A DNA stretch of 58,644 bases, taken from IMG/VR virus record IMGVR_UViG_3300044714_000125, positions 1-58,644 of that record. One strand, 5' to 3'. The notes beneath the pieces were generated by a model that saw only the letters and a list, made by a program, of their open reading frames with translations, did not search any database and was not told the origin of the DNA. Below are positions 1 through 58,644 of the stretch, piece by piece (positions within the stretch are counted from its first letter, which is position 1; each line of letters starts with the position of its first letter). The translations under genes were made by a program, and so were the position numbers. The DNA is from a virus.

Positions 1-2
1 AG

Positions 3-245
3 GCAAAGGAATACGAGCGTCGTCTGGGGGAATTGAATAATGAAAATGATAGGATAAAGGAAATTCTGAAGCAATCGTTACCAAGGGAATTATTTGATCG
101 GCTGCACGAGGCCATTATGAGCCGCGTCTCCGCAGTTGAGGCGGCCCAGATCAAAGCCGATGGGCGCCATCAATTGCTGCAATATATTCCATGGTTACTG
201 ACCGCAATTTCTCTTATTTTTATGTACCTGATGTGGAAAAAATAA
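3..245 (+). CDS. C-terminal part of a tail-anchored coiled-coil protein (partial)
   Basis: The reading frame is open from the left edge of the window, so the gene starts upstream; only about 80 C-terminal residues are visible. A charged helical stretch (KEYERRLGELNNENDRIKEI) likely to form a coiled coil is followed by a hydrophobic segment near the end (WLLTAISLIFMYLMW) and a short KK tail. This predicts an inner-membrane anchor with the bulk of the protein on one side. It heads a run of small membrane-protein genes leading to an endolysin, so a lysis-related role is possible but inferred only from position. The TTG at 33 could be a start, but the coiled coil continues upstream of it. Confidence 0.6.
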   Translation, partial: AKEYERRLGELNNENDRIKEILKQSLPRELFDRLHEAIMSRVSAVEAAQIKADGRHQLLQYIPWLLTAISLIFMYLMWKK

Positions 246-277
246 ACCGGGGGACAGCGATCTGAACACAATATTTT

Positions 278-493
278 ATGGGCTGGTTAATAAAAGACAC
301 GGCAAGCGAGATGATGCTCATGGGCGTCGACAGTGAAGGCTATGGCCAGTTCTCGGCTAATCCCAATACGCAGTGGTGGTGGTCGCAGCAGTCGGATGCC
401 GAAGCATTCATAGCAGCCAACAATCTAACGGATGTAGAAACGGAGGATGCCGGGAGTAACCCGCCTGGCAACGGCCAGCCTGGGCAGCCATGA
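278..493 (+). CDS. Small hypothetical protein, 71 aa
   Basis: A short acidic protein with a Trp/Gln-rich centre (NTQWWWSQQSDAEAF) and a Gly/Pro/Asn-rich end (SNPPGNGQPGQP). No family is recognised. Its stop overlaps the start of the next membrane-protein gene in an ATGA arrangement, which supports it being translated and coupled. It lies in the cluster before the endolysin. Function unknown. Confidence 0.6.
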   Translation: MGWLIKDTASEMMLMGVDSEGYGQFSANPNTQWWWSQQSDAEAFIAANNLTDVETEDAGSNPPGNGQPGQP

Positions 494-861
494 GGAACAG
501 GGTGGCCGCGATCCTCCTTTGGCTTACATGGCCTGTCTGCTTGGTCAATCGGATTTGGAATAATGCCCCATTTAAGCCCGTGAAATGGATTATCTTTGAT
601 AAGACGGTTGATCAGGATTGGCGATGGTACCTTGTCTATAACGAACTATGGTTGTCCGCCTTCTTCGTCATCCTGGCGATGCTGATCATGAAGTACCGTA
701 CCCATACGATTATCCTATTACTTTGGGCCTTGTTTTTTGTTGCAATAGTTGATATCGTAAATTATTGGTTATGGTTCCGACGAAACGAGATAGCTCTGGG
801 CCTCGAAGGTCTGATTATGGTAGCGTTTTCAGCTATTATCTTCACAAAATCACAGAAATGA
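490..861 (+). CDS. Polytopic membrane protein, 123 aa
   Basis: Three to four predicted membrane segments (about residues 5-20, 52-67, 71-92 and 100-118), rich in Trp and Ile/Leu. The gene overlaps its neighbours on both sides by ATGA junctions (490 and 858), so translation is probably coupled. A membrane role in host lysis fits the position before the endolysin, but no lysis family is recognised from sequence. Other possibilities are a superinfection-exclusion or inner-membrane regulator protein. Confidence 0.65.
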   Translation: MRNRVAAILLWLTWPVCLVNRIWNNAPFKPVKWIIFDKTVDQDWRWYLVYNELWLSAFFVILAMLIMKYRTHTIILLLWALFFVAIVDIVNYWLWFRRNEIALGLEGLIMVAFSAIIFTKSQK

Positions 862-1106
862 AAAAGCAGGTTGAAATCTGGCATTTGATCATTTACGGGG
901 CTATCTTTATCGGATCATGCCTGACGGCCTTAATCAATCAGTCTAACCGGATCACACGGGACGAATCGGAAATCTTGACCCTTGAAAAAAGCAATGACAA
1001 AACCGATCAGCAGTTCAATAAGGTGAATGACAACCTGGATAAAGTCAACAGCCGGTTGACGGACATCCTTATCGAATTGCAGAACAAAAAAGACCGCGAC
1101 AAGTAA
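858..1106 (+). CDS. Single-pass membrane protein with coiled coil, 82 aa
   Basis: The start was set at the ATG at 858, which overlaps the previous stop (ATGA); an upstream in-frame start would overlap the previous gene extensively. One N-terminal membrane segment (residues 10-27) is followed by a polar heptad-like helix (about 35-80: LEKSNDKTDQQFNKVNDNLD). The N-terminal anchor plus periplasmic coiled coil is the layout of an inner-membrane spanin (Rz type). That assignment is inference from topology and neighbourhood, since no partner lipoprotein is evident. Confidence 0.6.
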   Translation: MKKQVEIWHLIIYGAIFIGSCLTALINQSNRITRDESEILTLEKSNDKTDQQFNKVNDNLDKVNSRLTDILIELQNKKDRDK

Positions 1107-1134
1107 TTTTCTTAACTTCTAAACACAATAATTT

Positions 1135-1542
1135 ATGCAAAAATTTCTCATGGCCAACAAGGTCCTACTCTTTGGGCTTGCAGGGGCCATTGCGATGACG
1201 GTCCAGCAATACACAAGTTCCGGCCCCGTGGATTACAAGGTTCTGGCCCTTGCTGCACTTGTTGCCGGTATCGGCTTCCTCGCTAAGAACCTCCGCGGTC
1301 AGTGGGCTACCATCCTGGGGTCGCTATTGCCGGTGTTAGGCGTTCTATTTACAAATGTTCAGGGCCACACGGCTATTTCCTGGTCATATGTTTTTTCCAG
1401 TGCAGCACTGGCCATTGCCGGAGTATTTGCGCCGCCGACAAAATCTCTTTCCTATGAGCAATCCCCGGCGATCGTGCAGGCTAAACAGCAGGCTGCTGTT
1501 ACGGATGCCGCACAATCCAAAACGCCCCCTGTAGGAAAATGA
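1135..1542 (+). CDS. Putative holin-like membrane protein, 135 aa
   Basis: Four hydrophobic segments (about residues 9-25, 36-50, 60-80 and 86-102) and a soluble Gln/Ala-rich C-terminal tail of about 30 residues. Small phage membrane proteins of this layout just upstream of an endolysin are usually holins, which make the membrane hole that releases or activates the lysin. No specific holin family signature was recognised, so this is a position- and topology-based call. The stop overlaps the start of the next small ORF. Confidence 0.55.
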   Translation: MQKFLMANKVLLFGLAGAIAMTVQQYTSSGPVDYKVLALAALVAGIGFLAKNLRGQWATILGSLLPVLGVLFTNVQGHTAISWSYVFSSAALAIAGVFAPPTKSLSYEQSPAIVQAKQQAAVTDAAQSKTPPVGK

Positions 1543-1637
1543 CCCGCCGGGACCGCAGCCACCTATTGACGGCGATGGCTGTATATGCCCTGTTTTTGAT
1601 CGCTGTCCTTATTTTATCACCTTTGCGATGCCGCTAA
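1539..1637 (+). CDS. Very small membrane protein, 32 aa
   Basis: An ATG at 1539 overlaps the previous stop (ATGA) and opens a 32-residue frame with an Arg-rich start (MTRRDRSHL) and one hydrophobic segment (YALFLIAVLILSPL). Its end overlaps the next small ORF by 10 bases in another frame. Charged N-terminus plus one membrane helix and tight overlap on both sides support translation. It could be a holin regulator or a spanin component; neither can be shown. Confidence 0.45.
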   Translation: MTRRDRSHLLTAMAVYALFLIAVLILSPLRCR

Positions 1638-1747
1638 ATGATCACGATAAAAGAGTAGTTACCATTGTAATTTGGTGTTGCGTCGCCATCATCCTCGTAG
1701 GTCTTATCATCGGCTGGGCCTGCGGGGCACATTTTCAGCCGATTTAA
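1628..1747 (+). CDS. Very small membrane protein, 39 aa
   Basis: The ATG at 1628 lies inside the end of the preceding 32-aa ORF. The product has a charged start (MPLNDHDKR) followed by a membrane segment (IVIWCCVAIILVGLIIGWAC) and a short tail. Two successive nested single-pass membrane ORFs in different frames recall nested spanin or holin/antiholin arrangements, but no lipobox is convincing. Function unknown. Confidence 0.45.
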   Translation: MPLNDHDKRVVTIVIWCCVAIILVGLIIGWACGAHFQPI

Positions 1748-1764
1748 CTGTAAAATTTATCACC

Positions 1765-2130
1765 ATGAAATCGTTATTGTTTTTAGCCATTACGGCAATT
1801 TTTATGAGTTCCGCCACTGCGCAGGAAGGATGTAATGTCCCTAACCCGGCAGATTCCGCAAAGTATATAGCCTCCGGGGTTTGGCGGTTATCTATCCCTG
1901 AATTGAAAGAGGCAGCAAAGGAGAGTTATTTTAAACTCTTGGACATGATCAACAATAAAGTGCCATACACAAGGGGAGCATTCGACACAGCACTAAGCCA
2001 ATATGATTATTTGCGGACGGCGGTAGACTTGAAACTATCCACCAAAAAAGAGCGGGATGAGTTTTATGCCTGGATCGTAGGTGAAGCCAGAGCGGCAGGG
2101 AAACTAACCTATGAGGCCAAGAAAAGTTAA
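1765..2130 (+). CDS. Secreted small protein with signal peptide, 121 aa
   Basis: The start at 1765 gives a clear Sec signal peptide (MKSLLFLAITAIFMSSATAQ) with cleavage expected after ATAQ, a typical Bacteroidota site. A longer in-frame ORF exists upstream but would bury this signal. The mature part is about 100 residues, mostly helical and charged (PELKEAAKESYFKLLDMI), with a single Cys near the mature N-terminus. It is predicted to be periplasmic. Its place between membrane proteins and the endolysin suggests a lysis or envelope role, but no family is recognised. Confidence 0.65.
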   Translation: MKSLLFLAITAIFMSSATAQEGCNVPNPADSAKYIASGVWRLSIPELKEAAKESYFKLLDMINNKVPYTRGAFDTALSQYDYLRTAVDLKLSTKKERDEFYAWIVGEARAAGKLTYEAKKS

Positions 2131-2163
2131 ACGCAATTCATTAACCAATTAAATTCAAAACAA

Positions 2164-2697
2164 ATGTCTTTCAATGTAGGCAACATTTTAAAAGCGATCG
2201 GCAACGAGATCAGTAAAATCCTCGATGGTGCCGAATACGAACTAAAAACGGTGATCCTGCCGGCTGTCACCGCGGTGGGGAACGCCTTAAAAGCCGTCAT
2301 CGACGCCGACACCTCCGATCTGATCGGCCTTTTGGCTGGTAAGGCCGGGCAGGCCATGGAGGATAAGGTCAGGACGGCCCTTGACAGCCTGATTCCGAAG
2401 CTGCAGCTCGCCCAGCAATTCCTAAACAGCGGGGCCACATCGGCGACCATCCTCGCCAACATCGCTAAATTGATCAGTACAGCCCCCGCAGCCACACAGG
2501 CCGCGTTCTACATCGAATTTACCGGTTTACTCGCCTCCGATCTGGCTGGTGGGTTGACGGTCGGAGAAGCGGTAACAATCGAACAATGGTGGTATGCAAA
2601 TGATCCGGCTTGGCTGGCTTCTCAGCAGGGAACCGCAACGCCTCCGGCTACACCCCCAACCACCCCTCCCGCAACCCCAACAACCCCCGCCACATGA
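2164..2697 (+). CDS. Helical Ala-rich protein with Pro/Thr tail, 177 aa
   Basis: Mostly amphipathic Ala/Leu/Val-rich helices over residues 1-150, then a low-complexity tail made of TPPATPP-type repeats (about 155-177). The endolysin gene starts in the last codons (ATGA at 2694), so the two are translationally coupled. The Pro/Thr tail looks like a linker or surface-exposed extension. No family is recognised; an accessory to lysis or a virion-associated protein are both possible. Confidence 0.6.
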   Translation: MSFNVGNILKAIGNEISKILDGAEYELKTVILPAVTAVGNALKAVIDADTSDLIGLLAGKAGQAMEDKVRTALDSLIPKLQLAQQFLNSGATSATILANIAKLISTAPAATQAAFYIEFTGLLASDLAGGLTVGEAVTIEQWWYANDPAWLASQQGTATPPATPPTTPPATPTTPAT

Positions 2698-3326
2698 CAG
2701 TAAAACCCGCTCAACCCGGTAACGGCTTCGATTGCAATACCCCGCTCACCCCCGCCAGCGCCAAAGTCTTCCGCGACCAGGGAATGGAGTTTGCCATCCG
2801 CTACCTTCCCCGGACGCCGGCGCTGATCCCTGGTTGCCTTACCAAAGCGGAGAGGGATATCATCCTGGCGGCCGGTCTCGCATTGTCGGCCGTCCAGCAC
2901 TGCCCACTCCCTGGTTTTACCCCCTCTGGCGCCCTCGGGCTCGAATACGGCCAATACGCGGGCAAATACGGGGGTGAAATAGAACTCGGCATGTTTATGA
3001 ACATCTGGTTGGATCTCGAAGGGGTGGCCTCCGGGACGCCCGCACAGGACGTTATAGACTACTGTACGCAGTGGTTCGATCAGGTGCAGGCGGCAGACTT
3101 CGTTCCGGGGCTATATGTGGGATACGGGTCCGGCCTGACCCCGAAGCAGATTTATGACCTCCCATTTCAGCATTACTGGAAGGCGTATAACTATGACGAC
3201 GGGGTTCCGGAAAGGGGCTTCCAGCTGATACAGCACCCGGCCAAAGTACTCAGCGGGATCAGTTATGACCCAAATACCTGTGCCGCCGATCTGAAGGGCG
3301 ATATGCCGATTTTCCTTTTTCCATAG
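2694..3326 (+). CDS. Putative endolysin, DUF1906-type glycoside-hydrolase-like, 210 aa
   Basis: The start at 2694 overlaps the previous stop. The N-terminus GFDCNTPLTP followed by a stretch ending IRYLPR matches the first strand and helix of the DUF1906 (Rv2525c-like) TIM-barrel family, which is related to GH25 muramidases and common in phage lysins. An acidic strand typical of the barrel (MNIWLDLEG) lies near residue 105. The protein is a single domain with no signal peptide, so export would depend on a holin. It is the last gene of the lysis block and is followed by a terminator at 3358-3391. Peptidoglycan as substrate is inferred from family and context. Confidence 0.75.
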   Translation: MTVKPAQPGNGFDCNTPLTPASAKVFRDQGMEFAIRYLPRTPALIPGCLTKAERDIILAAGLALSAVQHCPLPGFTPSGALGLEYGQYAGKYGGEIELGMFMNIWLDLEGVASGTPAQDVIDYCTQWFDQVQAADFVPGLYVGYGSGLTPKQIYDLPFQHYWKAYNYDDGVPERGFQLIQHPAKVLSGISYDPNTCAADLKGDMPIFLFP

Positions 3327-3357
3327 TCTTCTCATAGCAATTGTCATAGATTTTAAG

Positions 3358-3391
3358 TAAAGGCGGTCCTTTTCCAGGGATTGCCTTTTTT
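3358..3391 (+). terminator. Rho-independent terminator after lysis genes
   Basis: AAAGGCGG at the 5' side can pair with TTGCCTTT at the 3' side around an inner TCC/GGA pairing, and the hairpin runs into a T-tract. It begins about 30 bases after the endolysin stop and closes the lysis operon. Confidence 0.6.
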
Positions 3392-3627
3392 GTATAATCC
3401 TTTGAAATTTTGCAAATAATATTTTGTATAAATGCAAAGGATTTTGCAGATATTCATAGTCCTTTCGATGGGACAAGGCGGCACGAAGTTTAAGTACAGC
3501 CGGGCAGGAGGACGAATACGCGAGTTCCCGATAATCCTGCTGTCAGGGCCGCAACAGAACCGCTGCATGGGGTTCATACTCCGTTAACATCCCGAGCGCA
3601 CATATCTACCATCAATGAAAGGAATGA

Positions 3628-3653
3628 GGATCGTCGGCCGGCGGTCCTTTTTT
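3628..3653 (+). terminator. Second rho-independent terminator
   Basis: GGATCGTC pairs with GGCGGTCC (8 pairs including G-T wobbles) around a GGCC loop, followed by six T. It lies 300 bases past the endolysin. The stretch 3392-3627 between the two terminators has no gene I can support and may be a short non-coding transcript. Confidence 0.6.
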
Positions 3654-4101
3654 CGTATCTTTAACCTTGTACTTTACTAATCAGCGTCCATTTATTGAAG
3701 TCGGCCTGCCTTTTTATGTGGGCCTTTTCTTTTCCCCTCTTACATATTCAGGGTCTCTATCCCTTTGTAGTTCAAAGTCTCTAAGAATAAAAGGGGAGAA
3801 CGTAAATGATTGAGGGAGGAGGAGGGAGCAAGAGAGACCCTGTTTGCCTCGGCATAACTTCGCTAAGGAAACAGGGCCACAAAAAGACACAAATGACGTC
3901 GGTCGTTATCGGTCGTTTTGAGAGGCGCCCATCGCTGGTGACGGCGTCCGTAAAGGTTGCTTTAAAGGGTTTCCAGCCCCTTCCTGGTACTCGCGCTCCT
4001 TCATTGCCCTCGCGATGGCTTTGTGCCCAGGCGCCCGTCTAAGCCCCCATAATCGCCGCCCGGACTGTAGATCATTCCCGACAGGTGGCTGGGATAGACG
4101 G
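3654..4101. other. Intergenic region with a hairpin, no supported gene
   Basis: No ORF here has convincing protein character; a 78-codon + frame at 3806 and several minus frames look fortuitous. A hairpin at 3838-3876 has a perfect 8-bp stem (CCCTGTTT/AAACAGGG) with three further pairs inside. Minus-strand frames give fragments with protein-like composition in two different frames, which could mean a decayed gene. The region lies between converging transcripts. Confidence 0.35.
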
Positions 4102-4314
4102 TTACTTCGGGAAGTCTCGCTTGTTTAACGGGGCATTTTCAGATTTAACAATACGGTACCCGCTTTCTGGGTCCAAGCGGTTATCGATTACCCATTGATC
4201 AATTTGCTGTAAGGTCGTGTCGGGATAAACATTCAGCACCATTTTTTGGCGCTCCCATGAATCTTCGCTGACCTGAACGGTCTTTTTGGCGATAATGACG
4301 TAGCTATTAAGCAT
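4102..4314 (-). CDS. Small hypothetical protein, 70 aa
   Basis: The ATG at 4314 was chosen because CAGGGAACTTC directly precedes it and the upstream in-frame start is only a TTG. The product (MLNSYVIIAKKTVQV...) is soluble, with an aromatic and charged C-terminal half. It is transcribed alone on the minus strand from a well-formed promoter at 4404-4433, back to back with the early promoter. That layout is typical of a regulator gene, but no DNA-binding motif is visible, so function is unknown. Confidence 0.6.
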   Translation of the reverse strand: MLNSYVIIAKKTVQVSEDSWERQKMVLNVYPDTTLQQIDQWVIDNRLDPESGYRIVKSENAPLNKRDFPK

Positions 4315-4403
4315 GAAGTTCCCTGAATGAAGAAACCCTCCAAAGTCGGCGAATGAGGCACCGCCCTTGAAAGGCTTCAAACTATTTCAGAAATGAGTTT
4401 CAG

Positions 4404-4433
4404 CAAAAGTAACACCCCTCATTGATATTACAA
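4404..4433 (-). promoter_or_regulatory. Bacteroidota-type promoter (minus strand)
   Basis: Read on the minus strand: TTG, 19 bases, then TACTTTTG, a perfect match to the TAnnTTTG -7 element of the Bacteroidota primary sigma factor. It points at the 4102-4314 gene with a leader of roughly 80 bases. Confidence 0.7.
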
Positions 4434-4513
4434 TGCTTTGATCTGCTAAATAAATGATTTTCTGCCGACTATCCAAATTTTTCCAGATGATAACTAATTT
4501 TATCAAAAATAAC

Positions 4514-4543
4514 TTGTTTAAATCAAAACATTCCCTATCTTTA
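4514..4543 (+). promoter_or_regulatory. Bacteroidota-type early promoter (plus strand)
   Basis: TTG, 19 bases, TATCTTTA: seven of eight matches to TAnnTTTG with the same spacing as the divergent promoter at 4404-4433. It starts the early region; the first gene begins about 30 bases downstream at 4573. Confidence 0.7.
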
Positions 4544-4572
4544 CCTAACAATTCACCAAAAAACTAAGCAAA

Positions 4573-4722
4573 ATGGAAACCAAGACAGTTACTATCTCGA
4601 AATGGAATCGCCGTTCTCTCGATGGCAAGATGTTGAAGCAAGTCGTTATAAAGACCCCGGCCGGCAGGAACCGGAAGGGTAAGAATATTTTTCGCTCTCA
4701 GACCATGCACATTCCTGTCTAA
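4573..4722 (+). CDS. Small basic protein, 49 aa, first early gene
   Basis: First ORF downstream of the early promoter, with an A-rich leader. The 49-residue product is very basic (KWNRRSLDGKMLKQ and PAGRNRKGKNIFRS), suggesting nucleic-acid binding, although no fold is recognised. The stop is followed at once by the next start (TAAATG), which supports coupling. Small basic early proteins often target host transcription or translation; that is conjecture here. Confidence 0.6.
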   Translation: METKTVTISKWNRRSLDGKMLKQVVIKTPAGRNRKGKNIFRSQTMHIPV

Positions 4723-5031
4723 ATGCGCTTGGTTTTAAGCCGGATGCCCGCTACCTTAACCGGAGCGGGCTTTGGCGGCAAAAGACGTTTCATGCAGATA
4801 CCGATGGAGCTTTTAAACAAATGGAAGGGGCTTCGCAGCCGGGGCGATAACGAAAAAATAAACGCTCTTTTGGACAAGCCGCTTACCGACCCTGTGGCTA
4901 TGAGTATTTTCTCGCGGGCGTTCAATCGCGGTCGGTGCCCTGACCATATTTTCAAAGTTCTCTATCAATTTTATACACAAAAGGAGGCGGACCTTTTCCC
5001 TCCCGCAAAATCCACATCAAATGAACACTAA
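4723..5031 (+). CDS. Hypothetical early protein, 102 aa
   Basis: Starts at the ATG abutting the previous stop; a second possible start is at 4792 (MQIPMELLNKW), which gives 79 residues and omits a low-complexity N-terminus. The core (about residues 28-90) is helical and charged with a region GDNEKINALLDKPLTDPVA. The helix spacing could be a helix-turn-helix, but the match is weak. Overlaps the next gene by 11 bases. Function unknown. Confidence 0.6.
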   Translation: MRLVLSRMPATLTGAGFGGKRRFMQIPMELLNKWKGLRSRGDNEKINALLDKPLTDPVAMSIFSRAFNRGRCPDHIFKVLYQFYTQKEADLFPPAKSTSNEH

Positions 5032-5314
5032 CATCGAAATCCAGCCCCAGGACCTTGCCATGGAAAAATTCCGCGCCCTCTTTCAGGCCCCCCTCCCGGT
5101 CTGCCATGTTTTCAAGGATGGCCGGGTCATGCGCTACCGCATCCGTAATGAGCGTTTAGCGCTCGAATACCATGCGATGGCCCTGCGGATCATTGACCAA
5201 AACAGTCTGCCTCTTGAGGCTACAATTGACAACTGGAAGGTTGGGGATGTGGTTTTTGATCGGTGGCTGGTTCTGGAATACGTCGCCATAAAGGAGGTCT
5301 TATCATGCTACTGA
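5021..5314 (+). CDS. Hypothetical early protein, 97 aa
   Basis: Soluble protein without recognised domains; N-terminal half with a basic strand (KDGRVMRYRIRNERL), C-terminal half acidic and hydrophobic. It overlaps genes on both sides (start inside the previous gene, end over the next start at 5305), so it is part of a tightly packed early operon. Function unknown. Confidence 0.6.
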   Translation: MNTNIEIQPQDLAMEKFRALFQAPLPVCHVFKDGRVMRYRIRNERLALEYHAMALRIIDQNSLPLEATIDNWKVGDVVFDRWLVLEYVAIKEVLSCY

Positions 5315-5550
5315 CCGATGAAATGCAAAAGGTCTGCTACATCCTATACCAAGCCAAGCCGACGACGCTTTTAGGAAAGGGAATTTTGGTGGTCATGCAG
5401 GGCGGCAATAAGGACGAACTCATTACCCTACTGATGGAACTGAAGGATTTACTGACCGACTGGCCGGAGGTCTTACGAACGACTTTTGAGCCGGCGCAGG
5501 TGGAGGAATTGAAAGGTTTATTAACAAAAATATTCTTGAATAGTCTGTAG
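5305..5550 (+). CDS. Small helical protein, 81 aa
   Basis: The ATG at 5305 has a strong AGGAGG site ten bases upstream, unusual in this genome and decisive against the longer frame beginning at 5263. The product is helical (MLLTDEMQKVCYILYQAK ... LITLLMELKDLLTDW) and probably oligomeric. It is the last gene before an ORF-free structured stretch. No family recognised. Confidence 0.6.
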   Translation: MLLTDEMQKVCYILYQAKPTTLLGKGILVVMQGGNKDELITLLMELKDLLTDWPEVLRTTFEPAQVEELKGLLTKIFLNSL

Positions 5551-5817
5551 CGGCGAACATAACGCCGTGGAGTGGCCATCCGTTGCGGCTTCCCAAAGTA
5601 CACGGGACGTTAGAAATAATCCGGCTCAAACGGCTTTGAGTGAGTCGGCGTCTATCTGCTCCTGCAAAAATGTAGGAGACGGCGCCCAGGGGCTTAAAGT
5701 TTGAACGAGAGACAACATGCAGGACGTATAAACTCGCAACCTGCCAGATTATTCAAGATACTTTTTTCGGATAAGGAATGGTTATGGACACCCGGCGGTT
5801 TGGCCGCCGGATTTTTT
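5551..5817 (+). ncRNA. Candidate structured non-coding RNA ending in a terminator
   Basis: No ORF covers 5551-5831. Several compact hairpins follow each other: CGGCG/CGCCG (5551-5567), CTCAAA/TTTGAG with a CGGC loop (5625-5640), and an 8-bp stem CTCCTGCA/TGTAGGAG with an AAAA loop (5659-5678). The stretch ends at the strong terminator 5792-5817. This density of stems in a genome that otherwise packs genes end to end suggests a small RNA or a 3' UTR with a regulatory role. The 5' end is unknown and the class is not recognised. Confidence 0.4.
5792..5817 (+). terminator. Strong rho-independent terminator
   Basis: CCGGCGG/CCGCCGG perfect 7-bp stem with loop TTTGG, followed by ATTTTTT. It sits only 15 bases before the next gene, so that gene is reached by readthrough or by another promoter. 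Confidence 0.8.
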
Positions 5818-5831
5818 CAAAAGGTAAAAAA

Positions 5832-6056
5832 ATGTCAATGAAATTTTTCTTTTTGTATAGCCCGAGCGCCGCAACGGCTGAAATTTTAGATTCTCTTGAA
5901 ATGACAAAAGAGGATGCGGTCAGTGCCAATATCCGCTTAAGGGAGCAAGGTAGCGATAACCGGTGGATTGGTGCTGATCTGTGGGATGACGAGGTGGAAT
6001 ATGCTAACGGTCCTGCGGATGAATATTACCATGATGATCCAAGCGATTGTTACTGA
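5832..6056 (+). CDS. Small acidic protein, 74 aa
   Basis: The start at 5832 lies after the terminator hairpin and an A-rich leader (GGTAAAAAA); an upstream in-frame start would place the terminator inside the gene. The N-terminus reads like a beta strand (MKFFFLYSPSAATAEIL); the C-terminus is rich in Asp, Glu and Tyr. Highly acidic small phage proteins can act as DNA mimics against restriction, but nothing specific supports this here. Confidence 0.6.
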   Translation: MSMKFFFLYSPSAATAEILDSLEMTKEDAVSANIRLREQGSDNRWIGADLWDDEVEYANGPADEYYHDDPSDCY

Positions 6057-6111
6057 TCAGCGCCAGTTTTTTCTCTCTATCCTATTCACCGCTAAAAAAT
6101 CCATTGATAAA

Positions 6112-6852
6112 ATGCAAACTAAAGAAGAAGTTTTACAAGCCTGCACGATTCACGGAACCATAATCAAACTTCCGGAAACGCAGTTAGATCGCAAGTTATA
6201 CCTTGAAGTCGCCAAAGCCTTAGAGTTGATTGGAGGTAAATGGAAAGGGGGCAAAACGGCTGGTTTTGTTTTCAATGAGGACCCGACGGAATTGCTTGAG
6301 CAAATAGCCAATGGGGGAAAACGAAATCTTAAAAAGGAATTTCAGTTTTTTGCTACTCCTGATCACTTGGCGGATAGGCTTGTAGAATTGGCTGACATAA
6401 AACCTACCGACAGTATCTTGGAGCCCTCTGCAGGACAGGGAGCGATCATTAAAGCCATACATCGGAAGCATCCTGCAATGTCAGTCCATTATTACGAAAT
6501 CATGGATATTAACAGGACTTTCTTGAAGAAAATTTCCATGGCAGTAGATGCCGGAATGGATTTTCTCAATGATGAAGATCAACACGAATTCGATAAAATC
6601 ATTGCTAACCCTCCGTTTTCAAAGAATCAGGACATTGACCACATTTATCAAATGTATGCGCACTTAGCAAATGATGGTCGGATGGTCACCATTGCCGGGA
6701 AGCACTGGCAAATTTCTTCAAATAAGGTAGAGAAGAAATTTCGGGAATGGCTTGATGCCGTAAACGCCGAGATTATTGATATTGAAGGCGGCGAGTTCAA
6801 AGAAAGCGGGACAACCATAGCAACCGTAATTATTGTTATCGATAAACCTTAA
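6112..6852 (+). CDS. DNA adenine-N6 methyltransferase, 246 aa
   Basis: Class I SAM-dependent methyltransferase. ILEPSAGQG (residues 102-110) is the SAM-binding motif I and NPPF (166-169) is the catalytic motif IV of N6-adenine methylases. The N-terminal 100 residues may contribute target recognition. The start at 6112 was chosen because the longer frame overlaps the previous gene. No restriction enzyme gene is adjacent, so it is an orphan phage methylase, likely protecting phage DNA from host restriction. Recognition site unknown. It is one of three DNA methylases in the window. Confidence 0.8.
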   Translation: MQTKEEVLQACTIHGTIIKLPETQLDRKLYLEVAKALELIGGKWKGGKTAGFVFNEDPTELLEQIANGGKRNLKKEFQFFATPDHLADRLVELADIKPTDSILEPSAGQGAIIKAIHRKHPAMSVHYYEIMDINRTFLKKISMAVDAGMDFLNDEDQHEFDKIIANPPFSKNQDIDHIYQMYAHLANDGRMVTIAGKHWQISSNKVEKKFREWLDAVNAEIIDIEGGEFKESGTTIATVIIVIDKP

Positions 6853-6856
6853 CGCC

Positions 6857-7039
6857 ATGCACCTACTCATGTCCGCCACTGCTAATACCTTGCTCTCCGG
6901 ATTCGGAGGGATGATCATAGGGGGCATTCTTATGGCTTGGTGGTATGGAGCCCACAGCAGCAGTCGTAAAGAGGAAAGGGACTTCGACGAGCGGAATATC
7001 TATAGTGACCCGAGGAAAAGAAAATTTATAAGCAAATGA
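6857..7039 (+). CDS. Small membrane protein, 60 aa
   Basis: The start at 6857 follows the methylase stop by four bases. One hydrophobic segment (TLLSGFGGMIIGGILMAWWYGA) is followed by a charged cytoplasmic-type tail (SSSRKEERDFDERN). The stop overlaps the next gene start. Gly-rich membrane helices can oligomerise. Function unknown. Confidence 0.6.
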   Translation: MHLLMSATANTLLSGFGGMIIGGILMAWWYGAHSSSRKEERDFDERNIYSDPRKRKFISK

Positions 7040-7566
7040 GAGATTTATTGTTAAGAGAATATTCGAATCGCTTTCCGGATAGAAGCATTTCTGGCGCTGT
7101 CCTTTCATTCCCCGAATTGCCGCATCCGATGGCACTGACTAACTACTCAGGCGGAATGGCTTGGTTTTCGGAGCCGGACCAATGGCCGGGCGGCAAACTG
7201 AAAATAATCACTATAGGGCCCGAAGAATTGCTAAACGCCAAAGTTCAGAAATGGGCAGGGAACAAAACTCCCCTTATGGAAGGAGATTGGGTTTGGGTGG
7301 GCGATAACCGGGAAAAGGTCAAATTCATCAAAGAAGGCGATGGCAGTTCATACCCAATTGTTACCGAACATAATGGCCGGCAATATCAATACAAATGGTC
7401 TGAGATTTCCATGGTCACGAAGGCTGAATTAGGTGAGATCATTAAGGACGAGCAGAAAAAAAGAGAAGATGCCTGTCCGGATCATGAATATAGAAATGCC
7501 TCTTACAAATGGGGTTCCGTTAACCGAATGGAGTGCATTCATTGTGGCAAAATTATTAACGATTGA
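7036..7566 (+). CDS. Hypothetical protein with C-terminal zinc-ribbon-like end, 176 aa
   Basis: The final third has Cys and His spaced as CPDHEYRN...CIHCG, compatible with a small zinc site. The middle (residues 75-125) contains GDWVWVGDNREKVKF, suggestive of an SH3-like beta barrel. No family is recognised. The start overlaps the upstream membrane protein stop (ATGA). Confidence 0.55.
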   Translation: MRDLLLREYSNRFPDRSISGAVLSFPELPHPMALTNYSGGMAWFSEPDQWPGGKLKIITIGPEELLNAKVQKWAGNKTPLMEGDWVWVGDNREKVKFIKEGDGSSYPIVTEHNGRQYQYKWSEISMVTKAELGEIIKDEQKKREDACPDHEYRNASYKWGSVNRMECIHCGKIIND

Positions 7567-7593
7567 TCGCAATAGCTGAATATGAATAAAAAC

Positions 7594-7611
7594 CCCCGGC
7601 GTGAACCGGGG
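7594..7611. terminator. Hairpin, terminator-like on the minus strand
   Basis: CCCCGG/CCGGGG 6-bp stem with loop CGTGAA. A five-A run precedes it on the plus strand, so on the minus strand the stem is followed by a T-tract. No minus gene lies nearby; it may instead cap the 5' end of the plus transcript. Confidence 0.4.
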
Positions 7612-7638
7612 ATCGTCTACTCAAAAAACCCATAAAAA

Positions 7639-8001
7639 ATGTCAAGGTCAAAGATAATCGAATTTGTCATAGAAATCCCCGTTACATCCTTAGAAAAAAG
7701 TAAGGGCCTCTTTTCCTCCCAGAAGGTCGGGGATCTTCAGGTCTGCGGGAAAGGAAGGATATTGGGTGAGCCCATTGATTCCCCTTATGCGTTGATGAAG
7801 GAACCGGAAAGAAAGTGGATCGACATAACGATCAGCGGCATCTACTGGAAATTACAAACTACCGGCGTGGGAATGTATGAATCGGACATCACCCTCCTAT
7901 TGCGCCACATGAAGGAGGCCAGGGAGATCAACCGGGCAATACTGGAAGCCTCCGCGGATTATTGCAGGGTGGTTTACGAGGAAAATTATTCAAAACAATA
8001 A
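7639..8001 (+). CDS. Hypothetical protein, 120 aa
   Basis: Begins after an A-rich leader typical of this host group. Predicted alpha/beta protein with no recognised domain; the N-terminus is basic and hydrophobic (MSRSKIIEFVIEIPVT) and the C-terminus helical. It is followed closely by the gene at 8013 and then by recombination genes, so a role in phage DNA metabolism is possible but unproven. Confidence 0.6.
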   Translation: MSRSKIIEFVIEIPVTSLEKSKGLFSSQKVGDLQVCGKGRILGEPIDSPYALMKEPERKWIDITISGIYWKLQTTGVGMYESDITLLLRHMKEAREINRAILEASADYCRVVYEENYSKQ

Positions 8002-8012
8002 ATCTTTTTTTT

Positions 8013-8321
8013 ATGTCCGAACAAGCAAAGCTCGAAGGCTGGGATGTAGCCCATGTCATTATCAATCGCGATCCATATACTGCCGGAAAACCATGGAGAG
8101 GAAAGATTGCCTTTCAGAACAAAGGAGGCGAAGAGGTTTCCTTCAATATTCCGGCAGATAAGATGCAGGCTATTATCGCACTGGTAGCCGAAAGCACTAT
8201 GGATGCGGCAAAGAGGATCGGCATCGATATTTCAAAGATCATTCCGCAGGTTCTTATGCAAACTGCCCTGCCGCCTGCCGAGCCTATTGAGGAAGAAAAA
8301 GCTGAAGATTTAGCCTTCTGA
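8013..8321 (+). CDS. Hypothetical protein upstream of recombination genes, 102 aa
   Basis: Start chosen at 8013, after a T-rich stretch and 11 bases past the previous stop; the longer frame overlaps that gene. The first half has a beta-strand pattern (GWDVAHVIINRDPYTAG), the second half a helix (DKMQAIIALVAESTMDAA), and the tail is acidic. A short acidic tail (EEEKAEDLAF) recalls single-stranded-DNA-binding proteins whose acidic tips bind partners. It precedes an annealing protein and an exonuclease. The assignment stays hypothetical. Confidence 0.55.
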   Translation: MSEQAKLEGWDVAHVIINRDPYTAGKPWRGKIAFQNKGGEEVSFNIPADKMQAIIALVAESTMDAAKRIGIDISKIIPQVLMQTALPPAEPIEEEKAEDLAF

Positions 8322-8379
8322 AAGCTAGGCCGGACGCGGATTTTATCGTAAATTACTCCAATCAAAAAGCCATTAAAAA

Positions 8380-9123
8380 ATGTCGAACCTTCCAGCCCAA
8401 CAGGGCAAGTTTCAGCTTCCCAAATTACAGGATTTATACGAACAGCAGGAAATAGAACTCCTTTCGAAGTTTAACGACTTCAATAAGCTACTGAACGCCC
8501 CACCGAGGAAGGAATGGCTTTTCCCACATCCGACTGCCACAAAAGAAATTATCAACGCCCAGGGGCTGAAGGAAAAGGTGCCGGTAGAATACATTCCAAT
8601 CGGGATCATTGAATACCTCCTGACCTCCCTTTACATCAAATGGAAGCCTGAGATCATAAAGTCGGAGGTCATGGCTAATTCCATTGTTCTGACCGTTCGG
8701 GTTCACGTTCTCAACCCTATCACGATGGAATGGGAATGGGCTGACGGTATTGGCGCCGCCCCGATCAGAACGAACAAAGGGGCCAGCGCCACCGACTTCT
8801 CGCAGGTGCAAAGCTCAGCCGTTCAGACCGGCGCACCCGCGGCCAAAAGTTTTGCCATCAAGGATGCATGCGAATGCTTCGGTAAAATCTTCGGAAAGGA
8901 CCTCAATCGCAATGTCGAAATGGATTATCAGTCTATGCAGGAGGCGAAGTTTAAGGACATAGGCCCAAAGGAGATTCCGGTTGAACTCGCTATCGTTATT
9001 TCGGAGGCCGATGCCGAGGGCCTGGAAGCGATCATCAACGGCAACCCCGAATACCACAATCTGCCCTCCTTCAAGGAGGCTGTTCTAAACCGTCGTTCCT
9101 TACTCAAAAAATTCGCCGTATAA
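8380..9123 (+). CDS. Putative single-strand annealing protein, Rad52-like, 247 aa
   Basis: Residues about 70-190 show the layout of Rad52/Sak-type annealing proteins: a beta region (VLTVRVHVLNPITMEWEWAD), a Gly-rich strand (GIGAAPI) and the helix SFAIKDACECFGKIFG that resembles the conserved DA..R..FG helix. The next gene, overlapping by one base, encodes a RecE-type exonuclease; this pairing is the classic phage recombination module and is the main support. The protein would anneal complementary single strands during replication and repair. Exact SSAP family not certain. Confidence 0.65.
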   Translation: MSNLPAQQGKFQLPKLQDLYEQQEIELLSKFNDFNKLLNAPPRKEWLFPHPTATKEIINAQGLKEKVPVEYIPIGIIEYLLTSLYIKWKPEIIKSEVMANSIVLTVRVHVLNPITMEWEWADGIGAAPIRTNKGASATDFSQVQSSAVQTGAPAAKSFAIKDACECFGKIFGKDLNRNVEMDYQSMQEAKFKDIGPKEIPVELAIVISEADAEGLEAIINGNPEYHNLPSFKEAVLNRRSLLKKFAV

Positions 9124-10037
9124 TGGAAACGGTAGAAGAACTAAAACCCGGCGTCGAGCCAATGCCTTCCCGGTTAAACCTGATGGTCCCCATCATCGAA
9201 AAGATCATGCGGGGGGAAATGCGGCTTTCCTATACGGCGCTGAGCAACTTCATGGATAGCCCGAAGGACTTCGCAGATTACAAACTTCAGCGCAAGGAAC
9301 CCACTCCGGCGATGATCTACGGCGGGATGCTCCATTGTCTCGTCCTGGAGCCTGCCAAATTCGAGGACCGTTATTTTGCCTTCGATGATTCAGACAAGGT
9401 CGAGGAACTCAGACAGGGCGGGGCGAAAAACTCACGGGCGACGAAAGCCTATAAGGAATGGAAATTCATAGCCTGCGGTAAGGCCGGTGACCGGACGATC
9501 GTTTCCCCAAAGGACTACGCTCACGCCAAGATCGTCGCCCTGAACGTTATTCACAACCGGGCATCCTCAAAGATCATGCGTGCCTGCCCACGCCATGAGA
9601 TCCCGATCGATTGGGAGGATTTCAATTTCAACTTTCACGGCTTTATCGACCTCTTAGGAGACAAGGATATTGCCGACATAAAGAGCATGCCGGACGCCAA
9701 CCAGGATAAGGTCCAGCGGGAAATATGGTACAGGAAACTGTACATTCAGGCTGTTTTGTATCTTACCGGCATCCGGCAGGTGGAACAGCTGGCAGGGTTG
9801 CCCGAGAAGCAAAGGAATTACCATATCATTGCCGTGGACAAGCTCGGAGGGATCAGCGTCCATACCCTCAATGAGCGCCTTTTACGGCATGGCATTCAGG
9901 AATACGGGTATTACATGAAGCGGTTCAATTACGCGATCCTGACGGAAGCCTGGGATCAATCCTATGACTTTTGGAGCGATCAATGGGATGGGCTATTCCA
10001 ATGCGATAAAGCAGGTTGGATGTATGATAAAGAGTGA
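9123..10037 (+). CDS. PD-(D/E)XK exonuclease, RecE/YqaJ-like, 304 aa
   Basis: The domain begins with SYTALSNFMDSPKDF (residues 36-50) and GGMLHCLVLEP (67-77), whose His71 is typical of RecE-like phage exonucleases. The catalytic core is GFIDLLG (Asp176) followed by IADIKS (Asp185, Lys187), matching the D...D-x-K signature, then a helix with a conserved Gln/Tyr region (YIQAVLYLTG). It would degrade one strand of double-stranded DNA ends for the annealing protein encoded just upstream. Length fits the C-terminal nuclease class. Confidence 0.8.
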   Translation: METVEELKPGVEPMPSRLNLMVPIIEKIMRGEMRLSYTALSNFMDSPKDFADYKLQRKEPTPAMIYGGMLHCLVLEPAKFEDRYFAFDDSDKVEELRQGGAKNSRATKAYKEWKFIACGKAGDRTIVSPKDYAHAKIVALNVIHNRASSKIMRACPRHEIPIDWEDFNFNFHGFIDLLGDKDIADIKSMPDANQDKVQREIWYRKLYIQAVLYLTGIRQVEQLAGLPEKQRNYHIIAVDKLGGISVHTLNERLLRHGIQEYGYYMKRFNYAILTEAWDQSYDFWSDQWDGLFQCDKAGWMYDKE

Positions 10038-10040
10038 GCC

Positions 10041-10469
10041 ATGGTTAAGGTCGAGACCTTTGGGAAGATAGAGGGCGGAAAGCTATCGCTTCATGGGCGC
10101 CAACGATTCGAGCAGGAGATCGCCCAGTGTAAAAACTGCGAGGTAACGATCATCGTCAAAAAGCGCGGGCGCCGATCAAATCAGCAAAACCGATACCTAT
10201 TCGGGGTGGTGTACGCCAATTGCCGCCATGCTTTTCTGGACCTGGGCTACCGGATGGACATCGACAAGGTACACAGCTTCTTTAAGCGAATGTTTCTTCC
10301 GGAGCGGATAGTGGATAAAAATGGAACCGTCATCGGAGAGTGGGAGGGAAGTACGGCAGAACTCAATAAAGACGAGTTTTCTGAGTATATTGAGCGGATC
10401 AGGGAGTGGGCGGCGGATAATCTTTCGATAGACATTCCCGATGCCGACAAGACTTTATCGATCTTTTAA
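10041..10469 (+). CDS. NinB-like recombination protein, 142 aa
   Basis: Length and motif layout resemble lambda NinB (Orf), a single-strand DNA-binding recombination mediator: a beta strand (VTIIVKKRGRRS) leads into NQQNRYLFGVVY, close to the S-x-x-QN-R region of NinB, then helices and a C-terminal acidic/helical end. It follows the annealing-protein and exonuclease genes directly, completing a Red-like set. Similarity is by motif recognition only. Confidence 0.6.
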   Translation: MVKVETFGKIEGGKLSLHGRQRFEQEIAQCKNCEVTIIVKKRGRRSNQQNRYLFGVVYANCRHAFLDLGYRMDIDKVHSFFKRMFLPERIVDKNGTVIGEWEGSTAELNKDEFSEYIERIREWAADNLSIDIPDADKTLSIF

Positions 10470-10489
10470 ACAACAAAAACCCAAATAAA

Positions 10490-10789
10490 ATGGAAAAAAG
10501 CCAGTTTCACATTGTCAGGGCCGAGAAAGCCGGAGTATTTTTATGCAAGATCGTCTCAAAGGATGGCGATACTTATACCGTCAATTCCTTTCGTCGGTTA
10601 TATTATTGGTCTGGGGCGTTGGATGTTTCTATGCTTGCGAAGGATGGCGTTACCAATCCCCGTGCCTGTAAATTTTCCGTCCAGATGGGCGAGGATGATG
10701 TGTCTACAATTCTCAATGTGATCGAAGTACATCCGGTCTCTGAAAAAGCATTATCAATAATCAACAACGTGCCGGTATGGAAGCAATAA
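10490..10789 (+). CDS. DUF6948-like protein, 99 aa
   Basis: The pattern AGVFLCKI ... RRLYYWSGALDVSMLA ... NPRACKFSV ... ILNVIEVHPVSEKA ... VPVWKQ matches a small phage family annotated as DUF6948, in which a YW-GA motif and an Ile-Glu strand are conserved. Biological role unknown. It overlaps the next gene by 13 bases; in other phages this family is often next to glycine-repeat proteins, as here. Confidence 0.65.
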   Translation: MEKSQFHIVRAEKAGVFLCKIVSKDGDTYTVNSFRRLYYWSGALDVSMLAKDGVTNPRACKFSVQMGEDDVSTILNVIEVHPVSEKALSIINNVPVWKQ

Positions 10790-11598
10790 AAATTAAGAAA
10801 TTCCTATCCGGTTCCGGTTCCGGTTACGGTTCCGGTTCCGGTTACGGTTCCGGTTACGGTTCCGGTTACGGTTCCGGTTACGGTTCCGGTTCCGGTTCCG
10901 GTTCCGGTTACGGTTCCGGTTACGGTGACGGTGACGGTTCCGGTTCCGGTTCCGGTTCCGGTTCCGGTGACGGTTCCGGTGACGGTTCCGGTTCCGGTGA
11001 CGGTTCCGGTTACGGTTCCGGTGACGGTTCCGGTGACGGTGACGGTTACGGTTCCGGTTCCGGTTACGGTTCCGGTTCCGGTTACGGTGACGGTGACGGT
11101 TCCGGTTCCGGTGACGGTTCCGGTTACGGTGACGGTGACGGCTTAAAAATACAGTCTTTCAAAGGCGAGGCCGTTCATTACATTGATGGCATTCCCTGCA
11201 TTTTTTCTTCCATAAAAGACGAATATGCCCTGATCGAGGTTATTGATGTAAAAGACTTCGGACGGACTAAAATGTACGTCGCCAAAAAGGAGGGGCTTTT
11301 CGCGCATGGAGTTACACTTAAAGAGGCTACTGATCAGGTAAATCAAAAATGGATTGCCTCCCAAACCGTGGAGGAAAAGATTCAGCGGTTTAAAGAGACC
11401 TTCAAAAAAGGAATAGCCTATAAGGCCACGCTCTTTTACGAATGGCATTCGCTGCTGACGGGTTCCTGTAAGGCAGGAAAGGATTTATGGATTTCACAGC
11501 ACGATATCAACCTGGAATCGGATATGACGGTTGAGAGATTCATAGAACTGACCAGGTCGGCCTATGGTGGTGAAATTATCCGGAGATTGAGCGAATAA
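10777..11598 (+). CDS. Gly-X repeat protein with conserved C-terminal domain, 273 aa
   Basis: Residues 11-122 consist of 56 Gly-containing dipeptides in which every second residue is Gly and the partner is Ser, Tyr or Asp. A short start (MEAIKIKKFL) precedes it. The C-terminal 150 residues form a regular domain: AVHYIDGIPCIFSSI, then FAHGVTLKEAT, then FYEWHSLLTGSCKAGKDLW and MTVERFIELTRSAYGGEIIRRL. This domain matches a phage family of unknown function that usually lacks the repeat. The repeat is likely a flexible linker or an expansion created by slippage, splitting the natural N-terminus (KIKKF...) from the rest. Overlaps the DUF6948-like gene. Confidence 0.7.
   Translation: MEAIKIKKFLSGSGSGYGSGSGYGSGYGSGYGSGYGSGSGSGSGYGSGYGDGDGSGSGSGSGSGDGSGDGSGSGDGSGYGSGDGSGDGDGYGSGSGYGSGSGYGDGDGSGSGDGSGYGDGDGLKIQSFKGEAVHYIDGIPCIFSSIKDEYALIEVIDVKDFGRTKMYVAKKEGLFAHGVTLKEATDQVNQKWIASQTVEEKIQRFKETFKKGIAYKATLFYEWHSLLTGSCKAGKDLWISQHDINLESDMTVERFIELTRSAYGGEIIRRLSE
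10807..11142 (+). repeat. Coding hexanucleotide repeat, (TCC/TAC/GAC)GGT x 56
   Basis: Fifty-six tandem 6-base units in frame, each a TCC, TAC or GAC codon followed by GGT; only the last Gly codon is GGC. Apart from that there is no synonymous variation: every Ser is TCC, every Tyr TAC, every Asp GAC. This points to recent expansion by slippage or unequal recombination. Copy number probably varies between relatives. Confidence 0.9.
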
Positions 11599-11609
11599 TT
11601 TGAATGGTC

Positions 11610-11643
11610 AGCCGGGCCCTGATTGCGGGGTGGGCTCTTTTAA
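11610..11643 (+). terminator. Probable terminator after the repeat-protein gene
   Basis: AGCC...GGGCT with inner GGGCCC/GGGG pairing, followed by TCTTTT, beginning 12 bases after the stop. It separates the upstream operon from the structured RNA region. Confidence 0.5.
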
Positions 11644-12089
11644 AGTTCTTTGATCAAAATATTGCGGGAGGATTGCATTGGGAGGCGCCGGCGGCCTACG
11701 GGCGAGTAACGCGGTTCTGTTCCCTGTAATGGAACGACACGATTCGTTAAAACAAGTGGCGTGGGTACTGAAAATACGTAACCAATCGTATACCACTACG
11801 ATGATGCAAAGACAGGGACCGCAATCTTCTTAAGTGCTGGCGGGTAAGCCGCGGGAGCCGCAATCCTTCCCAACTCCTTCGGGTGGCTGGACAAACTGCG
11901 GTGGCGACGTGGAAAATTAGAAAAAGCGGACACGTACGGTCGGTTGCTCGGACACAGAAAGCAAAGTCGCATTGAGACTTAAAACGATGATCGGAGCAAA
12001 ACCGTCCGCCTGTATGCAGGAAAAACCGTGGCAAGCAGTTATCATCGTGTAACCGGTAAGATAGCGGGATTGCCTTTTTGCTCCGTTTT

Positions 12090-12161
12090 GGACGAATAGC
12101 TCAGCGGTAGAGCTTCTGGTTGTTAACCAGGCGGTCGCGGGTTCAATCCCCGCTTCGTCCT
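12090..12161 (+). tRNA. tRNA-Asn (anticodon GTT)
   Basis: Full cloverleaf: acceptor GGACGAA/TTCGTCC (12090-12096 with 12154-12160), D arm GCTC...GAGC, anticodon stem TCTGG/CCAGG with loop TTGTTAA (anticodon GTT at 12122-12124), T arm with GTTCAATCC. No CCA is encoded. It starts five bases after the end of the pseudoknot in the structured RNA. Confidence 0.95.
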
Positions 12162-12326
12162 CACCGGCGATATTGCCGGCAATCTCGATTTGATGAAATG
12201 GGTTTTAATCGGTAACGGTTGGAATCTGGGGATTCAAAAAGGGACGGGTAAGACCAAGGTAAGAGGGTGGGTTATTCTTAATCCGCTTTTTGGTCTGAAC
12301 GTATTAGTAATATTGGATTTCAGTTC

Positions 12327-12358
12327 GGGCGGTGGTATTCCTGCCGCTGCCCTTCTTT
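12327..12358 (+). terminator. Terminator ending the tRNA/structured RNA unit
   Basis: GGGCGGTGG pairs with CCGCTGCCC (9 pairs including two G-T) around loop TATTCCTG, followed by TTCTTT. It marks the likely 3' end of the transcript that contains the tRNA. Confidence 0.6.
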
Positions 12359-12389
12359 AAAATCATTACATTCACTCAAAATAAATTCC

Positions 12390-13070
12390 ATGACAGAAAA
12401 TCAATCTCAGCTCGAAATAAGGGCGGTAAAGCTCAAAAGAAAAGGCGATGAAGGATTCATTCCGGAGATTATCGTTCACGATCCGGAGGCCAAACTCAAC
12501 CGGACCTACAGCGATTGCGAGAACCTTTGCCACTCCGATTTTACAAAAGCGGTCAGCCGCCTAAACCACCATATCGCGGTCCTTACCGACAAGATCACCA
12601 CCGACCGCTTCGAGGATGATAAGGACATCGACGAGATCATGGTCGCCAGGGGTTTCAGCTATTCCGGGGCTGAGATGGAGCTCCGGGTAACCTTGAAGGG
12701 ATACCAGAAGACCTCCCGCGGCGGCACCTTCCAGATCAATACCCCTGTAGTTTACATGGAAACGGAGGATGAGGACAAACAGTACTATTTCATTGATGAC
12801 CTGAAGGAAAAGCTCAAACGAATCGCCTTGGAGGCCCGGCTTTACATCTTCTCGGGCAAGAAATTCGAAGATCCCCAGCTGAGCCTGACACTTCCCGATC
12901 CGCCGGATGACAAGAAAAAGGTTACCAACGCCAAAATAGCCGATCCAATAGGAAAGGTAGCGGCTGAAATCGTAGCCGGCGTCAATGGGGCCAAAGACAG
13001 CAAAAAGAAGGGAGGAAAGAAACGCGTGGCTCAGACACCTGAAAATAAAAGCGGGGAGGCAGAGGAATAA
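12390..13070 (+). CDS. Hypothetical DNA-metabolism protein, 226 aa
   Basis: The N-terminal 150 residues form an alpha/beta domain (QLEIRAVKLKRKGDEGFIPEI ... FTKAVSRLNHHIAVL ... SGAEMELRVTLKGYQ). The C-terminal 50 residues are a disordered Lys-rich tail (GAKDSKKKGGKKRVAQ). Basic tail plus one-base overlap with a DNA methylase gene suggests nucleic-acid binding. No family recognised. Confidence 0.55.
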   Translation: MTENQSQLEIRAVKLKRKGDEGFIPEIIVHDPEAKLNRTYSDCENLCHSDFTKAVSRLNHHIAVLTDKITTDRFEDDKDIDEIMVARGFSYSGAEMELRVTLKGYQKTSRGGTFQINTPVVYMETEDEDKQYYFIDDLKEKLKRIALEARLYIFSGKKFEDPQLSLTLPDPPDDKKKVTNAKIADPIGKVAAEIVAGVNGAKDSKKKGGKKRVAQTPENKSGEAEE

Positions 13071-13567
13071 TGGGCTCTCACGAAACTTATAGCATCGAAA
13101 GCGAATGGTATACGCCGAAGTACGTTTTTGACGCGCTGAGCTGTTCCTTCGACATGGATGTTGCTGCCGCACCAGATCCGAGCCTTACCTTTGTCCCTGC
13201 AGCCCATTTTATCTCACAGGGCTCGTTAGAAAAAGAATGGAGGGGATTTGTTTGGTGCAATCCTCCATGGGCAGGAAGGGGCTCTAAACAACCGTGGATC
13301 GATAAAATGGCCGGGCATGTAAATGGGCTCCTTCTCACACCAGATCGTACGTCGGCACCCTGGTGGCGGAACGTAGCAAAAAATGCTGATGCGGTTTTAT
13401 TCGTCTCCGGTAAGATAAAGTTCATTCCGGGCCCCGGAAACTTATCGAATTGGAAGCAGCCCGGAACGGGAACGTGCTTATTTGCATGGGGAGCTTTGGG
13501 GGTATTCGGGCTGTTAAATGCACAAAAAAATGGATTTGGGCTTGTTTTTTCGCCCCTGATCGCCTAA
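13070..13567 (+). CDS. Phage DNA N6-adenine methyltransferase (Dam-like), 165 aa
   Basis: Belongs to the short phage Dam family (PF05869 type): WYTP (residues 13-16), DVAAAP (30-35) and the catalytic NPPW (64-67), then TPDRTSAPWW and a C-terminal strand. The length of about 165 is normal for the family. Expected to methylate adenine in phage DNA as protection from host restriction. Translationally coupled to the upstream gene. Second of three DNA methylases in the window. Confidence 0.85.
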   Translation: MGSHETYSIESEWYTPKYVFDALSCSFDMDVAAAPDPSLTFVPAAHFISQGSLEKEWRGFVWCNPPWAGRGSKQPWIDKMAGHVNGLLLTPDRTSAPWWRNVAKNADAVLFVSGKIKFIPGPGNLSNWKQPGTGTCLFAWGALGVFGLLNAQKNGFGLVFSPLIA

Positions 13568-13928
13568 AATAGAGCCATGCCAAGAAAAAGGTAAAATTAC
13601 CTATATAGGATTGTGCTGATTATCAATGCGGTCATTCGACTCATTTGAGCAGTCTGGGTAAAATTACACAGCTTTTTTACAAACTGAATAAAAAGCTTGA
13701 CTATGGAAGGATCGCTCGTAAAACCGATTTGCATCGGGTGCAACATGCTATATCGAGGCCGGGATGCCCGCGGTCCCTCACCCCGGCAGATGGATCGCGC
13801 CATGAGGCTCAAAATGCTTGACAGAATCAGGGGTCCTACCAGGGGAAGCGGATAGCCTGCCGGCCGGGATTATCCAGTTGATGAAGATGATTTCGCCCCG
13901 GCTGGCGGGTATCACGTGAAAAAAGTTC
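13568..13928. other. ORF-free intergenic region with strong inverted repeats
   Basis: No gene supported. Inverted repeats: AGCTTTTT/AAAAAGCT (about 13671-13696), GCCGGG/CCCGGC (about 13758-13787) and a 10-bp stem GCCGGCCGGG/CCCGGCTGGC (13859-13906, one G-T). It may hold a non-coding RNA, a 3' UTR or a replication-related site next to the HTH gene. No DnaA-box cluster or iterons were seen. Confidence 0.4.
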
Positions 13929-13959
13929 TTTGAAGATTTGAATAAAGGAAGTATTTTTG
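13929..13959 (+). promoter_or_regulatory. Perfect Bacteroidota-type promoter
   Basis: TTTG, 19 bases, TATTTTTG: exact matches to the -33 and -7 elements with the same spacing as the other promoters here. Expected start about 13964, giving a leader of roughly 125 bases to the HTH gene. Confidence 0.75.
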
Positions 13960-14004
13960 ACGGCATTCTCACCAAACCAACCAATGATCTTATTAAACAC
14001 GAAT

Positions 14005-14090
14005 ATCCCTGAAGGGGAAAGGCATCTCGCCGGGTGGTTCCGGGGTGAGAAAATATTGAGATGCTTACCTCTGCAGGGATTTTTGTTTTT
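14005..14090 (+). promoter_or_regulatory. Attenuator-like leader of the HTH gene
   Basis: Nested stems ATCCCTG/CAGGGAT (14005-14011 with 14074-14080) and GCATCTC/GAGATGC (14022-14028 with 14058-14064) are followed by TTTTGTTTTT ending one base before the ATG at 14091. It looks like an intrinsic terminator in the 5' UTR. An alternative TCTC/GAGA pairing inside could compete with the outer stem. The signal is unknown. Confidence 0.55.
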
Positions 14091-14795
14091 ATGCGGGTTA
14101 CAGTCTTCCTTCCGATAAGCCTCATAAGGTGGGCTCAAGCGGAAGGCTGGCTCCGCTCCCTGGCGTACTTCGTCCGGCTCAAAAGCCTCTATAAGAACAA
14201 TACCCACTACAATTTCACCCTCCGTTCCTTATCCGGCCGTATAGGCTGTTCCCCGGCCTGTTTGGCGCATCATCTGAAAGTACTCGAATCCGAGGGCCTT
14301 ATCCGCTACCACGGCAATAATGTGACCTTTGTAGGTTTTAAGAAGCTATCGGCGAAATACGGGGAAAAGAACATCGGCGTACCGGTGGATCCCAAAAATC
14401 AATTGGAGGTCCTGCGGGCTCAATTAATCAGACTGAATCTGGGCAACCAAGCCTACCACATACATAAGATCGGAACACAAAAACGCAGCACGAGGTATAT
14501 CCCGTGGACCAAAACTGAAAGATTTTATAGCTGCTACGTTGGTTTGTCATGCATCGGGTTCGGTAAGATTTTGGGGTTGTCGGCGGCGTCAGGTCAAAGG
14601 ATCAGGCGAAAGTTAGTAAGACGGGGTATTCTGGATCAGAAGCGGGTGTATTCAGTGATCATGACAGGAATAGCCGAAGGAGATATGCGAAGGATGAAGG
14701 TAGCCGGGGTCATCCCCATTTTTAGTAAATTAGTGAATGGGAAGGTGCTGGTGGAAAGGAGATCGGAACTCAGGTACAATAGGGCAACTCCCTAA
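14091..14795 (+). CDS. Winged helix-turn-helix protein, 234 aa
   Basis: The region about residues 40-75 (FTLRSLSGRIGCSPACLAHH, then LKVLESEGLIRY) is a clear winged-helix DNA-binding motif. A second HTH-like segment lies near 165-195 (LSAASGQRIRRKLVRRG). The start at 14091 was preferred because the alternative ATG at 14061 lies within the terminator stem. Two DNA-binding regions and a basic composition fit a replication initiator or a transcription regulator. Expression is probably controlled by the leader 14005-14090 and the promoter at 13929. Confidence 0.65.
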   Translation: MRVTVFLPISLIRWAQAEGWLRSLAYFVRLKSLYKNNTHYNFTLRSLSGRIGCSPACLAHHLKVLESEGLIRYHGNNVTFVGFKKLSAKYGEKNIGVPVDPKNQLEVLRAQLIRLNLGNQAYHIHKIGTQKRSTRYIPWTKTERFYSCYVGLSCIGFGKILGLSAASGQRIRRKLVRRGILDQKRVYSVIMTGIAEGDMRRMKVAGVIPIFSKLVNGKVLVERRSELRYNRATP

Positions 14796-14827
14796 CCAGC
14801 GTCAGTTACTACCAAAAATTAAACAAG

Positions 14828-15088
14828 ATGGATGGCAGACAGCGTAAGCGCAATATTCAGAAGATTCTCCGAAGTTATAGCGGCACCCTGAGACACATGG
14901 ACAATATGGAGGCGCCGATCATGCCTTTTGGAATTTATAAGGGCAAACGGGCATCTTCCGTGCCTGCGGAATATTTAATTTGGCTCTACGATAACGATAA
15001 GGTTTTCGGTCGGGTGCTGAAATATATCCATGATCACGAAGACGAACTGAGGCACAAGGCCGCGAAAAGTCAACCCCGGAACCGATGA
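14828..15088 (+). CDS. DUF3820-like protein, 86 aa
   Basis: The core MPFGIYKGKRASSVPAEYLI (residues 32-51) followed by WLYDNDK matches the DUF3820 pattern (PFGKYKG...P..YL.WL), a small domain found in phages and near exonucleases. The N-terminus is basic. Function is not established for the family. The stop overlaps the next start. Confidence 0.65.
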   Translation: MDGRQRKRNIQKILRSYSGTLRHMDNMEAPIMPFGIYKGKRASSVPAEYLIWLYDNDKVFGRVLKYIHDHEDELRHKAAKSQPRNR

Positions 15089-15387
15089 CTCCCCACGCTG
15101 CCATGTTCCTTGATATCGCCCGCCAGGAAGCAAAGGAGTGCTACCGTAACCCCGAGGTCTTTATTCAGTGCCTTGTGAAGTTAAAGGGAACGAGAGACCT
15201 TTTAATGTGGGTATATTGTGTACTGATAGGGGCCGGGGTGATCATCCCTATAGAGCAGGCCAGCGAGGAAAAGAAGTGGGAATTGTGGAATATGGCGATA
15301 GCCGACGCCGGCGGGAGGTTGAGACGGGAGGAAGTGAAGAGGTTGGCGAGGGTGCTTTTTATGATCGAGCAAATTCTAAATCAATAA
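15085..15387 (+). CDS. Hypothetical helical protein, 100 aa
   Basis: Alpha-helical protein with a hydrophobic middle (DLLMWVYCVLIGAGVIIPI) that might be a membrane segment or a buried helix, and a basic C-terminal half (RLRREEVKRLARV). Overlaps the previous gene by ATGA. No family recognised. Confidence 0.55.
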   Translation: MTPHAAMFLDIARQEAKECYRNPEVFIQCLVKLKGTRDLLMWVYCVLIGAGVIIPIEQASEEKKWELWNMAIADAGGRLRREEVKRLARVLFMIEQILNQ

Positions 15388-15397
15388 ACTCTACAAA

Positions 15398-15769
15398 ATG
15401 AATGCGGTACTCAAAAAGATGAAGGCAGACTTCGAGAAGAAAAAAAGGGAATTTTATGCCCTTCAGCAGAAAATATCTGATAAAGAGGACGAGCTCGCTG
15501 TGCCTGGACTGAAGGAGAAATTCGAAGGGAAGTACTTTCGCTATCACAACACGCAAGGCGGGGACGAAAAATGGTTTATATATTCTCATGTCAGGCAGGT
15601 TGTTTCGGCCAACCGGGGGATTATAGACACTTTCCAAATCGCCCCCTTGTCCGCGGAATTTAGCGTTTGCCGAAATATGGGCTTCGTGGTATTGGGTGAG
15701 GAAATTTCCGAACTGGAATACAAAAATGCGGCAATAGAATTTATAAAACACGTTCAAAAGCTTCTTTAA
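15398..15769 (+). CDS. Hypothetical protein with N-terminal coiled coil, 123 aa
   Basis: Residues 1-35 form a charged coiled coil (KKMKADFEKKKREFYALQQK), followed by an alpha/beta part (FEGKYFRYHNTQGGDEKWF) and a C-terminal helix. The stop shares a base with the start of the next gene. No family recognised. Confidence 0.55.
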   Translation: MNAVLKKMKADFEKKKREFYALQQKISDKEDELAVPGLKEKFEGKYFRYHNTQGGDEKWFIYSHVRQVVSANRGIIDTFQIAPLSAEFSVCRNMGFVVLGEEISELEYKNAAIEFIKHVQKLL

Positions 15770-16197
15770 TGCCAATCCTCAACTATACCACCAAGGTAAA
15801 TCCATGGACCACAGTAAATGAGATTCAAAAGATTCTCGCCAAAAATAAGGCCACCCATTGCTCGATTAAAAATGAAGGATCATGGCCGGTGGCTATCTCG
15901 TTTACGATGACGGTCAACAATACCCCGCTCAATTTTTTGCTTCCGTGCAATCATGAGGGGGTTTTTAATGCGCTGAAGCGGAATAAGGACGTCCCTGCAA
16001 AAAGCAAGAACCTCGAACACGCCTTGGCAGTAAGTTGGCGCATCTTAAAGACTTGGATTGATGTGCAAATGGCGGTTGTTGAAAGTGGTCTTATTTCCGC
16101 GCCGGAGGTCTTCCTGAGTCACCTGATCGTGAACAATGCCGGGGATACCCTTTCGAAGAAAATATTGCAGGACGGCGGAATGAAGCTATTAAACTAA
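15769..16197 (+). CDS. Conserved phage protein of unknown function, 142 aa
   Basis: Recognisable as a widespread phage family by its layout: an N-terminal YTT-KV-TV--I--IL strand-helix, a strand with ISFTM...LNFLLP, then AVSWRILKTWIDVQ (residues about 84-97) and the C-terminal pattern EVFLSHLIVNNAGDTL. Members usually lie in replication/early regions of phages with many small genes. The biochemical role is unknown. Confidence 0.65.
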   Translation: MPILNYTTKVNPWTTVNEIQKILAKNKATHCSIKNEGSWPVAISFTMTVNNTPLNFLLPCNHEGVFNALKRNKDVPAKSKNLEHALAVSWRILKTWIDVQMAVVESGLISAPEVFLSHLIVNNAGDTLSKKILQDGGMKLLN

Positions 16198-16201
16198 GAC
16201 C

Positions 16202-16831
16202 TTGGCCAAATCCATTAAACGCCCAAAAGCCTTCCAGATTCCTACTATAGAGGAAGTGGAAAAGTTTATGAATGAGGCGAAGCCGGACTGGCCTGCCGCG
16301 TTCTGTGCGAGGATGGCCCGCAAGTTCTGGTTTGCAAACCAGGGAAAAGGCTGGCAATACGGCGGCAGGCTCATGAAAGATTGGCATGCGGTTTTTTGGA
16401 ATAATTGGCATGAGCTAAAGTACCCGGAGGACGTGAAGGCATTGGAGGAAGCCCTGAAATCATGGCAGCACAAAGTTCTCCAAGATGAACGGCGCCGCAA
16501 ATCCGCGGGCCTGTTCGCTGTTGCCGAGGGGCCCGGGCCTTCTCCTTTCGACCGCTGGCTGGAACAAATGGACGCCATTTACGCCGCCTGGATGGTGGGG
16601 AATGCAAAGGATAGCCAATTAAGGGAGGCAGCGGATTGGCTGAGATCCGAAAAGCTCCTTCTCTTACCAAAGGTTCAGCAGGAACAGATCATAGCGGATG
16701 CCGGGAACAATGGCGACCTTCGCGTCCTTCTCGCCATCCGGCAGTTTTTCTGCAATTTAAAGGCAAAGGATTTGACCCCTTCCTCTTTTGTAAGATCAAG
16801 GATAGAGACCGCTAAAAGTAAAACAGCTTAA
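16202..16831 (+). CDS. Putative replication accessory protein, 209 aa
   Basis: The N-terminal segment PTIEEVEKFMNEAKPDWPAA and the sequence KFWFANQGKGWQYGGRLMKD followed by W resemble the C-terminal end of phage replication/loader proteins (F-x-x-GW...M.DW.A..R.W). The rest is helical with a basic stretch. It starts with TTG at 16202, five bases after the previous stop; no better ATG is close. The match is partial, so a loader or initiator role is inference. Confidence 0.5.
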   Translation: MAKSIKRPKAFQIPTIEEVEKFMNEAKPDWPAAFCARMARKFWFANQGKGWQYGGRLMKDWHAVFWNNWHELKYPEDVKALEEALKSWQHKVLQDERRRKSAGLFAVAEGPGPSPFDRWLEQMDAIYAAWMVGNAKDSQLREAADWLRSEKLLLLPKVQQEQIIADAGNNGDLRVLLAIRQFFCNLKAKDLTPSSFVRSRIETAKSKTA

Positions 16832-17295
16832 TGCAACCGCTGATAGAAAAATATCCATTCAAAAAGTTCTGGGAAGTGTTTACCCGGCAAGACCGATGTG
16901 TGAGCAAGTGGGATGACAAGCGGACTGATCAGGATGTTTTTATCCGGCGGACGCTGTCAAGGTGGTTTGAGGGGAAATGCTTTCAGGTGATCTTCGATGA
17001 ATACATTCCGGGCGATCCCTTCCCGTTGGCAGGACGAGAGGGTAAAAGAGAACCATACCGGATCAGATATACCCGTTACATGGCCATCATAGACATTTAT
17101 TTCACCTTCGCAGCATATCATGATCAAATTACCTTCCGATACGTTGAGCCGCATTCGAGAAAAATAGAGAAGATGTGCATCAAAGGCAGTGATTGGTATA
17201 ATCTCTCGGTCGAGGAAGACAAGGAAAGTTTCACAATACTGAGAAGGTTTTATCCGGTAGAGAAAATTGAGATCAAATTACCCAAGATAGCATGA
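16831..17295 (+). CDS. Hypothetical protein, 154 aa
   Basis: Soluble alpha/beta protein with many aromatic and charged residues (FKKFWEVFTRQDRC; YRIRYTRYMAIIDIYFTFAA). No recognised motif. It overlaps the upstream gene by one base and the nuclease gene by four, so it belongs to the replication operon. Function unknown. Confidence 0.55.
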   Translation: MQPLIEKYPFKKFWEVFTRQDRCVSKWDDKRTDQDVFIRRTLSRWFEGKCFQVIFDEYIPGDPFPLAGREGKREPYRIRYTRYMAIIDIYFTFAAYHDQITFRYVEPHSRKIEKMCIKGSDWYNLSVEEDKESFTILRRFYPVEKIEIKLPKIA

Positions 17296-17717
17296 GACCA
17301 ACCGCAAAAGATATTGAACGCTTCAAAAAGCATGGGAAGTTTACCCCGAAGGAAAACCGCCTGCAGGATCAAATCTGTCGTTATCTGAAGATGCAATACC
17401 CAAACTGCCTGTTCCGTGTCGACTTTGGTGCTGGAGCGGTTTTAACGGGTATTCAAGCGGCTCAACAGACCAGACAACAAAAGAGCCGGGGATGGCCGGA
17501 CCTATTCATCTATGAGCCCCGGAAGGGCTTCGCAGGCCTTTTTATAGAACTGAAGCGGGAGGGCGAGACAATTTACAATTCGAAGGGTCTTTTCCGGTCG
17601 GAGCATCTGCACGAACAAAACGAGGTCCACGTCATGCTCCGGGAGCGGGGCTTCACCGGGGGGTTCGCAAAAGGTTTCGACCAGGCGAGAGAATTAATCG
17701 ATCAATACCTGAAATAA
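17292..17717 (+). CDS. VRR-NUC domain nuclease, 141 aa
   Basis: Single VRR-NUC domain of the PD-(D/E)XK type: an N-terminal helix (ENRLQDQICRYLK), GWPD at 67-70 (catalytic Asp), IELK at 85-88 (E-x-K), and a downstream helix with Q (LHEQNEVHVMLRERG). Stand-alone VRR-NUC proteins are common in phages and act on branched or structured DNA. It overlaps its neighbours on both sides. Confidence 0.8.
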   Translation: MRPTAKDIERFKKHGKFTPKENRLQDQICRYLKMQYPNCLFRVDFGAGAVLTGIQAAQQTRQQKSRGWPDLFIYEPRKGFAGLFIELKREGETIYNSKGLFRSEHLHEQNEVHVMLRERGFTGGFAKGFDQARELIDQYLK

Positions 17718-18565
17718 TGAAAATCAGCAGCGTTTCGCAATTAGGTCTTCGAATGGAGGATATAAGAGTGCAGGTCGATTTTATGACCTTGCTGAAAGAC
17801 GATATTGATTGGACCATCAATTGGCTCACCGATATTACCGGAGAGAAAAATAGGGTTGATGATCAACACGTGAGGGTACAGGTGGAAGACGAAACGCAAG
17901 CCAATCTCATAGAGAATATTTTTAAAGGGGATAATGTCATCGGCAGGATCAAAGAGGCAATAGGCGCGATAAATTGCGTTGATAATAAGGGGGCAAAATT
18001 CTTTTTTATTTGTGAGACAGTCTACCGAGCCGCGGAACTGATAAAGGTAAATACCGGTTTTACTGGGCGAACGATGAAGGATATCCATCCGGGTAAATAC
18101 GTATACCTGATGGGAAAAAACAAAACAGTCAAATTCACTTGCAACAAGGGGGCGATTCTTGGATTTTATTATGATGATTTGAATAAAATAGCATTTGAAT
18201 TTGGACTTGAGATACAATCCGGCGGCTATTATTTTTCTCCCAAACATCAGAAGATTTTCACCGATATAATGCAAGTGTTGATTTTCGTTGAGCTTGGGGA
18301 TATCGAGGTAAAAATGATCGAAGCCGGTCGGGATAACGGCAGGACTCGCAAGGACGGGAAGCTGTTAAATTGCTCGAATAATACTGTCTATGTTGTGGAT
18401 TCAACCTGGAATCAAATTATCATCCGGACTGAAGGTTTTGCAGTGCGAGGTCATTTCAGGTTGCAGCCCTGCGGAGTCGGGATGGCGGACCGTAAACTTA
18501 TTTGGATAAGCGCTTTCGAGAAGCATGGCTACCAACGGAGACCAAAGGGAGAAATAGTAGATTGA
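17717..18565 (+). CDS. Hypothetical protein, 282 aa
   Basis: Predicted alpha/beta protein. The C-terminal 70 residues contain DGKLLNCSNNTVYVVDSTW and GHFRLQPCGVG followed by FEKHGYQRRPKG; this FEKxGYxRR end is shared by a group of phage proteins of unknown function. The first half has no recognisable domain. Starts at the base of the nuclease stop, so it is translationally coupled. Confidence 0.6.
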   Translation: MKISSVSQLGLRMEDIRVQVDFMTLLKDDIDWTINWLTDITGEKNRVDDQHVRVQVEDETQANLIENIFKGDNVIGRIKEAIGAINCVDNKGAKFFFICETVYRAAELIKVNTGFTGRTMKDIHPGKYVYLMGKNKTVKFTCNKGAILGFYYDDLNKIAFEFGLEIQSGGYYFSPKHQKIFTDIMQVLIFVELGDIEVKMIEAGRDNGRTRKDGKLLNCSNNTVYVVDSTWNQIIIRTEGFAVRGHFRLQPCGVGMADRKLIWISAFEKHGYQRRPKGEIVD

Positions 18566-18588
18566 CTTTGTCACTAAACTTTACAAAT

Positions 18589-18876
18589 ATGGCCTATCAT
18601 TACCAGCAGGAGGACTTAGAATGGATCATGGCAAACTCCAAAAGATATACGGTCCAAGAAATGGCCTTCGAGCTCGCCCTGCCGAAGAACTGCATTTACA
18701 ACATCTGCTCTCGCTACGGCTTGGAATTCAAAAGCGAGTGGGCCGCCAAGCACGAAAGGCAGTTGATTCAGGAACCGGCGCAAAGGGTATTCGATAAAGA
18801 GCCAGCCCTGTGCCTTCCTATTTCTCATAACAATGTAGTACCGGAAAGGTATCATAAATCTGGAATAACGATATAA
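18589..18876 (+). CDS. Small HTH-like protein, 95 aa
   Basis: The start at 18589 was chosen after an A/T-rich leader; the longer frame overlaps the previous gene. EDLEWIMANSKRYTVQEMAF (residues 8-27) followed by ELALPKNCIYNICSRYGLE reads as a helix-turn-helix of the kind that recognises DNA. The rest is short and flexible. It overlaps the next gene by one base. Likely a small DNA-binding factor. Confidence 0.6.
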   Translation: MAYHYQQEDLEWIMANSKRYTVQEMAFELALPKNCIYNICSRYGLEFKSEWAAKHERQLIQEPAQRVFDKEPALCLPISHNNVVPERYHKSGITI

Positions 18877-19277
18877 TGCCGATAGATTATTCAAAATATC
18901 CGCCGAATTGGAAAAGCGAAATTGTCCCGGCCGTTTTGGCGCGGGCCGACAATCGGTGCGAATGCTGTGGCCTTCATAACCATACTTTTGTGTGGGCGAT
19001 AAAACTTTGTGTAAAGAGTGATGATGGCAAATACAGGCTCCGGGGTATCTGGTTCAGGGACCTGCGGGACGCCGAGCGGGAAGCGGATGGCCCGATCCGA
19101 AGGATAGAGGTCGTTCTTACGATCAGCCATACCGACCATGACGAGGGGAACCACAATGTGCAGCTAGACCGTCTGAAGGCTCTTTGTCAGATGTGTCACC
19201 TCAGATATGATGCAAAGGAGAAATACCGGCGCTTGCTCGAAAAATGGGACAATAACCGGCTAAAATTACCGCTTTGA
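18876..19277 (+). CDS. HNH-like endonuclease, 133 aa
   Basis: Residues 28-34 (CECCGLH) and 104-108 (CQMCH) give two zinc ligand pairs. Between them TISHTDHDEGNH (83-94) supplies the catalytic His and the N/D-containing loop. The beginning (YPPNWKSEIVPAVLARADNR) is typical for phage HNH proteins. Probable DNA nicking or cutting enzyme in replication, recombination or packaging. It overlaps the next HNH gene by four bases (TTGA). Confidence 0.7.
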   Translation: MPIDYSKYPPNWKSEIVPAVLARADNRCECCGLHNHTFVWAIKLCVKSDDGKYRLRGIWFRDLRDAEREADGPIRRIEVVLTISHTDHDEGNHNVQLDRLKALCQMCHLRYDAKEKYRRLLEKWDNNRLKLPL

Positions 19278-19690
19278 GCGACTACCTCAAGTACCGCCAG
19301 CAGCTCAAATTAGGGATCAAACCAGCCCCACAGGCCCAGGGGAAGGCTAAGAAGGATTCTGACGGGGAAAAGGGCGGCGGGAAAGATAAGGGCGGGAAGG
19401 TGGCAAAGAAGAGCTTTAAGCCGAAGATCAAAACAGCGACCAAAAAGCGGGCAAAGCAGAACCGGGCCTATACCAAGGTCAAAAAGAAGTTTTTACAAGA
19501 TAACCCCACCTGCAGTGCCCAGTTGGAAGGCTGTACCGGCGTGAGTACTGACCTACATCATATCGGCGGTCGAACTGGGGATAATCTGCTGAAGGTAGAG
19601 GACTTCGCCGCCCTGTGCCGGAATTGTCACAACATTATCCATAGAAAAATGTCGGCAGAACAGGCAAAAAAATTGGGACTTAAGAAATAA
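19274..19690 (+). CDS. HNH endonuclease, 138 aa
   Basis: The C-terminal half has all HNH elements: Cys80 and Cys87 (CSAQLEGC), LHHIGGRTGDN (94-104) with the catalytic His, then CRNCHNIIH (115-123). The N-terminal 70 residues are a disordered Lys/Gly-rich tail. It begins with TTG overlapping the previous stop. Two adjacent different HNH proteins suggest non-redundant roles; this one resembles NinG/EndoVII-like small HNH enzymes by position. Confidence 0.7.
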   Translation: MSDYLKYRQQLKLGIKPAPQAQGKAKKDSDGEKGGGKDKGGKVAKKSFKPKIKTATKKRAKQNRAYTKVKKKFLQDNPTCSAQLEGCTGVSTDLHHIGGRTGDNLLKVEDFAALCRNCHNIIHRKMSAEQAKKLGLKK

Positions 19691-19834
19691 TTGGCTTATC
19701 TTCATTTTGCTTATCACATACGGTTTTTATGAAATTATTCACCTTCACAAGCTCGGCGCCGTCTGCACTTCCTTCCTCAAAAGATCGTTGTGATAAGCCT
19801 TTCGACGCCGGGCTTATGAAATCAAATACGAGCG

Positions 19835-20038
19835 ATGGAGAAAAATTGTATCATCCACATGCGCATTGGCAGAGGCAACTATTGGCTATCCTTTGATAGA
19901 AAGTTTGAAGAGGGCATAGCGGAAGGATTGCGGGATAATGCGACAAGGATGACGGAAGTCAAGGCGGAAGAGATTTTAACCACCTTTGAAAGCGAATGGC
20001 CGTTAAAGATCGAAAAAATCGAAAACCCAACATCATGA
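19835..20038 (+). CDS. Small hypothetical protein, 67 aa
   Basis: Begins 145 bases after the HNH gene. The N-terminal strand MEKNCIIHMRIGRGNYWLSF is followed by an amphipathic helical part (EEGIAEGLRDNATRM). The stop overlaps the next small ORF (ATGA). The 19691-19834 gap holds only a 55-codon alternative frame at 19729 that overlaps this gene and was not accepted. Confidence 0.55.
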   Translation: MEKNCIIHMRIGRGNYWLSFDRKFEEGIAEGLRDNATRMTEVKAEEILTTFESEWPLKIEKIENPTS

Positions 20039-20139
20039 CCTACAACGACGACAACTTAAACCGGCTCCGCGAAATAATGGCTTTGATGGGCTATGGGTCA
20101 ACAAATAGTGTTTCGGTACTTTTAAACGCCAAACCATGA
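20035..20139 (+). CDS. Very small protein, 34 aa
   Basis: ATGA overlaps at both ends (20035 and 20136) argue that this 34-residue frame is translated. Sequence MTYNDDNLNRLREIMALMGY with a C-terminal GSTNSVSVLL segment has a helix-turn pattern slightly like a ribbon-helix-helix monomer, though too short to be sure. Function unknown. Confidence 0.5.
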   Translation: MTYNDDNLNRLREIMALMGYGSTNSVSVLLNAKP

Positions 20140-20591
20140 TACCTAATTTGAACGAGGAAGAAAAAGAGTGGTGGGACGACGAGATGGACCGTTACAACCG
20201 GCGCCTCGCCCGGGCGAGACTTGCCGGCCCGTTAAAGTTCGGGTTCCTGTTCATCGCCTTGGTATTTTTCTGTTTTGTACTGGCGAGTAAATGCCATGCC
20301 CAGAGCAGGGTGGTAGGGGTGCCGGATTCGGCGAAGCCTTGTACGCGATGCTGGCCGAAGATACATTACGAACCAGTGGATTCAATACTGGCAGGGAGGA
20401 TAGATAGTTTGAGGGAAGAAATTGAAAACCTGAAAAGGATTTGGTATTTGCCGTCTGTATATATAACGGTTGATACGGCAGGACATTCGGAAACCCATCA
20501 ATTCCCGTCACTACAGCAAATGTACGCCCGCATCGACTCCCTTTCCACCAGGATAAGGGTATTGGAAGAGAAATTAAATGTGAAGAAATGA
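20136..20591 (+). CDS. Membrane-anchored protein with C-terminal coiled coil, 151 aa
   Basis: About 30 charged cytoplasmic residues, one membrane segment (LKFGFLFIALVFFCFVLA, about 33-50) ending in a signal-like site (KCHAQ), then a periplasmic region with Cys pair PCTRCW and a coiled coil (SLREEIENLKRIW and RIDSLSTRIRVLEEKL). The topology resembles spanin or phage envelope proteins, but it lies in the early region. Overlaps neighbours on both sides. Confidence 0.6.
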   Translation: MIPNLNEEEKEWWDDEMDRYNRRLARARLAGPLKFGFLFIALVFFCFVLASKCHAQSRVVGVPDSAKPCTRCWPKIHYEPVDSILAGRIDSLREEIENLKRIWYLPSVYITVDTAGHSETHQFPSLQQMYARIDSLSTRIRVLEEKLNVKK

Positions 20592-20902
20592 GAACAGACA
20601 CGCAACTACTCGACGAACTTGACAAATGGAAGGATGAATATGATTTCAATTTTCAGGTATGGCACTCTGGCTGCGTCAATTGCTTTATCACAAAGGGCGA
20701 TATCCATATAGCAACATTCGCTCAAAACGATACTTTCCGTGAAGGTTTGGAAAAATGTATTGAGTGGGTCAACCTTGAGAACCCAAGCGGAATTGTCCAT
20801 TCTGAGAGGGAGGTATACAGATGCATGTCCTGCGGCTGCCGGATAGCGAAAGGAGACGATCTCTGCGGCGAATGTGCCTATGAGGACGACATGGATATTT
20901 GA
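20588..20902 (+). CDS. Small zinc-ribbon protein, 104 aa
   Basis: The C-terminal part CMSCGCRIAKGDDLCGECA carries four Cys in a zinc-ribbon spacing. The N-terminal 75 residues are an acidic alpha/beta part. Small zinc-ribbon proteins in this phage appear several times, suggesting protein-protein or nucleic-acid contacts. No further family recognised. Confidence 0.6.
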   Translation: MRTDTQLLDELDKWKDEYDFNFQVWHSGCVNCFITKGDIHIATFAQNDTFREGLEKCIEWVNLENPSGIVHSEREVYRCMSCGCRIAKGDDLCGECAYEDDMDI

Positions 20903-20939
20903 TTATTGGAACACAAACTTGATAATAAAAAATAGAGTT

Positions 20940-21173
20940 ATGAGCAAGATAGAAGATTTCAAAAAAGAACAGTGGGGCCACGCCAAGATGGCAGAATCGC
21001 TTTTACAGTGTCAAAATCTGCCCCCTTATCATGATCCCAGCCGAGATAAGTATGGCGTGGAACTTGGTAGCAAATGGCATGATAACGGGCAAGATATGGG
21101 ATTCCTTACCGCCTATCAAGGCTTTTATGGCAGTTCCAGTTGTTCGGCCTATGACAGCGAAAGGAGGCAATTA
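20940..21173 (+). pseudogene. N-terminal gene fragment cut by an inserted minus-strand gene
   Basis: From ATG 20940 the frame starts like a real soluble protein (MSKIEDFKKEQWGHAKMAES and ELGSKWHDNGQDMGFLTAYQ). Sensible sequence ends after about 77 residues (YDSERRQ), exactly where the minus-strand gene ends (21174). The frame stays open to 22181, but that part is the antisense of the minus gene and reads like non-coding sequence. The most likely history is an insertion that removed the C-terminus. A short fusion protein may still be made. Confidence 0.5.
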
Positions 21174-22154
21174 TCACTTATTAGGGACAAGATTTATTGG
21201 CCGCTCAGCTACAGGGTGCTCTTTCAAAAAAACATTCGCGGCGCTATCGCTAAGATCGACTATATCATTATGGATTCTGTTTGGGATATAATACCCGCTA
21301 GGCAAAATTCTATAACAAAAGATAGATTTTTCTATTGTATGTTTGACTATATCTCTAAAATAGAGTTCTCCATAAATATATACCGCCTTCGTGCCATTAT
21401 ATATAGGCTGTATCTCTTCCTGAGTATGAGGGACCGCAATCTCAATATCTGTGGTTTCTCCGGGGGTCAAAACCTTATTTACTTCTATCAAAATTCGTGG
21501 CGAGTATATAAAATCAGTAAACACACCAACTGTGTTTTTTACTTTCCCGTCGCAAATTTCGGAATATATGTATGCAGGCACCTTGCCATAATTTTGAAAT
21601 CGAATCGTGATTTGCTGTATAAACATCTTATCAATCTTCGATGTAATCAATTCTTTTACAAGGACATATGGTCTATTTTCCGTTTGGAATTCGTCTATTT
21701 GCGCTGTAAGAGCTTCTTTAGCCAATTGGTAGTTAGTTTCTCCCGTATGCTCCCACTCAATCAATGCATTTGCAGCAGCAGAAGCCGCATCGGCAGATTT
21801 GGTCGCACGATCAAGAAAAGCCCTATTTACAGCACTAGAAGAATCAATGTTCCGTTCTGTCAAGTCAACGTTTCTTTTGGTTTGATAACAGATAATAGCA
21901 GTAGCGAAAAGAATTGCTACCTGAACAATGCCAGCTCCAAGAGATATGTAGTTTGCTCTAACTTGTGGATTTTTTGTCTTTGTGAAAATCAAATTCCATT
22001 TTGGACCCTGCTGGGGTTGGTCGGTTCTTTCTTGCTCGGGGGGTGGGGAACTGTCATGTTGGGGGATAGTCTCTTCTCCTTCTACGCGAGAAGAAGCGTT
22101 CTCAGAAGGGTTCTCTGCGGGTTGCTCGGGATCGGTGGTTTGATTGTCTGCCAT
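21174..22154 (-). CDS. Single-pass membrane protein, probable cargo gene, 326 aa
   Basis: Residues 1-55 are a disordered acidic Pro/Gln/Glu-rich region; a membrane segment lies near 68-90 (YISLGAGIVQVAILFATAII); then a coiled coil (about 95-155) and a beta-rich domain starting ENRPYVLVKELI with a conserved-looking FQNYGKVPAY motif. Similar single-pass proteins occur widely in bacterial accessory regions. It is alone on the minus strand in a plus-strand operon, has its own promoter at 22210-22240 and a more A+T-rich composition. These are signs of a moron, perhaps acting at the host membrane in exclusion of other phages. Function unproven. Confidence 0.75.
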   Translation of the reverse strand: MADNQTTDPEQPAENPSENASSRVEGEETIPQHDSSPPPEQERTDQPQQGPKWNLIFTKTKNPQVRANYISLGAGIVQVAILFATAIICYQTKRNVDLTERNIDSSSAVNRAFLDRATKSADAASAAANALIEWEHTGETNYQLAKEALTAQIDEFQTENRPYVLVKELITSKIDKMFIQQITIRFQNYGKVPAYIYSEICDGKVKNTVGVFTDFIYSPRILIEVNKVLTPGETTDIEIAVPHTQEEIQPIYNGTKAVYIYGELYFRDIVKHTIEKSIFCYRILPSGYYIPNRIHNDIVDLSDSAANVFLKEHPVAERPINLVPNK

Positions 22155-22209
22155 TATGTAGTAAATAGACTATTAAAGTAATAATATGCGATCGGGGCGG
22201 CGATTGGAT

Positions 22210-22240
22210 AAAATATAAAGGCAGTAAAGGCGAATACAAA
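22210..22240 (-). promoter_or_regulatory. Bacteroidota-type promoter for the cargo gene
   Basis: On the minus strand TTTG, 19 bases, TATATTTT: a good -33/-7 pair with the same spacing as the early promoters. It is about 55 bases upstream of the ATG at 22154. Confidence 0.6.
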
Positions 22241-22260
22241 AATCCTAAAAATTAATACGC

Positions 22261-22452
22261 ATGACCACTAATACACCCGATCCATCGATACCGCCGGATA
22301 AGCATGGGAAGCCACAGCATTATTATAAAGTGACGCGGGTAGTCCGGGAGGTTTATCAGGTAATCGCCAGAGACAAGGATGAGGCGCGGCTAATGATCCA
22401 GAACCCCAACGAGGTAACTGTTATCAAAGAAACGATTACAAAAAGCAAATAA
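22261..22452 (+). CDS. Small hypothetical protein, 63 aa
   Basis: Compact protein with the pattern HYYKVTRVVREVYQVIARDK followed by an EAR helix and VTVIKETI. This strand-helix-strand layout resembles short ferredoxin-like repeats. Preceded by an A-rich leader. No named family. Confidence 0.55.
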   Translation: MTTNTPDPSIPPDKHGKPQHYYKVTRVVREVYQVIARDKDEARLMIQNPNEVTVIKETITKSK

Positions 22453-22462
22453 AACTCATTCC

Positions 22463-22741
22463 ATGACCAGCACATCATTGATACCGCCGTTAGAGATGGA
22501 GAGAATAGAGAAGGAGGCTGAAGCTGAGATGATAAAAATTTTTATTAATTCGCCGGCATTTTCAAGCGATGCGATATCGTGGAAACTTGGTTATATTGCT
22601 GGGCGCAAAGAAGAGCGCGACACGGCGATAAGATTTGCAATGTACATCTTCAAATACCCGTATGAGGGCCTCACCTATGACGAACTTTGGGAATCGTTCT
22701 GCAAAAATCCTGGCGTTTGGGGTAAACAATCTAAAATTTAA
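22463..22741 (+). CDS. Hypothetical helical protein, 92 aa
   Basis: Acidic helical N-terminus (EMERIEKEAEAEMIKIF) followed by a region ending KLGYIAGRKEERDTAIRFA and an aromatic C-terminus. WKLGYIAGRKEE resembles the short helical Y-x-x-GR motif found in many small phage proteins. Function unknown. Confidence 0.55.
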   Translation: MTSTSLIPPLEMERIEKEAEAEMIKIFINSPAFSSDAISWKLGYIAGRKEERDTAIRFAMYIFKYPYEGLTYDELWESFCKNPGVWGKQSKI

Positions 22742-22746
22742 AATAT

Positions 22747-23217
22747 ATGCCCAAAAAGAGTCTTTCGGAATCCGTTTTGCATGATTGGGTACACGAGTTA
22801 CCCTTCCAGCAACAGGCACTCTTGATGACTGCAATGCGAGGTCCTGATGGATCGGCAAAGCACAATCACGCAAAGGTTATTGTCCGGTTCCTGCGCGGCG
22901 CTATCTGCAAACCAGCAGGCAATTGGAGCGGTTATAATGATAATGATTTCATGTGGGGCGACTACACGGTATTCAAGCATTGCGATAAGGCTTTTTGGGA
23001 TGACCATGACGAATACGCACATCATTTCATCATGCATCTTGTCCATTCCGCACAGGTCATTGCATACAAGCACCCTGTTAATGAAGTTGCCTATTGCTGG
23101 CTAACATTTTATTCCCATGCCTGCGAGGCATTCCATATGCGACATGAAACAAAAAGCCAAATGGATGCCAGGCTAAGTGATTTTGGTGTCGGTGTTCATA
23201 ATATTCAGGCAATCTAA
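22747..23217 (+). CDS. Conserved phage protein, 156 aa
   Basis: Has the hallmarks of a widespread phage family of unknown function: LPFQQQALLMTAMRGPDGSA (residues 18-37), then KHNHAKVIVRFLRG and a His/Asp-rich middle (WGDYTVFKHC; HDEYAHHFIMHL). Several His residues are spaced as potential metal ligands. No activity is established. Confidence 0.6.
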   Translation: MPKKSLSESVLHDWVHELPFQQQALLMTAMRGPDGSAKHNHAKVIVRFLRGAICKPAGNWSGYNDNDFMWGDYTVFKHCDKAFWDDHDEYAHHFIMHLVHSAQVIAYKHPVNEVAYCWLTFYSHACEAFHMRHETKSQMDARLSDFGVGVHNIQAI

Positions 23218-23229
23218 AACCACCACACC

Positions 23230-23529
23230 ATGACACCACCCGAGCAGATAGAGGGGAAGAAAGAACAGCAATGGGAGTTCCTGAATGACCCAAGTAAGCA
23301 TTATTTTGTTAGCTTTACTGTTATTGGCGGCAGGACGCAAGAGGGTCACTATTATTGGGTTCCATCGCATGCGGTTATCAATTGCCATCCGTTTGACTTT
23401 ATCAAAAGACAGCGTCGCAGCATCACGAATGATTCGATATTATTAAGCTGGCAAGAAATAACCGAAGATGAATATTTCCTATTCGCGGCAACTTTCAATT
23501 ACCCAATTTATAAATCTCAACCTCAATGA
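23230..23529 (+). CDS. Hypothetical protein, 99 aa
   Basis: A small alpha/beta protein with aromatic strands (HYFVSFTVIGGRTQEGHYYW) and a helix-strand end. Starts 12 bases after the previous gene and overlaps the next by four. No family recognised. Confidence 0.55.
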   Translation: MTPPEQIEGKKEQQWEFLNDPSKHYFVSFTVIGGRTQEGHYYWVPSHAVINCHPFDFIKRQRRSITNDSILLSWQEITEDEYFLFAATFNYPIYKSQPQ

Positions 23530-24077
23530 CTAACGATACAACAAGCAGCACTCCATCTAAGGAGGACATTCCGATCAAAATAATTGCGGTTGTAAAGTTC
23601 AACGATGGGGAAGCGTTTGTTTTGGATCACGCACCAGAGTTGAAGTACAATATGGTCGCCCGGTCAATAGTAGGAAAGGCGCTGCCATTTTGCAGATGTT
23701 ATTTTTACGAAGCGCCCGGGTATAAGTCTTACGCATTCGCCGGGGCAAAGTTTGATATTACCCTTGAGGATGGGACCGTTGTTCATTGCTTTGGTCAATA
23801 TTGGGATGGCTGGACAAAGGCTGCGCTTCAGGATATTGGCGGATCGGTTGAACGGGTAACGATCAGTACAAATGACGAATTGAAAAAATGCTACGTCTAT
23901 TATGGCATGTATGGAATCCCGGCAGGCATCAAAGAATTGAGAACCGCATATAAAGGCCCCGTCTTTGATTATTGGGATTACGAAAAAATTCTTCATGGTA
24001 AAATGTCCCTTCATGGGCTGCGAAAATATAAGATTCATCCATCCAAACGCCTTCACAATCTAAATCATTCACTATGA
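23526..24077 (+). CDS. Hypothetical protein, 183 aa
   Basis: Beta-rich protein (IKIIAVVKFNDGEAFVLDH; KFDITLEDGTVVHCFGQYWD) with a helical C-terminus. The middle resembles beta-barrel-type accessory domains but no family can be named. Overlaps both neighbours by four bases. Confidence 0.55.
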   Translation: MTNDTTSSTPSKEDIPIKIIAVVKFNDGEAFVLDHAPELKYNMVARSIVGKALPFCRCYFYEAPGYKSYAFAGAKFDITLEDGTVVHCFGQYWDGWTKAALQDIGGSVERVTISTNDELKKCYVYYGMYGIPAGIKELRTAYKGPVFDYWDYEKILHGKMSLHGLRKYKIHPSKRLHNLNHSL

Positions 24078-25057
24078 GCACTCCATCTACACTAGAGATA
24101 CGGATACCGGAAGATATAGCGGCTTACATCAAATCAATTTCCAGCGGTTATGGCGGCGATTGTTACATCATCGCTGCTTGCGAAAAACTTTATCGCCGTC
24201 TATCGGCCCATCCAGCTAAGGGGTTAAGATGGATTTCCGTAGCCGATAGAAAGCCGGATATTATTGAGGGCATGGATTATTCCAAAAATGTGCTCGTGAT
24301 CTGCGAGGACAAATTGGAGGTAATGCGCTATTGCTGGGTTAACGGCGGCGATGAAGAAAATTCCGGATTTATATGGGCTAACTGTTATGGCGACATACAC
24401 GCCGAGGGCGAATTCGATGACGAATATCACCCTGCCTATTGGATGCCGCTCCCGGAAATCCCCGCCGCATCCCCCTTAGAGGCTCCCTTCAAAGAAGAGA
24501 CGCCTTTTCCAGATCATGTTCACGTGGCTTTGCCGAGCGGCGGAGTGGCTAATGTTTCGCCGGATGCTTCCCCGGAACTTCTTGACGCGCTTGACAAAAT
24601 GGTCGAATTGGCAAAAGAGACGCCCGATTCTCCCTCCATGTTAGGGGAGAAGGAGGCTGCCAAGTTTGAAAATGTTACAAGCATTTATCCTGCTGGCGTA
24701 AATATTACCAGCGGCGAATATTATCCTCCCGCCGATCTTATGAAGTGGATTAAAGATAATGCAAAGGATTTTTGCCGGCTTCCGGAGACAAAGCCGGACA
24801 TCGTAATCACGAGTAATAAACATTCGCTTGCGGGACTTTTTGCTTGGCACGATGGGGCTAAAGCGATGTATAACAAATTACTCACTGAAAAATACGGAGA
24901 CTTACTTTCCGCCGCCAACGCCAAAATAGCATCCCTGGAAAAGGAAAGGGATGATTACCAGAAGGCCCTGGAGGAATACGCGGGGACGAAAATGGAAGGT
25001 ATTGCAAAGCGGGTGCTGGCTAAATATCCTCCGAATAACCAAAAAATAGCAAAGTAA
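24074..25057 (+). CDS. DUF551-containing protein, 327 aa
   Basis: Residues about 51-125 contain the DUF551 pattern: WISVADRKPD at the start, then VLVICEDKLEVMRYCW and the closing HPAYWMPLPEIP. DUF551 is common in phages and has no known function. After a Pro/Ser linker, the C-terminal half ends in a coiled coil (NAKIASLEKERDDYQKALEE). Last gene of the early plus operon. Confidence 0.6.
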   Translation: MSTPSTLEIRIPEDIAAYIKSISSGYGGDCYIIAACEKLYRRLSAHPAKGLRWISVADRKPDIIEGMDYSKNVLVICEDKLEVMRYCWVNGGDEENSGFIWANCYGDIHAEGEFDDEYHPAYWMPLPEIPAASPLEAPFKEETPFPDHVHVALPSGGVANVSPDASPELLDALDKMVELAKETPDSPSMLGEKEAAKFENVTSIYPAGVNITSGEYYPPADLMKWIKDNAKDFCRLPETKPDIVITSNKHSLAGLFAWHDGAKAMYNKLLTEKYGDLLSAANAKIASLEKERDDYQKALEEYAGTKMEGIAKRVLAKYPPNNQKIAK

Positions 25058-25087
25058 ACCGGTCAAAACCTCGTAAATTACAGTCTC

Positions 25088-25612
25088 ATGTTTCATAAAC
25101 TCATCGCAGAACTAAAACGCCTGGAGCACCATTTGAAGGAAGACTTCGAAGAACTGGAAATCGAGCTCGGTCAGATATTCAGGCGAAAGATGCGCCCGGT
25201 ATTGGTTTTCAATATTTTCGAAAATAATAAAAATTACAATTTTATGGCAGTAGTAACAAATTTAACGCTCACCTCGACGGCGCCGGTCCAGCTTTTCATG
25301 ACGGTTTTGGACTCCGCAAACGGAAACACGCCCATCGCGGGCGTTCTCTCGGGCCTGGCATATGCCCCAACGGACCCGACCCAGGATATTGCGGTCGTAG
25401 ATCCTACGACGCCCACGGATGTCGACATCCACGCCGTGACGCCCACCGGAGGCACCATTGTAGTGGCCAATGGTAACTTCGTGAGCACGCTGCAGAAAGC
25501 TGATGGAAGCGGCCCCGTCTTCAGCGGTGCCCTGCCCCCTGCGAGCCTGACGGTCGTGAACAACGTCGTGGTAGCTGTGACTATGGTGCCGGTCCTGGCC
25601 TTCAATCAATAG
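25088..25612 (+). CDS. Ig-like domain protein, 174 aa (possible second start at 25244)
   Basis: Residues 1-50 are helical and charged (MFHKLIAELKRLEHHLKEDF). The remaining 122 residues form a beta-rich Ig-like domain (TNLTLTSTAPVQLFMTVLDS ... TVVNNVVVAVTMVPV) typical of phage decoration or tail proteins. An A/T-rich leader precedes the in-frame ATG at 25244, so the Ig domain may be made alone from there. It is followed by a strong terminator, so it may be highly expressed. Confidence 0.6.
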   Translation: MFHKLIAELKRLEHHLKEDFEELEIELGQIFRRKMRPVLVFNIFENNKNYNFMAVVTNLTLTSTAPVQLFMTVLDSANGNTPIAGVLSGLAYAPTDPTQDIAVVDPTTPTDVDIHAVTPTGGTIVVANGNFVSTLQKADGSGPVFSGALPPASLTVVNNVVVAVTMVPVLAFNQ

Positions 25613-25637
25613 GCAAAAACATCATGCGCGCGCAAGA

Positions 25638-25664
25638 GCCCGGTCTAAAAAGCCGGGTTTTTTT
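25638..25664 (+). terminator. Rho-independent terminator
   Basis: CCCGG/CCGGG stem (25639-25643 with 25653-25657) followed by seven T. It separates the Ig-like gene from the methylase/terminase group. Confidence 0.75.
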
Positions 25665-25699
25665 ATTGAAAGTCACAAAAGTTGCCTAAATTCGACACA

Positions 25700-26899
25700 A
25701 TGGTGAAACTATCCTCCATAAAGCCGAACCCCAACAATCCCCGCTTGATCAAAGATGATCGGTTCGTGAAACTGGTAAAATCGATACAGGAGTTTCCTAA
25801 AATGATGGAATTGAGGCCAATGGTCATAGACAAGACCAGGATCATCATCGGAGGAAACATGAGGCTCAAGGCGCTGCGGGAGCTCGGCTATAAGGAAATA
25901 CCGAACGAATGGATCAAAAAGGCCGAAGACCTTACCGAGGAAGAGAGGCGCCGATTCATCATCGCCGATAATGTTTCCTTCGGAGAAAATGACTGGGAGG
26001 CCCTCGGCGCCGATTGGGATATCAAGGAATTGGAAGAGTGGGGGCTCGACATCAACGGGTTCGCCAAGCCCGACGAATCCCTGGAGGAAGATGATTTTGA
26101 GAACAACGAGGAAATTGAGACCGATATCGTGCAGGGGGATTTGTTTGAGATAGGACCGCACCGGTTGCTATGCGGGGATAGTACCCAGATAATAGATATC
26201 GAAAATGTCACATGTGGGCAAATACCAGAGTTAGTATTTGCTGATCCGCCTTACGGTGTGGATATTGTTCAGGGCTCAAGCGTTGGTGGGGGCGGCCCCA
26301 CCAAATTCGGAGGGAAGATTGGGAAAACGGTAAAGAGTACAAAAGGATTTAATCGGGTTATAGGCGATAAAACAACGGATGCGGCGAAAAGATTCTATAA
26401 TGCATGCAAAAAATTAGCTTTCAATAATTTGATTATATGGGGCGGCAATTATTTTACCGACTTTCTTCCGCCTTCAATGTGCTGGATTGTTTGGTACAAA
26501 AAGAATACTGGCAATTTTGCTGACTTCGAAATGGCATGGACCTCTTTCAATCAGGCCGCAAAACTCTATGAATATCTTTGGAATGGTTTAAGCCGCGAAG
26601 GTGAACGTAGGCTGGAGCTAAAACGTCGGGCGCATCCTACGCAGAAAGCCGTCGGGGTTTGCGGGATGATATTCAATGATTTTCAATTTGAGCTATGCTT
26701 CGATGGTTTTGGTGGATCCGGCACTACAATGGTGGCTTGTCATGAAATGAAAAGACGTTGCGCAATGATCGAGATAGACCCTAAATATTGCCAAATCATC
26801 GTCGATCGCATGAGAAACCTCGATCCTTCGATAATTATCAAGAAAAATGGCGTATTTTTAGAAAATGCAGGGAAAAATCCCGATCAAGCAGGTAAATAG
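25700..26899 (+). CDS. ParB-like/DNA methyltransferase fusion, 399 aa
   Basis: The N-terminal 100 residues are a ParB/Srx-like domain (VKLSSIKPNPNNPR; IIGGNMRLKALRELGYKEIP). They are followed by a methylase with DPPYG (motif IV, about residue 183) and FGGSGTT near the end (motif I, SAM binding), so the motif order is the beta type of N6-adenine or N4-cytosine enzymes. ATG 25700 was preferred over TTG 25682. The fusion is common next to phage terminases and may mark DNA for packaging or shield it from restriction. Third DNA methylase in the window. Confidence 0.85.
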   Translation: MVKLSSIKPNPNNPRLIKDDRFVKLVKSIQEFPKMMELRPMVIDKTRIIIGGNMRLKALRELGYKEIPNEWIKKAEDLTEEERRRFIIADNVSFGENDWEALGADWDIKELEEWGLDINGFAKPDESLEEDDFENNEEIETDIVQGDLFEIGPHRLLCGDSTQIIDIENVTCGQIPELVFADPPYGVDIVQGSSVGGGGPTKFGGKIGKTVKSTKGFNRVIGDKTTDAAKRFYNACKKLAFNNLIIWGGNYFTDFLPPSMCWIVWYKKNTGNFADFEMAWTSFNQAAKLYEYLWNGLSREGERRLELKRRAHPTQKAVGVCGMIFNDFQFELCFDGFGGSGTTMVACHEMKRRCAMIEIDPKYCQIIVDRMRNLDPSIIIKKNGVFLENAGKNPDQAGK

Positions 26900-26905
26900 C
26901 AGGTA

Positions 26906-27256
26906 ATGGCTTATAAGAATCCTCCAAAAGAACACCAATTCAAAAAAGGGCAAAGCGGAAACCCCAAGGGCGCAGCCAGGAAACTTCCGGAACTTGATAT
27001 AATCATAGCCGAGGTAATGGGCGAAGAAAAGGAAGGGATAACTGCCGCACAGGCCATCCTTGCTGCAATGCGAGCCAAGGCCGCTAAAGGTGACGTACGG
27101 GCCGCTGAAATGCTCATGGACCGGGCCTATGGTAAGCCCAAGCAGCGAACGGAAGTCACTGGCCTGGATGGAGCCCCCATTCAAACCGACCTGACCATCA
27201 AGCAACACACGGTCGTATTCAAGAAATTTGGCGATGGAGATCATCCAAACGTTTAA
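26906..27256 (+). CDS. Terminase small subunit-like (DUF5681), 116 aa
   Basis: The N-terminus HQFKKGQSGNPKGAARK (residues 10-26) is the signature of DUF5681, a DNA-binding domain found as small terminase in many phages. The rest is helical (ITAAQAILAAMRAKAAKGDV), then AEMLMDRAYGKPKQ. It lies immediately before, and overlaps, the large terminase gene. It would recognise the packaging start site. Confidence 0.75.
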   Translation: MAYKNPPKEHQFKKGQSGNPKGAARKLPELDIIIAEVMGEEKEGITAAQAILAAMRAKAAKGDVRAAEMLMDRAYGKPKQRTEVTGLDGAPIQTDLTIKQHTVVFKKFGDGDHPNV

Positions 27257-28547
27257 TGAGGTCTATGAACCGGTTTTCACCTCCAGCGCCAGATATATCG
27301 ATGTATGGGGCGGCCGCGGGCGCGGGGGCTCTCACTTCGGAACTGAGTATTTTCTGCACCTGATCACCAAGCCGGACTATTTCCGCGGTTATTTCATCCG
27401 CCAAGCGTTCAAGGACATCCGGGATTCCCTGTTTCGAGATTTCAAGGATCGGATCATCGATAATCCAACCGTCAGATTGGAGGATTTCCACATCAATGAC
27501 AATGAGATGCGGATTCAATACAAACCCACCGGTAACATCATCAGCAGCAAGGGGGTTAAGGCGGATAATGAACGGACAGCCAAAATGAAGTCCCTGGCCG
27601 GCGCCACGCACGTCCTGATCGAAGAAGCGGATGAGGTTGGCGAAATGGACTTCGATCAGCTGGATTTATCGCTCAGGACCATCAAAAGCAGTCAGATACA
27701 GATCATCCGGATATTCAACCCGCCAGGGAAAACGCACTGGATATGGCGGGATTACGTGCTGACCGACGCGCGCCTGGTTGACGAAAAAGGGCAGATGATA
27801 AAAGGCTATTTCACCGCTCAGCCTAAAAAGGACGCCAACCTGATCAGCATGTTCTCCAATTACCATGATAACCGAATCAACCTGCAGGACTCCACGGTAG
27901 AGAAATTCGAGTCGTTCAAAGCTAAAAAGCCGGAATACTATTATACGATAATTAGAGGCTTAATAAGCGAGGGCATGCGCGGGAGGATATTCTCTGGCTG
28001 GAAATCGATAACCAACCAGGAATTCAACGAGGTTGAAGCACGGAGCATTTTTGGGCAGGACTTCGGGAACCCGTCGCCGGCGGCGTTGGTAGAGGCCAAA
28101 ATGGTGAATAATCGGATCTATGTGCGGGAGCAGAACTACCAGGGCATGACGGAGAAGCAATTGGCGCTGCTTTATTGCCGCCTGGGGCTGACCGAACAGG
28201 TGATCATCGCGGATTCGGCGGAGCCCATGGCCATCCACCACCTTAGGAACGGTTGGCGTTCGAATGAGCTGGCGGAAGGTGAAGCAAAGACTTATCCACA
28301 ATTGTTGAAAGGTTGGGCGATCTACCCGGCATTTAAAGGCCCCGGGTCGATCATCACCGGGATCAAGAAAGTGATGGACTTTGAAGTTTTCGTGACTGAA
28401 GAAAGTTCAAACATCTGGATGGAATTCCGGGAATACAGGTGGGCATTGGATCGCAATAAAAACCCCTTGGACGAACCGGAAGACGCTAATAATCACGCGT
28501 GTGACGCTATACGGATGATCATCGCCGGGAAGGGCCGCTATTACTAA
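27234..28547 (+). CDS. terL: Terminase large subunit, 437 aa
   Basis: Packaging motor of the Terminase_3 type. The ATPase has a P-loop-like GGRGRGGSHF (residues 26-35) and Walker B VLIEEADE (127-134). The C-terminal RNase H-like nuclease shows FGQDFG (near 270), IADSAEP (near 325) and NHACDAIRM (near 420), giving the Asp cluster. The P-loop lacks the usual Lys (GGS where GKS is expected). The start may be TTG 27228 or ATG 27234; both overlap the small subunit gene. Confidence 0.9.
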   Translation: MEIIQTFNEVYEPVFTSSARYIDVWGGRGRGGSHFGTEYFLHLITKPDYFRGYFIRQAFKDIRDSLFRDFKDRIIDNPTVRLEDFHINDNEMRIQYKPTGNIISSKGVKADNERTAKMKSLAGATHVLIEEADEVGEMDFDQLDLSLRTIKSSQIQIIRIFNPPGKTHWIWRDYVLTDARLVDEKGQMIKGYFTAQPKKDANLISMFSNYHDNRINLQDSTVEKFESFKAKKPEYYYTIIRGLISEGMRGRIFSGWKSITNQEFNEVEARSIFGQDFGNPSPAALVEAKMVNNRIYVREQNYQGMTEKQLALLYCRLGLTEQVIIADSAEPMAIHHLRNGWRSNELAEGEAKTYPQLLKGWAIYPAFKGPGSIITGIKKVMDFEVFVTEESSNIWMEFREYRWALDRNKNPLDEPEDANNHACDAIRMIIAGKGRYY

Positions 28548-28858
28548 TTCCGCCCAAATTCCGGAAATTCCGATAATTCCGGTCGTTCTTTCTGCCACAA
28601 CATGCAATCCGCATGCGGCCGGAACCGTTTGACGTCAAACCACCAGGCCCCGTCGTCATAGACCGCCTGGCAGCCGCAAACGACCTGAAACCGCTCCCGA
28701 TCGAGAGTTATCCCCACATCCACGAAGATTGCCCCGCAGCGGCATTGTTTGAGCCCCTGGACGCGGTATTCCGTTCCAACCCGCAGCGGGCAGCGGAGAA
28801 TGTCCGTCCGAAGGGTGCGGTTGTTGATGCAAAGGATGGTTTGGCCGAGCTGGATCAT
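28544..28858 (-). CDS. Small zinc-binding protein, 104 aa
   Basis: The ATG at 28858 was chosen; the longer frame runs into the next plus gene's leader. CRCGAIFVDVG (residues about 39-49) and VVCGCQAV provide Cys pairs for zinc, and the end of the domain has GAWWFDVKRF, a pattern seen in small phage zinc proteins. The gene ends over the terminase stop (4-base tail-to-tail overlap). Alone on the minus strand here. A plus frame on the opposite strand (28613-28876) was rejected. Confidence 0.6.
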   Translation of the reverse strand: MIQLGQTILCINNRTLRTDILRCPLRVGTEYRVQGLKQCRCGAIFVDVGITLDRERFQVVCGCQAVYDDGAWWFDVKRFRPHADCMLWQKERPELSEFPEFGRN

Positions 28859-28961
28859 GGGCCGAAAGTAAATTAAAATGCCAAAAAACACGGGCTTTTG
28901 TCTTTTTTGTCGCATTTACGATTTACCTTTACAACTCACAATTAAAAACTCAAAATTCAAC

Positions 28962-29585
28962 ATGGACAAAATGACCATTCACCGCGCACTCAGCGAGCTA
29001 AAGCTGATTGACGCCAAGATTGAAAAGGCCACGGCCCAGGTAAACCCGTCGGGCATTTATCAAAAAGGACGGCACATCAACGGCTCAATTCCCGAGGAAG
29101 ATTTCAAGACGCTGGCGCAATCCACCTACGATTCCTGTATTGATCTGATGGCCCGCAAAACTGCCATCAAATCGGCGATCGTTCAAAGTAACGGGCGAAC
29201 GACTGTGAAGATCGGCGACAAGGTGATGACCGTCGCGGACGCCATCACAGCCAAGGCCATCATCAAGTTCAAAAAGGCGTTCATCGCCAACCTAACGAAC
29301 CGGCATCGCGCCCAGGTGGCAGCATTGAATACCAACAACTCGGTGGTGATGCAGAACGCCCAAAAGCTACTGGAAGCCGCTATGGGGAAAGACAACACCA
29401 AAGTGACCAAAGAGGACGTCGAGGCCATCCGAAAGCCGTTCATCGACAACAACGAGTTTCATCTGTTCGATCCCCTGAAGATCGAAGACAAGATTAAGGT
29501 CCTGGAAAAAGAGGTCGGCGACTTCGAGGCGGATGTCGATGCAGTCCTTTCCGAATCTAATGCCGTAACATTCATAGAATTCTAA
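28962..29585 (+). CDS. Helical protein downstream of terminase, 207 aa
   Basis: The ATG at 28962 follows an A-rich leader; an upstream frame from 28878 lacks support. The protein is almost all helical (MTIHRALSELKLIDAKIEKA, then a Lys/Ala-rich middle) with a long C-terminal coiled coil (KIKVLEKEVGDFEADVDAV). Similar helical proteins in Firmicutes and Bacteroidota phages are annotated as hypothetical. Could be a scaffold-like or adaptor protein; uncertain. Confidence 0.55.
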   Translation: MDKMTIHRALSELKLIDAKIEKATAQVNPSGIYQKGRHINGSIPEEDFKTLAQSTYDSCIDLMARKTAIKSAIVQSNGRTTVKIGDKVMTVADAITAKAIIKFKKAFIANLTNRHRAQVAALNTNNSVVMQNAQKLLEAAMGKDNTKVTKEDVEAIRKPFIDNNEFHLFDPLKIEDKIKVLEKEVGDFEADVDAVLSESNAVTFIEF

Positions 29586-29947
29586 ACAATATTGGCCGGT
29601 CATACGAAAACGGTAAATTCTATTCCCGTCGCTCCTTCTGGGTTAACAATGGAGTACCAAATTGCTAATTTTGGACAATCTTTGTATTCTAGGTTCGAAT
29701 CCTGGCGTGTCGATGAAAATCGGCGTGTGGCGGAACGGTAAACGCAAAAGACAAACAAACCCTAAAAGCTTACGGCTCAAAGGTTAAAGGTCAAACCTCA
29801 CCGCTCAAAGTTCTTTCCGATCAAAGATGAAACCTAAAAACGCAAAGCTCTTTCAAACCCTGTATAAATTTTCATGGGGACTAATAGACCACCCCTGCCG
29901 TTTGATCCAGGCTGTATGGCCGGCCAATACTTTTAAAAGATATCAAC
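29586..29947. other. ORF-free region with tRNA-like fragments
   Basis: Contains a well-formed T-arm CTAGGTTCGAATCCTGG (29689-29705). It is preceded by a Ser-type anticodon loop TTGCTAA flanked by CCAAA/TTTGG (29657-29674) and a possible D arm CTCC/GGAG (29632-29654). The acceptor strands do not pair, so no complete tRNA-Ser results. A second D-arm-like piece GCGGAACGGTAAACGC is at 29730-29745, after a repeated GGCGTGT. Reads as decayed tRNA genes or a tRNA-like element. No protein gene. Confidence 0.4.
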
Positions 29948-30253
29948 ATGAACTGTCTGAATTGTGGAGAACCACTTGAACAAACCCCTGGAAAGAAGGA
30001 GAAGCAGTTCTGCAATGTCTCCTGCCGGTCGAGCTTCCACCAAAAGAAAAAGCGGGCTGAAGCGAAGACCGCCCCCTTCCAGGAACGCGTAGTCGAGCAG
30101 AAGAAGACCGATCCGGTCACCCTGCCGCCGTCGCCTCGGCAACTAATCAGACGCGAGCCTCCGCCGGTAATGCCGGCCGGGTTGACTCCTTTGCAGCAGC
30201 AGGCCTGGAAGGCGAAACAGCGGAAAAAGTTACAGGAAAATCGACTCAAATGA
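29948..30253 (+). CDS. Small zinc-finger protein, 101 aa
   Basis: N-terminal CLNCGEPLEQTPGKKEKQFC (residues 3-22) followed by NVSCRSSFHQKKKRAEA carries four Cys in treble-clef spacing. The middle is a Pro-rich disordered linker and the C-terminus a basic helix. This type of short C2C2 protein is common in Bacteroidota phages. Overlaps the next gene by four bases. Confidence 0.65.
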   Translation: MNCLNCGEPLEQTPGKKEKQFCNVSCRSSFHQKKKRAEAKTAPFQERVVEQKKTDPVTLPPSPRQLIRREPPPVMPAGLTPLQQQAWKAKQRKKLQENRLK

Positions 30254-30663
30254 TAAAGGCAAGCGAATTGAGGATCGGCAACAAGATCAACGCCATTTCA
30301 TCGTTAGAGGGGGCCCCTGTTGGCATTATCGAGGTGATGGAAATATACCGCAATGGCGTTGATTCTACAAAGTACATGGAATATGCTCCGGATTATCCGT
30401 TTGGATACCCCTGCTATCCTTTTGAAGGGTTGGAGGGCATTCCCCTGACGCCGGAGATTCTCGAAAAGTGCGGGTTTGTATTCAATCACTATTGGCAAAG
30501 CAAGATGGTGGACCTTAGTCAGGACAAAGACGGATTTTTTCTTTGCGCCGAAGACCCTCATGAAGGAGATATCTATAGACTCAGCAAAGGATTCCATTTC
30601 TTCCACCAGCTGCAGAACCTTTTCTTCGCGCTGACCGGTGAGGAGCTAATTGTAAAGCTATGA
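30250..30663 (+). CDS. Conserved ELRIGN-family protein, 137 aa
   Basis: Begins with KASELRIGNKIN and contains GIPLTPEILEKCGF (residues about 62-75) and the end FFHQLQNLFFALTGEELIVK. These elements define a family found in many Bacteroidota phages. A clear paralogue is encoded on the other strand at 37131-37580 in this window. Function unknown; ATGA coupled to its neighbours. Confidence 0.7.
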   Translation: MIKASELRIGNKINAISSLEGAPVGIIEVMEIYRNGVDSTKYMEYAPDYPFGYPCYPFEGLEGIPLTPEILEKCGFVFNHYWQSKMVDLSQDKDGFFLCAEDPHEGDIYRLSKGFHFFHQLQNLFFALTGEELIVKL

Positions 30664-30893
30664 GTAGAATACCATTGGGAGTTTTGGATATGAGCAGCGA
30701 CCAACCGCATGTGAATAACGAATGCCCGTTTTGCGATCACGTCTGGATGGATAAAGTAAAACCATCAGGCCAATGCCCGAACTGCGGACATGCCTACGCC
30801 ATGAAAGAGACGCCGGACGGTGCCGTTTCGATCAGTTGGACCGCAACCGCCGAAGAAGTTGCCATTTTTAAGGCCAGAACAGGCCGAACTTAA
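30660..30893 (+). CDS. Zinc-ribbon protein, 77 aa
   Basis: CPFCDHVW (residues 23-30) and CPNCGHAY (39-46) form a classic zinc ribbon; flanks are flexible. Starts within the previous stop; an internal ATG at 30690 is an alternative start. Function unknown. Confidence 0.6.
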   Translation: MSRIPLGVLDMSSDQPHVNNECPFCDHVWMDKVKPSGQCPNCGHAYAMKETPDGAVSISWTATAEEVAIFKARTGRT

Positions 30894-30905
30894 ACCCCTT
30901 CAACA

Positions 30906-31001
30906 ATGAAAAATTACCAGCATCTCATTATTGTCATCGTCCGCTCCCTGGTTATCGGCGCGGCCCTGGCTTATGCTCTTTATGTCTTAACGCAGGGATA
31001 G
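30906..31001 (+). CDS. Tiny membrane protein, 31 aa
   Basis: A 31-residue frame starting MKNYQHLIIVIVRSL with one membrane helix (about residues 7-27). It lies 12 bases after the zinc-ribbon gene on the same strand. Short single-helix proteins are frequent in phages; support here is topology and spacing only. Confidence 0.4.
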   Translation: MKNYQHLIIVIVRSLVIGAALAYALYVLTQG

Positions 31002-31059
31002 ACTCGCTCCCAATAAAAACCGTAGGCAACTATACCCATTTACACGCAAACAGCAAAAA

Positions 31060-31233
31060 ATGAAAAAAATCACTTTCGGATTGAGGATTTTCCGGAATCC
31101 ATGGGACAAAGATATATTTGTCGCGCGTTTAATTGCTGCGGCTGCGATTGCTTATATTTCTCTTGTCCTATTGCTTGTTTTCGCAACTCTTGCATTTGCA
31201 ATTTATTTAATTTGTAATTCTCTTCCGTTATAA
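31060..31233 (+). CDS. Small membrane protein, 57 aa
   Basis: Preceded by an A-rich leader (CAGCAAAAA). After a basic start (MKKITFGLRIFRNPWDK) there is a long hydrophobic stretch (LIAAAAIAYISLVLLLVFAT...), enough for one long or two short membrane helices. Last plus gene before the minus-strand operon; no terminator was found between them. Function unknown. Confidence 0.5.
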   Translation: MKKITFGLRIFRNPWDKDIFVARLIAAAAIAYISLVLLLVFATLAFAIYLICNSLPL

Positions 31234-31288
31234 ACAATGCAACCAGCGACACAGCATATTTTCATGTAACGGTCTGTCACAATGATGG

Positions 31289-31513
31289 TCATACAAAGAC
31301 AAGAGCAACAAACCTGTGGACCTTTCGGGAAACAGCTTTGCGATTAATGGTCGGAAGTGAGAATTGTAAATATCCGTGAGGATCTTTGCTCAGTTTTAAA
31401 ATCCTCACCGACGACCTGTAATTTTCTCTGGGGAGAGACTTTATGCGGCCGTGAGAACTGATCATGTATTTGCCGTCCTGACCAGGAAAATCTTTCCAAA
31501 TTTCTTGTTCCAT
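31289..31513 (-). pseudogene. Truncated NUMOD4-type homing endonuclease fragment
   Basis: Residues EIWKDFPGQDGKYMISSHGR and the end KVHRFVALVFV match the NUMOD4 domain and the start of the HNH region. The frame stops where NPxxxxxVxHxN(G) and the rest of the nuclease should follow. Starts at ATG 31513 (MEQEIW...). It is a decayed selfish gene at the 3' end of the minus operon, related to the fuller copy at 38236-38598. Confidence 0.6.
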
Positions 31514-31623
31514 AAAAAAATAAGCCAGCATGCGATTGCGGCACACACTGACCTATTTTTGGCTAACTAATTAACCGGGTTCATCCGCAATATGTACCCG
31601 ATTATGATTGCCTTAAAGGTAAA

Positions 31624-32256
31624 CTATTTGCGTTTAAATCCACAGCTTAAAATATTCCAATCCGTCTCGCGACGCCGAACAATGTCTTCATGCTTTGATG
31701 ATGCGAAAAGCCTCCATCCCATCTTCCACATCCATTTTTGAAGCGAATCCAGGGTATAATAGTGAAGGTGTTCGTCCTTTTTTTTGTGACACCATGTCGC
31801 GAACTTTTCAATGCCTGGATAGAATGGAAGGCTGATGATCACCGTGGTGCATCTCATATCCTTTATAAACTGGGTGTTGGGGTAGTGCTCTAGCGAATCA
31901 AAAAAGCACGCAACATCGACGACAATGTTGATATCCTGGGTAAAATCACACCCCGCCGGCACCGGGACGCCGGAAATATCGTGTCCGTAGACGACCGGGA
32001 TCTGTTTCTTGGCGAACTTCATAAAAGCGCCGTTTCCGAAACCTATGTCCAGGATGGACTGGATCGGCCGCCCGTGCACCCCCGTGGCGAAAGCCAGCCG
32101 CATGCCCTGCAGGAGTTCGTTCTGTCGGGTATATTCCGGCGTGTCGTAGGTCGCGCAATAGTTTCCATCATACAAAAACGGCTGCGGATCGACCTGGTGG
32201 ATTACACCGTACCTGTCTGTCTTATATTCGGCTCCGTCAATCTTGAACTTTCTCAT
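31624..32256 (-). CDS. SAM-dependent methyltransferase, 210 aa
   Basis: Class I Rossmann methyltransferase: motif I ILDIGFGNGAF (about residues 68-78), VVYGHDIS (motif II), then DVACFFDSLEHYPN, the typical post-motif of Methyltransf_23 small-molecule or sugar methylases. No DNA motif IV is present, so the target is likely a sugar, lipid or metabolite. It is the last intact gene of a long minus-strand operon with glycosyltransferases, which supports a glycan role. Confidence 0.75.
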   Translation of the reverse strand: MRKFKIDGAEYKTDRYGVIHQVDPQPFLYDGNYCATYDTPEYTRQNELLQGMRLAFATGVHGRPIQSILDIGFGNGAFMKFAKKQIPVVYGHDISGVPVPAGCDFTQDINIVVDVACFFDSLEHYPNTQFIKDMRCTTVIISLPFYPGIEKFATWCHKKKDEHLHYYTLDSLQKWMWKMGWRLFASSKHEDIVRRRETDWNILSCGFKRK

Positions 32257-32432
32257 TGCAAATTGCCCTTTATTATGATCTGGATTAATTTATCTTCATC
32301 GCCTGCAAATTCGGTAAACTGACGAATCGCTTCCATAATGGAATCGGCTTTCGTTTTGAAATACCAGATTAAAGGCGCTGTATACCCATTAACCTCCAAA
32401 GTATCATGGTAATAAAAAAGGTATTCGTTCAT
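32253..32432 (-). CDS. Small hypothetical protein, 59 aa
   Basis: Start at 32432 overlaps the glycosyltransferase stop (ATGA) and its stop overlaps the methylase start. The sequence (YLFYYHDTLEVNGYTAPLIW) is strand-rich with a C-terminal helix. No family recognised. A similarly short neighbour is encoded at 33151-33399, between a methylase and this glycosyltransferase. Confidence 0.6.
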   Translation of the reverse strand: MNEYLFYYHDTLEVNGYTAPLIWYFKTKADSIMEAIRQFTEFAGDEDKLIQIIIKGNLQ

Positions 32433-33154
32433 ATTGAATGATCCCATTTTGTATACGTTCGACAATTTGTTTTCGTGCTCTTGTAGGCGCAATAGTGGTC
32501 TTTGCCAATCCCTTGCGCGATCGCTAACGCAATTCCCTGGTTGCAATACAAGGCCGTGCAACCGTGGATCATAACGGCCAATTCCAGGAAATCGGGCGTG
32601 TGCAGATGTGGAACTTCATCATCGCCGACAAGGGACCGGAATTCCTGCCAATCCGAGTCGAACCCCACGAAGTAGCCTTTATGCCGTCCATGATCCCACC
32701 AAGCCGTCTTCCAATCGAACGCGTTTTCCCTCCAACGCGGGGTCAGCGACCAAATCGTATATGGCTGCGAGAAGCTATGAAACCGGCTTTTCCATCCTTC
32801 GGTCCGGAGCCATGGCGTCCGCGGTGTGCAGCCTCTCAGATGCCAGTAATTAGCCATGCTCGCCATTATATGCCATCTTCCCCGCATCTTGCAGGCGCGC
32901 CATTCGTCCATGTTGACGTCATATTTGGCATCCGGGGGAAAGTTGTGGAACTGGGCTTTGCCATCGTCAACGCATGGGTCCACGGCAAACCCTTGGCTTT
33001 CGAGGAGGGGCTTAATGCTGCTGTAAAGGCTGCCAAATCCAGGCGGATAGAACGATTCTTTGACGATGACCCGGTCCACCCCCATCGCCCTAAAGATCGG
33101 GATCGAGAACACCAGGTCCCCCCCACCCCCACTCGATATGGCTGTTCTGCTCAT
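32429..33154 (-). CDS. GT-B glycosyltransferase-like protein (family 9 like), 241 aa
   Basis: The N-terminal motif GGGGDLVFSIPIFRAMG (residues 8-24) matches the GD-hh-xxP-h-x-ALR start of heptosyltransferase-type (GT9) enzymes. The C-terminal part has FVGFDSDWQEF, then LAVMIHGCTALYCNQGIALA resembling the acceptor/donor Gly-rich region. Shorter than typical GT9 proteins (about 340), so probably a compact form. Predicted to transfer a sugar to a glycan; substrate unknown. ATGA overlaps on both sides. Confidence 0.65.
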   Translation of the reverse strand: MSRTAISSGGGGDLVFSIPIFRAMGVDRVIVKESFYPPGFGSLYSSIKPLLESQGFAVDPCVDDGKAQFHNFPPDAKYDVNMDEWRACKMRGRWHIMASMANYWHLRGCTPRTPWLRTEGWKSRFHSFSQPYTIWSLTPRWRENAFDWKTAWWDHGRHKGYFVGFDSDWQEFRSLVGDDEVPHLHTPDFLELAVMIHGCTALYCNQGIALAIAQGIGKDHYCAYKSTKTNCRTYTKWDHSI

Positions 33155-33399
33155 TCGGTCACTGGATTATCTCTGTAAACATGGATTTTGTAGCTTTCTT
33201 CGCCGAGGAAGTGAAAAAACTTCATCACGTTGTCGCAGGTGCCGATGACCTGGTAATCCGCCCATCCTCGATATGATGAGCCTTCCGGGATAAACACATG
33301 CACATTTGTCTCAGCGCCTTCCTCCAATGTGTCCTTATTGGCAAGGAAAGTCTCAAACCGTGCAACTTGGTCACGCCAAATGGAGAATCTTATTGTCAT
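33151..33399 (-). CDS. Small hypothetical protein, 82 aa
   Basis: Acidic alpha/beta protein (MTIRFSIWRDQVARFETFLA ... GTCDNVMKFFHFLGEESYKI). No recognised domain. ATGA overlaps with the genes on both sides. Confidence 0.6.
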   Translation of the reverse strand: MTIRFSIWRDQVARFETFLANKDTLEEGAETNVHVFIPEGSSYRGWADYQVIGTCDNVMKFFHFLGEESYKIHVYRDNPVTE

Positions 33400-33932
33400 A
33401 AATGAGCGATTAAAATTCCGTCAATAATAGGGTTTGCGGCCATGGTGAACTTGTACGCCGGGTTGATCTGAAGGATGGCGTTTTTAACGTCGTTCTTCGA
33501 ATAGCCGACGCGATCCCGGTAGAAGATGTGCCAATCATCCACAATCAGCGTATGGGTCTTTATAGGGTGCCGGCCGATCTGTTCCAACTCTTTCAACAGC
33601 GGGAACGGATTGGCGCCGGGCTCTTCGTTTTCAAAGAATTGCCAGTGTGCATCTAAAAAAACCGTCATCGGTTCATGGATGTCCTTGATCATCTCCCAAA
33701 GCATCTCGGCGCTGTCCCCTGTGAAGCACTTGATGTCCAGGTGCGTGTTCTTCGTCAGCCAGAACCGGTTGGAGCAGAAGATCGCGGCCTCCGGGTCGAT
33801 GTCAATGGTGCGGATGTGCTCGAAGCCGGCATCGAGGGCGGCGGCAACGGCATCGCTACGATATGTTCCCGTCTCCACAAAATAGGCGTTCAGGTATTTG
33901 GCCAGGAGGTTATATGAAGGGGGCAAACTCAT
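33396..33932 (-). CDS. Class I methyltransferase-like protein, 178 aa
   Basis: YFVETGTYRSDAVAAALDAG (residues 17-36) is a motif I variant, HIRTIDIDPEA motif II, and TVFLDAHW a motif IV-like strand; later TLIVDDWHIF. The pattern fits TylF/cephalosporin-hydroxylase-type SAM enzymes that act on sugars or natural products. It has no DNA-methylase motifs. Part of the sugar-related operon. Confidence 0.7.
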   Translation of the reverse strand: MSLPPSYNLLAKYLNAYFVETGTYRSDAVAAALDAGFEHIRTIDIDPEAAIFCSNRFWLTKNTHLDIKCFTGDSAEMLWEMIKDIHEPMTVFLDAHWQFFENEEPGANPFPLLKELEQIGRHPIKTHTLIVDDWHIFYRDRVGYSKNDVKNAILQINPAYKFTMAANPIIDGILIAHL

Positions 33933-34177
33933 GTTACTTTGATTAAAGTTTTATCGTCCATTGCTTTACGAATCCAGCGCATAAAGGTCAGTGCCTTTTC
34001 AGTGGCCGGAAGCGTTGTTGATTTCACGTCTTCCAGCGGCACCGGGAAAGTGAAGAATCGCTTTCCATTGCTGACCAGAAAATAGTAAAAAACGCCATTG
34101 CGAAAATGGTCAAACTCAACGGAGTTGCCTTTCACTAATGCTTTGATTTCGAGCGGCAATTCTGCCATATCAGTCAT
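33929..34177 (-). CDS. Small hypothetical protein, 82 aa
   Basis: Start at 34177 overlaps the upstream membrane gene's stop (ATGA). Beta-strand-rich start with LPLEIKALVKGNSVEFDHFR and an amphipathic C-terminal helix (LTFMRWIRKAMDDKT). No family recognised. Confidence 0.6.
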   Translation of the reverse strand: MTDMAELPLEIKALVKGNSVEFDHFRNGVFYYFLVSNGKRFFTFPVPLEDVKSTTLPATEKALTFMRWIRKAMDDKTLIKVT

Positions 34178-34353
34178 TTGCAGGGACAATTTAAGCGGAT
34201 GAAGAAATGCCAAGCCAACAGTGAAAAAGCCATAATGCCGATCAAAATCAGGCATAATTTAAAGGAAGGCCAGAATAAGCCGCCGTCCTCTTTGATAAGA
34301 TGCGGATGGGATGGGATAATATCATCATCCTCAATTCCCGGAAGTTTGCTCAT
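34174..34353 (-). CDS. Small single-pass membrane protein, 59 aa
   Basis: Acidic/polar N-terminus, one membrane helix (FKLCLILIGIMAFSLLAWHF, about residues 32-51) and a short C-terminal Cys-containing tail (NCPCK). Overlaps both neighbours by ATGA, which supports the call for this short gene. Confidence 0.6.
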   Translation of the reverse strand: MSKLPGIEDDDIIPSHPHLIKEDGGLFWPSFKLCLILIGIMAFSLLAWHFFIRLNCPCK

Positions 34354-34601
34354 ACCTTCACCATTTTTTCAAATTCTTCAATCGTTTCGACCTTGAACAT
34401 CGCCGCCCAGAAGTACACCCAGAAGTAGGCTCCATCGTATAAAACCGCTATTTCCCCCTTCCAGTAAGCGTTCCCGTCGTTCTCGTAGCCCTCCCGCTTT
34501 AGGTAGGCACTGTTCATCGGGCGGGGCAGCGGATCGGGAGGTTCATGGAGATATTCCACAAGGACAGGTGTTTCGCCGCGATATTCTATCTTACGCCTCA
34601 T
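34350..34601 (-). CDS. Small hypothetical protein, 83 aa
   Basis: Start at 34601 overlaps the upstream stop (ATGA). Sequence MRRKIEYRGETPVLVEYLHE and WVYFWAAMFKVETIEEFEK suggests a beta-hairpin with an amphipathic end. No family recognised. Confidence 0.6.
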   Translation of the reverse strand: MRRKIEYRGETPVLVEYLHEPPDPLPRPMNSAYLKREGYENDGNAYWKGEIAVLYDGAYFWVYFWAAMFKVETIEEFEKMVKV

Positions 34602-34972
34602 AACAGGGTAAGCATTTGCAGTCCTTTGAAGATGGAGCCAGTAAGCTGAATGTCCACCGTCGCCGGCTCCCCTTTGCAACATCGTAAATATTGAGCCCAT
34701 ACGACGCCGTTCTTTATGTAGCCATACTGGACTGTAAAAAGATTAGGATTGCCATATTGCTTTAATTCACTGGATTGGCGTTCGATTATGTCTGGTCGTT
34801 GATATTGACCCTCCAACAAGGTACCGAAGGCATACTTAATCAAATGGCGATCCCTTACGCCATGCTGATTGACGCAGCCCCTACAAGCACACGGCCCTCC
34901 AGCGGCGCAAAATCGAAGAAACTCGATTGGCAATCCGTCAAGATATTGCTTCATTTTCTCGTGGTGGTTCAT
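34598..34972 (-). CDS. Zinc-binding hypothetical protein, 124 aa
   Basis: GGPCACRGCVNQ (residues about 25-36) gives a cluster of Cys, followed by DRHLIKYAFGTLLEGQYQ and a C-terminal beta region with another Cys pair (RCCKGE). The motif arrangement suggests a metal-binding fold that is common among Bacteroidota phage hypotheticals. Role unknown. Confidence 0.6.
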   Translation of the reverse strand: MNHHEKMKQYLDGLPIEFLRFCAAGGPCACRGCVNQHGVRDRHLIKYAFGTLLEGQYQRPDIIERQSSELKQYGNPNLFTVQYGYIKNGVVWAQYLRCCKGEPATVDIQLTGSIFKGLQMLTLL

Positions 34973-35262
34973 TTTGAATATTCGATTATGGTCCTATATG
35001 GATTGATCCGTGTTTTTTTTCCATCTTCATCGATTGTATAAATGCACATTCCCACTAATATTTTATCTATCTTAAGTTGATCTTCAACCGTTCTTTCTTT
35101 TCCGGGCGGATGCTGGGCGAGAAATTCCAGATCGGGGGGCAATTTATTCCAATGCTCTTTTTTCTTTTTCTCTCTGCTATTACCGGCCCAGATCACAAGG
35201 CACAAAAATGAGCACAATAAAAAAAGTAATACAATTATAGCGGGCAGCAATATGGTTTTCAT
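34969..35262 (-). CDS. Single-pass membrane protein, 97 aa
   Basis: Start at 35262 after the overlap with the glycosyltransferase. N-terminal membrane helix (LLPAIIVLLFLLCSFLCLVI, about residues 5-24), then a basic region (NSREKKKKEHW) and a cytoplasmic or periplasmic part of 60 residues. Possible membrane partner for the glycosyltransferases; unproven. Confidence 0.6.
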   Translation of the reverse strand: MKTILLPAIIVLLFLLCSFLCLVIWAGNSREKKKKEHWNKLPPDLEFLAQHPPGKERTVEDQLKIDKILVGMCIYTIDEDGKKTRINPYRTIIEYSK

Positions 35263-36119
35263 AGCTTGCTTTTTAGCTGATAAACATCTTTGACCCAATC
35301 GGCTATCTGTTTCGGGGTGCAGAAAAAACACTCCTTGAACGTACTGGATCCGATCAATTCCGGATCGCACCAGGTGCGCGGCAGCTTCGGCAAGCTCTTT
35401 TCGGGATAAAACATAACAGAGGGCCGCGCCAATAATCCGGACAGAATCCCGAGCCCTGAGGGGAAATAGAACCCGTAGGTGAGGCGCTTCATCATTTCGA
35501 TGACGTAGCCCAGCGGTTTGCCAATCGTTGAAATAAAGGGGACGTGGTCGGCGACCATGAGCGCCCTGATCTCATCGGCGACGCCAATATCCCAGTCGGC
35601 CCCAATTTGCACAAAGGTTGCCTCCGGAATATATTGATGCATTTCCCAAATCAGATCGAACCAACCCGTCGACCCCCAAAAACCCCATGCCCGCGCTGTA
35701 CTATATGCACTTGCATAAATCCCGATGTACGGCCCTTCCGGGAAGTCCGTTTTTACCACTTCCTCCCACTCTGCCGTCTGAAAGGGCAAAGAATAGCTGG
35801 TTGGCAGGTCCGGCAGGAAGGTCTCGATCCGCTGACCGGATTCCAGGTACTCGTTGGCCGACAGGAAGAATTCCTGTTCCTGGATCAGCCGCCAGTACTT
35901 CTTTTGCCGCTGGATGTTCCGCGGGCCGACGACCGAGTAGGGCAAGCCGGGGACGTATTCGCAGGAGGCGGCGATCTGCGGCAGGAGGTCGAATATCTGC
36001 TTTCCCCGTTGGGGACTGCCCGCATGAATCTGAAAGTTAAAGCGTTCTTTCGCGTTCACGAGCTTTTGCAATACCCACGCTGCGTCACCTAAACCCTGGC
36101 AAGTTTTAATGATTCTCAT
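35259..36119 (-). CDS. GT-B glycosyltransferase-like protein (family 9 like), 286 aa
   Basis: GLGDAAWVLQKL (residues 9-20) at the start, the central GIYASAYSTARAWGFWG followed by a helix, TFVQIGADWD (the IG..D strand) and late PSGLGILSGLLARPSVMF give the layout of heptosyltransferase-type GT-B enzymes. The first 100 residues form the acceptor domain. Together with the 32429 enzyme this makes two GT9-like proteins in one operon, probably acting in sequence on the same glycan. Confidence 0.7.
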   Translation of the reverse strand: MRIIKTCQGLGDAAWVLQKLVNAKERFNFQIHAGSPQRGKQIFDLLPQIAASCEYVPGLPYSVVGPRNIQRQKKYWRLIQEQEFFLSANEYLESGQRIETFLPDLPTSYSLPFQTAEWEEVVKTDFPEGPYIGIYASAYSTARAWGFWGSTGWFDLIWEMHQYIPEATFVQIGADWDIGVADEIRALMVADHVPFISTIGKPLGYVIEMMKRLTYGFYFPSGLGILSGLLARPSVMFYPEKSLPKLPRTWCDPELIGSSTFKECFFCTPKQIADWVKDVYQLKSKL

Positions 36120-36672
36120 GGTCTTTTCTGTACTTTTCTAAAATGCCGCTTGCTGTAAGGTCTTTTATTTCCCTCCCCATTACAATAACTTCTCTCATAT
36201 CTCGGTCCGTCCAGTCAACTTCCCTGTTACCCTTGAAAATACGAAAGCCATGGGGGACGTTCATTTTACAATTGGGGGCATATTTGGAGTCTTCGGTATT
36301 GTAAAAAACGGCTTCTATCGCCGTCTTCGGATTTGATGCGTGGGCTTTCGTGTTAACTATAAAAACGTCGTCGTTCTGGCTGGCGGCAGGCATGCCTTCA
36401 AAATCTGACCCTTTCAGGGAAGGTTTGCCGTGTTCGAGCTCAACCAGCTTTTTGCATATTTGATCATAGCGTTCGTGCAAATCCTTGATCTGCTCATAAA
36501 CCTTATCGAATCTTGCCGCTATTTCGTCAAATGGATCATGCACGGGTCGGGCTTTTACCATGCCAGTTTCTAATCGGAATAACATTTCATTATTAGCCCT
36601 TTCCTGAATTGAATGAGGGACATTTGAATTTGTGATCAGGGTCACAAGTTGATCATTTGTTAGCGGTTCCAT
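36106..36672 (-). CDS. Coiled-coil protein, 188 aa
   Basis: Residues about 50-85 form a coiled coil (RFDKVYEQIKDLHERYDQIC). The C-terminal half (about 110-188) is alpha/beta with AIEAVFYNTEDSKYAPN and NREVDWTDRDMREVI. No family recognised. Overlaps the downstream glycosyltransferase gene by 14 bases. Confidence 0.55.
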   Translation of the reverse strand: MEPLTNDQLVTLITNSNVPHSIQERANNEMLFRLETGMVKARPVHDPFDEIAARFDKVYEQIKDLHERYDQICKKLVELEHGKPSLKGSDFEGMPAASQNDDVFIVNTKAHASNPKTAIEAVFYNTEDSKYAPNCKMNVPHGFRIFKGNREVDWTDRDMREVIVMGREIKDLTASGILEKYRKDHENH

Positions 36673-36901
36673 TATCTACAGTTTTTGTTTTCTCCTTAAA
36701 AATTCGTTTGCCGGCCGCCCAGACTCCCCAGCCAATCAGCACCCCCGGCCAGAACAGCGCCACCCCGATATTGCGGACGTCGAAGTAGGCATCCTTTCTG
36801 ATCTCCAAAGGATTATCTCTTTCTTCCGCCGAACAGATTAAGTGTAGCGCAATAGCGCATGTGATGGCGTAGAGGACGGCGGCGAGGATGGGCCAGATCA
36901 T
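36653..36901 (-). CDS. Small membrane protein, 82 aa
   Basis: Start at 36901 (ATGA with the upstream gene). Two membrane helices: WPILAAVLYAITCAIALHLI and NIGVALFWPGVLIGWGVWAA, separated by a charged loop, with a basic C-terminal tail (AGKRIFKEKTKT). Function unknown. Confidence 0.6.
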   Translation of the reverse strand: MIWPILAAVLYAITCAIALHLICSAEERDNPLEIRKDAYFDVRNIGVALFWPGVLIGWGVWAAGKRIFKEKTKTVDNGTANK

Positions 36902-37134
36902 AGCGTTTCCTCCTGCGTTTCTGCCCACGGGCTTATTTTGAATGGAATGCGGCCTAAAAGCCTGACACCTTCATATATCCAAAAATCCGCGTCGCAACCT
37001 TCCTTCGCGCTGGGCTTGATTTTAAGGGTCAGGCCGTCTTTCTCAAATTGATGACCGTGAATCATCTCGTGGCCCTTGAAATTGAATTCAACGCCGGTTC
37101 CGTCGAGCTTTATTGCATAAACGTTGATATTCAT
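36898..37134 (-). CDS. Small hypothetical protein, 78 aa
   Basis: Beta-rich protein (MNINVYAIKLDGTGVEFNFK ... LTLKIKPSAKEGCDADFWIY). No family recognised. ATGA overlaps with both neighbours. Confidence 0.6.
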   Translation of the reverse strand: MNINVYAIKLDGTGVEFNFKGHEMIHGHQFEKDGLTLKIKPSAKEGCDADFWIYEGVRLLGRIPFKISPWAETQEETL

Positions 37135-37580
37135 AGATTCACCTCCAATTCTTTACCCCTCAAACAATAAGTGATATTTTGCAGTTGGTGTAAATATTCC
37201 AGCGGGATATAGCCGAATTCGTTAAGAAACCATCTTCCATCGTCTTCATGCCAGACGGTCATATATTCCCGGTGATGCTCGGTATCATCATAGGTCAGAG
37301 TATAATCCATCGGCCCATATCCGGGAGAAGGATTTTCCAATGCTGGCTCAAATCCGCACCTCTTGAGAATGTCTATGGTCAGAGGAACGCCGAAAACATT
37401 CTCCTGAGCCGTAAAAAAAGGAACATTAACCTGTTGATCAGATACAAATTCGTTACCGTCAATAAAATCTTCCATTTCTTCCAGACAAATACCTTCACGG
37501 TGAATCCACAGGACCGGTAGGATGCGGCCCTTATTGTCGCGGACCATATTGCCAATTCTCAATTCCGACATTTGTATCAT
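37131..37580 (-). CDS. ELRIGN-family protein, paralogue, 149 aa
   Basis: Shares SELRIGNMVRDNKGR at the start, GVPLTIDILKRCGF in the middle and EYLHQLQNITYCLRGKELEV at the end with the gene at 30250-30663. Sequences differ enough that they are old duplicates or independent acquisitions. This copy belongs to the glycan-gene operon and overlaps both neighbours by ATGA. Function of the family unknown. Confidence 0.7.
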   Translation of the reverse strand: MIQMSELRIGNMVRDNKGRILPVLWIHREGICLEEMEDFIDGNEFVSDQQVNVPFFTAQENVFGVPLTIDILKRCGFEPALENPSPGYGPMDYTLTYDDTEHHREYMTVWHEDDGRWFLNEFGYIPLEYLHQLQNITYCLRGKELEVNL

Positions 37581-38239
37581 GCCTCATATTTTGACTTGTG
37601 ACTGTAAAGTTTATCAAAAAGCGGCACCATCTTTTCCACCACCCCGTCCGCCGTGCTAAACCATGACCGTCCTTTTAGCTCCTTTGCCGTGAAGGGAGCC
37701 CGGAACTTGCAGTCCTCCATCTGGACGCCGGTGACGCGCGCATACATGGCATATGCGCTGTGAATACAAATTCCAAACGGGTCAGCCCAGCGAAAGACGC
37801 GCATCTTTTGGAGAATTGCCCGCTGCATCAAAATGGGCCGGTGAATATCGAAGTTATTGCCTTTCGGGGCTATTCTGAGCGTATTGGCGACCGTCTTTTT
37901 GTAGTTTGAGTTCCGGGATAGGCTATAGAACTTATTAAGGAGGGTCATGTCCCAGGCATATTGTTCCTGCCAGGGATATAGGAGGTAGTGATCGTCGTGG
38001 GCCACAATAAACTCATCCGCCGGGCATAAGAGCAACTTTTCGAACATATTCCGTTCCCGCTGGTGCGGCTCTGGCCGATCCTTCGCCGGGATGTGCTCAA
38101 CCCCTTGAATCCAGTCCGGCAAGCCCCCGATAACGTAAATTTTCTCCGGCTTAATATAAAGCTCAAATCCTCTCAAAGCATATCGTAAATCGAGATATCC
38201 ATTGGGCGAAGCCGATGCAAGGGGAATGGCGATAGTCAT
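37577..38239 (-). CDS. Glycosyltransferase/phosphotransferase-like protein (Stealth-like), 220 aa
   Basis: The start at 38239 forms an ATGA overlap with the upstream NUMOD4 gene. LRYALRGFELYIKPEKIYVI followed by GGLPDWIQGVEHIP, a later LLCPADEFIVAHDDHYLLYP strand and the basic helix around NYKKTVANTLRIAPKG resemble the conserved regions of Stealth-type sugar phosphotransferases (with D-D residues). Likely acts on a polysaccharide. The match is by pattern and could also be a GT-A glycosyltransferase. Confidence 0.55.
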   Translation of the reverse strand: MTIAIPLASASPNGYLDLRYALRGFELYIKPEKIYVIGGLPDWIQGVEHIPAKDRPEPHQRERNMFEKLLLCPADEFIVAHDDHYLLYPWQEQYAWDMTLLNKFYSLSRNSNYKKTVANTLRIAPKGNNFDIHRPILMQRAILQKMRVFRWADPFGICIHSAYAMYARVTGVQMEDCKFRAPFTAKELKGRSWFSTADGVVEKMVPLFDKLYSHKSKYEA

Positions 38240-38598
38240 GCTATTTCCCATTTTGCGCATTTCTTACTCGACCATTCAAGATTTGAGGCCTTTACGTTAA
38301 GCGGATTCCCATCTAAATGCCTGATGAATTGATAATTATATGGATTGGGAAGGAATGCGCCAGCGACCAAGTAAGCAACGGAGAAATATTTCGGACCTCC
38401 CAATGTTCTGAAACCTATCGAAATTATTTGTTTCCCCCTTCGCGGCTTGAGAATCTTTTCCCTCAAAATTCTGGGGGGTTTTCCTGTTTGAGCGATATAT
38501 CGTTCAGTAGATTTGACGCCTCCCAAATTACTCACCTGATAGGCATATTGAAAATCGTCAACATGAACCGGATGCCAGATTTCCGAATTTATCTCCAT
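38236..38598 (-). CDS. NUMOD4/HNH homing endonuclease-like, 120 aa
   Basis: Start at 38598. Residues SEIWHPVHVDDFQYAYQVSN followed by LGGVKSTERY are the NUMOD4 domain. The later YLVAGAFLPNPYNYQFIRHLD followed by GNPLNVKASNLEWSS is the HNH_3-type nuclease core (H/N/N). It is the first gene of the minus operon. Homing endonucleases of this type often travel with surrounding genes and may have brought or spread this operon. Confidence 0.75.
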   Translation of the reverse strand: MEINSEIWHPVHVDDFQYAYQVSNLGGVKSTERYIAQTGKPPRILREKILKPRRGKQIISIGFRTLGGPKYFSVAYLVAGAFLPNPYNYQFIRHLDGNPLNVKASNLEWSSKKCAKWEIA

Positions 38599-38671
38599 AA
38601 AAAGGGGTTGAAAGACACAATATAGGCTCAAAAATGACGAAATGATTCAATCTTTTGAAAAAAATTTACGC

Positions 38672-38700
38672 TTGACTTTTGAACATTCTAAATTTAGAAT
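38672..38700 (+). promoter_or_regulatory. Promoter-like sequence for the structural genes
   Basis: TTGACT, 17 bases, TAGAAT (38672-38677 and 38695-38700). This resembles the classical -35/-10 layout more than the Bacteroidota type, though a TTTTG/GACTTTTG pair also lies just upstream. It overlaps the palindrome at 38683-38702 and would start transcription near 38707. Confidence 0.45.
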
Positions 38701-38702
38701 GT
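38683..38702. promoter_or_regulatory. 20-bp perfect palindrome, operator-like
   Basis: ACATTCTAAATTTAGAATGT is identical to its reverse complement over 20 bases. It sits in the divergent region between the minus operon and the portal gene and covers the -10-like box. Likely a binding site for a dimeric repressor or activator. Confidence 0.6.
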
Positions 38703-38817
38703 GGAATCGCCTAAGAATCAAAAGACTAAAGCAGCCAAGAAAAAAATCCCCGTTGTCCAAGCCTATCAGGACCGCTTATCCCTCCGACTGAAAAAGCCAA
38801 TTGTGCATGGGAAATAG
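38701..38817 (+). CDS. Small basic protein before the portal, 38 aa
   Basis: GTG start at 38701 gives a Lys-rich peptide (KNQKTKAAKKKIPVVQAYQD, then RLSLRLKKPIV) overlapping the portal start by 11 bases. If the promoter at 38672-38700 is right, the GTG would lie upstream of the transcription start, which argues against it. Recorded with low confidence; alternatively a part of the leader. Confidence 0.35.
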   Translation: MESPKNQKTKAAKKKIPVVQAYQDRLSLRLKKPIVHGK

Positions 38818-40279
38818 CCTCGCCATAGCCAGCCAGAAACTTATTCGCGGGCTCTCCACGAAATGGATTGGCGACCCCTACATTGCGGAAGCGGCTGTCC
38901 TGGTTCCCTCCCAGTTCCGGGACAACACGGGCGGTCCAAACTGGTTCTTTGGCCCCAATGGGATCGATTACCGGTTCATCTTCGACGGGGCGACATCAGC
39001 CACCAAAGCCTACAACAAATGCCCGCCGCTGGCTGCCATCATCAACAGAAAGGCCCAGGCGTACATCAACGGACGGACCGAGATCATCAACACCCAGGGA
39101 AAAGCCAATGGCAAGCCGGCAACCAATGAGAAGGCAGTAAAGATCATGGCCTTGATGAACAATCCCAACCCGCTTTGTTCCGCCAATGACTTCGAGGCCC
39201 AAATGTTCCTGTATATCCAGTTGTTTGGATATTGCCCCATTCTACCCATATACCCGGCCGGTTTCGAGGTCCTGAAAGACTTATCTGAGGCGACGTCCTT
39301 ATGGATCATTCCTCCATACATGCTTGATTGGAAAGAGAATAAGACGAGCATGTGGTATAATGCGAAAACCCAAGCTGATATCGTCCCGAAGCTGATTATC
39401 AAGTACAAAGACCTCAAAACCGAGATCGACATCAACGATCTTGTCATCTTCAAGGACTTCACCCCCAGTTTCGAAAGTTTCGTCTTCCCGGGCTCCCGCA
39501 TTCGTCCCCTGGCGATGCCGATCAACAACATTATAGGGGCATACGAGGCCCGGGGAGAGCTGATCAATTACGCCGGTAGCCAGGGCATCCTTACCCCAGA
39601 AATGGACTCCATGGGCGCCATACCGCTCCGGGAATCGGAAAAGGATCAGATACAAGCCGACTTCAAGAGACAATATGGGATCAAGTCCGGACAGTCCCGG
39701 TATATCATCTCCCCGGCGCCGATGAAGTGGCAGGGAATGGGTCGCGCGACCAAAGAACTTGAACTCTTTTCGGAAGTCGTCGACGACATCATGCGGATAT
39801 GCGATAGCTACAATTATCCCTCTCCGCTGCTGAATACTGAAAAAGGGCCGAACGTCGCAAATACGCAGGAGTACAAAAAAATGGTCTATGAGGAGGCAAT
39901 TATCCCCGAAAGCCTCAGCATTTACGCCCAGTGGAACAAGGCTTTCAAACTCGATGATCAGCCGATGAAGATCCAAAAGACCTACGATCACTTGCCCATC
40001 TTGCAGCAGGACCAGGTTCTGGAGGGGCAGGCTCGGCTACAAATGAATCAAGCGCTTGAAATAGAATGGAGAAACAATAACATCACCTTGAATAGATGGA
40101 GGGCCATAAATGGCGAGGAGCCCACCGATGACGGGGATATTTACTATTATCAAACTCAAGGCAAAACATCACTCCTTGATCAAGCGCCAGAGCCAGCTAT
40201 TCATGAACCTCAATACGAACCCGGAGCTCCCCCTGCAAAATATTTCAGTCGAAACGGCAAATCAAAAATCTTCAACTAA
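38807..40279 (+). CDS. Phage portal protein, 490 aa
   Basis: Forms the dodecameric ring at the packaging vertex. The sequence has the HK97-type portal layout: NKCPPLAAIINRKAQAYING (residues about 69-88), a PLAMPINNIIGAYEARGELI region (about 227-246), then PLLNTEKGPNVANTQEYKKM (about 344-363) and a C-terminal part ending with ILQQDQVLEGQARLQMNQAL. The start ATG 38807 was chosen over TTG 38801. First large gene of the virion operon, directly before protease and capsid. Confidence 0.85.
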   Translation: MGNSLAIASQKLIRGLSTKWIGDPYIAEAAVLVPSQFRDNTGGPNWFFGPNGIDYRFIFDGATSATKAYNKCPPLAAIINRKAQAYINGRTEIINTQGKANGKPATNEKAVKIMALMNNPNPLCSANDFEAQMFLYIQLFGYCPILPIYPAGFEVLKDLSEATSLWIIPPYMLDWKENKTSMWYNAKTQADIVPKLIIKYKDLKTEIDINDLVIFKDFTPSFESFVFPGSRIRPLAMPINNIIGAYEARGELINYAGSQGILTPEMDSMGAIPLRESEKDQIQADFKRQYGIKSGQSRYIISPAPMKWQGMGRATKELELFSEVVDDIMRICDSYNYPSPLLNTEKGPNVANTQEYKKMVYEEAIIPESLSIYAQWNKAFKLDDQPMKIQKTYDHLPILQQDQVLEGQARLQMNQALEIEWRNNNITLNRWRAINGEEPTDDGDIYYYQTQGKTSLLDQAPEPAIHEPQYEPGAPPAKYFSRNGKSKIFN

Positions 40280-40285
40280 TACGCC

Positions 40286-41278
40286 ATGCAAACCAAGAAA
40301 AGCAAATATAGCCGCCCGGCGCTCCCGGTGAACTACAAAAGCCTGCATGAATATAAGTACACCTTCGACGAAAACAGCCTGACTGTCAGCGGCTACCTAT
40401 CTATCTTCAATGTCGTCGACAGCGATATGGATATGATCGTCAAGGGCGCTTTTGCCAAGTCAATCACCGAACGAGGCCCCGATAGCAGCACGCATCGAAA
40501 GATTGCCTTTCTGTGGCAGCATAAAATGGATCAGCCCATCGGCAAAATGAAAGTTCTGAAGGAGGACAATATCGGCCTTTATTTCGAAGCGGTCCTCGAT
40601 GACCCCGAGAGTGTCCCGCTGGCAAAGCAGGCATTGGCGCAGTTGAAATCGGGCACCCTGGATCAATTTTCAATCGGCTACTCCTACGTCTGGGACAAAA
40701 TGGAATACGACGAAGCCCTGGACGCTTTCGTCTGCAAAGAGATCAACTTATTCGAGGGAAGCGTGGTAACCCTTGGCGCGAACGAATACACATTTTTTGA
40801 CGGCATGAAATCTTCTGATATGAAAAATGCAAAACAACTCCTGCTGAAGGAAACCGAGAGTTTCATCAAATCCCTGCCGGCGGACCAGCAGTACGCATGC
40901 CGGCAAATCATCACCAAAAACATTCAGTTGGCGATGACCCGGCTGAAAGGCGACACCGTGCCGAAGGATCCAGAACAGGACCCGCCGGATGAATCGGAAG
41001 ACCCCAACATGGATTACATCCATAAATGTCTGGGCGTCCACGCCAAGGGGCTGGGCCTGATCGATGACTACTCGGACGCCGTCGATAACGATGAGTTGAC
41101 CGATTGTATGAAAGAGTTCAAGGATGTGCATACGGATTGTATGCAAAAAGTCCTCGACATAAAAGCAGATATCCAAGGGGATGGAAAATCACTCCGCCAG
41201 CCGCGACAAAAAGCACTGCCCGAGCCGATCACAGACCTGAAAGCTGCGTTAGAATCAACCAATTTTTTCACCAGCTAA
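40286..41278 (+). CDS. Prohead maturation protease (HK97 family), 330 aa
   Basis: Residues 35-60 (SGYLSIFNVVDSDMDMIVKG) start the U35 protease fold. WQHKMDQPIGK supplies catalytic His79 and FSIGYSY Ser129. The last 150 residues, beyond the protease, form a helical region (SDMKNAKQLLLKETESFIKS) ending in a coiled or scaffold-like tail, so the protein may double as scaffold. Usual position between portal and major capsid protein. Cleaves the capsid N-terminal arm during maturation. Confidence 0.85.
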   Translation: MQTKKSKYSRPALPVNYKSLHEYKYTFDENSLTVSGYLSIFNVVDSDMDMIVKGAFAKSITERGPDSSTHRKIAFLWQHKMDQPIGKMKVLKEDNIGLYFEAVLDDPESVPLAKQALAQLKSGTLDQFSIGYSYVWDKMEYDEALDAFVCKEINLFEGSVVTLGANEYTFFDGMKSSDMKNAKQLLLKETESFIKSLPADQQYACRQIITKNIQLAMTRLKGDTVPKDPEQDPPDESEDPNMDYIHKCLGVHAKGLGLIDDYSDAVDNDELTDCMKEFKDVHTDCMQKVLDIKADIQGDGKSLRQPRQKALPEPITDLKAALESTNFFTS

Positions 41279-41287
41279 TTTAACATT

Positions 41288-42595
41288 ATGGCACTGACAG
41301 CAGATGAATTAAAGGCCATCAAGGACAAGATAGCCTCGGAATTCGCGCTAAAAGACGCGGAATTCCAAAAAAGTGTCCAGGCGCTGGTCGATGCAGCCGT
41401 TACAAAGCTCAGCGCGGGGGCGATCAAAAAAGAAGAGTTCGACGGACTCTTGCAGGCTGCCCTGGCTGACTACGGCACCAAAGCCACCAACCTGGAAAAA
41501 GTTCTCCGCGAACAAGGGGAAATCCTCAATGGACTGAAAAACGTTATTGAGGTCAAAGGGGAGCAGCAGACCACCCTGCAGGAGATTTTGAAACCGCACA
41601 TGGACGACATCGCCAAAATGCGCAAGGATGGCACCGGCTTCATCCGGATCGATTTCAAGGATGTCAAGAATCTCAAAACAGTCACCTCCATCGGCAATAG
41701 CGTGACGCCCATGGCGGCCCCTCCGGGATCGCCTTACGCGCCGGGGATCTCGACCGAACCGCTCAGCCTGTACGACATCATCCGCAACCCGCTCTTTGTG
41801 AGCAATTACGTGGATACGGCGAGTACGGACCTGTCGAGAATGGCGTGGATCAATGAAACTTCCCTGGTGGGTCTTCCTGCCCTCGTGTTGGAAGGAGCGC
41901 CGAAGCCGAGCTCTTACCGGACGTTTCAGGTCATGTATAGCCAAGCCAAAAAGGTGGCTGATTACATCCAGATCACCGAAGAGTTCGACAAGGACCTGAA
42001 CTATCTGGCGAACCTGGTGAAGAGCCTGCTCCAGATGGACGTCGCCCGTGCGTATGACTTGCAGATCCAGGCCGACCTGATTGCTGCCGCTACACAGTTG
42101 AACTTCACGACTCCGCTGGGACCGAATGGATTGACCATCGCCCCCTATAAAGGTCAAATTCTCGACGCAACGATCTGGGATGCACTCTTCGCGATGGGTA
42201 CCGCGGTCCGACTGGCCAACTTCGTGCCGAACGTGAGCCTGCTCAACCCGATCACCTACGGCAAGATGGTGATGACCAAAGACCTCTATGGTCGTTATAA
42301 CGTCCCTCCGGAGGAAATGGTAGCACAGGTCAATCCCAAACAGGGTAACAACGTCTTCGCGGACTACGCCCTGGTAGGCGATCTGAAGCAGTTCAAGGTC
42401 TTCATCTATGAGGATTTCAGCCTGAAGATCGGCTGGATCAATGACGACCTGATCCGCAATCAGTACACCATCGTTTCGGAAGTTCGTTTCCATGACTTCA
42501 TCTCGACGGCCCGGCAGAACGCGATTGTGTACGCTGACGCGAAATACATTGCTGAACAAATGAATACCAACTCCGCACCGATCATCGGCAGCTAA
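41288..42595 (+). CDS. Major capsid protein (HK97 fold), 435 aa
   Basis: The first about 130 residues are helical (LKAIKDKIASEFALKDAEFQ; EEFDGLLQAALADYG) and correspond to the delta scaffold domain removed by the protease. A linker near 140-155 (TPMAAPPGSPYAPG) is the likely cleavage region. The rest shows HK97 elements: the N-arm (PLSLYDIIRNPLFVSNY), spine helix, and the P-domain with VADYIQITEEFDKDLNYLAN. A 403-codon antisense frame lies opposite and is a shadow. Highly expressed virion protein. Confidence 0.9.
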   Translation: MALTADELKAIKDKIASEFALKDAEFQKSVQALVDAAVTKLSAGAIKKEEFDGLLQAALADYGTKATNLEKVLREQGEILNGLKNVIEVKGEQQTTLQEILKPHMDDIAKMRKDGTGFIRIDFKDVKNLKTVTSIGNSVTPMAAPPGSPYAPGISTEPLSLYDIIRNPLFVSNYVDTASTDLSRMAWINETSLVGLPALVLEGAPKPSSYRTFQVMYSQAKKVADYIQITEEFDKDLNYLANLVKSLLQMDVARAYDLQIQADLIAAATQLNFTTPLGPNGLTIAPYKGQILDATIWDALFAMGTAVRLANFVPNVSLLNPITYGKMVMTKDLYGRYNVPPEEMVAQVNPKQGNNVFADYALVGDLKQFKVFIYEDFSLKIGWINDDLIRNQYTIVSEVRFHDFISTARQNAIVYADAKYIAEQMNTNSAPIIGS

Positions 42596-42600
42596 AAGTC

Positions 42601-43524
42601 ATGAGCCTGATCGATTCGTCATATTTCATTGGCCCATTAACGGTGGCGCAACTGGGACAGCAGTCCGTACAGAACAATTTAAACCTGTTCATCGCGCGGG
42701 CGGAACCGCAATTCCTGGAAGCGGCCCTGGGGTACGACTTATGGCAGGACTTTATCACGGGGCTCGCCCAGCCGGTTATCGACCCGCGTTGGCTGGCCCT
42801 GCTGAACGGGGTGCAGTTTAAGTCAGTTTCGAACTGGCCGAACTGGTACATGGGTTTCAATATGTACAATTGGTACTACTGGCTGAATTCTCAACGGGAC
42901 ATGTATTTTCCAGGTTTTGCGACTCAAACGACGTTTGTCTCTCCGACTCCGCTATCTCCGACGGTCACCCTGATCGCCGGGAACGCGACGGGGAATCCGA
43001 CCCCGAACTGGCCTAACCCGGTCGTGGGGGCGAATTTCTATACATATTCCGGGTTGGCTAATGCGATCTACACTATCAACCGGAGGGGAGTGGGTCCGCT
43101 GATCAATGGAATAGACTATGCTCTATCCAACAACAACCAGACGTTTACACTGCTGGCGGTTGGGGACAAATGGGGTGCTCAGGATGTACTGATTTTGACG
43201 ATCACGACGGCTAACAATGTCGGGGCGCCGTCAAATCAATATGTAAGCCCGATTGCGGGGTACGTCTACTACCTGTGGGTCAGGGACCAGATCAGCATGA
43301 ACACGGGAGCGGGCATCGTTCAACCCAACCCGGAGAACGCGGAGCGGGCGAACCCGTCATGGAGAATGGTGGACGCCTGGAACCAAATGGTGCTGGACGT
43401 CTTCAAGCTCTGGCAATATCTGGAGGCGATGTACGTGCAGCAGGGGCCGACCTATTACGTCAGCTATGACCGGACGAAGATCAATTATCCGTTTTTTCAA
43501 CCCATTAATCCTTTCAACATATGA
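42601..43524 (+). CDS. Neck/head-tail adaptor-like protein with beta-rich insert, 307 aa
   Basis: Residues 30-60 (LFIARAEPQFLEAALGYDLW followed by QDFITGL) and the C-terminal helices (LYVQQGPTYY region near 280) resemble DUF6712-type adaptor proteins of Bacteroidota phages. A beta-rich insertion (about 105-215: TPLSPTVTLIAGNATGNPTP) looks like an Ig-like domain. Position right after the capsid protein fits a connector. Confidence 0.6.
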   Translation: MSLIDSSYFIGPLTVAQLGQQSVQNNLNLFIARAEPQFLEAALGYDLWQDFITGLAQPVIDPRWLALLNGVQFKSVSNWPNWYMGFNMYNWYYWLNSQRDMYFPGFATQTTFVSPTPLSPTVTLIAGNATGNPTPNWPNPVVGANFYTYSGLANAIYTINRRGVGPLINGIDYALSNNNQTFTLLAVGDKWGAQDVLILTITTANNVGAPSNQYVSPIAGYVYYLWVRDQISMNTGAGIVQPNPENAERANPSWRMVDAWNQMVLDVFKLWQYLEAMYVQQGPTYYVSYDRTKINYPFFQPINPFNI

Positions 43525-44108
43525 CGACGACGAAGCCGGTCTATATTGTTGATCTGATTGGGACGGTGGTCCAGGCGGTCATCGCGGAGGTACTCGCGCA
43601 GATTCAGGCGGCGGAACTCGCCGCATTGGGGTCGACGAACATCACGACGATCAACTACCAATACGGACACTTTCGGGAATTGATCGTCACCCTTGGTCAA
43701 TGGGATACCGACCCCACGCTGCGCATGGGGAAATACCCGATGATCTACGTCGTCCAGGATTTTGTCGAACACCGGGGGAAACTGGCCGGAGTATACGCCG
43801 ATCTGTCTTTACAGGTCATTATCTGCCATCAAACGGAAAGCGATTACAAGATCACCGACAGGTATGCCAATGTATTCAAGCCCGTGCTTTACCCGATTTA
43901 TTACTCCTTCATGAAAAACGTCGCCCTGAGTAACATGACTTTTCCTTCGAGCCCCGATCTGATCGCTCATGATAAGTGGGACCGGTCTTTTTGGGGAATG
44001 AGCAAGGTAGTGGGATCAGGCGGCACGGACCGATCAGTGCTCAATGACTTTGTCGACGCGATCGATATTCAGAACCTTCAGCTCAAAATTGATTATCAAC
44101 CCTGCTAA
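43521..44108 (+). CDS. Neck/tail-completion protein, 195 aa
   Basis: Overlaps the adaptor gene by four bases. KYPMIYVVQDFVEHRGKLAG (residues about 73-92), then LSLQVIICHQTESDYKITDR and YPIYYSFMKN are typical of a head-tail or tail-terminator protein in this class of phages. Exact role (tail terminator or completion) not settled from sequence. Confidence 0.6.
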   Translation: MTTTKPVYIVDLIGTVVQAVIAEVLAQIQAAELAALGSTNITTINYQYGHFRELIVTLGQWDTDPTLRMGKYPMIYVVQDFVEHRGKLAGVYADLSLQVIICHQTESDYKITDRYANVFKPVLYPIYYSFMKNVALSNMTFPSSPDLIAHDKWDRSFWGMSKVVGSGGTDRSVLNDFVDAIDIQNLQLKIDYQPC

Positions 44109-44130
44109 CAAGCAGTAAAACAACATTTTT

Positions 44131-45096
44131 ATGGCACTCATTCACGAATTAAACTGCGCTTCAACCCGGAAAAACACCGGATTCGGCGCGGGGTGTCCGC
44201 TGGATTGGAAGCTCTTCGCCGGGGCCATCATCTGGGATCAACCCATGATCTTTGAAGCGGCATGGTTGGCCAACCTTCCGGTCTTTCTGCAAGCCAATGC
44301 CTGGCAGAACCTTCCCGGAGGCGTGCTCGGGGGCGCTCCCCGCGGATACCCCATTGGTAATTTCCTCAACCCGGAGGACGCCACGGAAAAACCGACGATC
44401 CAGACCTTTAGCGATGGCTCCAAGGCCAAGGTAAGGGACGGGACGTATGACTGGACCTTTGATTTCACCAGCGGCGGATTTCCGCTCCTGCAGGCCTTAC
44501 AGACCCATGACGGAAACAGCACGGAATACGCGATTTTTTACGACAAGAACAACAATGTGCTGGGCTATAACAACAACGGCAAGTTTGCGGCTATTCCGCT
44601 GCAAATCTTCGACGCGCTGCCCTGGATGATGAATGATGGGTCCAAGACGGCTAAATATTCGGTGCATTTCGTCTTCGCCAAACAGTACGCGAATGACTTC
44701 GCCGAGTACTTTAATGCCGGGTTCAATATGGGTCAGATCGTCGGTCTTCAGGACATTCGTATCGTGGTTAACGGCTGGAATCAGTCGACAGGTCTGGCCA
44801 ATGTTACTTTCCTCACGGAAAACGGCGGCACGAACCTGTATAGCCTATACAGTGCGGAATTCAACACGACCACGCTGGGTGCCACCAATGGCGACACGGG
44901 GGCCGTTCTTCCGATCACTTCAATCACGCCGATTGTCTCTAACCAGACGTTCAACATTCAGTTTCCCACCGGGAATGCGAATTATCCGACCGACGGCAAT
45001 ATCGTACTGGCCTTCGCGCTGCCTTCTGTTCTCGCAGCCAATGGCCTCGTAGGCTTCGCCGGCGAATCCGCTATCATGGATGTAACCTCTTCATAA
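44131..45096 (+). CDS. Major tail tube protein with Ig-like C-terminus, 321 aa
   Basis: Beta-rich protein placed between neck and tail assembly genes. The first 220 residues (GSKAKVRDGTYDWTFDFTSG) form the tube domain; after a hinge the C-terminal 100 residues (DIRIVVNGWNQSTGLANVTF; PIVSNQTFNIQFPTGN) form an Ig-like domain common on tail tubes. Strong terminator immediately downstream, consistent with high expression. Confidence 0.75.
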   Translation: MALIHELNCASTRKNTGFGAGCPLDWKLFAGAIIWDQPMIFEAAWLANLPVFLQANAWQNLPGGVLGGAPRGYPIGNFLNPEDATEKPTIQTFSDGSKAKVRDGTYDWTFDFTSGGFPLLQALQTHDGNSTEYAIFYDKNNNVLGYNNNGKFAAIPLQIFDALPWMMNDGSKTAKYSVHFVFAKQYANDFAEYFNAGFNMGQIVGLQDIRIVVNGWNQSTGLANVTFLTENGGTNLYSLYSAEFNTTTLGATNGDTGAVLPITSITPIVSNQTFNIQFPTGNANYPTDGNIVLAFALPSVLAANGLVGFAGESAIMDVTSS

Positions 45097-45105
45097 CCAT
45101 TAAAC

Positions 45106-45131
45106 GGGGCCCCGTAAGGCCCCTCCTTTTT
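45106..45131 (+). terminator. Terminator after the tail tube gene
   Basis: GGGGCC/GGCCCC 6-bp stem with loop CCGTAA, followed by TCCTTTTT. Probably partial: downstream tail genes are needed in lower amount. Confidence 0.7.
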
Positions 45132-45133
45132 CT

Positions 45134-45613
45134 ATGAGCAACATCACCTATTGCGGGATTCATTTCCATGTAGAGTCGATCCTGGAGCAGACGGAGGAGG
45201 AATTCATTAACGCGCCGGAAAATGCCAATCACTGGAAACAGCCTGGATTTACTATCCCGGACAAAGCCCGCAAGGAACGGCTTAGGGAACTGTACCGATT
45301 GGTCACCCAAAATGAAGAGTATGAGAACGTTAAACAGTCTGACAGCAGCGATGGAAAATCTCAATCTGGACAATCTGATCTTGGAAAGCATGGATCAAGC
45401 GTCACCGACCTACCTGGAGCAGCAGAAGGAGCAGATGAGCTACGCCGTGAACGAAAAGGGGCAGACGATCGGGAAGTACCGGAGCGCGAGTTACGCGAGA
45501 AAAAAGAACCAGATGAATCCGAACGCCGGCTACGGGAACGTGGATTTAAAGCTGACAGGGTCATTCTACGAGGCCATGGAAGCCAAGGCGGACCCGGCGG
45601 GGATGAACATTGA
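45134..45613 (+). CDS. Tail assembly protein, possible chaperone, 159 aa
   Basis: The first about 68 residues look real (CGIHFHVESILEQTEEEFIN ... ERLRELYRLVTQNEEYENV). The rest overlaps the next gene in another frame (45321-45613) and reads as random charged sequence (DELRRERKGADDREVPE). It lies between the tail tube and tape measure, where tail assembly chaperones sit. The overlap could mean simple read-on, a frameshift into the next frame, or two independent products. Confidence 0.55.
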   Translation: MSNITYCGIHFHVESILEQTEEEFINAPENANHWKQPGFTIPDKARKERLRELYRLVTQNEEYENVKQSDSSDGKSQSGQSDLGKHGSSVTDLPGAAEGADELRRERKGADDREVPERELREKKEPDESERRLRERGFKADRVILRGHGSQGGPGGDEH

Positions 45614-45755
45614 CAGTACGGACCAGAAATCGCAGATGCTCCAGCAAAAGTACGGGTCGGACATTTTCGGGTTGTTCGGGGAATGGAAGGAGCCATTCAT
45701 TGAAAAGCTACAGACGGTGGTCACTGAATTGTTAACCGAACAACTTAATGGCTAA
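45321..45755 (+). CDS. Tail/virion protein, 144 aa
   Basis: Starts at ATG 45321 within the previous gene, in the +1 frame relative to it. LEQQKEQMSYAVNEKGQTIG, then KYRSASYARKKNQMNPNAGY and VDLKLTGSFYEAMEAKADP match a Bacteroidota phage family associated with tails (minor tail or tail tip). The end IFGLFGEWKEPFIEKLQTVV is helical. Coupled by one base to the next gene. Confidence 0.65.
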   Translation: MRTLNSLTAAMENLNLDNLILESMDQASPTYLEQQKEQMSYAVNEKGQTIGKYRSASYARKKNQMNPNAGYGNVDLKLTGSFYEAMEAKADPAGMNIDSTDQKSQMLQQKYGSDIFGLFGEWKEPFIEKLQTVVTELLTEQLNG

Positions 45756-45958
45756 TGGAATACCAGGAATTGCGGGAAAAGTTTAAGGCCCTCCATGCGG
45801 AATTTATGGAATTTTCGGAATCCGATCGGAATAGTGAGGATGGTGAAAAATGTCTGGAAATGCTTCAGTCGTATGAAAATCAGTTGAAACAAATTGAAAA
45901 ATCGATTGACATCATGCATCGACCGATAGGAAATTATAAAGCCGCCTTTATACCATGA
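45755..45958 (+). CDS. Small coiled-coil protein, 67 aa
   Basis: Highly charged, nearly all helical (YQELREKFKALHAEFMEFSE ... CLEMLQSYENQLKQIEKSID). Packed between tail genes with overlaps on both sides. Possibly an assembly factor; no family recognised. Confidence 0.6.
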   Translation: MEYQELREKFKALHAEFMEFSESDRNSEDGEKCLEMLQSYENQLKQIEKSIDIMHRPIGNYKAAFIP

Positions 45959-46158
45959 GTTGTGAGAACTGCAAGGATAAGATGATCGGCCTGGAAAACG
46001 CTAAACTACTGGCTAAAAAGACAGCGATTGAAAAAAAACAGGCGCAAGCCATTTGTAAAGAAGCAGACGGGACGGTCTTCACCGTTGACGCCGTTCACGC
46101 CTTCCAGGAACATTTCCATATCCTCGACGTGGTATCGGGACTTGCGACTGGAGCTTGA
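45955..46158 (+). CDS. Small Cys-motif protein, 67 aa
   Basis: Starts SCENCKDKMI (CxxC), helical and basic, ending in a beta segment (GTVFTVDAVHAFQEHFHILD). Small proteins with an N-terminal CxxC occur upstream of tape measure genes in this phage group. Function unknown; overlaps neighbours. Confidence 0.55.
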   Translation: MSCENCKDKMIGLENAKLLAKKTAIEKKQAQAICKEADGTVFTVDAVHAFQEHFHILDVVSGLATGA

Positions 46159-46726
46159 TCGGTTTTTGGACGTCCTTTTTGATAAGGATTACAGCCGGCT
46201 GATCATCAAAGGCGAACCGCCGGAGGAGGTATTGAAAGAAGCATGGACTAGCATTTATCTTCAATATTGCGATCTGGCCGGCGAGGGGACCTATAACGAG
46301 CTCTTCGAAAAGACGAAACAGATCCAGGAGATGAATGGGAAGATCACCCTCCTGGACGGGATCGTCCAATATCTCCAGATGTGCCACGATTCCGACATGG
46401 TGGCGATCGTCAATGAGATGGGGATCGGGCTCGAGCTTACCCAGCAGGACGATGCCCCCAAAAAATTAAAGATCGTCCAGGGATATATCAAGCGCATGAT
46501 TCTGGACATGGAGGAGCTCAAAAAGGACGTGCTGAGAATTGAGGGTGAACGAAAAGAGGGGGCAGACATGGCCTATTATGAGGACTGGCTGACCGTGATG
46601 AGCAAAACCTATCAATACGCCGTCCGGGCGAAAGACATTAGCGTCATGCAGTTCGTCCGGCAGCAAAAGAGAATTAACGAACAGAACGCAAAGCAACAAC
46701 GACATGCCGTTAGACCGGGTGGATAG
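46142..46726 (+). CDS. Tail assembly protein before the tape measure, 194 aa
   Basis: Recognisable core from LELDRFLDVLFDKDYSRLII (just after the start) to KEAWTSIYLQYCDLAGEGTY and a helical C-terminus. Members occur directly upstream of tape measures in Bacteroidota phages. The start is uncertain: TTG 46142 gives the conserved part; an ATG at 46028 would overlap the previous gene by 131 bases. Overlaps the tape measure by 23 bases. Confidence 0.6.
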   Translation: MRLELDRFLDVLFDKDYSRLIIKGEPPEEVLKEAWTSIYLQYCDLAGEGTYNELFEKTKQIQEMNGKITLLDGIVQYLQMCHDSDMVAIVNEMGIGLELTQQDDAPKKLKIVQGYIKRMILDMEELKKDVLRIEGERKEGADMAYYEDWLTVMSKTYQYAVRAKDISVMQFVRQQKRINEQNAKQQRHAVRPGG

Positions 46727-49700
46727 CTTTTTTGATAAAGCGGCCATACAAGCCGAAATCGATGCGATACGCAGCGGCCTGGCCGACGTAAAAAGCGAAT
46801 TCACGGGGCTATATGAGACCATCAAGTCGTTCAAAAATACTTCCATCAGCACCCTGGCCGCGAATACTGATCAGCTCAGCACGGCAATAAACGGATCGGT
46901 CCAATCGGTAACAAAGGCCAAAACGGGCTATGACGAGCTCACCCAGAAGATCACCGCCCAGGTGAAGGCTGTGAACGAAAGTATTACCTCCATCACCGAA
47001 AATTCAGAGGCCTATGATCAACTGATAAAACAGGCCGTCAAAAATAAAATCGCCAACGATGAACTGGCCGCATCTGCCAATGCCCTGAAAAAGGCATACC
47101 AGGGAGGCCAGACGTCTCTCGACCAATACCAGCAATCTCTGGCCGACATCAAAGAGGCCCAGATAAGTCTTAAGACCTCTAATACTGACGTTACGCGGGC
47201 GCTGAACAACATGGAAAAGCAGGCGCAATCCTCATCCGGTTCCCTGGACCAACTTCGCGCCAAGCTGGGCGAGCTGAATATGGCCTATGACAAACTCAGC
47301 GAGACGGAACGGGGGTCCACTCAGGGCCAGGGGTTATTAAAGACCATCCAGACCACGGATCAGGCCCTTAAACAGTTAGAGGGTTCTACCGGTCGCTTCC
47401 GGATGAATGTCGGAAATTATGAGGGCGCTTTCGCTACTCTGCGGGAAGAATTGATAAGCGTGAACAAGGAACTCGCTGAAATGGCCGCGAAAGGGAAGGG
47501 CGTTCAGAATATGGGCGCCATTGGCTTTAAAACCGCCGCACAGCAGCAGCAGGAGGGATTATCGGGTCACGCCGGATCGGGCCCTACCAATTTTGCCGGA
47601 GGAATTGGTTTTGATCCGGCGCGCTATAAAGAACTGTCCAGTCAAGCGCAAGCCCTGAATGTGATATTGGAGCAACAAGACAAAGGATTTGCGTCGGTGA
47701 CCATGGCCACCCGGGCGGCAGAACGGGCATTGCAGACGATGGCAGCCGTCGGGCTCGAAGGTTCAGAAGGATTTGAGAAGCTCCGGGAATCGACTATTTC
47801 CGCCGCGCAGGCTCAAAAGGAATTCCTCCGCCAGGAAAAGCTCCTGGAATCGGAAGCTCCGGTCCTTGGGGCCATTACCCTTGCCGCTAAAGGTTTAGCA
47901 GGAGCATATGCGGTGGGGGCCGGTTCGGTCGCCCTGTTCGCTGAAGGGAACGAAAAGGTCGAAAAAGAACTGAACAAACTCGTGGCGATCATGACCATCT
48001 TGCAAGGTCTGAATGAAGCCTATGAACTCATCAATAAGTCCGGCGCCGGTGCCCAAGCCATCAAAATGGCACTTACCCGGGCGACAAATAGCCTGATTGG
48101 GGAACAAGTGGTAAAGACGGAAGCTGCAGCCGTCGCTGATACCGAACTCGCCGGCGCCGAAACAGAAGTTGCGGCCACTTCCGAGGCCCAGGCTGCAGCC
48201 ACCACCGAACTTGCCGCGGCGACCGATGGCGTGGTAGTGGCCGAAGAAGCCGCAACTGCGGCGACCATCACGCTCGGACGCGCCCTGATCATGACCGGCA
48301 TTGGGGCGGCCATTGCGGCCGTCGCTGTGGCTATTGGGTACCTGATCAGCAAAATACCAGATTGGATACAGGGTAGCAAGCTTACGATCAAAGAGCAGGA
48401 GAATCTGGCGGATGCCATGAAGAAGGTCAACGATATCATGGTTCAGCAAGCGGACATGATCACGGACCTGGATAGTACCGACCGCCGTTATTACGAAAAT
48501 CAATTAGCGCTATCCAGTGCGGCCGGCGAAAATGCCTATAAGCAGTTTGCCATCAAAAAGCAAATCGCCGCCGAAGAAAAGAGACTGGCCAAGGAACAAA
48601 TGGATCTTCTCGGTGCAGATAACGCCGCACAATCTCAGCGGGCCGCGACTATCCAGAATCTTCGCGATAACCAGCAGGAGGCTTTGAGAATTCAAAAGGA
48701 GATGATGCTGGCCCAAAGAAATCTGGGCCCCCGAGCTGGCGAATTCAGCAAATCGGAGGCAAAGGAGCAGGAAGAGGCCGCGGCCAAAAATGTCGAATTC
48801 TACCAGAAACAAATCGACATTCAGCAGGGGGTTTATGACGCTGCCAAGAAAGCCCGGGAAGAATATTATGCGGCCATTCAGAAGGGCGGTCAACTTGAAT
48901 ATGAGCAGGAAAAGTTCACCGCCGATGAACAACGGAAATTAGCCCTTGAAACGGCCAATCTCGAAGTAGAGGCGGTCAAAGACCGAAATAGCCGCATCCT
49001 TGAACTGGAAACCAGCAGCCGGGCCCAGCAGCTCGCCGCGCTCCGCAGTAATCGGAATGCTGATCTTAAAGCGGCTCAAGCCGAATTCGAGAATGTCAAA
49101 AATGATCCGTCGACGACGCCGGCGGCTCTTGAACTCGCCCAGCGGCAATTGAATGCCAAACGCCTAAAAGCTAATGAGGAATATCACAATGCGAAGACCG
49201 ACCGGAACCGGAAATTCTATGAGCAGGACCGCGACGCCAACCTGGAAGCCCTCAAAACCGAACTACAGGATCGCATTGCGGCCGATGAGGATATTGAACA
49301 AGGCAAGAACCAGAATAACCCCGATCCGCTTCAACCTCAGAAGAAGGCAGACCTATCCGTGCGACTGAACGCCCTATCTGATGAATATGCGGCCAGAAGG
49401 GATATTATCACCGCCGAACGCCAAAAGGAACTCGATGCCGAACGGATCGATGGCACGGAGTCTCTGGCGCTCGCTGAAGACAAACAGGCCAAAATCAAGG
49501 AGATCAACGCAAAGTATACCAGCCAGATTATCGAACTGAACAAAACCCAGCAGAAAACCTATCTCGAGCTCGAGGCCGAAGCGCGCGATGAATCTATCAA
49601 GCAATGGGAGCTTTATTACAGCAAGCGTAAAGAGCAGATCGACGAAAATCTGGATCAACATCTCGTGTCCCTGAATATGAGCCATGAGGGCAATAAAAAT

Positions 49701-50717
49701 TACAACCAGGACCGGACTCGGCTGGAGGATCAGGGTGCCGTGACCAGTGCTCAGAATACCGTACAGCAGGCCGAAGCCGACCGCAACTCCACCAAGGATG
49801 GAACGCAGGCACGGATCGACGCCGACGAGAAATTGACAAAATCGGCCGAAGCACTGTCGGAGGCCAAGCACAAGCAGAATGAAGATCAGCAGGAGCAGAC
49901 CAAAAAACAGGTCGAGGAAGACTTGCAGAACTTACAGACCGTCGGCAATGCGGGGATCGAAATAGAGGAAATTGGGTATAATCGCCAAGTGATCGACCTG
50001 CAGAATCTGGAAAAGCGTGAAGCCCGCGCCTTCGAACTGCAGACCAAGCAAATCCAAGATTCCAGCGCCAGCCAGGAGCAAAAAGCTCTTCGGATGAAGA
50101 TCCTCGATGATCAGCAGACCGCTCAGAATGAGAAGAATGCCAGAAAGCAGCGGCAACTCGATATCGAGAAGGCGAAGTACGACAAGGCGAAGGCCATCAT
50201 GGATATTATCCTGAATACCGCCGTGGCCGTCACGAAGGCCCTGGATGATCCCTTCCTGGAAGCGGCCATCATCATCGCCGGCGCCGCGGAACTTGCCACA
50301 GCCATCGCAACACCGCTCCCGAAGTACAAGCAAGGGGCAGGCGTTGCGGGTCGCCCGGTGCACAAGGGCGGCTTTGGGGTCGTTGGTGACGCGTTCGTCC
50401 CCGAACTGATCGCAGAGCCAGGGAGGGCCCCTTTCTGGTCGCCTGCGGTGCCTACTGTTCTCGATATGGCACCAGGAGCGAGAATCTATCCACCGGAAGA
50501 GATCAACCGGATGATCAGTAGCGGAATGTTCGTCAACCAGTTTGGGATCATCCAGCAAAAGGAGACGAACCGGGATATGATGGAGATCAAACAGGCGATC
50601 GTCTGGCAAACCGGGAGAATAGAGCGGGCTTTGGCCAAAAACAAGCCTAAAGTGGTCAATAACATCAAATTAGACGCAAAATTCGGTACTCATATTCATA
50701 AATCAGTGTTTCAGTAA
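46704..50717 (+). CDS. Tape measure protein, 1337 aa
   Basis: Very long protein, mostly coiled coil, with three hydrophobic regions (about residues 390-415, 524-548 and 1165-1195) expected for tail channel/membrane contacts. Length scales with tail length: about 1300 residues predicts a long flexible tail. The N-terminal 350 residues are helical with Ser/Thr/Gln-rich linkers; the middle (600-1150) is charged coiled coil. The C-terminal GFGVVGDAFVPELIAEPG segment is the usual tape measure end motif. Follows the tail assembly genes as expected. Confidence 0.9.
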   Translation: MPLDRVDSFFDKAAIQAEIDAIRSGLADVKSEFTGLYETIKSFKNTSISTLAANTDQLSTAINGSVQSVTKAKTGYDELTQKITAQVKAVNESITSITENSEAYDQLIKQAVKNKIANDELAASANALKKAYQGGQTSLDQYQQSLADIKEAQISLKTSNTDVTRALNNMEKQAQSSSGSLDQLRAKLGELNMAYDKLSETERGSTQGQGLLKTIQTTDQALKQLEGSTGRFRMNVGNYEGAFATLREELISVNKELAEMAAKGKGVQNMGAIGFKTAAQQQQEGLSGHAGSGPTNFAGGIGFDPARYKELSSQAQALNVILEQQDKGFASVTMATRAAERALQTMAAVGLEGSEGFEKLRESTISAAQAQKEFLRQEKLLESEAPVLGAITLAAKGLAGAYAVGAGSVALFAEGNEKVEKELNKLVAIMTILQGLNEAYELINKSGAGAQAIKMALTRATNSLIGEQVVKTEAAAVADTELAGAETEVAATSEAQAAATTELAAATDGVVVAEEAATAATITLGRALIMTGIGAAIAAVAVAIGYLISKIPDWIQGSKLTIKEQENLADAMKKVNDIMVQQADMITDLDSTDRRYYENQLALSSAAGENAYKQFAIKKQIAAEEKRLAKEQMDLLGADNAAQSQRAATIQNLRDNQQEALRIQKEMMLAQRNLGPRAGEFSKSEAKEQEEAAAKNVEFYQKQIDIQQGVYDAAKKAREEYYAAIQKGGQLEYEQEKFTADEQRKLALETANLEVEAVKDRNSRILELETSSRAQQLAALRSNRNADLKAAQAEFENVKNDPSTTPAALELAQRQLNAKRLKANEEYHNAKTDRNRKFYEQDRDANLEALKTELQDRIAADEDIEQGKNQNNPDPLQPQKKADLSVRLNALSDEYAARRDIITAERQKELDAERIDGTESLALAEDKQAKIKEINAKYTSQIIELNKTQQKTYLELEAEARDESIKQWELYYSKRKEQIDENLDQHLVSLNMSHEGNKNYNQDRTRLEDQGAVTSAQNTVQQAEADRNSTKDGTQARIDADEKLTKSAEALSEAKHKQNEDQQEQTKKQVEEDLQNLQTVGNAGIEIEEIGYNRQVIDLQNLEKREARAFELQTKQIQDSSASQEQKALRMKILDDQQTAQNEKNARKQRQLDIEKAKYDKAKAIMDIILNTAVAVTKALDDPFLEAAIIIAGAAELATAIATPLPKYKQGAGVAGRPVHKGGFGVVGDAFVPELIAEPGRAPFWSPAVPTVLDMAPGARIYPPEEINRMISSGMFVNQFGIIQQKETNRDMMEIKQAIVWQTGRIERALAKNKPKVVNNIKLDAKFGTHIHKSVFQ

Positions 50718-53700
50718 TGCCCATAAGTCGCCGTTATTTCCTTCATTTTCTCACCAATCCAGCCATGGCAAATTCGGCATGGTACTGCGACGCAATGGGC
50801 AATCCTCAACTGGGTAACGTCACTTCCGGCGTTGACTACTCACTGCCTCAATCTCCCGATGGTTGGGCCGATATCCAGATCAGCTTCGGGCGGAATTCGC
50901 ATTATTGGGGGCTGAGTCGCACATTTACCCTTCCAATGAAGTTCGTCGGCGACGGGGCCAAAATCGTACGCAAAGCCCTGTACACTGGCCGCGGGATAGA
51001 ATCCCCCATGGGATATATCGTCCTGAAATGGAATGAGAATACCGGAATTTTCGAGCTTTATTATACCGGGCTCCTGGATCTCAGCCAAGCCAGCGACCAG
51101 GTAGAAGAAGGAGTAACAGTGAATATCATGGAGGGGGGCGCGGCTCAGTTTATCAAGGCTTATGAAAATACGATGATCCCCATTCCCTGTAATGGATCGA
51201 TCAAGGAAAACGTGAAGATATTGGCTGACGGTATCGAGTTTACCGATACCTTCCTTTATCAGATTCTAACCGTACAATCTCCCTATGCTGGTGATCAACC
51301 CCTTCCCTGTGCGTTTGTAAGCAATACTGGGGATAACATCGGAGTTACCCACAGCGACCAGCAACTGGACAACCCTTACGCCGGGTACTATCAATTGTCG
51401 ACGAACTTCCTATTTACCAGCGTGGAAGCTATCAACGGAATGGTGATAGAAGGCCAAATCACCATCCTTTCTGACTTCAGGGTCACTAATACGTCTTTTT
51501 ACATGCATACGGCGACAAGCCTGAGTCAGCCCAACGCCGAGGGTGGCGCGACCCATGCTGTCGGATTGGTTCTTCCTTCTATAGGAATCGGCAATCCTCA
51601 GACACCAAATACCTGGGCGCCGGTCCAGAGCCAGACAGGTATCAACGGGCAGGTGACCTATTCTTTCCGAGCAACGATCAACTTGGCCGCGAACGAAAAC
51701 CTGTTTATTTTCTTCTTCAATAATTTTGCTGCCAATCCCATAACCATACAGGGCGGTCAATTCACGATGACCTTCAATTCTCGCTATCAGGCTTCCCGGG
51801 TGTGGGCGATGAGTCTTTTTGATGTGGGAACCTATCTTATCAATGCTCTCAATACTCTATCGAGCAATTTTCTGCAAGTCTTCAATTTCGGCTTCAACAG
51901 CACTTTTTTACAGGGAAAATTAAACTGGCTGGTAACTTCCGGGGATGCTATCCGGGCCTCAACGGACCCGGAATATTTTCAGTATTTCAACCAGGCGACG
52001 ATCAACCCCGCCAACCCCGCCAATCAATTTTATGAACAATTTTCTTTCCAGGGTCCAGCATTAAAGACTTCCTTATCCGATTTCTTCGATGCGGTGAATG
52101 CCATTGGATGTTGCGCCCTCGGTAATCAACTGCTCCCGGGGTCTCCGGAAAGCATCTTCCTTGAAGCCAAAAACTACGTTCTGGATTCATCGGTCATCAC
52201 CATGTCGCTGGATAAGATCGCCAATTTCCGGGTTTCCATCGCTTTAGAATATTATTTCAACTGGCTGGAGGTAGGGTACCCAGGGCAGCAATATGACGAA
52301 AAAGCCGGGAAGTACGAATACAACTGCAAATTCTCCTGGCAGGCGCCGATCAAAACGATTGTCCAAAAACTGTCCCTGATCAGTAAATACCGGGCCGATA
52401 GTTACGGCTTTGAATATACCAGGTGGAATACGCAAGGGGGAAAATCCACTACGTTCAACGACAGCGATAATGACGTCTTTCTGGCCAACGTGGATCTCAA
52501 TAGCACATCCTTCGACTTTTACATGGCGACCTTCATTTCAGGGGTCCCGCTACCGACGAGCCCGACGAATACCGACCAAAAGCTCATCGTCAACAAAGCC
52601 TATCAGCCCCTTTATATGGCGACATTGAACGGGGAATATTTCACGCAAAGCAATGATTTCGCCATCTTTATAGTGAATTATCTGGTCAATTCTTCGCCGG
52701 TCATCTATACTGTCAACGCGACAATACTATTGAATGGACTGATAGGAGACTCCCTGATGGTCACAATGTGGATAAACGGAGTTATTCCACCAGGGGGTCA
52801 ATGGTCACAAAACATCACCGGGATCAATACGCCGCTTACGATTGCCTTCTCGAGCTCCAGGGTATGGGCCAAAGGAGATTGCGTCTACTTCACCATAGAT
52901 ACGGTCAAGACATGCACCGGAACGATACAATCCTTTCAGTTTAATGTCAGCGGATATTTTACTGCATATTCCACCGGTGGTGATACGATCAACGCCGGGC
53001 AATCTCAGCAACTTCTCAATTTACCGGTGATCACCGCGACTACCGAAGATATTGACGGCGTAGCCGTTCCTGTCGTTTCCTATGGTTTTCAATATTTTCA
53101 ATTTCTCTCTCAAGTGCAGGACACGAGTTTTACGACTTCCTTCACTGTGGCCGGGTATTATCAGGGCGGTAGTGGAGATACCACAAATTTCAACCTGTGG
53201 CGGCAGGGGCAGATCATCGGGAGTTCGCCGGTTTACACAGCTACCGGATCGGGTGCGGCCATTCCATTCAACCAAGGAGCTAACCCGGGTCAGGATGCCG
53301 CCTCCATCTTTTACGAGCAACTGCTGACCTTCAGCAGCCCGCAGCCAAACATTCCAGGGACCGCCCCTGACCTGGTGTGGATAACTGGTTCAGTCACGAA
53401 CATGTCTTCGTGGATTTCCTATATCAACCTGACCATGCAGTCCGGGACGATCAAAGCCTATGGGTTCAACCGGCCGGCATTCAGCAATGTATCGGGTATC
53501 CCGAACCCTGCCAGTGCCTTCAATATTCCTGATTTCACTCCGAAGCAAATGCTTCTGGCCAATGGATCAATTCTGTCGCCAGCCCTTTATACCCTGTCTC
53601 CCTCGGTGCTTTCCTTTCAAACCACAGACAGAAATCAATTTCTAAGCACTACCCTGAACGACGTCACGACCACGGAGAATGCCAATGTCAACATTCACGA

Positions 53701-54907
53701 TCTTGCCGCGCCGGCCTTCCTGCCATGGATATTTGAATTCGACACGGAAGTTCCCATTAATTTCGCTGACCTCCTCAATTACACGGCGAACGGTCATATC
53801 GAGTTTACCTACAACGGCGTACAACTTTATGGCTTTCCGATAGAGGTCAGCAGCAAACCCGCTTTCAATGAGTCGCAGACCTGGAAATTACTTTGCTCAC
53901 TCGCCACGAACCTCGCCGATCTGGTTGATCTGGAATCGACGGGACTGGTTCAATTAACGCTTATGGACGCCTCCATCCCGCTGATCTGCCCGCTGCACTT
54001 TGTGCCATTGGGCTATACCAAAGCGGCTCAGTATAAGAATTATACCATGGATCAGGACTGGTATAAGAACCGCGTGACCCAGTGGATCGATCAGTCGAAT
54101 TATTATGCCCCCTGGGAAAACGACGACGTCATTCAGTTGCAGTGTCAGACGTACGGTCTGAGTCCGGTCAATGTCCAGATCATCAACCAACTGGGACAAA
54201 ATATAGGCAGCCTGATCAATATCCCGGCCGATACGTCACCTTCTATTCCAGCTGGCCAATCGCTTTATACGGGCTCTGTGAGCCTTTCCTTGCTGCCAGC
54301 AGGAATCTACTATCTGATCTGGACGATGGGAACAGGACCCGGGACGGCTACCTTTATCAGCGAGGGGATCAACGTGCAGCCCTCCTGGGACAATAATACG
54401 ATCCGGTTCGACTATTCGAACAGCCGGAACAAACTGGCGGCGATCTTTAATTCTACAACCGGATATCTGCCCTGCTTGAGAATCCCTGGCCAGATCAACC
54501 GGTATGTCCCCAAGAGCAAATTTACCACGTTCGTTGATCAACCACAGGACATCGACCTGTTGAACGCAATCCCATACGATACCTGGACGCTGGAGGTGGG
54601 ACGGGGTTCGGGTCTTCCGGATTACTTGATGCGCAAGATTGACCGCATCATGCTGCTAGACACGGTGCTGATCGACGGAGATCAATATTCAAGAGATGCG
54701 GACGCCCAATGGGAGGTCCAGACGTTCCCGGGTCAGGCAAAAACCTATATGACGCTGGCTATCAGAAGGGCGAAGAATGAGGATGCGATCACGCTCAATA
54801 CGGCTGGACAACTGGATCAGTCGCCATTCGGAGGATATACTTTAGACGCAAGCGCCTTTGGTACAAGCAATTCGGGGCAAAATTTAATACAAGTGGAGGG
54901 ATCATAA
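50717..54907 (+). CDS. Large tail-tip/baseplate protein, 1396 aa
   Basis: Begins at 50717 in a TAATG overlap with the tape measure stop; an in-frame ATG at 50765 is an alternative. The N-terminal 500 residues include WADIQISFGRNSHYWGLSRT and FELYYTGLLDLSQASDQVEE, resembling the beginning of tail-tip hub proteins of Bacteroidota phages. The later part is beta-rich with repeated Thr/Ser/Gly segments, as in receptor-contacting tail proteins. Probably the tip complex that docks the fibres encoded downstream. Domain limits are not clear. Confidence 0.7.
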   Translation: MPISRRYFLHFLTNPAMANSAWYCDAMGNPQLGNVTSGVDYSLPQSPDGWADIQISFGRNSHYWGLSRTFTLPMKFVGDGAKIVRKALYTGRGIESPMGYIVLKWNENTGIFELYYTGLLDLSQASDQVEEGVTVNIMEGGAAQFIKAYENTMIPIPCNGSIKENVKILADGIEFTDTFLYQILTVQSPYAGDQPLPCAFVSNTGDNIGVTHSDQQLDNPYAGYYQLSTNFLFTSVEAINGMVIEGQITILSDFRVTNTSFYMHTATSLSQPNAEGGATHAVGLVLPSIGIGNPQTPNTWAPVQSQTGINGQVTYSFRATINLAANENLFIFFFNNFAANPITIQGGQFTMTFNSRYQASRVWAMSLFDVGTYLINALNTLSSNFLQVFNFGFNSTFLQGKLNWLVTSGDAIRASTDPEYFQYFNQATINPANPANQFYEQFSFQGPALKTSLSDFFDAVNAIGCCALGNQLLPGSPESIFLEAKNYVLDSSVITMSLDKIANFRVSIALEYYFNWLEVGYPGQQYDEKAGKYEYNCKFSWQAPIKTIVQKLSLISKYRADSYGFEYTRWNTQGGKSTTFNDSDNDVFLANVDLNSTSFDFYMATFISGVPLPTSPTNTDQKLIVNKAYQPLYMATLNGEYFTQSNDFAIFIVNYLVNSSPVIYTVNATILLNGLIGDSLMVTMWINGVIPPGGQWSQNITGINTPLTIAFSSSRVWAKGDCVYFTIDTVKTCTGTIQSFQFNVSGYFTAYSTGGDTINAGQSQQLLNLPVITATTEDIDGVAVPVVSYGFQYFQFLSQVQDTSFTTSFTVAGYYQGGSGDTTNFNLWRQGQIIGSSPVYTATGSGAAIPFNQGANPGQDAASIFYEQLLTFSSPQPNIPGTAPDLVWITGSVTNMSSWISYINLTMQSGTIKAYGFNRPAFSNVSGIPNPASAFNIPDFTPKQMLLANGSILSPALYTLSPSVLSFQTTDRNQFLSTTLNDVTTTENANVNIHDLAAPAFLPWIFEFDTEVPINFADLLNYTANGHIEFTYNGVQLYGFPIEVSSKPAFNESQTWKLLCSLATNLADLVDLESTGLVQLTLMDASIPLICPLHFVPLGYTKAAQYKNYTMDQDWYKNRVTQWIDQSNYYAPWENDDVIQLQCQTYGLSPVNVQIINQLGQNIGSLINIPADTSPSIPAGQSLYTGSVSLSLLPAGIYYLIWTMGTGPGTATFISEGINVQPSWDNNTIRFDYSNSRNKLAAIFNSTTGYLPCLRIPGQINRYVPKSKFTTFVDQPQDIDLLNAIPYDTWTLEVGRGSGLPDYLMRKIDRIMLLDTVLIDGDQYSRDADAQWEVQTFPGQAKTYMTLAIRRAKNEDAITLNTAGQLDQSPFGGYTLDASAFGTSNSGQNLIQVEGS

Positions 54908-54908
54908 T

Positions 54909-56399
54909 ATGAATCTTGATTTGTACCAGCAGACTTTTCCAGTAAGCGCCGGCAATACGCTGGTGATGGCAATCTACAAGGCATCCGCGCCAAGCGTGCT
55001 GATTGCCTCCTATCAACTACCGGGCCCATATGTGGGTCAAACTCAACTGCATACATTCACCGGGCTCGTGGCTGTTGTTTATGACTACATCCTTTATGAA
55101 TCGCCCGACGGGGGTGCTGATGGCACGCAACTCAACAGCTTCAGCATCCAACCCAACATCAGCAGCTTCAACACCCGTGATCCGCTCACCCTCATCGCCA
55201 ACACATCGCCCTATTTTGCAAGTGGCACCAATTTTTACGGACCAGATCCGTCTCTCGTAGGATGGAACTGGTATCCCGATATTCCCGGCCAAGGCATCCT
55301 GCAATACGGTGTCGACTATGTGAAAACGGTGAATGGAACGCCGACAACGCAGGACGATCTGACTGCAAACGGTTATCAATATCTGGCAAGCGGGTATTCT
55401 ATTGGAGACGGGGAGAAGGCGGTCCTTGTATTCCTACCGCAGCTGGCGGCCTCCACAAGCGTCAGCGGGACGATCGTAAGCGGGACAACTCAGCTGACCG
55501 CCAATACCACACTGACGAATTCCGCAGCCGGCCAGGCATTTCTCTTGCAGGGAGGAGCCCCGGCGCTGAGTATTACCCTCCCAGCAACCTCCACGATGCC
55601 CGACAATGAACCGCTTTTCATCAACTCCGCGGGTGGCTCTCATGTCAATGCCGGGCTCCTGGCCCAAGGTGCTGACGTCTTCGAGTGGTACAATAATGCC
55701 AGTTTGCTGGGATCAGTGACCCGGGCGACCGCTCTTTATCTCGGACAATGCGAATCGATCGGACTCTACAAATGGACCTATCCGGACAGCACCCGAAAAT
55801 GGCTGATCTTTCAGGGTGGGGAGGGCATGCGCATGGTAGGGGAGATCATTTACGATTATTCGCTCATTCCACTCAATACCATTTTTTGTAATGGACAACT
55901 CCTTTCCCGGACGGCATATGCCAGGTTATGGAACTGGGTAAATACCAGCGGCGTGATCATAGTGGCGGACTCCGCATGGAATAATACGACAACATCTAAT
56001 GGAGTGACCTATCAATCGAATTGGGGCTATTTCAGCAGCGGCGATGGTTCTACTACCTTCAGAGTTCCTAAACTGTGGGCGTACAGTTATTTGCTGTGCA
56101 AATCAGGAATAAGGGGAATAGGGTTGTATGCAAATGGCTTTTCCGGGGATTTCAATCCTCCTAATGTTCAACCGCATATACATCCGATGCATGGCGCGGG
56201 TACGATCAGCGGCGGAGCGGGCAATCTTTATCTTGCGCGAACAGGCGGGGGCGGTCGGTATTCGGGGGGAGGCGGCGATCAATTCGGGGGTACGACATCG
56301 CCGGATCTAACTATGACGACAGGAGCAGCCAGTACCGCTAGTTCGACCGGCGAAAATATTACGGCTGGATTCGGTGTATATGCATTGATTAGAACCTAA
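54909..56399 (+). CDS. Tail fibre with collar-type C-terminus, 496 aa
   Basis: N-terminal beta-rich part (VMAIYKASAPSVLIASYQLP ... LVAVVYDYILYESPDG) that likely attaches to the tail tip; middle with Ser/Thr repeats. C-terminal phage tail collar domain (about 315-496) recognised by MVGEIIYDYSLIPLNTIFCN, GDGSTTFRVPKLWAYSYLLC and a Gly-rich end (SGGGGDQFGGTTSP). Collar domains sit at the tips of short fibres. Probable receptor-binding component. Confidence 0.75.
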   Translation: MNLDLYQQTFPVSAGNTLVMAIYKASAPSVLIASYQLPGPYVGQTQLHTFTGLVAVVYDYILYESPDGGADGTQLNSFSIQPNISSFNTRDPLTLIANTSPYFASGTNFYGPDPSLVGWNWYPDIPGQGILQYGVDYVKTVNGTPTTQDDLTANGYQYLASGYSIGDGEKAVLVFLPQLAASTSVSGTIVSGTTQLTANTTLTNSAAGQAFLLQGGAPALSITLPATSTMPDNEPLFINSAGGSHVNAGLLAQGADVFEWYNNASLLGSVTRATALYLGQCESIGLYKWTYPDSTRKWLIFQGGEGMRMVGEIIYDYSLIPLNTIFCNGQLLSRTAYARLWNWVNTSGVIIVADSAWNNTTTSNGVTYQSNWGYFSSGDGSTTFRVPKLWAYSYLLCKSGIRGIGLYANGFSGDFNPPNVQPHIHPMHGAGTISGGAGNLYLARTGGGGRYSGGGGDQFGGTTSPDLTMTTGAASTASSTGENITAGFGVYALIRT

Positions 56400-56491
56400 A
56401 TTTTGCACTTTTAAGGTGCTAAAACGACATAATGTATCAGAGATGAACAAGTATATTAACCTTTTTTTCACAATAGTCTAATTTTATTGGT
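56400..56491. other. 92-base intergenic gap with small hairpin
   Basis: No gene. A GCAC/GTGC hairpin lies at about 56404-56418 and the rest is A/T-rich, as before other genes here. No promoter of the TTG-N19-TAnnTTTG type was seen. It may be a weak terminator for the collar fibre gene. Confidence 0.35.
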
Positions 56492-58644
56492 ATGAGGTTC
56501 AAAATTCTATTATTGGCACTCATCTTTCTTTCCTTGCGGGGATATGGCCAGATCATCGTATACCCCAATTCGGGGATTTATGGGGTAGGGTACAACCGCG
56601 GGGCCTTCCCTTATACATTGTGGTTTCCGACAGGTTGCGGTGCCCCGGTGGGCAAAGCATCATTAAACAGCATAGCGGTCAATAATCCCAGACAATGCGC
56701 GATTTATGGGGATACCTGCGGGCATCATATTTACTGGTATCATCCAAATGACTCGGCTTGGTCTCGAATCGACACGGGGAGCGGTGGGGGCGGCTCAGGG
56801 ACGGTGACGGCCATTTTAATCAGCAACGATAGTTTGTATTATGCCACCTCCTCGGGCAACACATTCGTTTCCCTACTCATTATCCAGGCGGACAGCACGG
56901 TCAAGTATGTGACACCGACGCAACTCGCGGCAGGACTCGCTCCAAAACTCAGCTCTATTTCCACACAATTTTCAGTCACAGGAGCGGGGACGCCGGGAAG
57001 TCCGGTGCAATTGGTCGGAGATTTGGCGACTCCAGGTAATTCGTATTATTACGGCACCAATAGCAGCGGTGCTAAAGGATATACTGCATTGCCTTCTGGC
57101 GTGGCCGGTGCAAATCCCACCCAGACAATCAGCGGGAGCGTGGTCAATGGTTCGGCCAGCACTTTCATGCGTTCCGATGCCGCCCCCGCCATAGCGACGA
57201 ATGCTGTTACCAATACGCTGCTCGCCCAAGCCCCAGACAGTACGATAAAGGGCAATCCTACGAGCGGGACGGCAAACGAGCAGGATATAACTATTGCGCA
57301 GCTGGTGACGCTGCTGTCGAATTACCCGACGGCATTCTGGCCGGTGCAGGGGCTTGCGTCTGTAGGAACGCACCTGGACAGTTTTAAAATGGGGGGCAAT
57401 CCATTTTTCCAGCCGGATACTATTCCGACAGCTGGCTATCCTTTTCTGATCACCGGCCTGCCCAGTAAATCAACAGCCCTTTCAACGGATAGCGTAATGA
57501 TCGAAACCCTTGCAGGACAGTTGTATAAACTTCCAGTTCCTTCTGGGGGCGGCGGTCTAACGCAGTTATATACCAAGAACCAAGGCATATCAATCCTTGG
57601 AACAGATACTACACGGCAAAATAATCTGGCGTTTGTAGATACTACCAATAACGGAGTATTAGGGGTTCTTTACGATAGCTTAACGTGGAATAGCCCTCTT
57701 GGATATCTTCAGCAAAGCGGTAGTGGAGTGACGGTGCCGTCGAATCAAATACAACTTGTTGAGGGGGATAATAATGGAACGGTTTATGTCCGATTGCCTA
57801 CAAATACTTGCCTAGATCAACAAAATTGGGCTGCAAACTATGTAATAAAGGCAACCAATTCTGGCGACAGTGGAGCGACTGTCGGATTGATAAGCGTCAA
57901 TACTCATTCTGTTTCTAGCATAATGGCGCGCTTTAACACGACTACTAGAAAAATAGAATTATTAACTAACCAGAATGGGACGACTACAATCATTCCATCG
58001 ACTGCGACGCTCCCATCTTCGGCTACGACTGGGGATAGCCTGACAGTGATTATTATCAACAATTATCAGGTCATCACAGCGCAAGCAACGGACAGAACGA
58101 CCAGCAATACGATATCCGTTAGCGTTCCAAACACATTTGTATATGGGTCACCTTTGTACATTGACAATACAGGACAGGCAACATTTCAATGCGGTAATGG
58201 AACCTATCTTGTAAATCGACTGACATATTCAAGCAATCTCCCAAAGAATCAAAATATCGGAGTCGTTGGCTATAGCATTACCGAGGGGGGTTATGCTGGT
58301 TCGATTTCAAATACGTGGGCTAGAAACATCGGTGCGGTAGTATCAGCAGGTTCGGCTGATTTTACAAGTTCCATTTTACTTCCTGGGCGTTTGCAAGAAA
58401 TGCATGCACTCAATTGCAGAAACTGGATCATTGGCGGGTTGGCCGGTAATGATATTCAGTATGGTATTTCATCTGCCACATGGGAAGCCAATCTCTTACA
58501 GATATATGATAGTATTATTTCGTGGGGGTCTAACTGTTATTTTACGCTTGAAACTCCAAGGAACGCCGTTAACATTACGGCTGCAAATACTTATATTATT
58601 GCAACATGCCAACCCTATATATTGATCTTTATACTCCCTTGTGG
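56492..58644 (+). CDS. Tail fibre with signal peptide and SGNH hydrolase domain (partial)
   Basis: Open from ATG 56492 to the right edge (717 codons), so incomplete. Residues 1-20 form a Sec signal peptide (MRFKILLLALIFLSLRGYGQ) cut after GYGQ. The middle has fibre-like repeats (VTPTQLAAGLAPKL; ANPTQTISGSVVNG). From about residue 588 an SGNH/GDSL-type esterase domain starts: GYSITEGG (Ser595, with Tyr where Asp is usual) and GNDI (Asn653). The Asp-x-x-His block lies beyond the window. Probably binds and trims a host glycan. The signal peptide is odd for a virion protein. Confidence 0.7.
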   Translation, partial: MRFKILLLALIFLSLRGYGQIIVYPNSGIYGVGYNRGAFPYTLWFPTGCGAPVGKASLNSIAVNNPRQCAIYGDTCGHHIYWYHPNDSAWSRIDTGSGGGGSGTVTAILISNDSLYYATSSGNTFVSLLIIQADSTVKYVTPTQLAAGLAPKLSSISTQFSVTGAGTPGSPVQLVGDLATPGNSYYYGTNSSGAKGYTALPSGVAGANPTQTISGSVVNGSASTFMRSDAAPAIATNAVTNTLLAQAPDSTIKGNPTSGTANEQDITIAQLVTLLSNYPTAFWPVQGLASVGTHLDSFKMGGNPFFQPDTIPTAGYPFLITGLPSKSTALSTDSVMIETLAGQLYKLPVPSGGGGLTQLYTKNQGISILGTDTTRQNNLAFVDTTNNGVLGVLYDSLTWNSPLGYLQQSGSGVTVPSNQIQLVEGDNNGTVYVRLPTNTCLDQQNWAANYVIKATNSGDSGATVGLISVNTHSVSSIMARFNTTTRKIELLTNQNGTTTIIPSTATLPSSATTGDSLTVIIINNYQVITAQATDRTTSNTISVSVPNTFVYGSPLYIDNTGQATFQCGNGTYLVNRLTYSSNLPKNQNIGVVGYSITEGGYAGSISNTWARNIGAVVSAGSADFTSSILLPGRLQEMHALNCRNWIIGGLAGNDIQYGISSATWEANLLQIYDSIISWGSNCYFTLETPRNAVNITAANTYIIATCQPYILIFILPC

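What the first reader, a model, noticed from the sequence alone, without database searches (positions are those of the whole stretch)
11642..12358. Large structured RNA around a tRNA-Asn
About 715 bases with no convincing protein gene, ending in a terminator and containing a complete tRNA-Asn. Many perfect complementary segments give several stems on both sides of the tRNA. Phage-borne ornate RNAs of this size near tRNAs are known (GOLLD, ROOL); this may be a member or a new class.
Basis: partly seen in the sequence, partly recalled or inferred. Interest (0 to 1): 0.8.

Follow-up and report, generated by a model that had tools for sequence, protein, structure and literature searches.

The report
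Phage noncoding RNA unit carrying tRNA-Asn
A phage, probably infecting a Bacteroidota host, makes a roughly 700-base noncoding transcript with a tRNA-Asn in its middle, introduced by an antitermination signal like those before ribosomal RNA genes; it is not one of the known giant phage RNAs, and no relative was found that could show whether the parts around the tRNA have a job of their own.

Summary
The observation largely holds. Window 11642-12358 has no credible protein gene, contains one intact tRNA-Asn (12090-12161) and ends in an intrinsic terminator (12327-12352). Structure is uneven: the 3' side (12163-12320) folds far better than shuffles (z -4.7); the 5' side (11656-12089) does not (z -0.8), though perfect complementary arms are mildly enriched (p about 0.02), including a possible 8+10 bp pseudoknot. 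GOLLD and ROOL membership is not supported: GOLLD is absent even at single-family E<=10, and no large RNA reached E<=10 in the whole-Rfam lax scan. Group II intron, 16S and 23S resemblances were also tested and fail. New here: the unit begins, right behind another terminator, with an exact boxA-like element (AAGTTCTTTGA; twice in the window, 0.02 expected). The same element precedes tRNA arrays in other phage contigs and sits just upstream of true GOLLD RNAs in two of three phages checked. Best reading: a boxA-led, antiterminated stable-RNA unit holding a tRNA-Asn and structured flanks, in the slot GOLLD occupies elsewhere. No homologue was found in GenBank phages, plasmids, about 54 TerL-related records or 395 Bacteroidota genomes, so covariation could not be tested and a separate function remains unproven.

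The parts
11616..11641 (+). Intrinsic-terminator-like hairpin and T tail that closes the upstream gene (ORF 10777-11598) and abuts the boxA-like element
   Evidence: stem 11616-11631; the same terminator-then-boxA order is seen in L052 and L058/L059
11643..11653 (+). boxA-like antitermination element AAGTTCTTTGA, followed by TCAAAATATTG
   Evidence: 2 exact copies in the window, 0.02 expected; compare E. coli rrnH TGCTCTTTAACAATTT and TGCTCTTTAAAAATCTGG and phage tRNA/GOLLD leaders
11661..11872 (+). 5' domain: complementary arms 11669-11676/11860-11867 (AGGATTGC/GCAATCCT) enclosing 11721-11727/11812-11818 (TCCCTGT/ACAGGGA); alternative register 11661-11667 with 11819-11825 or 11858-11864
   Evidence: folding energy of 11656-12089 not above shuffles, arm enrichment p about 0.02
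11984..12085 (+). Possible H-type pseudoknot: 11984-11991 with 12041-12048 (8 bp) and 11992-12001 with 12076-12085 (10 bp), ending 4 nt before the tRNA
   Evidence: 49 of 10,000 shuffles have such a contiguous layout; post hoc
12090..12162 (+). tRNA-Asn(GTT), CCA not encoded; discriminator base reads U73 (position 12161)
   Evidence: four other phage tRNA-Asn genes in held loci read G73
12163..12320 (+). 3' domain: strong hairpins 12164-12179, 12184-12243 (13 bp core) and 12244-12302 (12 bp core)
   Evidence: z -4.69, 0 of 200 shuffles; model R1 built on it finds no relative in 1.39 Mb
12327..12358 (+). Intrinsic terminator ending the unit
13923..14090 (+). Second boxA-like element (13923-13933) and a noncoding hairpin with terminator-like end; probably a second small stable-RNA unit
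   Evidence: z -1.52 for 13934-14095; the sampled 160-nt window starting at 14001 is the second lowest fold z-score (-3.86) in the background sample

Best explanation
The region is a stable-RNA transcription unit of a phage that probably infects a Bacteroidota host. RNA polymerase reads in from upstream (shown: no room for a promoter between the upstream terminator and the boxA-like element; inferred: read-through). The boxA-like element loads the host NusB/S10 antitermination complex (inferred from the motif and from rrn biology), which lets polymerase cross more than 600 untranslated bases without Rho termination. It makes a 5' leader of about 436 nt, a tRNA-Asn and a structured trailer of about 160 nt, then stops at the terminator 12327-12352. 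RNase P and 3' processing would free the tRNA (inferred). The unit occupies the same slot, boxA then long noncoding RNA beside tRNA, that GOLLD RNAs occupy in other phages, so the flanks may form a GOLLD-like accessory RNA, but that last step is not shown.
For: Noncoding by codon score and family search; tRNA-Asn; terminators on both sides. boxA: two exact AAGTTCTTTGA copies vs 0.02 expected. A boxA-plus-tRNA pattern scan of IMG/VR returned tRNA-rich phage contigs, several with the rrn-like extension CATATTGG or CGTATTGG that the pattern did not require; L053, L054 and L055 carry five further boxA copies, all on the tRNA strand. boxA precedes GOLLD in L052 (4574; GOLLD 3' domain 5010-5434, 270 bits) and L229 (1424; GOLLD 1933-2338, 287 bits) but none was seen before GOLLD in L230. 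3' domain z -4.69. tRNAs are reported inside the GOLLD linker region (PMC12286853); boxA recruitment of NusB/S10 and protection of untranslated RNA from Rho is described in PMC4807359 and PMC12691694.
Against: No homologue, so no conservation or covariation. The 5' half does not fold better than shuffles. Other long intergenic gaps exist in this phage without boxA. No transcript data. The Bacteroidota host is inferred from TerL relatives and the motif, not shown.
Confidence: 0.62

Rival explanations
1. An ordinary phage tRNA gene in a long, functionless spacer: boxA and terminator serve tRNA-Asn expression, and leader and trailer are precursor sequence discarded after RNase P and 3' trimming.
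For: Leader folding is not above chance; no conservation found; boxA precedes plain tRNA arrays in other phages.
Against: The trailer is strongly structured, arms in the leader are mildly enriched, and keeping about 600 nt of spacer for one tRNA is costly; boxA phages elsewhere often pack tRNAs with short spacers.
Confidence: 0.3
2. A member, possibly very diverged, of a known large RNA family such as GOLLD or ROOL.
For: Size, tRNA inside the unit, phage context, and a boxA leader shared with GOLLD units.
Against: No GOLLD or ROOL match at E<=10 in the whole-Rfam lax search; GOLLD alone against the window gives nothing at E<=10, while three phage GOLLDs score 270-287 bits; alignment to L052 GOLLD not above shuffles. 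Only about 196 nt follow the tRNA, less than the 416-position GOLLD model.
Confidence: 0.05
3. The remains of a group II (class C) intron behind a terminator: 11898-11934 resembles class C domain I.
For: Position behind an intrinsic terminator and a short resemblance to class C domain I noted from memory; real class C introns were fetched for comparison.
Against: No RF02001 (D1-D4-3) or RF00029 (domain V) match at E<=10 in the window; alignment to a real class C D1 not above shuffles, p 0.57.
Confidence: 0.02
4. The 3' part is a small protein gene (12193-12360, 55 codons) and its stems are incidental.
For: The frame is open from 12127 to 12358.
Against: No match in phages by tblastn, best PHROG E 0.2, no Pfam match, unremarkable codon score, terminator lies inside the frame, fold z -4.69.
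Confidence: 0.06

Closest known systems
GOLLD RNA (RF02032)
   Same: Phage-borne, several hundred nt, beside or around tRNAs, and behind a boxA-like leader in two of three phages examined here (L052, L229; not seen in L230)
   Different: No covariance-model match, shorter, lacks the 416-position conserved 3' region; no evidence of a cage-forming structure
ROOL RNA
   Same: Phage-borne, large, near tRNAs
   Different: No match in the lax Rfam search
boxA-led rRNA and CRISPR transcription units
   Same: boxA-like element at the start of a long untranslated transcript
   Different: Phage gene, one tRNA, no rRNA similarity
boxA-led phage tRNA arrays (L052-L060)
   Same: boxA-like leader, sometimes directly behind a terminator; tRNA content
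   Different: One tRNA only, with about 436 nt before it and about 160 nt after it

Membership tests
GOLLD (RF02032) | Match to the covariance model of the conserved 3' region | tested here: not met
   Nothing at E<=10 in the whole-Rfam lax search or for the family alone against the window; positive controls L052, L229, L230 score 270-287 bits
GOLLD (RF02032) | Phage setting near or around tRNAs | tested here: met
   phage genes
GOLLD (RF02032) | Multimeric RNA cage | not testable with these tools
   Needs cryo-EM or native gels
ROOL | Covariance-model match | tested here: not met
   No match at E<=10 over all Rfam families
Group II intron, class C | Domain V and D1-D4 covariance matches | tested here: not met
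boxA-led antiterminated stable-RNA unit | boxA-like element at the start of a noncoding transcript | tested here: met
   (sequence only; the transcript itself is inferred)
boxA-led antiterminated stable-RNA unit | Dependence on NusB/S10 for expression | not testable with these tools
   Needs transcription assays
New structured RNA class | Covarying helices in homologues | tested here: inconclusive
   No homologue found

The most novel reading that the evidence does not exclude
A new class of large phage RNA, not GOLLD or ROOL, built around a tRNA-Asn with an unusual discriminator base and expressed through a captured host boxA antitermination signal, possibly acting as a GOLLD-like accessory RNA in the lytic cycle.
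Probability: 0.22. Interest if true: 0.72.

Novelty: new variant of a known kind. Interest (0 to 1): 0.42.

Why it matters
If boxA marks stable-RNA units in phages of this kind, it gives a simple sequence handle for finding their long noncoding RNAs, GOLLD included, and a testable reason why such untranslated RNAs escape Rho. No paper linking GOLLD and boxA turned up in the held library (its four hits are plant papers), but that library is incomplete. A non-GOLLD RNA in the same slot would suggest that GOLLD-type function can be met by unrelated RNAs.

Tried and rejected
GOLLD, ROOL and all Rfam families. Group II intron: a short resemblance at 11898-11934 to class C domain I was chased with pattern scans (none) and real introns, then rejected by covariance search and shuffled alignment. 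16S-like stretch GGCGGCCTACGGGCGAGTAACGCGG: not above shuffles, pattern scans gave nothing or a coding chance hit. Homologues through TerL relatives, nhmmer and a covariance model of the 3' half, 395 Bacteroidota genomes (the hits inspected looked like chance matches, mostly in coding frames), neighbouring protein 12390-13070 (none). A whole-region fold script timed out. The E. coli boxA test pattern was too strict and gave no match; direct reading found both rrnH boxA sites.

Full report
What is there. The window is a 58,644-base phage record with terminase, portal, major head protein and recombination genes; its TerL relatives include Bacteroidota phages and prophages, so a Bacteroidota host is likely but not shown. 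Between ORF 10777-11598 and ORF 12390-13070 lies a noncoding stretch with low codon scores except around the tRNA. It holds one tRNA-Asn(GTT), a terminator-like hairpin before it (11616-11641) and a terminator at its end (12327-12352).

Is it structured? The stretch after the tRNA clearly is: 12163-12320 has z -4.69 with none of 200 shuffles as stable, and the 160-nt window 12200-12359 scores -4.62, below every sampled background window except the low-complexity repeat at 10801. The stretch before the tRNA is not convincing by energy (z -0.83); local windows in its first part even fold worse than shuffles. It does hold more perfect complementary arms than expected (p about 0.02) and a possible pseudoknot of 8 and 10 perfect pairs whose contiguous layout is seen in 49 of 10,000 shuffles. 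Both figures are post hoc, so I call this suggestive.

The leader. At 11643-11653 stands AAGTTCTTTGA. It occurs twice in the window and 0.02 times in shuffles; with the looser AAGYTCTTTRA the expectation is 0.16. It matches the E. coli rrn boxA core read from rrnH (TGCTCTTTAACA, TGCTCTTTAAAA). I tested whether it is a general leader of phage stable RNAs. An IMG/VR scan for the motif plus a tRNA D-arm 430-460 nt on gave nine stretches, all in tRNA-bearing contigs; several show the rrn-like extension CATATTGG or CGTATTGG, which the pattern did not ask for. L058 and L059 carry the same sequence, so they are not independent. L053, L054 and L055 hold five more copies, all on the tRNA strand. In L052 and L058/L059, as in the window, boxA directly follows an intrinsic terminator. 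L052 also carries a true GOLLD RNA with boxA at its 5' edge (4574), and of two further phages with homologous GOLLD RNAs L229 has boxA just upstream (1424) while L230 has none in the stretch read. The second boxA of the window (13923) also opens a noncoding stretch, whose hairpin gives the second lowest z-score in the sampled background, though the whole 13934-14095 segment scores only -1.52.

What it is not. GOLLD, ROOL and every other Rfam family except tRNA fail, GOLLD also on its own at E<=10. Two look-alikes that I noticed by eye, a 16S-like stretch near the 5' end and a class C group II intron motif at 11898-11934, do not survive tests.

Relatives. None was found in GenBank phages (beyond the tRNA only chance-level matches), plasmids, the whole records of 54 TerL relatives from IMG/VR and MAGs, 395 Bacteroidota genomes, or with nhmmer and a covariance model over held loci.

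How it most likely works. Polymerase entering from upstream passes the terminator, picks up host Nus factors at boxA, and is thereby protected across the untranslated leader, tRNA and trailer until the terminator at 12327-12352. Shown: the elements and their order, and the recurrence of boxA before tRNAs and GOLLD in other phages. Inferred: Nus recruitment, read-through, processing, and any function of the flanks. The tRNA has U73 where four other phage tRNA-Asn genes have G73; G73 is, from my own knowledge, an identity element for AsnRS, so charging may be weak and should be assayed.

Verdict. A real noncoding, boxA-led tRNA-Asn unit with a strongly structured 3' part; not GOLLD or ROOL; an orphan for now. 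Most likely a variant of a stable-RNA unit, with a minority chance of being a new large RNA.

Noticed in passing
window 13915-14100: Second exact boxA-like element (13923) opens a noncoding stretch with a long hairpin ending in a T run; no credible Rfam match and only chance-level blastn matches in phages.
   Followed up: partly
window 12161: Discriminator base of the phage tRNA-Asn is U73; four other phage tRNA-Asn genes in held loci have G73.
   Followed up: partly
L055 3609-3735 (similar sequence in L054): A permuted tRNA-like element inside a phage tRNA array; matches YrlA (Y RNA-like, RF02553) at E 1.8e-6, 36.9 bits, below the family's 69-bit cut-off.
   Followed up: partly
L052 4574, L229 1424: boxA-like element just upstream of GOLLD RNAs in two phage contigs, one of them from a 634,780-base record; no paper in the held library links the two.
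   Followed up: partly
L029 2183-2375: boxA followed by a noncoding stretch that ends in a tRNA-like T-arm and acceptor (AGAGGTTCGATTCCTCTTACCCGT); ARAGORN does not call it a tRNA.
   Followed up: no
window 10800-11145: Long in-frame GGTTCCGGTTACGG-type repeat inside ORF 10777-11598, encoding a Gly-Ser/Tyr/Asp-rich stretch.
   Followed up: no
window about 3330-3800, 4040-4720, 29590-29940, 30900-31620: Other long stretches with low coding score, without an exact boxA; possible further noncoding elements.
   Followed up: no
window 25682-26899: ORF that matches both ParB-like partition/nuclease and DNA methyltransferase PHROGs, apparently a fusion.
   Followed up: no

What the first reader, a model, noticed from the sequence alone, without database searches (positions are those of the whole stretch)
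11984..12085. H-type pseudoknot five bases upstream of the tRNA
ACGATGAT (11984-11991) pairs perfectly with ATCATCGT (12041-12048). The adjacent CGGAGCAAAA (11992-12001) pairs over 10 bases with TTTTGCTCCG (12076-12085), outside the first stem. The two stems can stack directly. Ten plus eight perfect pairs in this arrangement are unlikely by chance.
Basis: seen in the sequence. Interest (0 to 1): 0.7.

Follow-up and report, generated by a model that had tools for sequence, protein, structure and literature searches.

The report
Unclassified structured phage RNA before tRNA
The paired sequences look like the 3' end of a so far unclassified, roughly 430-base structured RNA that a bacterial virus transcribes together with a tRNA, behind a start signal that in other phages precedes known stable RNAs; no relative of the RNA itself was found, so its fold and role remain unproven.

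Summary
In detail: 8 + 10 perfect, directly adjacent, crossing pairs at the stated coordinates. It is the best such arrangement in the window. 10 of 400 shuffles of the whole window reach it, but only 2 of 20,000 shuffles of the surrounding 426 bases.

The interpretation changes. The pseudoknot sits at the 3' end of a 426-base non-coding stretch (11664-12089) that ends at tRNA-Asn and starts after AAAGTTCTTTGATCAAAATATT (11642-11663), a boxA-like leader also present in a related phage (L024). In 15 of 32 leader loci scanned with Rfam this leader precedes tmRNA, permuted tmRNA, tRNA or GOLLD, ten of them starting within 7 bases. All 8 GOLLD loci (7 distinct) carry GTTCTTT 408-504 bases upstream.

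I conclude this is a stable structured phage RNA, arranged like GOLLD/ROOL cassettes but matching neither. No sequence homologue was found, so covariation could not test the pseudoknot, and two competing pairings exist inside the same RNA. A role in tRNA maturation is possible but unsupported.

The parts
11616..11640 (+). hairpin plus T-run: terminator of the upstream gene, or a hairpin just before the leader
   Evidence: terminator-like site with stem 11616-11631 and tail GGGCTCTTTT
11642..11663 (+). boxA-like stable-RNA leader AAAGTTCTTTGATCAAAATATT
11664..12089 (+). unclassified non-coding RNA; 5' end inferred from the leader, 3' end inferred from the tRNA start
   Evidence: no convincing ORF, no Rfam match
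11666..11676 (+). 5' strand of the long-range helix closing the 5' domain
   Evidence: (I3); 5' domain z -1.96, 6 of 200 shuffles fold as well
11860..11870 (+). 3' strand of that helix
   Evidence: (I3)
11798..11805 (+). second copy of ACGATGAT, a competing partner for 12041-12048
   Evidence: I13
11944..11952 (+). TTGCTCGGA, a competing partner for the 5' strand of stem 2 (11991-11999)
   Evidence: I15
11984..11991 (+). stem 1, 5' strand ACGATGAT
11992..12001 (+). stem 2, 5' strand CGGAGCAAAA
12041..12048 (+). stem 1, 3' strand ATCATCGT
12076..12085 (+). stem 2, 3' strand TTTTGCTCCG
12090..12162 (+). tRNA-Asn (GTT)
   Evidence: Rfam tRNA, 68.9 bits
12164..12179 (+). trailer hairpin CCGGCGATATTGCCGG, shared with L024 with one two-sided pair change
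12327..12360 (+). likely intrinsic terminator of the unit
   Evidence: 11 pairs and T-rich tail

Best explanation
11664-12089 is a stable structured non-coding RNA of the phage, co-transcribed with tRNA-Asn as one unit (about 11642-12360). The nascent leader carries a boxA-like signal that I infer recruits host Nus factors, so that this untranslated transcript is not terminated early. RNase P cutting at the tRNA start would release the RNA with its 3' end at 12089. The crossing stems 11984-12001 / 12041-12048 / 12076-12085 fold the 3' domain and close the RNA's 3' end just before the tRNA. By arrangement it most likely works like the phage RNAs GOLLD and ROOL: an abundant RNA made during infection that acts as a particle or scaffold. 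Shown here: the pairing, its improbability within the block, the shared leader and trailer, the tRNA, the absence of a convincing gene and of Rfam matches. Inferred: transcription, Nus recruitment, RNA ends, pseudoknot formation, function.
For: Of the 32 leader loci I chose for Rfam scans, 15 have a known RNA behind it: 6 tmRNA, 3 permuted tmRNA and 1 tRNA starting 0-7 bases from the leader's end, 4 GOLLD with the Rfam part 408-479 bases on, and 1 tRNA 71 bases on. All 8 GOLLD loci found (7 distinct, since L100 and L055 agree) have GTTCTTT 408-504 bases upstream; in 4 of the 8 loci (3 distinct) the GOLLD copy was not the reason the locus was fetched. L078 has the same layout: leader, about 365 bases without an Rfam match, tRNA-Tyr. 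L024, a phage whose protein is 68% identical to the window's upstream gene product, shares leader, GCGGG start and trailer hairpin, the last with a C-G to U-A change. Pseudoknot: 2 of 20,000 shuffles. 5' domain z -1.96. Controls: tmRNA and GOLLD 3' halves also have near-neutral nested fold scores (-0.59 to -1.63), so the RNA's -0.47 does not speak against it.
Against: No homologue: none in phage records (19) or plasmid records beyond two 24-26-base hits (20), none by nhmmer at E<=5 in the loci held (63), none convincing in 43 leader-bearing phage records (82; the five places read lie in stop-free stretches of 345-900 bases, 85). So no covariation. The whole-RNA nested fold is no better than shuffles. 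The window's boxA tail departs from the consensus. 17 of 32 scanned leader loci have no Rfam RNA at that place, and many raw leader hits lie in coding sequence, so the motif alone is not proof. No tmRNA or GOLLD in my comparison shows so long an adjacent perfect pseudoknot; the best there is 14 pairs.
Confidence: 0.6

Rival explanations
1. The block is a real structured RNA, but the pseudoknot is not its fold: 12041-12048 pairs with the other ACGATGAT (11798-11805) and GAGCAA pairs with UUGCUC (11944-11949), or the two folds alternate as transcription proceeds.
For: Both competing pairings are in the sequence; the nested ensemble gives stems 1 and 2 almost no probability.
Against: The adjacent 8 + 10 arrangement is rare in shuffles of this block, while an 8-base repeat in 426 bases is expected about once by chance (own estimate).
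Confidence: 0.2
2. The complementarity is a chance feature of an unstructured spacer in front of the tRNA.
For: 10 of 400 whole-window shuffles reach 18 pairs; whole-RNA nested z is -0.47; no homologues.
Against: 2 of 20,000 shuffles of the block; stable-RNA leader at its start; 5' domain z -1.96.
Confidence: 0.15
3. The pseudoknot is a cis element of the tRNA leader that controls 5' maturation of tRNA-Asn.
For: It ends four bases before the tRNA, leaving a short single-stranded UUUU at the presumed RNase P site.
Against: In 10 of 32 leader loci the known RNA begins within 7 bases of the leader, so a 426-base pre-tRNA leader would be odd; the tRNA scores normally by itself.
Confidence: 0.08
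4. It is a very divergent member of a known family (GOLLD, ROOL, tmRNA, RNase P) beyond the reach of the Rfam models.
For: Same leader as phage GOLLD and tmRNA, tRNA next door.
Against: No Rfam match at E<=10 in 11550-12400 other than tRNA and four weak sub-threshold hits to unrelated families; GOLLD model silent over the whole record at E<=10; ARAGORN finds no tmRNA.
Confidence: 0.12

Closest known systems
GOLLD RNA (RF02032)
   Same: Phage-borne, untranslated, large, next to tRNA; boxA-like GTTCTTT upstream in all 8 GOLLD loci examined.
   Different: No model match; 426 bases against more than 800 for many members (passages of PMC12286853); no sign of the conserved 3' region.
ROOL RNA
   Same: Phage or prophage RNA often near tRNA islands with several pseudoknots (passages of PMC12286853).
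   Different: No Rfam match.
Phage tmRNA and permuted tmRNA (RF00023, RF04321)
   Same: Same leader; 5' end at the leader's last base or the base before it in 9 of the 32 scanned loci; pseudoknots (recalled for tmRNA).
   Different: ARAGORN and Rfam find no tmRNA here.
boxA of rRNA operons
   Same: GTTCTTT core matches GYTCTTTAANA (passage of PMC5725501); placed before stable RNA.
   Different: After the core the window reads GATC; that consensus was derived for gamma-proteobacteria; Nus binding not tested.

Membership tests
H-type pseudoknot | two crossing helices | tested here: met
   complementarity confirmed; formation itself not shown
H-type pseudoknot | compensatory changes in homologues | not testable with these tools
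   no homologue found
GOLLD | match to the RF02032 model (conserved 3' region) | tested here: not met
GOLLD | located near tRNA in a phage | tested here: met
   (virus record)
ROOL | match to the Rfam model | tested here: not met
   searches scanned all 4227 families, no ROOL row
tmRNA (normal or permuted) | model or ARAGORN match with tRNA-like ends and tag | tested here: not met
RNase P RNA | model match | tested here: not met
boxA leader | GYTCTTT core | tested here: met
   GTTCTTT at 11645-11651
boxA leader | AANA after the core | tested here: not met
   window reads GATC (one of three specified bases fits)
boxA leader | NusB/NusE binding and antitermination | not testable with these tools
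   needs experiment

The most novel reading that the evidence does not exclude
A new class of phage ornate RNA, perhaps forming an RNA-only particle, carried in a cassette whose boxA-like leader and trailer hairpin are shared between phages while the RNA inside differs. The leader would then mark a hidden set of unclassified phage RNAs (L024, L041/L087, L078, L101/L124, L127) beside GOLLD and tmRNA.
Probability: 0.35. Interest if true: 0.75.

Novelty: new variant of a known kind. Interest (0 to 1): 0.5.

Why it matters
Large structured phage RNAs such as GOLLD and ROOL have no known function (passages of PMC12286853). If the leader holds up as a marker, it gives a sequence handle for finding more of them, including ones that no covariance model can see, and it suggests that phages use the host's rRNA antitermination machinery to make them. 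The search listings I obtained show no title linking boxA with GOLLD or phage tmRNA; I read listings and, of two papers, passages only.

Tried and rejected
Homologues of the RNA: blastn in phage records (19, none) and plasmid records (20, two 24-26-base chance hits); 17-mer scan of IMG/VR (13, 7 hits, about what chance gives by my estimate); relatives by flanking proteins (11 none, 12 gave 13 loci, 21 none, 29 gave L024, 64 gave only the L002 record again); genome scan with leader plus GCGGG (45, one hit, apparently inside a coding sequence, 46). Of 9 relatives' records searched with the RNA and tRNA, two gave 14-22-base matches and seven nothing. L101/L124 looked similar by local alignment (z 5.3 and 4.7 among the leader loci), but a profile built from them does not hit the RNA (63): rejected. 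A TGCAGGAARAACCG string shared by window and L024 (77) was dropped, since 15-18-base matches to the same place turned up in long stop-free frames of unrelated phages. Idea that the RNA is a tRNA with an insertion: aragorn with introns allowed finds only tRNA-Asn in the window. RNase P and tmRNA were considered from motif look-alikes (recalled) and dropped for lack of model support.

Rows dropped: repeats of identical starts and stretches under 60 bases were skipped; repeated contexts were skipped.

Full report
What was checked. The stems are directly adjacent on the 5' side, and the second ends four bases before tRNA-Asn. Scanning for adjacent crossing stem pairs (6+6 or more Watson-Crick pairs, span up to 150), the 18-pair arrangement is the best in the window; the next best have 15. 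In 400 dinucleotide shuffles of the whole window 10 reach 18 or more; in 20,000 shuffles of 11664-12089 alone, 2 do. So it is notable in its block but only modest as a whole-window find.

Where it lies. Between the ORF ending at 11598 and the ORF starting at 12390 there is no convincing gene, and Rfam sees only the tRNA (at E<=10 four further weak hits to unrelated families). The block begins with AAAGTTCTTTGATCAAAATATTG. I noticed this because L024, an IMG/VR contig found through the upstream gene (68% protein identity), has AAAGTTCTTTCAAAATATTGCGGG on its other strand about 1.6 kb from that gene. Both cassettes end in the same hairpin, CCGGCGATATTGCCGG in the window and CTGGCGATATTGCCAG in L024, a two-sided change of one pair. 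GGCGATATTGCC occurs in no other contig among the 151 loci (1,292,362 bases) held at that time; L001 is the window itself, and L026 and L031 are the same contig as L024.

What the leader means. Many are coding or chance hits. Of the 32 loci that I picked for Rfam, 15 have a known RNA behind the leader: tmRNA in L040, L048, L055, L100, L107, L110; permuted tmRNA in L042, L049, L118; tRNA 7 bases on in L088; tRNA 71 bases on in L054; GOLLD in L112, L115, L137, L142. The nine tmRNA and permuted tmRNA start at the leader's last G or the base before it, which is why I place the window RNA's 5' end at G11664. The other 17 have no Rfam RNA at that place: L041, L043, L050, L073, L078, L084, L086, L087, L093, L099, L101, L106, L116, L127, L139, L140, L144. 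All 8 GOLLD loci (7 distinct) have GTTCTTT 408-504 bases upstream of the Rfam part, including L054, L055, L073 and L100, whose GOLLD copy was not why they were fetched. The core fits the boxA consensus GYTCTTTAANA given for gamma-proteobacteria (passage of PMC5725501); the window's next bases, GATC, do not. That this is boxA in this phage's host is my inference, and so is a Bacteroidota host.

The RNA. 426 bases from leader to tRNA. The 5' domain closes with an 11-base helix, 11666-11676 with 11860-11870, 91% complementary, and folds somewhat better than shuffles (z -1.96, 6 of 200). The whole RNA does not (z -0.47), but neither do the real tmRNA (-0.59, -1.34) and GOLLD 3' halves (-1.08, -1.63) used as controls; one GOLLD 5' half gave -4.3 and L078 -3.06. 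With the pseudoknot, the 3' domain sums to -44.3 kcal/mol before any pseudoknot penalty, against -32.0 nested; the whole RNA -144.3 against -138.5. A penalty near 10 kcal/mol (recalled) leaves the 3' domain about neutral to favoured and the whole RNA slightly unfavoured. Competing pairings exist for both stems. Comparably long adjacent pseudoknots were not seen in 17 other leader-borne sequences (best 14 pairs).

Relatives. None by blastn in phages or plasmids beyond two 24-26-base hits, none by nhmmer in the held loci, none convincing in 43 leader-bearing records. The sister phage L002 (88% identical in one protein) has neither RNA nor tRNA between the matching genes and no blast match in its whole record. 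The cassette was therefore gained or lost as a unit.

Reading. The most economical account is a stable structured phage RNA, made in one transcript with tRNA-Asn behind a stable-RNA leader, ending at a terminator near 12327-12360. It is organised like GOLLD and ROOL cassettes, whose RNAs form cages of unknown function (passages of PMC12286853), but it is not a member of either by any test here. The pseudoknot is best seen as part of this RNA's 3' domain. That it regulates tRNA maturation is possible but not indicated. Transcription, processing, the pseudoknot and any function remain to be shown.

Noticed in passing
L101:7543-8090 and L124 from about 3508: Two similar untranslated stretches of about 530 bases behind the leader, ending in a terminator-like hairpin with a T-run; no Rfam match, and L101's has no blast match in phages. 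Candidate new RNA family.
   Followed up: partly
L078:5418-5884: Same layout as the window: leader, about 365 bases without Rfam match (nested z -3.06), then tRNA-Tyr.
   Followed up: partly
L041, L044, L056, L087, L146 and L127, behind the leader: Further stretches behind the leader that look non-coding; L041, L087 and L127 have no Rfam match there, the others were not scanned.
   Followed up: no
L027:2444-2650: tRNA-Leu-like gene behind the leader with an extra insertion between its D and T arms, not called by ARAGORN; a second GTTCTTT-led stretch follows at about 2650.
   Followed up: no
window 12090-12162: The tRNA-Asn body is closest to cyanophage tRNA-Val genes among phage records (81.7%) and the base after the acceptor stem is T: perhaps a re-coded valine tRNA.
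   Followed up: no
window 12193-12360: Possible small protein of 55 residues starting at an ATG just after the trailer hairpin and overlapping the terminator-like site.
   Followed up: no
window 3383-3450: 68 bases 91% identical to L002 4498-4565, the only blastn match between window and L002 outside window 8399-10499.
   Followed up: no
window 10777-11598: Gene with a long SG/YG/DG repeat fused to a conserved C-terminal part (relative in L024).
   Followed up: partly
window 19710-19798: Ten-base inverted repeat GCTTATCACA / TGTGATAAGC in an intergenic stretch.
   Followed up: no
window 11698-11714: ACGGGCGAGTAACGCGG resembles a conserved 16S rRNA string as I recall it; no rRNA model matches, probably chance.
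   Followed up: no

What the first reader, a model, noticed from the sequence alone, without database searches (positions are those of the whole stretch)
31289..38598. Glycosyltransferase/methyltransferase operon between terminase and portal
A minus-strand operon of 17 genes, plus a truncated NUMOD4 remnant at its 3' end, interrupts the conserved terminase-portal order. It carries two GT9-like and one Stealth-like sugar enzyme, two small-molecule type SAM methylases, several small membrane and zinc proteins, and a homing endonuclease at its promoter-proximal end. It could modify host surface glycans (blocking re-infection), decorate the virion, or make a modified sugar or base.
Basis: partly seen in the sequence, partly recalled or inferred. 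Interest (0 to 1): 0.75.

Follow-up and report, generated by a model that had tools for sequence, protein, structure and literature searches.

The report
Phage sugar-coating and methylating gene cassette
A soil phage of Bacteroidota bacteria, and all of its relatives that could be checked, keeps a compact set of three sugar-transferring and two methylating enzymes beside its DNA-packaging genes, which most likely builds a capped sugar chain on the virus particle or on the host surface.

Summary
A minus-strand operon of 17 ORFs (31624-38598, 14 of 16 junctions being 4-bp overlaps) plus a decayed NUMOD4/HNH remnant lies between terminase and portal. It is not decayed. A five-enzyme core (Stealth-like G02, GT9-like G07, methyltransferase G13, GT9-like G15, methyltransferase G17) keeps the same order in all nine related contigs long enough to show it; the small ORFs and homing endonucleases between them vary. 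Predicted structures put G07 (C-terminal half) and G15 (whole) closest to GT9 heptosyltransferases. Eleven of 15 G02 relatives match Stealth_CR2, below the curated cut-off. Compact versions lie upstream of terminase in distant phages, including a prophage in a Paraflavitalea (Chitinophagaceae) genome. Cyanophage S-SM2 holds the trio MT-transferase-MT in the same order inside its published 'LPS' cluster. G02 or G17 relatives also sit inside head/tail operons of Mycobacterium, Streptomyces and Pseudomonas phages. Best reading: a cassette that builds and O-methylates a short glycan. A virion-protein acceptor is slightly favoured over host surface glycan; a modified DNA base is unlikely. The acceptor is not shown. 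It is a new variant of a known kind, phage-encoded glycosylation.

The parts
38236..38598 (-). G01: free-standing NUMOD4-HNH homing endonuclease, inserted between the conserved leader and G02
   Evidence: NUMOD4 E=2e-8, HNH_3 E=2e-4 below cut-off, phrog_59; leader alignment shows the insertion
37577..38239 (-). G02: Stealth-like transferase (phrog_7999), core enzyme 1
   Evidence: phrog_7999 E=9e-18; Stealth_CR2 in 11 of 15 family members, below curated cut-off; D89-D90 invariant
37131..37580 (-). G03: small protein, paralogue of 30250-30663, accessory
   Evidence: 28% identity to 30250-30663; no family
36898..37134 (-). G04: 78-aa ORF, accessory
   Evidence: ORF only; no relative found
36653..36901 (-). 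G05: small protein with two hydrophobic stretches, conserved within the lineage
   Evidence: 46-83% identity in relatives; dN/dS 0.14-0.21
36106..36672 (-). G06: 188-aa protein, partly conserved, accessory
   Evidence: Partial matches in L002, L003, L008
35259..36119 (-). G07: GT9-like GT-B glycosyltransferase, core enzyme 2
   Evidence: Model: six best matches are GT9 enzymes, Z 12.5-14.9; the profile matches a host GT9 protein; a relative reaches PF01075 at E=0.013, below cut-off
34969..35262 (-). G08: small protein with one hydrophobic stretch, accessory
   Evidence: Sequence
34598..34972 (-). G09: CxCxxC protein, accessory
   Evidence: Sequence; no family
34350..34601 (-). G10: 82-aa protein, conserved within the lineage
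   Evidence: 43-83% identity in relatives
34174..34353 (-). G11: 59-aa protein with one hydrophobic stretch, accessory
   Evidence: ORF
33929..34177 (-). G12: 82-aa ORF, accessory, one match in L036
   Evidence: 36% in L036
33396..33932 (-). G13: class I, probably metal-dependent O-methyltransferase, core enzyme 3
   Evidence: Profile best PDB match CmcI E=0.054; homologous to cyanophage S-SCSM1_131 and S-SM2_194; E20, G22, D132, D133 invariant
33151..33399 (-). G14: 82-aa ORF, accessory
   Evidence: ORF
32429..33154 (-). G15: short GT9-like GT-B glycosyltransferase, core enzyme 4, most divergent allele
   Evidence: Model pLDDT 84, pTM 0.86; 3tov Z 14.8, 1psw 14.1, TibC 13.6, WaaC 13.4
32253..32432 (-). 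G16: 59-aa ORF, accessory
   Evidence: ORF
31624..32256 (-). G17: Methyltransf_23 / phrog_6564 methyltransferase, core enzyme 5
   Evidence: PF13489 E=5.7e-8 over cut-off; phrog_6564 E=4e-15
31289..31546 (-). G18: truncated NUMOD4 endonuclease remnant
   Evidence: NUMOD4 E=1.1e-12; a longer NUMOD4-HNH homologue, 62% identical, lies at the same place in L005

Best explanation
A phage-borne glycan assembly and capping cassette. G02 (Stealth-like) transfers a sugar or a sugar-1-phosphate, the two GT9-like enzymes G07 and G15 add further sugars from host-supplied nucleotide sugars, and G13 and G17 O-methylate the product, giving a short methylated oligosaccharide. The acceptor is most likely one of the phage's own virion proteins; a host surface glycan is the main alternative. 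Small ORFs and homing endonucleases between the enzymes are mobile filler. Shown here: enzyme folds and families, conserved order, purifying selection, phage-specific distribution, recurring linkage to packaging and structural genes. Inferred: catalytic activity, order of steps, donor sugars, acceptor.
For: Five enzymes in the same order in nine contigs of the lineage; compact 4-5 gene versions next to terminase or head genes in distant phages L037, L038, L044 and prophage L050. GT9 fold for G07 and G15. Stealth_CR2 in the G02 family. MT-transferase-MT trio in the same order in a cyanophage sugar cluster. G17 relatives with a GxGD partner inside the head-tail operon of Pseudomonas phages and a G02 relative between major tail protein and head-tail adaptor in TurkishDelight, near a double GT4 glycosyltransferase; a G02 relative three genes before terminase in Fionnbharth. 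Mycobacteriophage capsid and tail-tube glycosylation by phage glycosyltransferases is reported (PMC12363180, PMC11256854). Only 1 of 394 genomes of the Paraflavitalea family has a close G07, and it is the prophage.
Against: In the window lineage the cassette is on the opposite strand to the structural genes, so co-expression with virion genes is not implied. G02 relatives in Gaia, OneUp and Cece lie away from structural genes. No acceptor motif enrichment in virion proteins. G07 and G15 lack the DxGxxH motif of canonical GT9. The N-terminal half of the G07 model is poor. G05, with two hydrophobic stretches, could point to a membrane-linked, host-surface role.
Confidence: 0.42

Rival explanations
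1. Host-surface modification. The same five enzymes alter host LPS, capsule or other surface glycan during infection or lysogeny, blocking superinfection or readsorption of progeny.
For: The trio lies in cyanophage 'LPS' clusters, which are interpreted as cell-surface modification (PMC9602691, PMC3037559). The cassette has its own strand and leader, separate from the structural genes. G05 may be a membrane protein. It is also present in a prophage (L050).
Against: No polymerase, flippase, undecaprenyl-linked transferase or gtrABC-type multi-TM protein was recognised; in L038, L044 and L050 the cassette is co-directional with terminase, so probably late; related genes recur inside head-tail operons.
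Confidence: 0.33
2. DNA modification. The glycosyltransferases and methyltransferases act on a modified base of the phage DNA.
For: Phage glycosyltransferases that act on DNA exist (T-even phages, from general knowledge); the genome also carries DNA methylases.
Against: No thymidylate-synthase-like, hydroxymethylase or other base-hypermodification gene among 20 larger left-arm ORFs. The methyltransferases relate to glycan-cluster enzymes, not DNA methylases. GT9 enzymes act on LPS or protein (TibC).
Confidence: 0.06
3. No single function: a hypervariable cargo region kept by homing endonucleases, in which enzymes are passengers.
For: Homing endonucleases or remnants lie in or beside the block in several members at different positions; many small ORFs are unique to one phage.
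Against: Same five-enzyme order across phages with MCPs only 53% identical; dN/dS 0.04-0.31; no homing endonuclease detected inside the core cassettes of L037 and L044.
Confidence: 0.07

Closest known systems
Cyanophage 'LPS' gene clusters (S-SM2, S-SCSM1; PMC3037559, PMC9602691)
   Same: G13-type methyltransferase, a transferase and G17-type methyltransferase in the same order in S-SM2; phage-borne glycan genes
   Different: Cyanophage clusters also hold epimerases, nucleotidyltransferases and kinases and lie near tRNA genes; here only transferases and methyltransferases are present, beside packaging genes
Mycobacteriophage virion glycosylation (Che8 gp110, Corndog gp38; Freeman et al. 2023 as cited in PMC12363180)
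   Same: Self-encoded glycosyltransferases modify capsid and tail tube; Weiservirinae carry a G02 relative three genes before terminase
   Different: Homology of Che8 gp110 or Corndog gp38 to the enzymes here was not tested; no glycan shown here; methyltransferases are part of the set here
GT9 heptosyltransferases (WaaC, WaaF, TibC)
   Same: GT-B fold, N-terminal GxGD aspartate
   Different: Shorter (241 and 286 aa); canonical C-terminal DxGxxH motif replaced by PSGLxI or NQGxAL; no ADP-heptose use implied
Stealth proteins (PF11380 and partners)
   Same: CR2 region similarity, DD motif
   Different: Only about 225 aa; only CR2 detected and below the curated cut-off
gtrABC seroconversion cassettes
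   Same: Phage-borne glycosyltransferase cassette
   Different: No GtrA flippase, GtrB or multi-TM GtrC recognised; the glycosyltransferases here are predicted soluble

Membership tests
GT9 (PF01075) for G07 | GT9/heptosyltransferase fold | tested here: met
   Best six structural matches are GT9, Z 12.5-14.9; C-terminal domain only is well modelled
GT9 (PF01075) for G07 | C-terminal DxGxxH nucleotide-binding motif | tested here: not met
   Aligned residues are PSGLxI
GT9 (PF01075) for G07 | Score over Pfam cut-off | tested here: not met
   No match for G07; relative in L050 15.2 bits against cut-off 22
GT9 for G15 | Full-length GT-B fold of GT9 type | tested here: met
   3tov Z 14.8 over 220 residues, 1psw 14.1, WaaC 13.4, next unrelated group 9.6 apart from NDH-complex chains
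GT9 for G15 | Pfam PF01075 match | tested here: not met
   0 of 11 members match
Stealth (PF11380) | CR2 over curated cut-off | tested here: not met
   Best 35.3 bits (L044) against cut-off 39.4; 11 of 15 members match below cut-off
Stealth (PF11380) | Sugar-phosphate transferase activity | not testable with these tools
   Needs enzymology
Methyltransf_23 for G17 | Pfam cut-off and SAM motif | tested here: met
   33.1 bits against cut-off 27; DxGxGxG invariant
CmcI / metal-dependent O-methyltransferase for G13 | Sequence family match | tested here: inconclusive
   CmcI E=0.054; no Pfam match for G13 or its L037 relative; acidic residues conserved
Virion glycosylation system | Glycan on virion protein | not testable with these tools
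   Needs MS of virions
gtrABC seroconversion cassette | GtrA/GtrB/GtrC membrane proteins | tested here: inconclusive
   No such Pfam matches among the ten larger cassette ORFs scanned; the small ORFs were not scanned one by one

The most novel reading that the evidence does not exclude
A lineage of Bacteroidota (Chitinophagaceae) phages, and by convergence several unrelated phage groups, carry a dedicated virion-glycan cassette that builds and O-methylates an oligosaccharide on capsid or tail proteins, with one transferase (G15) swapped between phages to change the coat.
Probability: 0.35. Interest if true: 0.72.

Novelty: new variant of a known kind. Interest (0 to 1): 0.5.

Why it matters
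Phage virion glycosylation has been shown in mycobacteriophages. If this cassette decorates virions, self-made methylated glycan coats would extend to Bacteroidota phages and would be linked genetically to packaging genes, giving a marker to find such phages. If it acts on the host surface, it is a compact superinfection-exclusion module unlike gtrABC. Either way it assigns a testable role to protein families that are now unannotated: phrog_7999, the G07 and G15 families, and phrog_6564 methyltransferases in structural operons.

Tried and rejected
Megablast of the region against annotated phages: no match. tblastn of G07 and of a G15 relative against annotated phages: no match. PDB sequence-profile searches: nothing convincing for G02, G07 or G15. 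Profile-profile comparison of the G07, G15 and Detrevirus gp11 families with each other: not significant, so the GT9-likeness of gp11 rests on its GxGD motif only. The idea that S-SM2_195 is an orthologue of G15: not detected by HMM. Bacteroidota promoter motif TAnnTTTG: not enriched and no exact match at the cassette's leader, so no promoter is claimed. Bacteroidota O-glycosylation motif in virion proteins: no enrichment. Allele swapping as a cassette-specific trait: G15 diverges most, but portal and terminase are also mosaic, so it is not specific. Search for Stealth_CR2 in the window genome and 14 control genomes rang nowhere, so it was uninformative. Decay of the block in relatives: rejected, except that the G15 copy of contigs L013/L014 has an in-frame stop near its start in a metagenome assembly. 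Literature: the Freeman et al. 2023 paper itself is not held; no paper was found on such a cassette in Chitinophagaceae phages.

Full report
Observation. The window is a 58.6-kb viral contig. Between the terminase large subunit (27228-28547) and the portal (38801-40279) there is a run of 17 minus-strand ORFs, 31624-38598, and a truncated NUMOD4 ORF, 31289-31546. After start correction, 14 of 16 junctions are 4-bp overlaps and the other two overlap by 20 and 14 bp, so this looks like one translationally coupled operon. Five small + strand ORFs lie between terminase and the block. In Polaribacter phage Freya_1 terminase and portal are separated by a single small ORF.

Conservation. Scans of viral contigs with the portal, G02, G07 and G15 families brought in about a dozen contigs of the same lineage. 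In each contig long enough to show it (L002, L003, L004, L005, L006, L008, L013, L014, L029) five genes recur in the same order: G02, G07, G13, G15, G17. L014 ends inside G15 and so shows four of the five. Only two small genes (G05, G10) recur with them in most contigs; the other small ORFs are unique or patchy. MCPs among these phages are as little as 53% identical. Pairwise dN/dS is 0.04-0.31 where dS is not saturated. The one sign of decay is an in-frame stop near the start of G15 in L013/L014.

Distant cassettes. L038 has G02-G07-G15-G17 directly before terminase. L044 has G07, an unrelated methyltransferase, G15, G17 and G02, with 4-bp overlaps, then terminase and portal. L037 has G02-G07-G13-G15 beside genes that look like head-completion genes. 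L050, inside a 4.27-Mb contig of the Paraflavitalea pollutisoli genome, has G07-G15-G17-G02 and then terminase, portal, a MuF-like gene and a protease: a prophage. A 62.6-kb contig binned as Chitinophagaceae carries the same block as L008. Hosts are therefore probably Chitinophagaceae. A search of 394 genomes of the Paraflavitalea family found only that prophage as a close G07 homologue, plus two weak matches; the one scanned, L055, is an ordinary GT9 protein. The cassette is a phage item, not a common host glycan locus.

Enzymes. G07: the AlphaFold model has a well-predicted C-terminal domain and a poor N-terminal half; the six best structural matches are GT9 enzymes, Z 12.5-14.9. G15: pLDDT 84, pTM 0.86; best matches are GT9 Veillonella 3tov Z 14.8, heptosyltransferase II Z 14.1, TibC 13.6 and WaaC 13.4 over about 205-226 residues, then a drop to 9.6, apart from NDH-complex chains at 12.5-14.3. 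Both keep the N-terminal GxGD, which in WaaC holds the catalytic aspartate (recalled, not tested), but the C-terminal DxGxxH motif is lost: PSGLxI in G07 and NQGxAL in G15 (by position, not by a significant alignment). So they work like GT9 enzymes but are not canonical members, and donor sugars cannot be read off. G02: Stealth_CR2 is matched in 11 of 15 family members, best E=1.5e-8, always below the curated cut-off; D89-D90 are invariant. Stealth enzymes are sugar-phosphate transferases (recalled), which is why a sugar-1-phosphate step is proposed. G17: Methyltransf_23 over cut-off. G13: weakly CmcI-like (E=0.054) with invariant acidic residues that fit a metal-dependent O-methyltransferase (inference).

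Guilt by association. In cyanophage S-SM2 the neighbours 194-195-196 are a G13 homologue, a GxGD transferase-like protein and a G17 homologue, in that order and orientation, inside a run of epimerases, kinases, nucleotidyltransferases and glycosyltransferases, which Sullivan et al. call an LPS cluster of unknown use (PMC3037559). S-SCSM1 has a G13 homologue in a similar cluster. This ties the methyltransferases to glycans rather than to nucleic acid.

Acceptor. For the virion: G17 relatives with a GxGD partner lie inside the head-tail operon of Pseudomonas phages PAJU2, IME307, FBPa47 and Psp6. A G02 relative lies between major tail protein and head-tail adaptor in TurkishDelight, two genes after a double GT4 glycosyltransferase, and another three genes before terminase in Fionnbharth-type phages. 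The distant cassettes sit at terminase. Capsid and tail-tube glycosylation is established in mycobacteriophages. Against: the cassette is on the opposite strand in the window lineage; G02 relatives of Gaia, OneUp and Cece lie elsewhere; no sequon enrichment was seen. The host-surface reading is nearly as likely. DNA modification is disfavoured because no base-hypermodification gene was found among 20 left-arm ORFs.

Mobile elements. G01 (NUMOD4-HNH) sits between the leader conserved in L002, L003 and L008 and the start of G02, so it is an insertion. G18 is a decayed form of an endonuclease that L005 holds in longer form at the same place. They explain part of the block's size variation, not its enzymes.

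Mosaicism. Window and L008 share 97% of the MCP and 87% of G13 but only 41% of G15. L002 and L008 share 93% of G15 but 61% of G13. Alleles of single enzymes are swapped, as in surface-glycan loci, though portal and terminase are mosaic too.

Verdict. A real, conserved, selected glycan cassette whose parts belong to known enzyme classes; new as a compact five-enzyme module linked to packaging genes; acceptor unproven.

Noticed in passing
L061:4178-5570, L060:4139-5555, L063:3678-5070, L064:3642-5037: Pseudomonas phages (Detrevirus, Psp6) carry a G17-family methyltransferase preceded by an unannotated 275-aa GxGD protein inside the head-tail operon.
   Followed up: partly
L059:2119-5702: Streptomyces phage TurkishDelight has a double GT4 glycosyltransferase and a Stealth-like protein interleaved with capsid, major tail and head-tail adaptor genes.
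   Followed up: partly
L057:4602-6259: Mycobacterium phage Gaia has a homing endonuclease followed by an overlapping pair of Stealth-like protein and Methyltransf_24.
   Followed up: no
window 27228-28547: The window's terminase is only 40-47% identical to that of relatives, although the next gene (28878-29585) is 97% identical to L048 and the MCP 94-97% to L002 and L008: terminase appears swapped.
   Followed up: no
window 25682-26899: ParB_N domain fused to an N6_N4 DNA methylase just upstream of terminase.
   Followed up: no
window 2610-3326: Rv2525c-like glycoside hydrolase domain at the left end, possibly a lysis or wall enzyme.
   Followed up: no
window 30250-30663 and 37131-37580: Paralogous small proteins (28% identity), one on each side of and inside the block, with copies in most relatives.
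   Followed up: no
L044:317-907: A methyltransferase of another family occupies the G13 slot in the distant cassette, suggesting that a methylation step is kept although the enzyme is replaced.
   Followed up: partly
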